From: a virus
IMG/VR virus record: IMGVR_UViG_3300030116_008367
Span: 1 to 20,182 of that record
Direction: 5' to 3' (one strand)
DNA: 20,182 bases
Of this stretch, positions 1 through 20,182 are shown in pieces (the first letter of the stretch is position 1; every line of letters starts with the position of its first letter). Below the pieces are notes generated by a model. The model saw nothing but the letters and a program-made list of their open reading frames with translations, was not told the DNA's origin and did no database searches. The position numbers and the translations under genes were made by a program.

Positions 1-747
1 CTGAATACCTTGAGAACCTACACCGTTATCTCCTTGTATTCCCTGTTGACCTTGAATACCTTGAATACCCTGAATACCTTGTGCACCATCAGCACCATTA
101 TTACCTTGAAGACCCTGAATACCCTGAATACCTTGCTCTCCTTGAATACCCTGAATACCTTGGAATCCTTGAATACCTTGTAGACCCTGATTACCTTGTA
201 TACCTTGGAAACCTTGAGGACCGAAATCTCCTTGAACACCCTGAACACCTTGAGCACCAGCTCCTTGAATTCCTTGAATTCCTTGGATACCTTGATTACC
301 TTGTGCACCAGTTGTACCCTGAATACCCTGAAGACCTTGATTACCCTGAATACCCTGAACACCCTGAATACCTTGATAACCTTGTCTACCCTGAATACCT
401 TGAGCACCCTGTCTACCCTGAATACCTTGGATACCCTGAATACCTTGAGATGCTTGGTTTCCCTGTGCACCAGATATGCCTTGTATACCTTGATTACCAA
501 ATGTACCTTGACGACCTTGTACTCCTTGTCTACCTTGATTACCTTGTCTACCTTGTGTTCCCTGAACACCTTGAATACCCTGAATACCTTGGCGACCCTG
601 AACACCCTGAACACCTGCAGCACCTATACCTTGCAGTCCTTGTATTCCCTGTGCACCTCTGATACCCTGTTGTCCAGTAGTACCCTGTGCAGCTTGGGTT
701 CCTTGTGTACCCTGAATACCTTGTCTACCCTGAATACCCTGAAGACC
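1..747 (-). repeat. 9-bp tandem repeat tract encoding G-X-Q triplets
   Basis: About 83 nine-base units encode Gly-X-Gln. The commonest unit reads GGTATTCAG or GGTATTCAA on the minus strand. Units differ mainly in the X codon and in wobble bases. Because the repeat contains few stop codons in any frame, long false reading frames appear on both strands. Three places break the triplet phase: near 13-27 (GV before GSQ), near 247-258 (GA before GAQ) and near 613-627 (GI before GAA). The tract continues past the left edge. Confidence 0.9.
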
Positions 748-1893
748 TTGGAAAGTAGCATCTTCAATACTAATCTTTCTAACATTGTCTTGATCAGCAT
801 CATATATTAAAAGTAAATCAGTCTGACCATCAGCACTTGTAGTTAATATTTGATCTGTTATTGCTCTCTTACTTACCCTACCATCAAAAACTGTTGAAGT
901 AGACACACCTGAAACAAATGATCCACCCTCGACAGTCAGATCTGAAGTAGAAACTCCACTACCAATTACAACTCCTGTAGTAAAAGTTGAAACTCCTATG
1001 AAACTTGAGACTCCTGTTACAGTTAAATCTTTTGCCTCTAAAGTTCCATCAACAAATTTTGAATCTCCTTGAACTTCAAATAAAACTTCTGGAAACTGAG
1101 TTCCTATTCCTACTCTATTATTAATATAATCAAACCAGAAGTTATCCGCACCACCAACAGTCGCTGCAGGAGTGTGGTATTGCATCTGTCCAATTGTTCC
1201 ACCTGCACCAGAGGTAACAGCATTTGCAGTTTGCCATTCCATGCCACCAGTAGCAGTCTTAATTAAAAGTTCTCCTGTTGCTCCTGTTCCATCAGTGGAA
1301 TCAATAATAGCACCTGCGATTTTTACATTACCTGCTACATCTAATTCCCATCTTGGAACAGCACTACCAATACCAATATAACCATTGGTCTTACTTGCTA
1401 AGATAGTTCCACCAACACCTATATGAAATACATCTGTTGCAGTCGCAATTCCTGAACTATTAACTAATAAATATGGAGTTCCTGCGAAAGTTCCATCATC
1501 GTTGAATATTATATTACTAGCATTACCAGGTGGAGATATTGTAATTGTAGATATAGATCCAAAATCATTCGCACTTGCTTGAATTATATTACCGACAAAA
1601 TTAAGTTTGTTAATACTATTACCAGTACCAACTAATCCACCCTCATCAAATATTGATATACCTGTTGTTAATATTCCTGAAGGAGCAACTTGCCAATAAC
1701 GATCATATTGTCCACCATTTTCTACAGTAACTAATTGATAGTATTCATCTCTCAGAGGAAGTGTTTTCTCTCCAACAAATCCTAAATTTGGTTCTGTCTC
1801 TTCAGGTGAAAGGTAAACATGACGATCAGTACTTAAACCAGTTAATGGTGTAAGTTTTCTTCTGCCACTTAAAAACCTTTCCTTATTTCCCAT
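1..1893 (-). CDS. Collagen-like tail fibre protein (C-terminus beyond window)
   Basis: The reading frame is open from an ATG at 1891-1893 to the window edge, giving 631 residues with no stop, so the gene is partial. Residues 1-381 look like a phage fibre shaft. They include two G-I-G-(S/T)-x-x-P...V-x-G modules (about 173-193 and 261-280) and beta-rich short repeats such as VTGVSSFIGVSTF (292-304). From residue 383 to the edge the protein is almost entirely G-X-Q triplets (GIQ, GRQ, GNQ, GVQ, GLQ), a collagen-like triple-helix pattern with hardly any proline. It is the last visible gene of the leftward structural unit and starts 1 nt after the 746-residue gene's stop. No clear Shine-Dalgarno sequence is visible. 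By family knowledge such proteins are virion fibres or adhesins that contact the host. The tip domain that would show specificity lies outside the window. Role as a fibre is likely; the receptor is unknown. Confidence 0.85.
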   Translation of the reverse strand, partial: MGNKERFLSGRRKLTPLTGLSTDRHVYLSPEETEPNLGFVGEKTLPLRDEYYQLVTVENGGQYDRYWQVAPSGILTTGISIFDEGGLVGTGNSINKLNFVGNIIQASANDFGSISTITISPPGNASNIIFNDDGTFAGTPYLLVNSSGIATATDVFHIGVGGTILASKTNGYIGIGSAVPRWELDVAGNVKIAGAIIDSTDGTGATGELLIKTATGGMEWQTANAVTSGAGGTIGQMQYHTPAATVGGADNFWFDYINNRVGIGTQFPEVLFEVQGDSKFVDGTLEAKDLTVTGVSSFIGVSTFTTGVVIGSGVSTSDLTVEGGSFVSGVSTSTVFDGRVSKRAITDQILTTSADGQTDLLLIYDADQDNVRKISIEDATFQGLQGIQGRQGIQGTQGTQAAQGTTGQQGIRGAQGIQGLQGIGAAGVQGVQGRQGIQGIQGVQGTQGRQGNQGRQGVQGRQGTFGNQGIQGISGAQGNQASQGIQGIQGIQGRQGAQGIQGRQGYQGIQGVQGIQGNQGLQGIQGTTGAQGNQGIQGIQGIQGAGAQGVQGVQGDFGPQGFQGIQGNQGLQGIQGFQGIQGIQGEQGIQGIQGLQGNNGADGAQGIQGIQGIQGQQGIQGDNGVGSQGIQ

Positions 1894-1894
1894 A

Positions 1895-4135
1895 TTATGT
1901 TGTACTGTTCTCTAGGATACTTGCAAGAAATTCCATTTGTAATGGTGCAACTAATCCACCAGCCTGAGCACCGATTTGAAGAGTTACTGTATTTAATGTG
2001 GTAGCACCTACAGCAACTGAAGTATTGTATGCGGGATCTTTATCTTTTCTTGGATAATATTTTGTAACTGTATTGTTATCTTTATCGCAGGTAAATCCTA
2101 AAGAATCAGTCGCTATCTTAACATTTTTTCCAACCATCAATTTATGAGATCCAATAGTTACTACTAAATCTCCATTCGCAGGATTATATGTTGCATCTGT
2201 TGGTGTATGATATACAATACTTGATATGCCAACATTGACTGTAATAGTATCTGATGTGGTTGATTGAATAGGAATTGAGGTATCATAATATGGATCAGTT
2301 GTTCTTGGATATGCATGTTCTGATCCATGATTATCCATATCACAAGTGAAGACTAGAGAGTTTGTAGCAATCTTAATTGATTCTCCACCTTTCTTCATAT
2401 CTCCAACAGCATTAACCCATGTATGTGGAGATATGTCAGTGGAAGGATAACCATTAGGTCCTAATACCTGAACTTCAAAAGTATTTGTAGTTACGTTAGA
2501 TATAGGCAACCATCTATTATATGCATAATCGTTAACTCTTGGATATGCTTTCGTACTATTACTTCCAACAGACTGACCTACGTTGATTGTAAATGCTGTT
2601 GTTGATGTAACAGTCACAGCAGTGGTTACTCCTGCGATAGGATCAGTCGAACGGGGATAAGGATGAGTTGTTTGATGATTATCTGCGTCGCAAGTAAATA
2701 TTATTGAATCGTTATCAAGTGTAATTGTATCATTGGTTGACATTCCGTGGGCAGAGGCAAATGATAATGTGAGAAGACCTGATGAAGGAACATAGGTTGC
2801 TCCGTTGGGAGTTTTTTGATTACCAGCTTCAGCACCACTTTGAACATTAACTGCATTAGAAGTTGCTGATGTGAATGTATGAATTCCATTACCATAAGTG
2901 CAACTAAATCTTAAAGATTCTGCATCAAATTTTACTCTCTCCCCTGCAGAAAATTGATGATCAGCAATAGTAACAGTCATAATCCCCGTAACAGGACTGT
3001 AATCTGCACTTTGTACAGTTGTTGTTACTCCACTCTTCAAACTATGAGCACCAATATTAAGAGTTAACTGTCCTGTCGATGGTGTATAAGATGCGTTTGA
3101 AACATTGTAATTAACAATAGTTGAAACCCCTACGTTTACAGTGAATGTATCAGTTGTAAATGTTGTAATTCCTAAATTAAATGCATTATATTTTGGATCG
3201 CTTCTTCTTGGATATGCATGGTCTGTTGTGCCACCATCCATTGTACAACTAAAAGTAATACCATCAGTAATAATTCCGACTGTATTTGCAGTCGTTAAAC
3301 CATGAGATGCTTTTGTAATTACTAAGTTTCCATTTGATGCATCATAAGTAGCTCCTGTAGGAGTTACATTACCACCACCAGTAACTTTTACTGCTCCTGT
3401 TTTCGCACTTACGAATGTATGCGTATAGTCACCACCCTGAATGACTGCTCCATCAGTCGCACGTACAAACTTATGAGTATAATTTCCACCAGCTATTATT
3501 GAACTGGTTGCTGCACTAACAAATGTATGAACAGAATTACCAACATAAGTATGTGGATATCCAATAGCACCACCAATATTAGCAGAGAATGTTTTTGATA
3601 TACCTACATCATTAACAATGGTATCAACAACATATGATTGTTGTGGATCTGGGAAGAAGTTAGTAGTAATACCTGTACCACTAGGACATTTGAATTCTAA
3701 TCCAGATAAAGTTATTTCCTGTCCAACAGGGAAATTATGCGGTGTTAAAGTTGTAACCGTTACAATACCACTTGGTTCATCATAGACTGCACCTGTAACT
3801 GATACTATACCAGTCTGTTTTGCATCGACATATATCTCATCTACTTTTATTGCATCCTTTTCTAATACTAAACGACCATCAATAAGAACAACTGCATCAT
3901 TTGGTGGTATTTGTATATCTCTTATAATACGAGTATCTCTAAAATTTCCTGTGCTTCTTGAAGTTCTTCTATGCCAGAATGTTACTGCAGGATATGTCGC
4001 TGCAATACCAACGTTTGATACTTGAGCAAACAAAAGAATTGAAGAAACTCCCGTAGGAACCTCATAAAGTTTCTGAGGACCTGGTGCTACAGGAACTGCA
4101 ACTGTTAAAAACTTATTGACTGGTGCGACTGCCAT
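1895..4135 (-). CDS. Virion structural protein with tandem beta repeats (746 aa)
   Basis: I recognise the overall type but cannot name a T4 counterpart. Residues 1-105 form a compact N-terminal domain (KLYEVPTGVSSILLFAQVSN at 22-41; IPPNDAVVLIDGRLVLE at 76-92) of a kind I associate with cyanophage virion proteins, perhaps the attachment domain. The rest is repeats. Each unit has A-x-Y-x-P-x-x-G-x-L-x-(V/L)-T, then a hydrophobic S-(I/L)-x-F-(T/S)-C segment, then a D/N/H-rich stretch, YPR-x-x-DP-x-Y and TVNVG. Units or partial units begin near residues 117, 262, 347, 376, 446, 586 and 647. Residues 203-250 hold a second repeat, H-(T/K)-F-V-(S/R)-A, three times. The ATG lies 1 nt after the stop of the 1402-residue gene, and a weak GAG lies about 8 nt upstream. 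Probable fibre or baseplate decoration, shared operon with the other fibres. Confidence 0.8.
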   Translation of the reverse strand: MAVAPVNKFLTVAVPVAPGPQKLYEVPTGVSSILLFAQVSNVGIAATYPAVTFWHRRTSRSTGNFRDTRIIRDIQIPPNDAVVLIDGRLVLEKDAIKVDEIYVDAKQTGIVSVTGAVYDEPSGIVTVTTLTPHNFPVGQEITLSGLEFKCPSGTGITTNFFPDPQQSYVVDTIVNDVGISKTFSANIGGAIGYPHTYVGNSVHTFVSAATSSIIAGGNYTHKFVRATDGAVIQGGDYTHTFVSAKTGAVKVTGGGNVTPTGATYDASNGNLVITKASHGLTTANTVGIITDGITFSCTMDGGTTDHAYPRRSDPKYNAFNLGITTFTTDTFTVNVGVSTIVNYNVSNASYTPSTGQLTLNIGAHSLKSGVTTTVQSADYSPVTGIMTVTIADHQFSAGERVKFDAESLRFSCTYGNGIHTFTSATSNAVNVQSGAEAGNQKTPNGATYVPSSGLLTLSFASAHGMSTNDTITLDNDSIIFTCDADNHQTTHPYPRSTDPIAGVTTAVTVTSTTAFTINVGQSVGSNSTKAYPRVNDYAYNRWLPISNVTTNTFEVQVLGPNGYPSTDISPHTWVNAVGDMKKGGESIKIATNSLVFTCDMDNHGSEHAYPRTTDPYYDTSIPIQSTTSDTITVNVGISSIVYHTPTDATYNPANGDLVVTIGSHKLMVGKNVKIATDSLGFTCDKDNNTVTKYYPRKDKDPAYNTSVAVGATTLNTVTLQIGAQAGGLVAPLQMEFLASILENSTT
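1970..3787 (-). repeat. Diverged tandem protein repeats in the 746-residue protein
   Basis: Six or seven units of roughly 70-100 residues occupy residues 117-722. The best conserved part is F-(T/S)-C-x-x-D/G followed by (H/Y)-x-YPR-x-x-DP, seen at 295-315, 480-500, 596-616 and 681-701. Units near 347 and 376 are shortened. The repeats are diverged at DNA level, so they are not recent copies. Confidence 0.75.
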
Positions 4136-4136
4136 A

Positions 4137-7100
4137 TTATCTCAATGCTAGTATTAATGGTGTAACTTCTGCTTGGATTGCCCTACTGAAATCTCTACCT
4201 CTGATTGTTGAAGTTGTTTGATCAATTGTAATACCTTCACCAATTTTGAAGTTACCAGCTTGGTCGGTACTTGTAAATGGTATTTGAGCACCATTAGTAG
4301 CAACAACTTCGTTTTCAGGAATAGGAACTCCACCCTGAAAGGGGTTCGCTCTATTTATATTGACACCCGTACCGACATATTCAAAGGAGTGTGAACTGGT
4401 TAATATTCTACTGATTCTAAACATTTCAGCAGTTACACCAACTCCAACACTATAAGGTATAAACTGATCAAGTGTTACTGTTGTAAGACCGACTGTTGGT
4501 GTAGGTTCCGTTGCTTCAGCAACAGTAAAGTATATTGGTTCTGTTACAGCAGTTGCTATTCCTCCTCCACCACCACCGATTGAAATTACTAATTCTTCAT
4601 TAGGTAGATAGTTCCTACCTTCATTAGTAACATCAATTGAAGTAATCGTTCCTGCAACACTAACATTTGCACTTGCTTCAGCAGTAATTCCTTCAGGTCC
4701 GCCAGGAGATGAAATCGTAACTGCAGGTGGTGCTGCCTGACTATATCCACTACCACCATTTAATATATCAATTTTTCTCAAAGATCTTAGAGGTGCAGTA
4801 AGTATTCCTGTAGCAGTTGTATCATCATAATCTGAAAGATTAATCTTAAAGAATAATGCTTGTCCGTTATATGGTCTTCTATAATTACCTATAGTATCTG
4901 CAACTCCTGTTAGAGTTGTTGTATCAGAATCTCCTCCGACTGTTGCTACTGTTGTTATACCCGTAAAATCAATTCTACCAACACCATCAGCAACTAATCC
5001 AAAGTTACCAAAGGAAGAGTTTGAGTTTGTTAGGTCGCAAGATCCACCAGTATTACAGAATATAGCAATATCGCTATTAATAGTGAATATAGAAACTAAC
5101 TGTGCATATGCGTTGTTAGTAATAGAAACACCAATACCATTTTCATTATACTGAGTAAATGAGTCGCAAACCATAGACTTCAAATCTTGTCCTGGATTTA
5201 CTGCTCCAGTAAATGCTGATCCTACATGATCTCCATCAATCTTCATACCAATACTATCAGTAATAAAGTTTGTACAGTTTCTAATATATGGAGACCTCCA
5301 TCTACCACTAGGACCTTCATTAGCAGGACCAATATCCAAACATCCTGATCTTGCACTGCCAACTCCTGCAGGGGGAGGGAATGCTACACAACCACCAGTA
5401 ATTTTTATTGGTGCCAAATTATCTAATGGATCTTGACTGTATGCAAAGTTTAGATTTTCAACAAGACACCCTCTTCTAACATAGAAGATGTCATCATCAT
5501 TCTGCGGATATATTGTAACCAAACGAAGGTCTTGTCCAGTTACACTAACATCAGTCCTTAAACCAATTGGATTATTTTCTGAATATACACCAGATCTTAC
5601 GTAAATTGTATCTCCTTGTTGTGCAACAGCAGCTGCACCACCAATAGTTAACTTTGCGTCTCCCTCTGTTCTACCACTATTAGCATCGTTTCCAAACTTA
5701 GAAACATAAATTATATTTTTAGAATCTCCACCTCTTGGTGCCCAAACTACTTTGCTATCTGGGTAAGTTACTGTTGGTGCAGCAGTAGTTCCTATACCAA
5801 TAATTGAACTGGTAATTCCAATAAGAGTATTAATTGCAGAGTATACGTTTGCACATCCCTCTGGATCATGATTACTATTTCTAGCAGAATCTGGTAGTAC
5901 TGTTTGATCAATTACTTGTGCAGAGAATAATGAATATGAATCAGTTCTAGTGTCTGGTAATCTTGTTAAACCAACACCAACAGTTACAATTCCAACTAAT
6001 GATGTTACAGATGCAACTTGATCAATACGGGTTGCAGGAGATCCTATTGTTATCTGAGTGTATATGTTAAGTGTGCCAGTTACTTTTGCAACAGTATTAT
6101 TTCTTATAACATCATTTACAATCGCAAGCATTTGATTGTAACCATACAATACTTCAGTTTCCTCTCCTGCTACGAATCTTCCATCAACATAATATCTGGT
6201 AGCATCATAAACTCTATCATTACCACTGAATGATAGATTATACATTACAGCATCTAATACTTGTTTAACATCATCAATACAAGCTTGTGATCCACCTGTA
6301 ATATTATGAGATGGATAAGTTGCTAATATTCTATCTACTGTTTCTGCAGCAATAAATTCTTTATTGACTTCAATCAATCTTGAACATAAAGCATATTCAG
6401 TATTGATTGCAGGTATTTGATATGATCTTGGATATGGAGCATTATTAATAACATACTTTGCTACATTAGAAGCATAATTGACTGCAGTTGAAGTTGCATC
6501 TTTAATTGAATATCCATTAGTATCTGTACCAGTGATATGCAATAAAGTATTTCCATTGTAATAAGATAATCCTGCACCAACACTCTGTTCATTACCACCT
6601 CTTGTTATATCATTTGCAACAGAATATAAAATTGATTTTATGTCATCTCTACAGTTTCTATAATTAGATGTTGTTAGAGAAAAACTAGGGGTTAGATACT
6701 CAGTGCTTGTAATAAATCCGACTGATTCTGCAGCAATAAAATCAGCATTTTGTCTGAGTAACGCAGCTGCATCAAAGAATCTAGGTGCTATCAGTCCAGT
6801 TGTACCAACACCGACTGATGCAAAGACTGATTTAGGAACTCTTACACTTTCACCAGTAGTGGTTGAATTGAATCCAACATTATTATCAGAATCATATACT
6901 GCACCTTGGTTAAAGAATACATCTTTATTATTAAATTCAATATCTCTTGATGGTTGATTAGTTCCAAAACCAACAGATCCTATACCAGTGGTTGTAATAA
7001 CTGAACCATCAGGACCTACTTTTAATGTTCCTTCAAGAGTTGAGTCTCCATCCACATTCATTGCAGAATCGAAATCAACATCATTGTAGACATTTAACTG

Positions 7101-8345
7101 ATCCTGAAGGATTGTGTTCTGAGCAACATTTAAAGTATTTTGAAGAATGGTAGCACCACCAACAGTAAGTTTTGCTTCTAGTAATGCATCATCTTCTACT
7201 GTTAACTTATCTTTGAAAGTTGCAGCAGCACCAACTTCCATTGTACCAAAGATTGTTGCTGAAGTTCCAACTTGTAAGTTTTCTGTAATTGATGCACCTG
7301 CACCAACATCAAGTCTGTTCTCTAATGTAGATACACCTACAACTCTTAAAGATCCAGCTATGGTAGTAGCAGATCCAACAAATAATTGTCTTTCAAGTAG
7401 TGTTTGTCCTTCAACAAACAATTCATTTTCAAATGTTACGATTCCATTTTCAGTTACAGTAAAATCATCTTCTATGGTTGTTATACCTGTTACCTTAAAC
7501 CTAGAATCTACAGTAGAACCTGCACCTGTTGCAAAAAATCCGTCAGTAAATTCTGCCCTCTGGAAGAAACTGGAGAAACCCAATACAATAATATCTCCTT
7601 GGAATCTGGATATACCTTTAACATGAAGATGATTTTGTGGAAGTGTAAGACCGATACCAATGTATGAGTTAGTTACAAGTCCCGCAGGTCTCTTTTCCCA
7701 AAAGGTTCTAATTGCAATGTCTGCAATGTTAGGGTTATTTGGATTTACAGAACCTTCTACTAATTCTTTTAGAGATCCACCACCACTGGTAATCAAGTTT
7801 AAACCACGGAATGATGAAGTACCTACAAGAGTCTCTTCGTTATAAACAAAAATACCTTCACTGAATGAAGGTTCAAATTCTACCCATTTTACACCTTGAG
7901 CATCTTTTGTTAGGAATGCTCCTAAAACACCAGGATTATTAGTTGAGTCATATAAGTTGGCACTCAATCTCATGTCGCCAACAACATCTAATCTCCTTGT
8001 TGGATTTAATGTTCCTAAGCCTAATCTACCATCACTTTCTCTTATTATTAAACTTGCACCCTCTGGGTTTCCGTCTTCGCCACCAACTCTAAAAACATCA
8101 GTAACAGTTAATATTCCTACCTGTAACTCTTCTAATTCTTGATCAAAATTTACCGCACCTTTAAATGTACTAATACCATTAAAGATAGCATTACCTGCTA
8201 CATTAAGATCTCCAAATTCATTATCGTCTCCATCAAAATCATAATATAATTTACCAAAAACATAAACGTCTTTATAGAACTTTGCGTCCTCGTTTTGTAT
8301 CGTTGGTTTTCCAATTATAGTTAGATCTTCTCTCTGTTCTTCCAT
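4137..8345 (-). CDS. Large tail fibre / beta-helix structural protein (1402 aa)
   Basis: This is a modular virion protein. Residues 1-105 are an unassigned N-terminal region. Residues 108-245 hold G-(L/I)-G-x-x-x-P...(L/H)-x-V-x-G fibre modules. Residues 285-450 carry short repeats (LRVVGVSTLENRLDVGAGAS type) expected to form a trimeric beta-helical shaft. Residues 531-740 contain two copies of an F-I-A-A-E-(S/T)-V...C-x-D-D-(I/V)-K module. Residues 870-1130 (KNIIYVSKFGNDANSGRTEG, then GDTIYVRSGVYSEN) look like a right-handed parallel beta-helix of the pectate-lyase or tailspike type. Residues 1186-1268 form a G-x-G-Y module, and the C-terminus ends in DQAGNFKIGEGITIDQTTST (1361-1380). The start ATG overlaps the previous stop (TGATG), with AGGAGGT 11 nt upstream. 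It may bind or cut host surface glycans, but no catalytic residues can be assigned. No T4 gene name is justified. Confidence 0.8.
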   Translation of the reverse strand: MEEQREDLTIIGKPTIQNEDAKFYKDVYVFGKLYYDFDGDDNEFGDLNVAGNAIFNGISTFKGAVNFDQELEELQVGILTVTDVFRVGGEDGNPEGASLIIRESDGRLGLGTLNPTRRLDVVGDMRLSANLYDSTNNPGVLGAFLTKDAQGVKWVEFEPSFSEGIFVYNEETLVGTSSFRGLNLITSGGGSLKELVEGSVNPNNPNIADIAIRTFWEKRPAGLVTNSYIGIGLTLPQNHLHVKGISRFQGDIIVLGFSSFFQRAEFTDGFFATGAGSTVDSRFKVTGITTIEDDFTVTENGIVTFENELFVEGQTLLERQLFVGSATTIAGSLRVVGVSTLENRLDVGAGASITENLQVGTSATIFGTMEVGAAATFKDKLTVEDDALLEAKLTVGGATILQNTLNVAQNTILQDQLNVYNDVDFDSAMNVDGDSTLEGTLKVGPDGSVITTTGIGSVGFGTNQPSRDIEFNNKDVFFNQGAVYDSDNNVGFNSTTTGESVRVPKSVFASVGVGTTGLIAPRFFDAAALLRQNADFIAAESVGFITSTEYLTPSFSLTTSNYRNCRDDIKSILYSVANDITRGGNEQSVGAGLSYYNGNTLLHITGTDTNGYSIKDATSTAVNYASNVAKYVINNAPYPRSYQIPAINTEYALCSRLIEVNKEFIAAETVDRILATYPSHNITGGSQACIDDVKQVLDAVMYNLSFSGNDRVYDATRYYVDGRFVAGEETEVLYGYNQMLAIVNDVIRNNTVAKVTGTLNIYTQITIGSPATRIDQVASVTSLVGIVTVGVGLTRLPDTRTDSYSLFSAQVIDQTVLPDSARNSNHDPEGCANVYSAINTLIGITSSIIGIGTTAAPTVTYPDSKVVWAPRGGDSKNIIYVSKFGNDANSGRTEGDAKLTIGGAAAVAQQGDTIYVRSGVYSENNPIGLRTDVSVTGQDLRLVTIYPQNDDDIFYVRRGCLVENLNFAYSQDPLDNLAPIKITGGCVAFPPPAGVGSARSGCLDIGPANEGPSGRWRSPYIRNCTNFITDSIGMKIDGDHVGSAFTGAVNPGQDLKSMVCDSFTQYNENGIGVSITNNAYAQLVSIFTINSDIAIFCNTGGSCDLTNSNSSFGNFGLVADGVGRIDFTGITTVATVGGDSDTTTLTGVADTIGNYRRPYNGQALFFKINLSDYDDTTATGILTAPLRSLRKIDILNGGSGYSQAAPPAVTISSPGGPEGITAEASANVSVAGTITSIDVTNEGRNYLPNEELVISIGGGGGGIATAVTEPIYFTVAEATEPTPTVGLTTVTLDQFIPYSVGVGVTAEMFRISRILTSSHSFEYVGTGVNINRANPFQGGVPIPENEVVATNGAQIPFTSTDQAGNFKIGEGITIDQTTSTIRGRDFSRAIQAEVTPLILALR
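6126..6755 (-). repeat. Internal duplication in the 1402-residue protein
   Basis: Residues 531-605 and 659-740 align as two copies. They share FIAAE(S/T)V, then a single cysteine (C565, C689) followed by DD(I/V)K and a helical stretch (ILYSVANDI against VLDAVMYNL), then G(G)N and a YY motif near the end. The second copy has a longer tail. DNA identity is low, so the duplication is old. Confidence 0.65.
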
Positions 8346-9070
8346 CAGATATTAAGACCTCCTATTATATTTTTAATAGAATTTTGACTTAGTTGACCTT
8401 TTAGTTGATCTTGAAGTGCATTTGTGTCAATCTTAGATCCAACGTCTTTTAATCCACCAAGTTGATCTTTTAGATCAGTTTCAAATTTACCTGCAAATGT
8501 ATTTGTTGCATCTGCAATTTCTGGTAATGCCTTACCTAACGCATCTTCCAAGAAGTCACCGCCAACAAAACTTCCTGCAAAAGCATTTTTAGCAAAGTCT
8601 ATACCCATTGATCTTGGAAGATTACCTAACTTAGCAGATACAGTAGCTTTTAATCCAGCTATATCTACCTTTCCACCTCTAGCATTTAAGTTTATATTTT
8701 TTCCTTTAAGATCAATATCATTATCTGCCTCTAGGAGAATATTTTGTGCTTTGATTGTAACTGATCCATTTTCATTTGCAATAATACTTACTCCTCCCTT
8801 TAAAGCAGTTATAGTTATATCATCATCTTTTTCATTTCCATCTCCACCCGCAGCGATTTCTATTTTTTTATCGCTATGAAGATGTAATGTTCCATCAGTT
8901 GTTTGGAACAAACTTGATTTATCTCCATCTTTGTCAGTTGCACCATATATCATCCATGAACAAGTTCCTCCATTTCCCATCTGGGGATTATCAGTATCAA
9001 TTCTGAAAGTAGGACCGCAAGATATAAACTTTCTTTTATCCCATTCTTGTGCTTCTACGGGTCTAGACAT
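8345..9070 (-). CDS. Baseplate spike needle-like protein (gp5 C-terminal-like), 241 aa
   Basis: Residues 66-145 are alternating short beta strands (ITITALKGGVSIIANENGSV, then TIKAQNILLEADNDIDLKGK) of the pattern found in the triple-stranded beta-prism of T4 gp5 and VgrG spikes. Residues 1-60 form a distinct N-terminal domain with C18 and C37. Residues 150-241 are amphipathic and helical with short D-x-L/LGG repeats. It lies directly after the gp5-like gene, whose stop overlaps this ATG by 1 nt (TAATG). A perfect GGAGGAGGA ribosome binding site at 9076-9084 makes the start certain. I infer that it supplies the membrane-piercing needle that T4 carries on gp5 itself. Alternatives are a gp5.4-like tip or another hub protein. 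Confidence 0.65.
   Translation of the reverse strand: MSRPVEAQEWDKRKFISCGPTFRIDTDNPQMGNGGTCSWMIYGATDKDGDKSSLFQTTDGTLHLHSDKKIEIAAGGDGNEKDDDITITALKGGVSIIANENGSVTIKAQNILLEADNDIDLKGKNINLNARGGKVDIAGLKATVSAKLGNLPRSMGIDFAKNAFAGSFVGGDFLEDALGKALPEIADATNTFAGKFETDLKDQLGGLKDVGSKIDTNALQDQLKGQLSQNSIKNIIGGLNI
8357..8363 (-). promoter_or_regulatory. Shine-Dalgarno for the 1402-residue gene
   Basis: AGGAGGT reads on the minus strand 11 nt before the ATG at 8343-8345. It is a full match to the anti-Shine-Dalgarno core but with rather long spacing. It lies inside the last codons of the upstream gene (Gly-Gly) and supports both the chosen start and translational coupling. Confidence 0.7.
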
Positions 9071-11463
9071 TAGTATCCTCCTCCATATCCACCGCCACCT
9101 GACGATCCACCACCTGATCCCGAAGACCCGCCACCACTAGGAGGACTACTAGGAGGAGGAGTGTAACTCTGTCCAGACGTTTGTTGACTTGATGTATCAG
9201 TTGTTCCAGTTTGAGTAGTATTACTTGTGTTAGTTTGGGTTGTGGAGTCGGGAACATTTGCCTGTATGGATGGTGGAGATACTGTCATTGTAGACGCAAC
9301 ACTAACTGCTGTTCCAAAACTTTGTTCTGGAGTATCATATATTATTTCATGAGGTGCGGTTGTGTGTGCGATACCAACCATCTTTACACCCCTTGTTGGA
9401 TGAATGTGATAAGGACCGTAGTATGGTTTTCCTTTTACATAACCAACTAAATTATTCTCTTCTGGATCAATACAGTCAATAACTTGTTTGATTTCTGCTG
9501 TTGGTTCAGGAGTTCCTAGAATTGGTCTAATTTGAGCACCTGACCCAGTATTACTATTAATAGTAATCTTCGGTAGAAGAGGAGTTATATTGATATTTAG
9601 TGGTTTAACAGAGACTACACCACCCTTATCAATAACGAGTTTGTACTCATTTCCAAACTGATCAGTTGCTGTATCATCTGGTGAGTATCCTGAACCTGCA
9701 TCATCAACCGCAGCATCAACAACACCGTAATCCTCTGGTTCTCCTGGTGGATATCCTTCCCCTTCAGATACAACATAAAGACCTACAACTTCTCCTTTTT
9801 TAATTAGTGCTCTACCAATTGCACCATATCCTTGCTTACAATCATCAACAATCTCAACAAAAGGAGGGAACTCATATCCTGTGCCAGGTTTAGTAACTCT
9901 AAGACCAATAACACTTGCAGTGGTGTCTGGTTCTGCTATATCACCACTCAATAATCCCATTAGAACTTCTCCTGCAGCTCCAAATCCATTTCCACCAAAT
10001 ATTCTAACTTTTGGTTTACCACAATTTCCAGTTGATTTTAATCCACCAAAACATTCTGATGCAGGGTCACTAAAATCTGTAGCAAAGTTTGGAATGCCTA
10101 AACCCCTGTCTAAAGAACCCGCAAGTCCTTCTGCTTTTTGAACAAAACTGTTTGCAGAATCTAATATACTCTCTGCACTAGTTGCAAATTCTGATATTCC
10201 TCCTCCTATTGAGAATGATTGGGATTTACCTGTACACTTATCATAACCTTCTCCACAATCAAGTATTGCACCTGGACTAGTGAGCATATCTACTTTACTT
10301 CTAATACTATCGGTAATACTATATCCTTTGGATAGCACTTTACTTATACTTCCAAGAGGACCTGCTAAAGTATCGCCAATACTATCAACTATACCATTTA
10401 AAAGTGATCCCGTAAATTGATCTGCCATACATTGTGGAAATCCAAGAACTTCATCAAATGAATCCGTCATAGATCTCAACATTGTTTCAACAGTTCCTGC
10501 TAAAGCAGCAGTAACATTACCTGCCATACATGGAAGTGCTTTCTGAAGTCCACCCACTGGACCAACCATTGCTTTTTGTGCTGCTACACCTGCTAAATGT
10601 GCTGCTACAGGGTTTTGAGATACTGCTAACACCTGATTAAAAACAGTGTCATATAATACCTTTAATCCTGTCTGCACCTGTCCCGTTAATTCTCCAACAA
10701 CATTTTCACTAATATCTCCAACTAAACCATTAACACCTGTTGTGATGGTTTTACTTGTGCTTTTTATCAATTGATCTATCTTATCAATTTTTCCTTCTCC
10801 CGCCTCTGAAAGTTTTTTGAAATCTTCTATAAAATTATTAACACTTGACTGTACTTTAGTTGTACTACTATCTGTGCAAGCACTACCTTTGGTAACTGCT
10901 TTACCAATATTATTACTTATGGTTACATTATCATTTTTATCTGCATTTTCCTTTGTTGTAGCAACTGGAGATTTTTGACTATCAATTGTTTCTTGATTTG
11001 ATTCATCTACTTTAATTGCTTTATTCTGTTCATACTGTTCTTTTGGTATCTCATTAGTATAACCTGTGAATGGTTTAAACGCACCACTATAAGCTGCAAA
11101 TGCATCACTGGATGCCTTTGTTCTACCAAAACTTGCAATGATTGCAGGAACTTGGGCATCGTCACCATCTAAGAAGAATCCTAATACAATTTCTCCAGGT
11201 TCAATGTATATTGACTGTGCAGAATTCTTTGCTCCTGTTCCCGCAGTTGGAGGTAACAATACGATTGCCAAAGGTAAATCTACATCTGGTAACTTTTTCT
11301 CATCAGGATGATAACCCATAATCCTGACTCTTCTTTTGAGACCCCAGTTTTTATTGACGTTCCAGTTTACTTTATGGTTAGGAGCTGGAGGAACTTGTCC
11401 TATCCACCATCTAAAACCATCTTTTCCAAGAAAATTTGTTTTTATATTATTTGAATCATCCAT
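9070..11463 (-). CDS. gp5: gp5-like baseplate hub protein (797 aa, no lysozyme domain seen)
   Basis: Residues 1-140 match the N-terminal OB-fold region of gp5 in marine T4-like phages (FRWWIGQVPPAP at 17-28; RVRIMGYHPDE at 45-55; IEPGEIVLGFFLDGDDAQVP at 87-106). In T4 this domain binds gp27. Residues 205-480 are a helical, cysteine-containing region with no T4 counterpart that I know. Residues 517-592 carry G-(T/S)-G-Y modules. Residues 680-706 hold a histidine motif, YYGPYHIHPTRGVKMVG followed by H700 and H705, which I associate with cyanophage gp5. Residues 766-797 are a Pro/Ser/Gly low-complexity tail. I see no lysozyme domain, although many database entries call such proteins tail lysozyme. 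It follows gp27 with a 1-nt overlap and is followed by the needle-like gene. Confidence 0.8.
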   Translation of the reverse strand: MDDSNNIKTNFLGKDGFRWWIGQVPPAPNHKVNWNVNKNWGLKRRVRIMGYHPDEKKLPDVDLPLAIVLLPPTAGTGAKNSAQSIYIEPGEIVLGFFLDGDDAQVPAIIASFGRTKASSDAFAAYSGAFKPFTGYTNEIPKEQYEQNKAIKVDESNQETIDSQKSPVATTKENADKNDNVTISNNIGKAVTKGSACTDSSTTKVQSSVNNFIEDFKKLSEAGEGKIDKIDQLIKSTSKTITTGVNGLVGDISENVVGELTGQVQTGLKVLYDTVFNQVLAVSQNPVAAHLAGVAAQKAMVGPVGGLQKALPCMAGNVTAALAGTVETMLRSMTDSFDEVLGFPQCMADQFTGSLLNGIVDSIGDTLAGPLGSISKVLSKGYSITDSIRSKVDMLTSPGAILDCGEGYDKCTGKSQSFSIGGGISEFATSAESILDSANSFVQKAEGLAGSLDRGLGIPNFATDFSDPASECFGGLKSTGNCGKPKVRIFGGNGFGAAGEVLMGLLSGDIAEPDTTASVIGLRVTKPGTGYEFPPFVEIVDDCKQGYGAIGRALIKKGEVVGLYVVSEGEGYPPGEPEDYGVVDAAVDDAGSGYSPDDTATDQFGNEYKLVIDKGGVVSVKPLNINITPLLPKITINSNTGSGAQIRPILGTPEPTAEIKQVIDCIDPEENNLVGYVKGKPYYGPYHIHPTRGVKMVGIAHTTAPHEIIYDTPEQSFGTAVSVASTMTVSPPSIQANVPDSTTQTNTSNTTQTGTTDTSSQQTSGQSYTPPPSSPPSGGGSSGSGGGSSGGGGYGGGY
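9076..9084 (-). promoter_or_regulatory. Strong Shine-Dalgarno for the spike-needle gene
   Basis: GGAGGAGGA on the minus strand ends 5 nt before the ATG at 9068-9070. The same bases are the final glycine codons (GGA GGA GGA) of the upstream gp5-like protein, so the coding sequence and the ribosome binding site are one. This is the best ribosome binding site in the window. Confidence 0.8.
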
Positions 11464-12914
11464 TATTCTTCATCCTGTGACTGTTGTTGTTCCCTATCAG
11501 GATTATCTCCTGCAAAATCTTTCAGAATTTTCATAACTGTGTATGATTTTTCTATATCATAATGATGACATAACTCTTTGATTAGGTAAGCACCAGACTG
11601 TTTATTATCTATAGCATCTGCACCTGTTGTTGCTGTAGACATTGGAGGAAATTCACATTCAATACACATTCCTGCCTCTAAATTTGAATTAAGAGGTATT
11701 GTTACTTGTAATACGTTTGTAAATAATGTATTATATCTTGTAACAGATTGCATTTGAAATTTCAATGGATTAGATTTTTTAAGATGATTCGTATCTCTCC
11801 TTGCCAATACCCCAATATCAAGTATTCCAGTCAATGATCTGGTTGCAGTATCTTCGATAGTATCTTCAGAACCTGTTTTGTTATCAGGATCAAGTTTTAA
11901 TGGATACCTTGTAGGGTCTTCAGAACCCATCAAAGACATATTATCTTTTTTTATCTCATCTTTTCTTTTATAATGGAGTGTTTCAAATTCAAAGTTATAT
12001 GGATTGAAATACATGCCAGTGCTTGAATAGGTTCCTAATTTTAAATTTTTTACGATATCATTATTTTGCAGTATCGAAAAACTCAATATTTTAAAATCAG
12101 TATTTACGGGTCTATCATTTTCATCAAATCCTTGTGTTGCTTCTCCATAGTAAAATGGTGGTGCTTTTAGTTTTTCACCAGAATTACTTGTAAGTTTATA
12201 AGTTTCTTGCCTCATTAAAGTATCAACAGATTTGAATTTATAACCAGTCTTAGTTTGAAAAAATAAAAATCCTGCACTTCCACCACCCGTTGAAGCAGAG
12301 ACAGATTTCTTTGCCAACCATACTATTGTAGGAAATGGTTTTTTTAAATTTCCAATAAATCCATATGAATTTGCTGCCATTTCAACACTAAAACGATCTT
12401 TATCTATACCAAGAGTATCTGTTAAAATATTTTCAACACTAGCACCAATGTTCTGGTCTGGAGAATATTTTTTATAACATCTAACAGTTTCATTAACTAT
12501 TGCTTCCCTAGAAGTCAAGTTAAGAGTGAACATTTCTCTTTTAGCATCTCTGGTGACACCTGTAATACCAGTTACATACATGTAATCTTGTGCTTTTTCA
12601 GAAAAATCTAATGGAATATTAGTCTCAACATTTGCTCCAATTTTTATCCTGCATATTTCTCCACCTCTAATAGGCAAAGCATTATAAAGTGCTTTTAGTT
12701 TATCATCAGTGCTTTCTGTATCTTCCTCATCTTCTGTAACAACTTGAGCTTCATTAATTACTAATACCTTTAAGGTAACACAAGGAGAAAATATATCTTC
12801 ATAATAATCAACAGCAGCAATAAACGGAGTCAAATCAAAAGGTTTTTCGCCCTCCTTTCGTCTGTCCGAATGTATTAAAAATTCTTCTATTATACACTGA
12901 TTAGTTGCTGACAT
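11463..12914 (-). CDS. gp27: gp27-like baseplate hub subunit (483 aa)
   Basis: The N-terminal region (CIIEEFLIHSDRRKEG at 7-22; FIAAVDYYEDIFSPCVTLKV at 31-50) and the following YVTGITGVTRDAKREMFTLN segment fit the gp27 baseplate hub family of marine T4-like phages. T4 gp27 has 391 residues, so this protein is longer. In T4 a gp27 trimer forms a ring that is a continuation of the tail tube and carries the gp5 spike. The position immediately before the gp5-like gene is the expected order and strengthens the call. The ATG at 12912-12914 lies 5 nt after the preceding stop. A GGAGGTG at 12929-12935 is 14 nt away, unusually far, so initiation may depend on coupling. The start is otherwise well placed. 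Confidence 0.8.
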   Translation of the reverse strand: MSATNQCIIEEFLIHSDRRKEGEKPFDLTPFIAAVDYYEDIFSPCVTLKVLVINEAQVVTEDEEDTESTDDKLKALYNALPIRGGEICRIKIGANVETNIPLDFSEKAQDYMYVTGITGVTRDAKREMFTLNLTSREAIVNETVRCYKKYSPDQNIGASVENILTDTLGIDKDRFSVEMAANSYGFIGNLKKPFPTIVWLAKKSVSASTGGGSAGFLFFQTKTGYKFKSVDTLMRQETYKLTSNSGEKLKAPPFYYGEATQGFDENDRPVNTDFKILSFSILQNNDIVKNLKLGTYSSTGMYFNPYNFEFETLHYKRKDEIKKDNMSLMGSEDPTRYPLKLDPDNKTGSEDTIEDTATRSLTGILDIGVLARRDTNHLKKSNPLKFQMQSVTRYNTLFTNVLQVTIPLNSNLEAGMCIECEFPPMSTATTGADAIDNKQSGAYLIKELCHHYDIEKSYTVMKILKDFAGDNPDREQQQSQDEE

Positions 12915-12919
12915 GGTTC

Positions 12920-14152
12920 TTAATTAAGCACCTCCAATGCCTCTTTCTCTCTAAGTAACTTGTAGTCATCTCCACTCCTATATGCTTTCATAGCATTAGA
13001 ATAACTTTTAGCACCAGACCTTGTATTTGCATAATCTGATCTTTGTGGTGGAGCAACGACAGTTATTGTTTCTGCAACAGCCTTTGGAGTTATTTTATCA
13101 AGATTGAGTTTATTTTTTCCCTCTATTGTTAATTTTTCGTTCTTCAACTTCTGTTCTGCATTATTAACCTGTTGATTAACCTTACCTACCATATTATTTT
13201 GTTTCTTTTCTAAGTTATTCTCATCACTTGTACTTGAATAGTTTTTTCTATATTTAACTTCAGTAGGATCTATACCAAATTTTTCAAGAGCAGCACTAAT
13301 CTCCTCTTTAGTATCATACTCTGAAGGATTTTTCTCAACCTCAGACTTAACCATATCATACATTCCAAAAGGAATAAGTTCTTTGTTATCATCCAATACA
13401 ACCAACGGATCAACTTTTACACCACTACTATTACTTGATGTTTCGTCACTACCCTCTTTATCATCTTTATTATCTTTATCATCACTTTCTCCCCCTTCCC
13501 CTTCAAACTCCTTATCAAGTTCTTTACTATTTTCTGGATCTTCAAAAACTTTCTCTGCACCAGTGATAGCACCACTTAACTTTTGCCAACCTAATTCTAC
13601 GTCAGAAAATGCTTCTTTTAATCTTCCCGACTTATCTTTAAAGTCAAGTTCTATTATATTTTTTCCAAATGCAAGAACTGTTTTAGCTAGACCTTTTACA
13701 ATATCAAAAGTTCCCGAAACAAAATTTGATATTCCCGTCCAAACATCCTGAATTACTTTTACTGCTTTTTCAATCGTATCTTTAATATTATCAATATTTT
13801 TAAATAACCAAGCACCCGCAAAAAGTCCAATTATTTTTAACACGCTATTAAGGATACCTCCACCACTTTTTTTAATAGAATCTTTGATATTAGAAAATGA
13901 TGAGGACATTAAATTAGGTTTTTCTAATCTTGCTTCTTCTGCTTGTTTTTGTTGTAGGTCTTTTTGTTTTATTCTATTCTCTTTAATAGTCTCTAAACGT
14001 TTTCTTTTCAATTCATTTGCTTTTTGCAATGCTGTTTGTATCCCAATAACAGTTTTAGACATTGATTTAATATTATTTTTTAAACCACGAAACTTAGACC
14101 TCATAGAATCTATGGGAGACTTTTTTCCTGGTGGTAATGCTGCTACTGCCAT
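12920..14152 (-). CDS. Helical structural protein, possible hub or tape-measure component (410 aa)
   Basis: I do not recognise a definite family. Residues 40-78 are strongly charged and predicted coiled coil (LKRKRLETIKENRIKQKDLQ). Residues 97-170 are hydrophobic and amphipathic helices (GGGILNSVLKIIGLFAGAWL at 97-116). Residues 203-240 are an acidic low-complexity linker rich in D, E, K, G and S. Residues 310-350 form a second charged helix and the C-terminus is basic. A coiled coil followed by hydrophobic helices is a common make-up of tape-measure and hub proteins. It sits next to gp27, where T4 has genes 28 and 29. It is shorter than T4 gp29 (590 residues). It overlaps the upstream gene by 1 nt. 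Function is inferred from place and composition only. Confidence 0.6.
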   Translation of the reverse strand: MAVAALPPGKKSPIDSMRSKFRGLKNNIKSMSKTVIGIQTALQKANELKRKRLETIKENRIKQKDLQQKQAEEARLEKPNLMSSSFSNIKDSIKKSGGGILNSVLKIIGLFAGAWLFKNIDNIKDTIEKAVKVIQDVWTGISNFVSGTFDIVKGLAKTVLAFGKNIIELDFKDKSGRLKEAFSDVELGWQKLSGAITGAEKVFEDPENSKELDKEFEGEGGESDDKDNKDDKEGSDETSSNSSGVKVDPLVVLDDNKELIPFGMYDMVKSEVEKNPSEYDTKEEISAALEKFGIDPTEVKYRKNYSSTSDENNLEKKQNNMVGKVNQQVNNAEQKLKNEKLTIEGKNKLNLDKITPKAVAETITVVAPPQRSDYANTRSGAKSYSNAMKAYRSGDDYKLLREKEALEVLN

Positions 14153-15579
14153 TATGCTAAGTATGCGTTATAAGTTGATTTTGAGAAATTATCATACAAA
14201 TTATCTTTATTTGATGAACTAATATTAGTAGGCACACTGTTACCTGCAGAAGCATACTTTTTCCCGTTAGATTGTTGTTTCTGCCCAGCTTGAATCACAT
14301 TTACCTTAACTGGTGCTTTAGCAGTTGGTCCAAGATTTTCATAACTTTGACTTCCCGTACCACTTATCTCAACGTTATCTCCAGTACCTGTAACATCAAC
14401 TCCTTCATTATTAGCATCTCTCTTCAAGTCTGCATGTATGGATTGACCCATGGCAGAGACACTCAAAACACCTGAAATACCTTGCATACCTGGTATTAAA
14501 CTGGTAATAGCACCTGCAGTATATAATCCTGCACCCACCCAGTTACCTTTCATACCTTCACTTACAGCACCCCAGATATCAAGACCAGTACCAATAATAG
14601 GTATAGATCCTAAAATTCCTTTTTTAGCAATTTTACCTGCAGTTTTTTGTACTACTTTCTTACCAACTTCTTGAGTTACTTTCTTTTTACCTAAACCTAA
14701 CATTTTTAATGCTTTCTTCAAAGGACCAGGTATCGCTCTTTTTATAGCAGCAAATGCCTTTCCCATTGAAGCCTTAATAATTCTTCCTGCAATCCTAAAT
14801 GGGAAAGTTACAACCCTAGTAACTAATCTACCAATACTTCTAGCAAAATTACCTGCAAGTTTTATCAAATTGCCTACAATTTTATTGAAGAAATAAACTC
14901 CAGTTACTACTTGTTGAAGAGCAGAGTTTAAATCTATACCTAATTCTTTGAATAATTCTGTATTACCATCTCTCCATGCATTAAACAATCTAAATGCTTT
15001 CTTTACAATAAAACCACCAAAAAGAACCATTATTGCTTTCTTCAAACCTTCAAAGAAACCAAATGTTTTCTTCTCTTGTTCCTCTACCTTTTTTCCTGCT
15101 TCTTGTTCTAAATCAGTTTCTTCTAATTCTGACTCTGCCTCCTGTTTTTGTTTCTTTTCTAAGAAAAGACTTTGTTGTTTTGCTAATTCTTCTTGTATTT
15201 TAGCATCAACCTCATTTCCTTTTATAATTACTTTTCTAATGTTAGCAAGAGATGTTTGTATATTAGCAACACTAGCTTCCAATGCATCTACTCTCTTAGT
15301 TAAATTATTAACTGGAGCAACTAAAGCACCACCCTCTGCTTGTACTCTCTTTTCTTCTATAGCACCTTTACCTGCTAATACTAAAGCACCCCCACCAAAA
15401 GCCATTTTACTGGTTCTAGCTATTTTCTGTCTATTTTGTTGGGATAGAATACGACTTTTAAATATCTTCTTTCTTTCTGCGGGTGTCAAAATTTTTCCCG
15501 TAGCAGGATCTATCCCAGTATCTGCTGCATCCAGATTGGGATTATTACCTATATTGAAAAATTGATCGTTAACCGCCAT
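14152..15579 (-). CDS. Helical structural protein, possible tape-measure or hub component (475 aa)
   Basis: Not assigned to a named family. Residues 32-60 are basic (PAERKKIFKSRILSQQNRQK). Residues 90-170 form a long coiled coil ending in a highly charged E/K/Q segment. Residues 172-200 are hydrophobic (GFFEGLKKAIMVLFGGFIVK). Residues 220-300 are basic amphipathic helices. Residues 320-385 form a glycine-rich hydrophobic stretch (ILGSIPIIGTGLDIWGAVSE), followed by a polar tail. It shares the general plan of the next gene (coiled coil, then hydrophobic helices), so the two may be a functional pair or distant relatives. Its ATG at 15577-15579 lies inside the end of the gp51-like gene, an 11-nt overlap, so it is probably coupled. 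Candidates are a tape measure, a hub protein like gp28 or gp29, or an ejected protein. Confidence 0.6.
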   Translation of the reverse strand: MAVNDQFFNIGNNPNLDAADTGIDPATGKILTPAERKKIFKSRILSQQNRQKIARTSKMAFGGGALVLAGKGAIEEKRVQAEGGALVAPVNNLTKRVDALEASVANIQTSLANIRKVIIKGNEVDAKIQEELAKQQSLFLEKKQKQEAESELEETDLEQEAGKKVEEQEKKTFGFFEGLKKAIMVLFGGFIVKKAFRLFNAWRDGNTELFKELGIDLNSALQQVVTGVYFFNKIVGNLIKLAGNFARSIGRLVTRVVTFPFRIAGRIIKASMGKAFAAIKRAIPGPLKKALKMLGLGKKKVTQEVGKKVVQKTAGKIAKKGILGSIPIIGTGLDIWGAVSEGMKGNWVGAGLYTAGAITSLIPGMQGISGVLSVSAMGQSIHADLKRDANNEGVDVTGTGDNVEISGTGSQSYENLGPTAKAPVKVNVIQAGQKQQSNGKKYASAGNSVPTNISSSNKDNLYDNFSKSTYNAYLA

Positions 15580-15745
15580 TTACACCATTTTTTAAATTTT
15601 CTTCTTCAATATATTGAGATAAGAGAGTTACATATATTTCTCTTTCCCAAGGCATCATATTTTCTAACTCTGTTAATGAATATTTATGATGCTGCATCAA
15701 GGCAAAATTTGTTTTGAAGTATGACTCAAGAGATTCGTGAGCCAT
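15569..15745 (-). CDS. gp51: gp51-like small baseplate hub assembly protein (58 aa)
   Basis: A short frame runs from ATG 15743-15745 to TAA 15569-15571. It encodes 58 residues beginning MAHESLESYFKTNFALMQHH, with HKYSLTELENMMPWEREIYV at 20-39 as its main motif. This L-x-x-MMPWER-(E/D)-IY segment is characteristic of the very small gp51-like hub assembly catalysts annotated after gp26 in marine T4-like phages; T4 gp51 itself is much larger. It lies 2 nt after gp26 and overlaps the next gene by 11 nt. The conserved motif, the tight packing and the operon order make it a real gene despite its length. It probably acts in assembly rather than in the virion, by analogy with T4. Confidence 0.75.
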   Translation of the reverse strand: MAHESLESYFKTNFALMQHHKYSLTELENMMPWEREIYVTLLSQYIEEENLKNGVNGG

Positions 15746-15747
15746 GG

Positions 15748-16464
15748 CTAATCGAAAAAAGACGATAACCCTTCTAAAACGATATGATTACTAACTTTAG
15801 TTTTAGGATTAACTATATCAAAAGTATGTTTCAACTTTGGCATAGTCTCAAAAAATCTCTCAATTTTTTTGAACTGTTTTGAATTAAGTTGTTCAAGGAA
15901 AGTATTTAACTCTTTCTTTGTACAGTCAGAAGCAACAAATGATTCCTCTGGACTAAAGACTTGATCAATACACTCAGCAATCAACTCAAAAGTATCTTCT
16001 ACCGAAACATCAACATCATTAAAATTAGACTTAATGAACTGTCCTAGAGATGGATATCTTAATCTTAGAGTATAATTATCATCTAAAACTATATCCTTAT
16101 CATGTTCTGGATCTACATCAAATGTTATTTGATCTATGTCAACTAATACAGGAACTTGTGTCACTCCATCATCAGGACAAGTAATATTAACTTCAACTTG
16201 CTCTCCAACAGATTTACCACGAATATGTAGGAATAGATATTCTATCTCAAAAGTTGGTAGTTTGTCTACTTTAATGCCCTTTGTCAATATACAACTGGAA
16301 AGAACATCCTTAACAGCACGACCAATTTGTTTTTCATCTTGACTCTCCATTGCTATAACAAGAATTTTTTCTTCTTTAACAAGGAAAGGTCTATATTTTA
16401 CAGTTTTTTTCGTAACAGGCAACTCTAACTCATACGTTGGAGTTGTAATGGTTGGTAAAGGCAT
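15748..16464 (-). CDS. gp26: gp26-like baseplate hub subunit (238 aa)
   Basis: The sequence fits the T4 gp26 baseplate family: RPFLVKEEKILVIAMES at 25-41, LPTFEIEYLFLHIRGKSVGE at 69-88, then EVNITCPDDG. T4 gp26 has 208 residues, so the length is close. In T4, gp26 belongs to the central hub assembly pathway together with gp51, gp27, gp28 and gp29, and the same set of neighbours follows here. The ATG at 16462-16464 has no Shine-Dalgarno sequence. A 49-nt gap separates it from gp54, the longest gap in the leftward unit, so an internal promoter is possible. Confidence 0.8.
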   Translation of the reverse strand: MPLPTITTPTYELELPVTKKTVKYRPFLVKEEKILVIAMESQDEKQIGRAVKDVLSSCILTKGIKVDKLPTFEIEYLFLHIRGKSVGEQVEVNITCPDDGVTQVPVLVDIDQITFDVDPEHDKDIVLDDNYTLRLRYPSLGQFIKSNFNDVDVSVEDTFELIAECIDQVFSPEESFVASDCTKKELNTFLEQLNSKQFKKIERFFETMPKLKHTFDIVNPKTKVSNHIVLEGLSSFFD

Positions 16465-16513
16465 AATAAATTATAGCAATTCGTATAGTATATAGCAGGG
16501 TTATCGTCACTTA
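16465..16513 (-). promoter_or_regulatory. 49-nt gap before gp26 with TATAAT-like element
   Basis: On the minus strand this AT-rich gap contains TGCTATA twice, about 20 nt apart, and a TATAAT (16470-16475) 5 nt before the gp26 start. The TATAAT is too close to the ATG to give a normal leader, and no matching -35 element is visible, so promoter activity is doubtful. Confidence 0.2.
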
Positions 16514-17365
16514 TTAATTAAAACTACTTCTGCGACTTTTGTTTTGTTTTTCTCTATTAATTTGATATTGTGGTTTTGTTTTTTTCTTCTTACTACCAGA
16601 TAAACTTATTGTTGAATCTGTTGTAGTTATGACCTGTTCCTCAACATCAGGTCTTGTAACATCATTCTCACTTTGAAGTCTCTCCTTAACATCCGCTATG
16701 GTAAGATTATTATACCCTGCACCACTACGATACTTAGATATGTTACTTATAGGACCACAAACATAACGAGTGTATTCAAAAGCACAAGAAGCAGTTAAAA
16801 TCTTAGATGCATCATATCCAACTTGAACAGCACTTAGGTTTTGTGGGAATAGATTAAAGAAAGTATATTCTAAATTATTAGAATAATCTCTTTCAAACTT
16901 CATTATCTTAGTTTCTTCCATTCTATAATCATCAGGATACTGCATCCTAACATAATAGTTTGATTTGCTTTGAGTTATAGGTCCTATTCTTCCACCAGGT
17001 GCATGAGTTCCACCTGCAGTATATTCCATCCAGTGCTCTAAAAATTTAATAACTTTATAGTCATCATCAACGTAAAAAGTAAGATTAATTGGTACATATA
17101 TTCTACTATGTGCAAATTTTTCTGTTATTCCTGTATAAGCACCAGTGATGTTTGCAGTAGCAAGGGACGAACCTGGCAATGTTGCCTGACTGCATAGTAA
17201 ACCCATCTCTCCTGCTATGAATCTTTTATCTACTCCTCTTTTTCTTAAGTAACTACCTAATCCTCCAACTGCTCTACCAAAACGAACTTCATAATGAGAA
17301 GTTTGAGCTAGATTAGTTAGAGTTGGTTTAAAATCGCTTATCCTTCTTGGTCTCGGTTTTTCCAC
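16514..17365 (-). CDS. gp54: gp54-like baseplate tail tube initiator (283 aa)
   Basis: Residues 11-110 follow the pattern of the tube-initiator family in marine T4-like phages: FKPTLTNLAQTSHYEVRFG at 12-30, LPGSSLATANITGAYTG at 63-79, then NLTFYVDDDYKVIKFLEHWM at 94-113, and FPQNLSAVQVGYD at 173-185. T4 gp54 (320 residues), gp48 and gp19 are related tube-fold proteins, and this protein has the same beta-rich tube-like layout. In T4, gp54 sits on the gp48 platform and starts tube polymerisation. The start is a GTG at 17363-17365. An in-frame TAG at 17375-17377 leaves no other usual start, and the first internal Met is residue 54. There is no visible Shine-Dalgarno sequence. It is the first gene of the leftward unit. 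Confidence 0.7.
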   Translation of the reverse strand: MEKPRPRRISDFKPTLTNLAQTSHYEVRFGRAVGGLGSYLRKRGVDKRFIAGEMGLLCSQATLPGSSLATANITGAYTGITEKFAHSRIYVPINLTFYVDDDYKVIKFLEHWMEYTAGGTHAPGGRIGPITQSKSNYYVRMQYPDDYRMEETKIMKFERDYSNNLEYTFFNLFPQNLSAVQVGYDASKILTASCAFEYTRYVCGPISNISKYRSGAGYNNLTIADVKERLQSENDVTRPDVEEQVITTTDSTISLSGSKKKKTKPQYQINREKQNKSRRSSFN

Positions 17366-17366
17366 A

Positions 17367-17374
17367 CTAAATAT
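17367..17374 (+). promoter_or_regulatory. Candidate late promoter for gp4 unit (CTAAATAT)
   Basis: CTAAATAT resembles the T4 late -10 box TATAAATA and lies 30 nt before the gp4 ATG. If transcription begins about 6 nt downstream of it, as at T4 late promoters, the leader would be about 25 nt. There is no -35 box, which is normal for T4-type late promoters. The mirror-image motif on the other strand serves the leftward unit. Confidence 0.5.
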
Positions 17375-17395
17375 CTAATATGAGTTTAATTATAC

Positions 17396-17403
17396 TTATT
17401 TAG
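17396..17403 (-). promoter_or_regulatory. Candidate late promoter for leftward structural unit (CTAAATAA)
   Basis: CTAAATAA reads on the minus strand 30 nt before the GTG of gp54. The spacing to the start codon is the same as that of the opposing motif upstream of gp4. It would drive the long structural unit from gp54 to the fibres. Confidence 0.5.
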
Positions 17404-17404
17404 C

Positions 17405-17839
17405 ATGACATATAAAGGAAAATACCGACCATCTCATCCTGAGAAGTATAAAGGTAATCCCATGAATATAGTGTATCGTTCATTATGGGAAAGAAAGTTT
17501 ATGGTTTATTGTGATAAAAATAGAAATATATTAGAGTGGTGGAGCGAAGAAATTGCTATTCCTTACAGATCACCGATTGATAGAAGGGTTCATAGATACT
17601 TCCCAGATTTTTACATCAAAGTGAAAGAATCCCATAATAAAATTAAATCATACCTTATAGAAGTAAAACCTAAAAAACAAACAAAACCTCCAGTAAAACC
17701 AAAGAGACAAACAAAGGGTTATATTCGTGAAGCATATGAATATGCTAAAAATCAATCAAAATGGAAAGCAGCAACCGAATATTGTTTAGATCGTGGGTGG
17801 GAGTTTAAAGTAATTACAGAAAAAGAACTAGGAGTATGA
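17405..17839 (+). CDS. gp4: gp4-like head completion nuclease (144 aa)
   Basis: The protein closely fits the T4 gp4 head-completion family (T4 gp4 is 150 residues): YKGKYRPSHPEKYKGNPMNI at 3-22, YRSLWERKFM at 24-33, YRSPIDRRVHRYFPDFYIKV at 54-73. A PD-(D/E)xK nuclease signature is visible: E29, D68 in FPDFY, and E86-V-K88 in YLIEVKPK. In T4 the protein is needed to finish packaged heads before tails join. The C-terminal third is lysine-rich, suiting contact with DNA. The gene is the first of the rightward unit. There is no Shine-Dalgarno sequence before the ATG at 17405, and the next gene overlaps its end by 4 nt (ATGA). Confidence 0.88.
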   Translation: MTYKGKYRPSHPEKYKGNPMNIVYRSLWERKFMVYCDKNRNILEWWSEEIAIPYRSPIDRRVHRYFPDFYIKVKESHNKIKSYLIEVKPKKQTKPPVKPKRQTKGYIREAYEYAKNQSKWKAATEYCLDRGWEFKVITEKELGV

Positions 17840-18180
17840 GTAGACTATCCGATGTATTAAAAGATTTTACAGGTTTGGGAGATGTTGATGATATCTACCA
17901 AGAGGTTCTAGGTGCATTAACAGAGGGTGGTGCTCCAGAGGTTGGAAAGTATTATACTTTTGTATATCGTCCCAAAACACCTCAGTTAAGGTATGATGAA
18001 TATCCTTTAGTAGCAGTTACGGGTGTGTTTGATTGGGGATTCAAAGGAATTAACTTTCATTGGGGACAATCAAGACAATATACCTATCCAGAGATAGTTG
18101 GTGGTCTGTATAATATAACTGATGAAGAGATATCCGATGCCCGAAATTTATCTTTTGGTAAATATAGGCTAAATAGATAA
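17836..18180 (+). CDS. Conserved-looking protein of unknown function (114 aa)
   Basis: I cannot name this protein. It contains YTFVYRPKTPQLRYDEYPLV at 40-59 and WGFKGINFHWGQSRQYTYPE at 67-86. The run of aromatics and the G-F-x-G-x-N-x-H-W segment suggest a small folded domain, not a random frame. Broadly similar Y-x-P-K...YD-x-P-L-V...GF-x-G-x-N-x-H layouts occur in other tailed-phage proteins, but I cannot say the families are the same. The ATG overlaps the end of gp4 (ATGA), and the last codons contain the CTAAATA motif before gp48. Its place suggests a structural or head-tail joining role. Confidence 0.65.
   Translation: MSRLSDVLKDFTGLGDVDDIYQEVLGALTEGGAPEVGKYYTFVYRPKTPQLRYDEYPLVAVTGVFDWGFKGINFHWGQSRQYTYPEIVGGLYNITDEEISDARNLSFGKYRLNR
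18169..18176 (+). promoter_or_regulatory. Candidate late promoter before gp48 (CTAAATAG)
   Basis: CTAAATAG overlaps the last codons of the 114-residue gene (Leu-Asn-Arg-stop) and lies 19 nt before the gp48 ATG. It would give a short leader of about 12 nt containing a purine-rich AAAGAGA. It may raise gp48 and gp53 output relative to gp4. Confidence 0.4.
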
Positions 18181-18194
18181 AAAAAGAGATAATA

Positions 18195-19244
18195 ATGGTC
18201 AATTTCGGAGAAAATTACGCAGAGCAAGAGAAATATTTTGGGTCTGAAGAATATCAGTCAAGTGCAAAAGCAGCGATTAAAAGTGGTGCACCGTTACCCA
18301 CATTTGAGAAAAATAAGGATTTAGGTAAACAGACTGAAGCACCTAGTGAAACACCAAAATCATCTGCACCTCTCAGATATCCTTATACAAAGATAGATGA
18401 GTATGATGATTATATGAGACTTGAAATTGTTTCGTTCACTCCACCAGGTTTAGAAAGAGCAGATGATTCACTTCGTTTAAAAACTAGTGATGAAATTGCG
18501 AAAAAAGATATTAACTATACAATTTTACTACCAGTTCCTCAAGGTGTAGAAGATGGTAGATCTGCAGAATGGGGAATGTCAAGTGTAGATGCAGTTGGAA
18601 TGTTGGCAGGATCTACTGCAGCTGCAGGTATGAATGCAGAGGGTAGTATTGCTACTATGGGGGCAGCAGCTTTTGGTAATATTACAGGAGCAATAAATGA
18701 GTTATCACAAACAGATAGAGCAGTAGCTGGTAATTTACTTACAGCAGGAGTCGCAGGACTGGTTGCAAATGCTGTAGGTGGTGGAAATGCACAATTTATT
18801 GAAAGAGAGACTGGATTAACACTCAATAAGAATCAACAATTACTATTCAATGGTGTAACTGGTAGAGACTTTTCATTTAATTGGGATATAGTTCCAAGAA
18901 GTAAAAAAGAAGCTGAGCAAGTAAAAGTTATCATAAGAATTCTTAAACAATCAATGTCTGCTCAGAGGGGAGGAACAAAAACAGTAAAAGGTTTATTTCT
19001 AAAATCTCCAGATATATTTTATCTGACATATATGAAAGGAAAAGACCAACATCCATTCTTAAATGCTTTTAAACCATCTGCACTTACTAGTATGTCTGTA
19101 AATTACACAGGTTCTGGAACTTATGCTACATACCATGATGGAAATCCCGTACATTTAAATGTAGGTTTAACTTTCAGAGAATTGACACCAGTATACAGAG
19201 AAGATTACTTATCAGAAGAGTCAGGAAATGGAGTAGGATACTAA
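18195..19244 (+). CDS. gp48: gp48-like baseplate tail tube cap (349 aa)
   Basis: The size is near that of T4 gp48 (364 residues) and the layout fits the family as found in marine T4-like phages. There is a polar N-terminus, PLRYPYTKIDEYDDYMRLEI at 59-78, a central alanine/glycine-rich insertion at 130-196, LLFNGVTGRDFSFNWDIVPR at 216-235, and a C-terminal block with HPFLNAFKPSALTSMSVNYT at 286-305 and LTFRELTPVYREDY at 325-338. In T4, gp48 caps the hub and, with gp54, is the platform on which the tube starts. Here its partner gp54 is on the opposite unit. The ATG has a weak AAAGAGA site upstream. It ends in TAATG, overlapping gp53 by 1 nt. Confidence 0.8.
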   Translation: MVNFGENYAEQEKYFGSEEYQSSAKAAIKSGAPLPTFEKNKDLGKQTEAPSETPKSSAPLRYPYTKIDEYDDYMRLEIVSFTPPGLERADDSLRLKTSDEIAKKDINYTILLPVPQGVEDGRSAEWGMSSVDAVGMLAGSTAAAGMNAEGSIATMGAAAFGNITGAINELSQTDRAVAGNLLTAGVAGLVANAVGGGNAQFIERETGLTLNKNQQLLFNGVTGRDFSFNWDIVPRSKKEAEQVKVIIRILKQSMSAQRGGTKTVKGLFLKSPDIFYLTYMKGKDQHPFLNAFKPSALTSMSVNYTGSGTYATYHDGNPVHLNVGLTFRELTPVYREDYLSEESGNGVGY

Positions 19245-19900
19245 TGGGATTTTTTAGAGAGTTACCAAATGTCGAATATCTGTCTCCACTTGCAGATAGA
19301 AATTCTTCTTTCGATTATATAAAAGTTAAAAACTTATTTCGTCGTGTAAAAATCAGAGACGATTTGAAAAAATACTTTACTATCTTTGATAGAATAACTA
19401 TTAAAGATGGTTTCCGTCCAGATCAAGTTGCAGAATCTGTATATGGGCAAAGTGATCTTGATTGGGTAGTGTTAATAACTGCGGGAATAGTTAATGTAAA
19501 CAATGAGTGGCCATTAAATAGTCGTGAATTATATGAATTTGCTCTCAAAAAATATGGTGCAAGTTTAAATGCAACAAAATATTATGAAACAATTGAAATT
19601 AAGGATCTTAGAAATAGATTAATTTTACCTGCGGGTCAGATTGTAGATGAAGATTTTTCAATACCAGACCCTTCTAATCCACTTACTAATCTAACAGGTA
19701 ACGCAGTTAGAATTGGTATATCCAACTATGAATATGAAACTCGTGTAAATGAGAAGAAAAGAAATATTGAATTACTGAAACCACAGTATCTACAACAATT
19801 CTTAAAAGATATGAGAAAGATAATGAAATATTCAAAGTCTTCTCAATTTATTAATACAAAATTAATCAGAACTGCAAATACGAGAATCAAATCTCCATAA
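19244..19900 (+). CDS. gp53: gp53-like baseplate wedge subunit (218 aa)
   Basis: FFRELPNVEYLSP at 3-15 and the central block RITIKDGFRPDQVAESVYGQ at 50-69 followed by SDLDWVVLITAGIVNVNNEW at 70-89 are characteristic of the T4 gp53 wedge family, which has a LysM-like domain. T4 gp53 has 196 residues, so the length agrees. In T4, gp53 joins the finished wedges around the hub. The ATG overlaps the gp48 stop. The stop codon TAA runs straight into the A-tract of the downstream hairpin, so this is the last gene of the rightward unit. Confidence 0.88.
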   Translation: MGFFRELPNVEYLSPLADRNSSFDYIKVKNLFRRVKIRDDLKKYFTIFDRITIKDGFRPDQVAESVYGQSDLDWVVLITAGIVNVNNEWPLNSRELYEFALKKYGASLNATKYYETIEIKDLRNRLILPAGQIVDEDFSIPDPSNPLTNLTGNAVRIGISNYEYETRVNEKKRNIELLKPQYLQQFLKDMRKIMKYSKSSQFINTKLIRTANTRIKSP

Positions 19901-19926
19901 AAAAAAGGGGTCTAAACGACCCCTTT
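19899..19926. terminator. Bidirectional intrinsic terminator between gp53 and gp32
   Basis: A perfect 9-bp stem (AAAGGGGTC, 19904-19912, pairs with GACCCCTTT, 19918-19926) closes a five-base TAAAC loop. Read leftward, the stem runs into eight T residues, three of them in the stem, which is a classic intrinsic terminator for the gene entering from the right. Read rightward, only the three T residues of the stem follow, so it is weaker for gp53. It separates the two convergent units. Confidence 0.85.
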
Positions 19927-19942
19927 CTAGTATATTCTAATA

Positions 19943-20182
19943 TCATTCTTGTGCTAATTTAGCAAAATATGATAACGCATCATCCTCATCTTCAGTTGAT
20001 GATGTTTGAGTTGCAGCAGTAACTAATTCTTCTGCAGAACCACGATCATCATCTTCATGTTCAAGATCTTCTGTTGGTTGTATGCGAGTGCTTCCAACTC
20101 TTAAAACAGATTCAAGTCTCTTCTTCAAATCATCGTAAGATTTGAATTGATCAGCAGCAACAAACTCTTCAAGAGAGTATTG
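19943..20182 (-). CDS. gp32: Probable gp32 single-stranded-DNA-binding protein, C-terminal end (partial)
   Basis: The frame is open at the right edge, leaving 79 residues and a TGA stop at 19943-19945. It reads QYSLEEFVAADQFKSYDDLK, then a basic helix, and ends in a long acidic tail closing with EDEDDALSYFAKLAQE. An acidic C-terminus that binds replication and recombination partners is a defining feature of T4 gp32, and the S-Y-F-x-x-L-A ending resembles gp32 of marine T4-like phages. The DNA-binding OB fold and zinc site would be outside the window, so the identity rests on the tail and on its place. An internal ATG at 20126-20128 is not the start, since conserved-looking sequence continues upstream. 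Confidence 0.65.
   Translation of the reverse strand, partial: QYSLEEFVAADQFKSYDDLKKRLESVLRVGSTRIQPTEDLEHEDDDRGSAEELVTAATQTSSTEDEDDALSYFAKLAQE

Follow-up and report, generated by a model that had tools for sequence, protein, structure and literature searches.

A 39-nt gap between two divergent gene units of a T4-like marine phage carries two CTAAATA heptamers that face each other, each 1 nt from the start codon of the opposite gene. We consider it likely that the gap consists of two facing T4-type late promoters, each made of a single [A/C]TAAATA box and each starting transcription where the opposite gene begins. The original observation of the facing heptamers was correct, and the late-promoter reading, as judged from sequence comparisons, is well supported for the relatives of the phage and very likely for the window itself. 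The feature that looks new is the interlocked face-to-face layout rather than the CTAAATA motif, together with the wide retention of this layout while the spacer between the boxes drifts.

The divergent gap and its boxes

The window, meaning the whole stretch of DNA analyzed here, is a 20,182-base fragment from an IMG/VR virus record, and the enrichment before late genes was therefore tested in relatives. The best DNA matches at the locus among named isolates were the cyanophages P-SSM2 and P-SSM5 (68.1% identity, 66% of the query). Two units diverge from the gap at 17366-17404. The left unit, on the minus strand, contains in order a gene that we call gp54-like, gp26 and further tail genes. 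The label gp54-like was coined in this analysis for the phrog_45 gene, and the P-SSM2 gene at the same position is annotated as "hypothetical protein, T4-GC 10". The features of the locus are as follows.

16514-17365, minus strand: tail-tube family gene (phrog_45), gp54-like; first gene of the left unit, with a GTG start at 17365 in the mechanical ORF list
17367-17373, plus strand: CTAAATA box towards gp4; ends 31 nt before the ATG at 17405 and lies 1 nt from the left gene's GTG
17374-17396: spacer between the facing boxes, 23 nt; length and sequence variable among relatives
17379, plus strand: predicted transcription start of the right unit, with the box beginning at -12 (T4/Aeh1 offset, PMC1524935)
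17391, minus strand: predicted transcription start of the left unit (T4/Aeh1 offset, PMC1524935)
17397-17403, minus strand: CTAAATA box towards the gp54-like gene, ending 31 nt ahead of that gene's start; lies 1 nt from the gp4 ATG
17405-17839, plus strand: gp4, head completion/closure (phrog_218); first gene of the right unit
17836-18180, plus strand: short gp2-like gene of the DNA end protector family (phrog_429)
18169-18175, plus strand: third putative late box (CTAAATA), within the 3' end of the preceding gene and 19 nt ahead of gp48
18195-19244, plus strand: gp48, baseplate tail tube cap (phrog_230)
19244-19900, plus strand: gp53, baseplate wedge (phrog_232)
9594-9600, minus strand: stray CTAAATA inside the gp5-like gene; upstream of no start and outside the system

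The original prediction had placed CTAAATA 30 nt before both divergent starts, in mirror image and with equal spacing. The placement and the mirror symmetry were confirmed for this window, but the distance is 31 nt on each side; the spacing is equal because both boxes lie 1 nt from the opposite start codon. The further copy announced before gp48 was found, ending 19 nt upstream of that gene, and so was the single remaining copy inside gp5, away from any start. The minus-strand box at 17397-17403 is the single [A/C]TAAATA found in the 60 nt before any start of the listed minus-strand genes at 1-17365.

The number of CTAAATA copies in the window is not above chance, with 4 found as compared to 6.66 expected from 100 dinucleotide shuffles. 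However, three of the four copies lie 15-45 nt upstream of a start in the correct orientation (P about 6e-6, simple binomial with 15 starts). Thus, only the position of the heptamer is informative, its count being at shuffle level. A search of the window for TATAAATA with one mismatch gave 49 matches as compared to 62 expected. Folding of the predicted RNA leaders gave z values of -1.55 and 0.13, and we claim no structure for them.

Two other sequence elements were observed in the units. A hairpin, GGGGTC-TAAAC-GACCCC, is located directly after gp53 at 19901-19926, with an A run before it and a short T run after it. It was seen by reading the sequence, was not reported by the scan of the region, and is likely to be a terminator that closes the right unit. 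On the minus strand just before gp26, at 16470-16478, TGCTATAAT is an extended -10-like sequence and possibly represents a host-type promoter inside the late unit. In P-SSM2, the heptamers TGCTATA and GCTATAA likewise show enrichment before genes.

Evidence for a late promoter box in P-SSM2 and in gp4-selected loci

The original prediction had suggested CTAAATA as the late promoter of the phage, to be checked by its enrichment before starts of late genes genome-wide. Such an enrichment was found in the whole genome of P-SSM2, where heptamers were counted 5-40 nt upstream of 334 starts. The top upstream heptamer was ATAAATA, with 36 of 66 genome copies in this interval and 1 in the opposite orientation. 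CTAAATA ranked third, with 17 of 28 copies in the interval and none in the opposite orientation; its distances to the starts were 5-44 nt, with a peak at 20-24 nt.

Enrichment before late genes was examined with lists of virion and replication genes that were hand-picked from the P-SSM2 annotation. [A/C]TAAATA was present 10-45 nt upstream of 17 of 44 virion genes and 32 of 258 other genes, as compared to only 1 of 32 replication/metabolism genes (virion versus replication, p 1.8e-4). For CTAAATA alone, the corresponding numbers were 7 of 44, 9 of 258 and 1 of 32, and the difference between virion and replication genes was not significant (p 0.07). Thus, the expected preference for late genes was borne out for the two-letter form of the box, but not for CTAAATA by itself. 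Genes for gp55, gp45 and gp33 are annotated in P-SSM2, and none of these is located in the 20-kb window.

A second sample consisted of the 84 listed loci selected by gp4 (690 kb, 784 ORFs), a selection that inflates the counts of junction boxes. In these loci, 239 of 264 distinct CTAAATA contexts lay 5-45 nt ahead of an ORF start and pointed towards it. The junction boxes account for 123 of the 239, and outside the gp4 junction the proportion was 116 of 132. Control heptamers in the same 84 loci showed this placement in 0 of 269 contexts (TATTTAG), 8 of 180 (GTAAATA), 16 of 336 (TTAAATA) and 60 of 167 (ATAAATA). With 172 GTAAATA and 320 TTAAATA contexts away from starts, CTAAATA looks avoided elsewhere in these loci. 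Inspection by eye of the 25 CTAAATA exceptions showed that 9 abut the start of the opposite gene, about 5 are promoter-like at miscalled ORFs and about 11 are strays. The enrichment and orientation in the relatives thus suggest that CTAAATA, and with it the form [A/C]TAAATA, is very likely the T4-type late promoter of the window's clade.

Comparing the box alone, the core TAAATA is identical to that of the TATAAATA-like T4 box, with C as the first base here. The sequence CTAAATA, beginning at -12, has been reported as the late promoter of Aeh1 (Nolan et al. 2006, PMC1524935), and the motif as such is therefore already known; it may also have been mentioned earlier in the cyanophage literature. 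The late consensus in a review of cyanophages is given as NATAAATA (PMC2984593), from which CTAAATA is one base off, and this counts against the late-promoter reading. A survey of 26 genomes searched for late promoters using TATAAAT (PMC3037559).

Boxes against start codons in the pelagiphage HTVC008M

The whole genome of HTVC008M (198 starts; L388-L390) contains 28 [A/C]TAAATA boxes within 60 nt of a start. Twelve of these end exactly 5 nt before the start codon, a distance at which neither GTAAATA nor TTAAATA was found in this genome. The other 16 boxes are located 6-49 nt from the start, several of them with a leader resembling a Shine-Dalgarno (SD) sequence. The peak at 5 nt is consistent with transcription that begins 12 nt after the heptamer's first base. 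Given the -12 offset, a distance of 5 nt puts the predicted +1 on the start codon itself, and leaderless late mRNAs are therefore predicted for those HTVC008M genes. Among 43 listed IMG/VR relatives, an in-frame ATG is located exactly 5 nt after the box in 14 of 26 distinct gp4 contexts and is absent in 12. At the gp2/gp4 junction of HTVC008M (18916/18943), the gap measures 26 nt and contains two back-to-back boxes separated by 2 nt.

Late promoters of pelagimyophages were described in 2020 as not predictable by the cyanophage method (PMC7029224). For the related methylophage Melnitz, 15 late promoters were obtained in a search with TATAAAT (PMC9004378), which counts against a simple story. 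In our limited literature search, the word "leaderless" was absent from PMC12753301 and occurred in PMC9004378 only in the title of a reference.

Retention of the facing pair at the gp4 junction

Junctions upstream of gp4 were collected in four scans, each providing the best 80 of 589-599 matches, and the sample leans to relatives of the four gp4 queries. One further scan added 17 loci. The total of at least 352 loci contained 247 distinct contexts, and 242 remained after 5 that were cut by contig ends had been dropped. Another 27 KVP40-type loci and a further set of 44 loci (43 used) were kept outside the 242.

The 84 loci comprise 80 IMG/VR loci among the matches listed as well as P-SSM2, S-SRM01, S-SKS1 and the window. 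Both boxes were present in 80 of them and only the plus-strand box in 3, whereas 1 was cut at a contig end. The right-pointing box was thus found in 83 of the 84 listed loci (L080 ends there) and the left-pointing box in 81. In the larger sample, facing [A/C]TAAATA boxes were identified in 178 of the 242 distinct gp4 junctions among the matches listed, 2 of these with an additional box, and none of the 242 showed a facing arrangement for any of four control heptamer pairs. The other junctions among the matches listed contained the plus box only (22), the minus box only (12), a back-to-back pair (1, KVP40) or no box (29), and in 25 of the 29 boxless junctions the start codons overlap or are 0-1 nt apart.

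The choice of [A/C] is no artefact of the search pattern. With the first base left free, the plus boxes 15-45 nt before gp4 in the matches listed began with C in 196 cases, A in 5, G in 1 and T in 1, and the minus boxes near the gp4 ATG with C in 122, A in 72 and T in 1. Many of the loci are closely related, and the junctions were therefore also counted by gp4 clusters. Among the matches listed, the face-to-face layout was the majority form in 75 of the 117 clusters defined at 90% identity; the proportion was 24 of 49 for clusters at 80%, 5 of 17 for those at 70% and 2 of 5 for those at 60%. The facing pair is common, not universal. The other divergent gaps of P-SSM2 (216/217, 242/243 and 314/315) contain no CTAAATA pair.

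Some of the junctions are built differently. In L093, L103 and 23 further distinct contexts of the S-SZBM1/P-TIM40 type, the starts of gp48 and gp4 overlap as CATG or are 0-1 nt apart, and there are no facing late boxes. A minus-strand ATAAATA was observed 65-74 nt inside gp4 in all 25 of these no-gap contexts and in all 5 contexts with a 10-nt gap. It is a candidate late promoter of the zero-gap (S-SZBM1-like) group but was set aside: the site at +65 recurs in 22 of the 212 other contexts, and since it codes for the residues IIY it may be mere coding sequence. Of the 25 loci with only the plus box (not de-duplicated), 9 carry TATACTATGT near the gp4 ATG, mostly directly before it (L059, L198, L200, L214, L288, L289, L302, L303 and L310). 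This sequence is similar to a sigma-70 -10 element and replaces the second late box.

Opposed late boxes are frequent at the gp4 junction in several geometries, and the compact start-codon form is that of the window's relatives. Among the 27 KVP40-type loci, which were inspected by eye and not de-duplicated, 13 are face-to-face (several with 2-13 nt between the boxes), 5 are back-to-back and 9 have other arrangements. The gp48/gp4 junction of KVP40 resembles the window in that gp4 diverges from gp48 with the same CTAAATA boxes, but it differs in being back-to-back, with 8 nt between the boxes, a gap of 66 nt and an SD sequence in both leaders. In L364, a KVP40-type relative, two late boxes adjoin each other back-to-back near the gp4 start and form a perfect 14-bp palindrome, TATTTAGCTAAATA.

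Build of the junction and alternative explanations

The build of the junction was analyzed in 176 clean face-to-face junctions among the matches listed. The left partner is the gp54-like gene in 119 of these and gp48 in 53, with no assignment in 4. The gap is 30-41 nt long in 163 of the 172 junctions with an assigned partner. In S-MbCM100, the gene order is gp53-gp48 on one side of the gap and gp4-(T4-GC 10)-gp26 on the other, whereas P-SSM2 has the T4-GC 10 gene as its left partner and carries gp48 and gp53 on the same side as gp4. The gp4 gene has thus changed arms, and both phages have a facing pair. Matches of the window's left protein to its counterparts in S-MbCM100 and Syn9 were weak (E 9e-6 and 3e-6, respectively), and the match of the window's gp48 to its Syn9 counterpart was clearer (E 9e-14).

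The gp4-side box abuts the ATG in 112 of the 176 junctions and overlaps it by 2 nt in another 49 (TATTTATG), and the plus box begins 0-2 nt from the start of the left gene in 132. Genome compaction alone, with ordinary late promoters squeezed up to the opposite start codons and an exclusion too weak to matter, would fit the 161 of 176 junctions in which the box reaches the gp4 start codon or intrudes on it by 2 nt. This explanation also agrees with the lack of competition at basal activity in five bidirectional promoters of E. coli (Warman et al., PMC12825309). In the same promoters, however, divergent RNA was repressed once one direction was substantially activated, which suggests that the effect of interference depends on promoter strength (PMC12825309), and late promoters may be strongly active. 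Furthermore, the back-to-back layouts of KVP40 and HTVC008M indicate that the facing arrangement is not forced. Compaction as the whole explanation is a serious possibility, although we lean slightly against it.

Another possibility is that host sigma-70 promoters are the main promoters in the gap and that the late boxes are secondary or serve for late boosting only. A 10/12 match to sigma-70 is located on the minus strand at 17416-17389, and -10-like hexamers are about twice as common in the spacers as in shuffles (46 and 52 of 176, as compared to a mean of 23.6 and a maximum of 36 in mononucleotide shuffles), so a host-type promoter in the spacers is possible. For S-PM2 genes whose T4 counterparts are middle genes, dual early/late promoters have also been proposed (PMC2984593). 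However, the region contains no more sigma-70 matches than expected by chance (16 against 17.5), and inspection by eye of the face-to-face gaps printed revealed no hexamer with a conserved position. We consider it unlikely that sigma-70 promoters dominate the gap.

The spacer is 10-27 nt long in the 176 junctions, with one outlier of 39 nt. The mean pairwise identity of the spacer was 0.65 among junctions with equal partner and length, and that of the flank to the left of the plus box was 0.57; the near-identity of the boxes in these alignments is largely by construction, the junctions having been selected for having boxes. Two copies in inverted repeat in a divergent gap might represent one palindromic site (an operator, or a replication or packaging signal) for a dimeric protein, but such a palindrome would need a fixed spacer. 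In the gp54-like group, the spacer takes every length from 15 to 27 nt, which is more than one helical turn. Upstream of other genes in P-SSM2 the box is moreover single, with the 17 of 28 CTAAATA copies located 5-40 nt upstream all facing the start and none facing away. The variable spacer thus argues for two independent promoters, and a palindromic site is very unlikely.

Shine-Dalgarno tetramers were found in none of the 176 gp4 leaders and in 10 of the 176 left leaders; in P-SSM2, they precede 87 of 334 starts and 8 of the 52 starts with a late box within 50 nt. The proposal that TATTTAG at the ATG is a translation signal of the following gene, with the facing CTAAATA as its chance mirror, would fit gp4 leaders without SD tetramers and boxes that abut the start codons on both sides, but it is extremely improbable given that TATTTA[G/T] touches just 3 of 334 P-SSM2 starts, all three in divergent pairs, and that CTAAATA in P-SSM2 lies 5-44 nt upstream of the genes with its peak at 20-24 nt.

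Proposed mechanism

For two facing late promoters, both boxes would presumably be read by the phage sigma factor gp55 together with gp33 and the clamp gp45. The plus box would drive the gp4 unit and the minus box the tail/baseplate unit that begins with the gp54-like gene, and each mRNA leader would run through the other promoter. In most relatives, such an arrangement would accommodate both promoters and both leaders within 30-41 nt, as compared to the 66 nt of the back-to-back layout in KVP40. It would come at two costs. The opposing box would take the place of the Shine-Dalgarno sequence, and two polymerases would be unable to initiate at once, so that firing should alternate.

The predicted 5' ends overlap by 13 nt in the window (17379-17391), and over the 176 junctions the overlap of the predicted ends is 0-17 nt, with one outlier of 29 nt. 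With such an overlap, initiation should be mutually exclusive, since an open polymerase complex at one box would extend over the second box. The geometry thus suggests that probably only one of the two facing promoters fires at a time, which may bring a regulatory benefit. The original prediction was that the two promoters may compete for the sliding clamp and sigma factor and in this way set the balance of the two units. Competition as such is plausible on geometrical grounds, with mutual exclusion as its natural form, but the part concerning the sliding clamp probably needs changing. The clamps serving facing promoters would have opposite orientations and would be loaded over opposite genes, which points to exclusion on the DNA at the polymerase step and not to rivalry for one clamp.

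It is a speculative extension that clamp polarity, and hence the direction of replication, chooses the transcribed strand. Because the clamp would activate only the promoter that matches its orientation, the facing pair might then serve as a direction selector read by the replisome, with replication or nick polarity picking the unit and exclusion coupling the two tail/baseplate arms. We regard such a selector as rather improbable.

Comparison with known systems

The layout is similar to that of T4-type late promoters (gp55/gp33/gp45) in that a single short box is located upstream of late genes, and CTAAATA is shared with Aeh1. It differs from both in the face-to-face interlocking of two boxes, each of which adjoins the start codon of the opposite gene. 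Face-to-face divergent promoters with overlapping 5' ends are known from the argECBH genes of E. coli, where they depend on sigma-70. As in argECBH, the boxes of the gap point at each other, and the predicted 5' ends of the divergent operons would overlap. In contrast to argECBH, no operator was identified in the spacer here, and a phage late sigma factor would presumably be used instead of sigma-70.

Bacterial bidirectional promoters (Warman, Grainger) resemble the predicted arrangement in that their two starts, one per strand, are separated by a few tens of bp and one polymerase excludes the other. Their -10 elements reciprocally overlap, and the starts are usually 18 bp apart and point away from each other (PMC10268837). 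In the gp4 junctions, in contrast, the boxes are located outside and the predicted starts inside, the predicted 5' ends overlap, and the boxes are at least 10 nt apart in all 176 listed junctions.

Significance

T4-like myoviruses are abundant in the ocean, and the analysis provides a late promoter box, defined by its sequence, for the clade of P-SSM2, along with one two-promoter layout that is held in many lineages while the spacer changes. The results may help with the late promoters of pelagiphages, since many of the HTVC008M boxes are located at the start codon, which implies leaderless late mRNAs. The gap itself would serve as a very small natural test of the outcome when two polymerases share one promoter space, and the same gap would test, in a living phage, whether the strand to be transcribed is set by the orientation of the sliding clamp.
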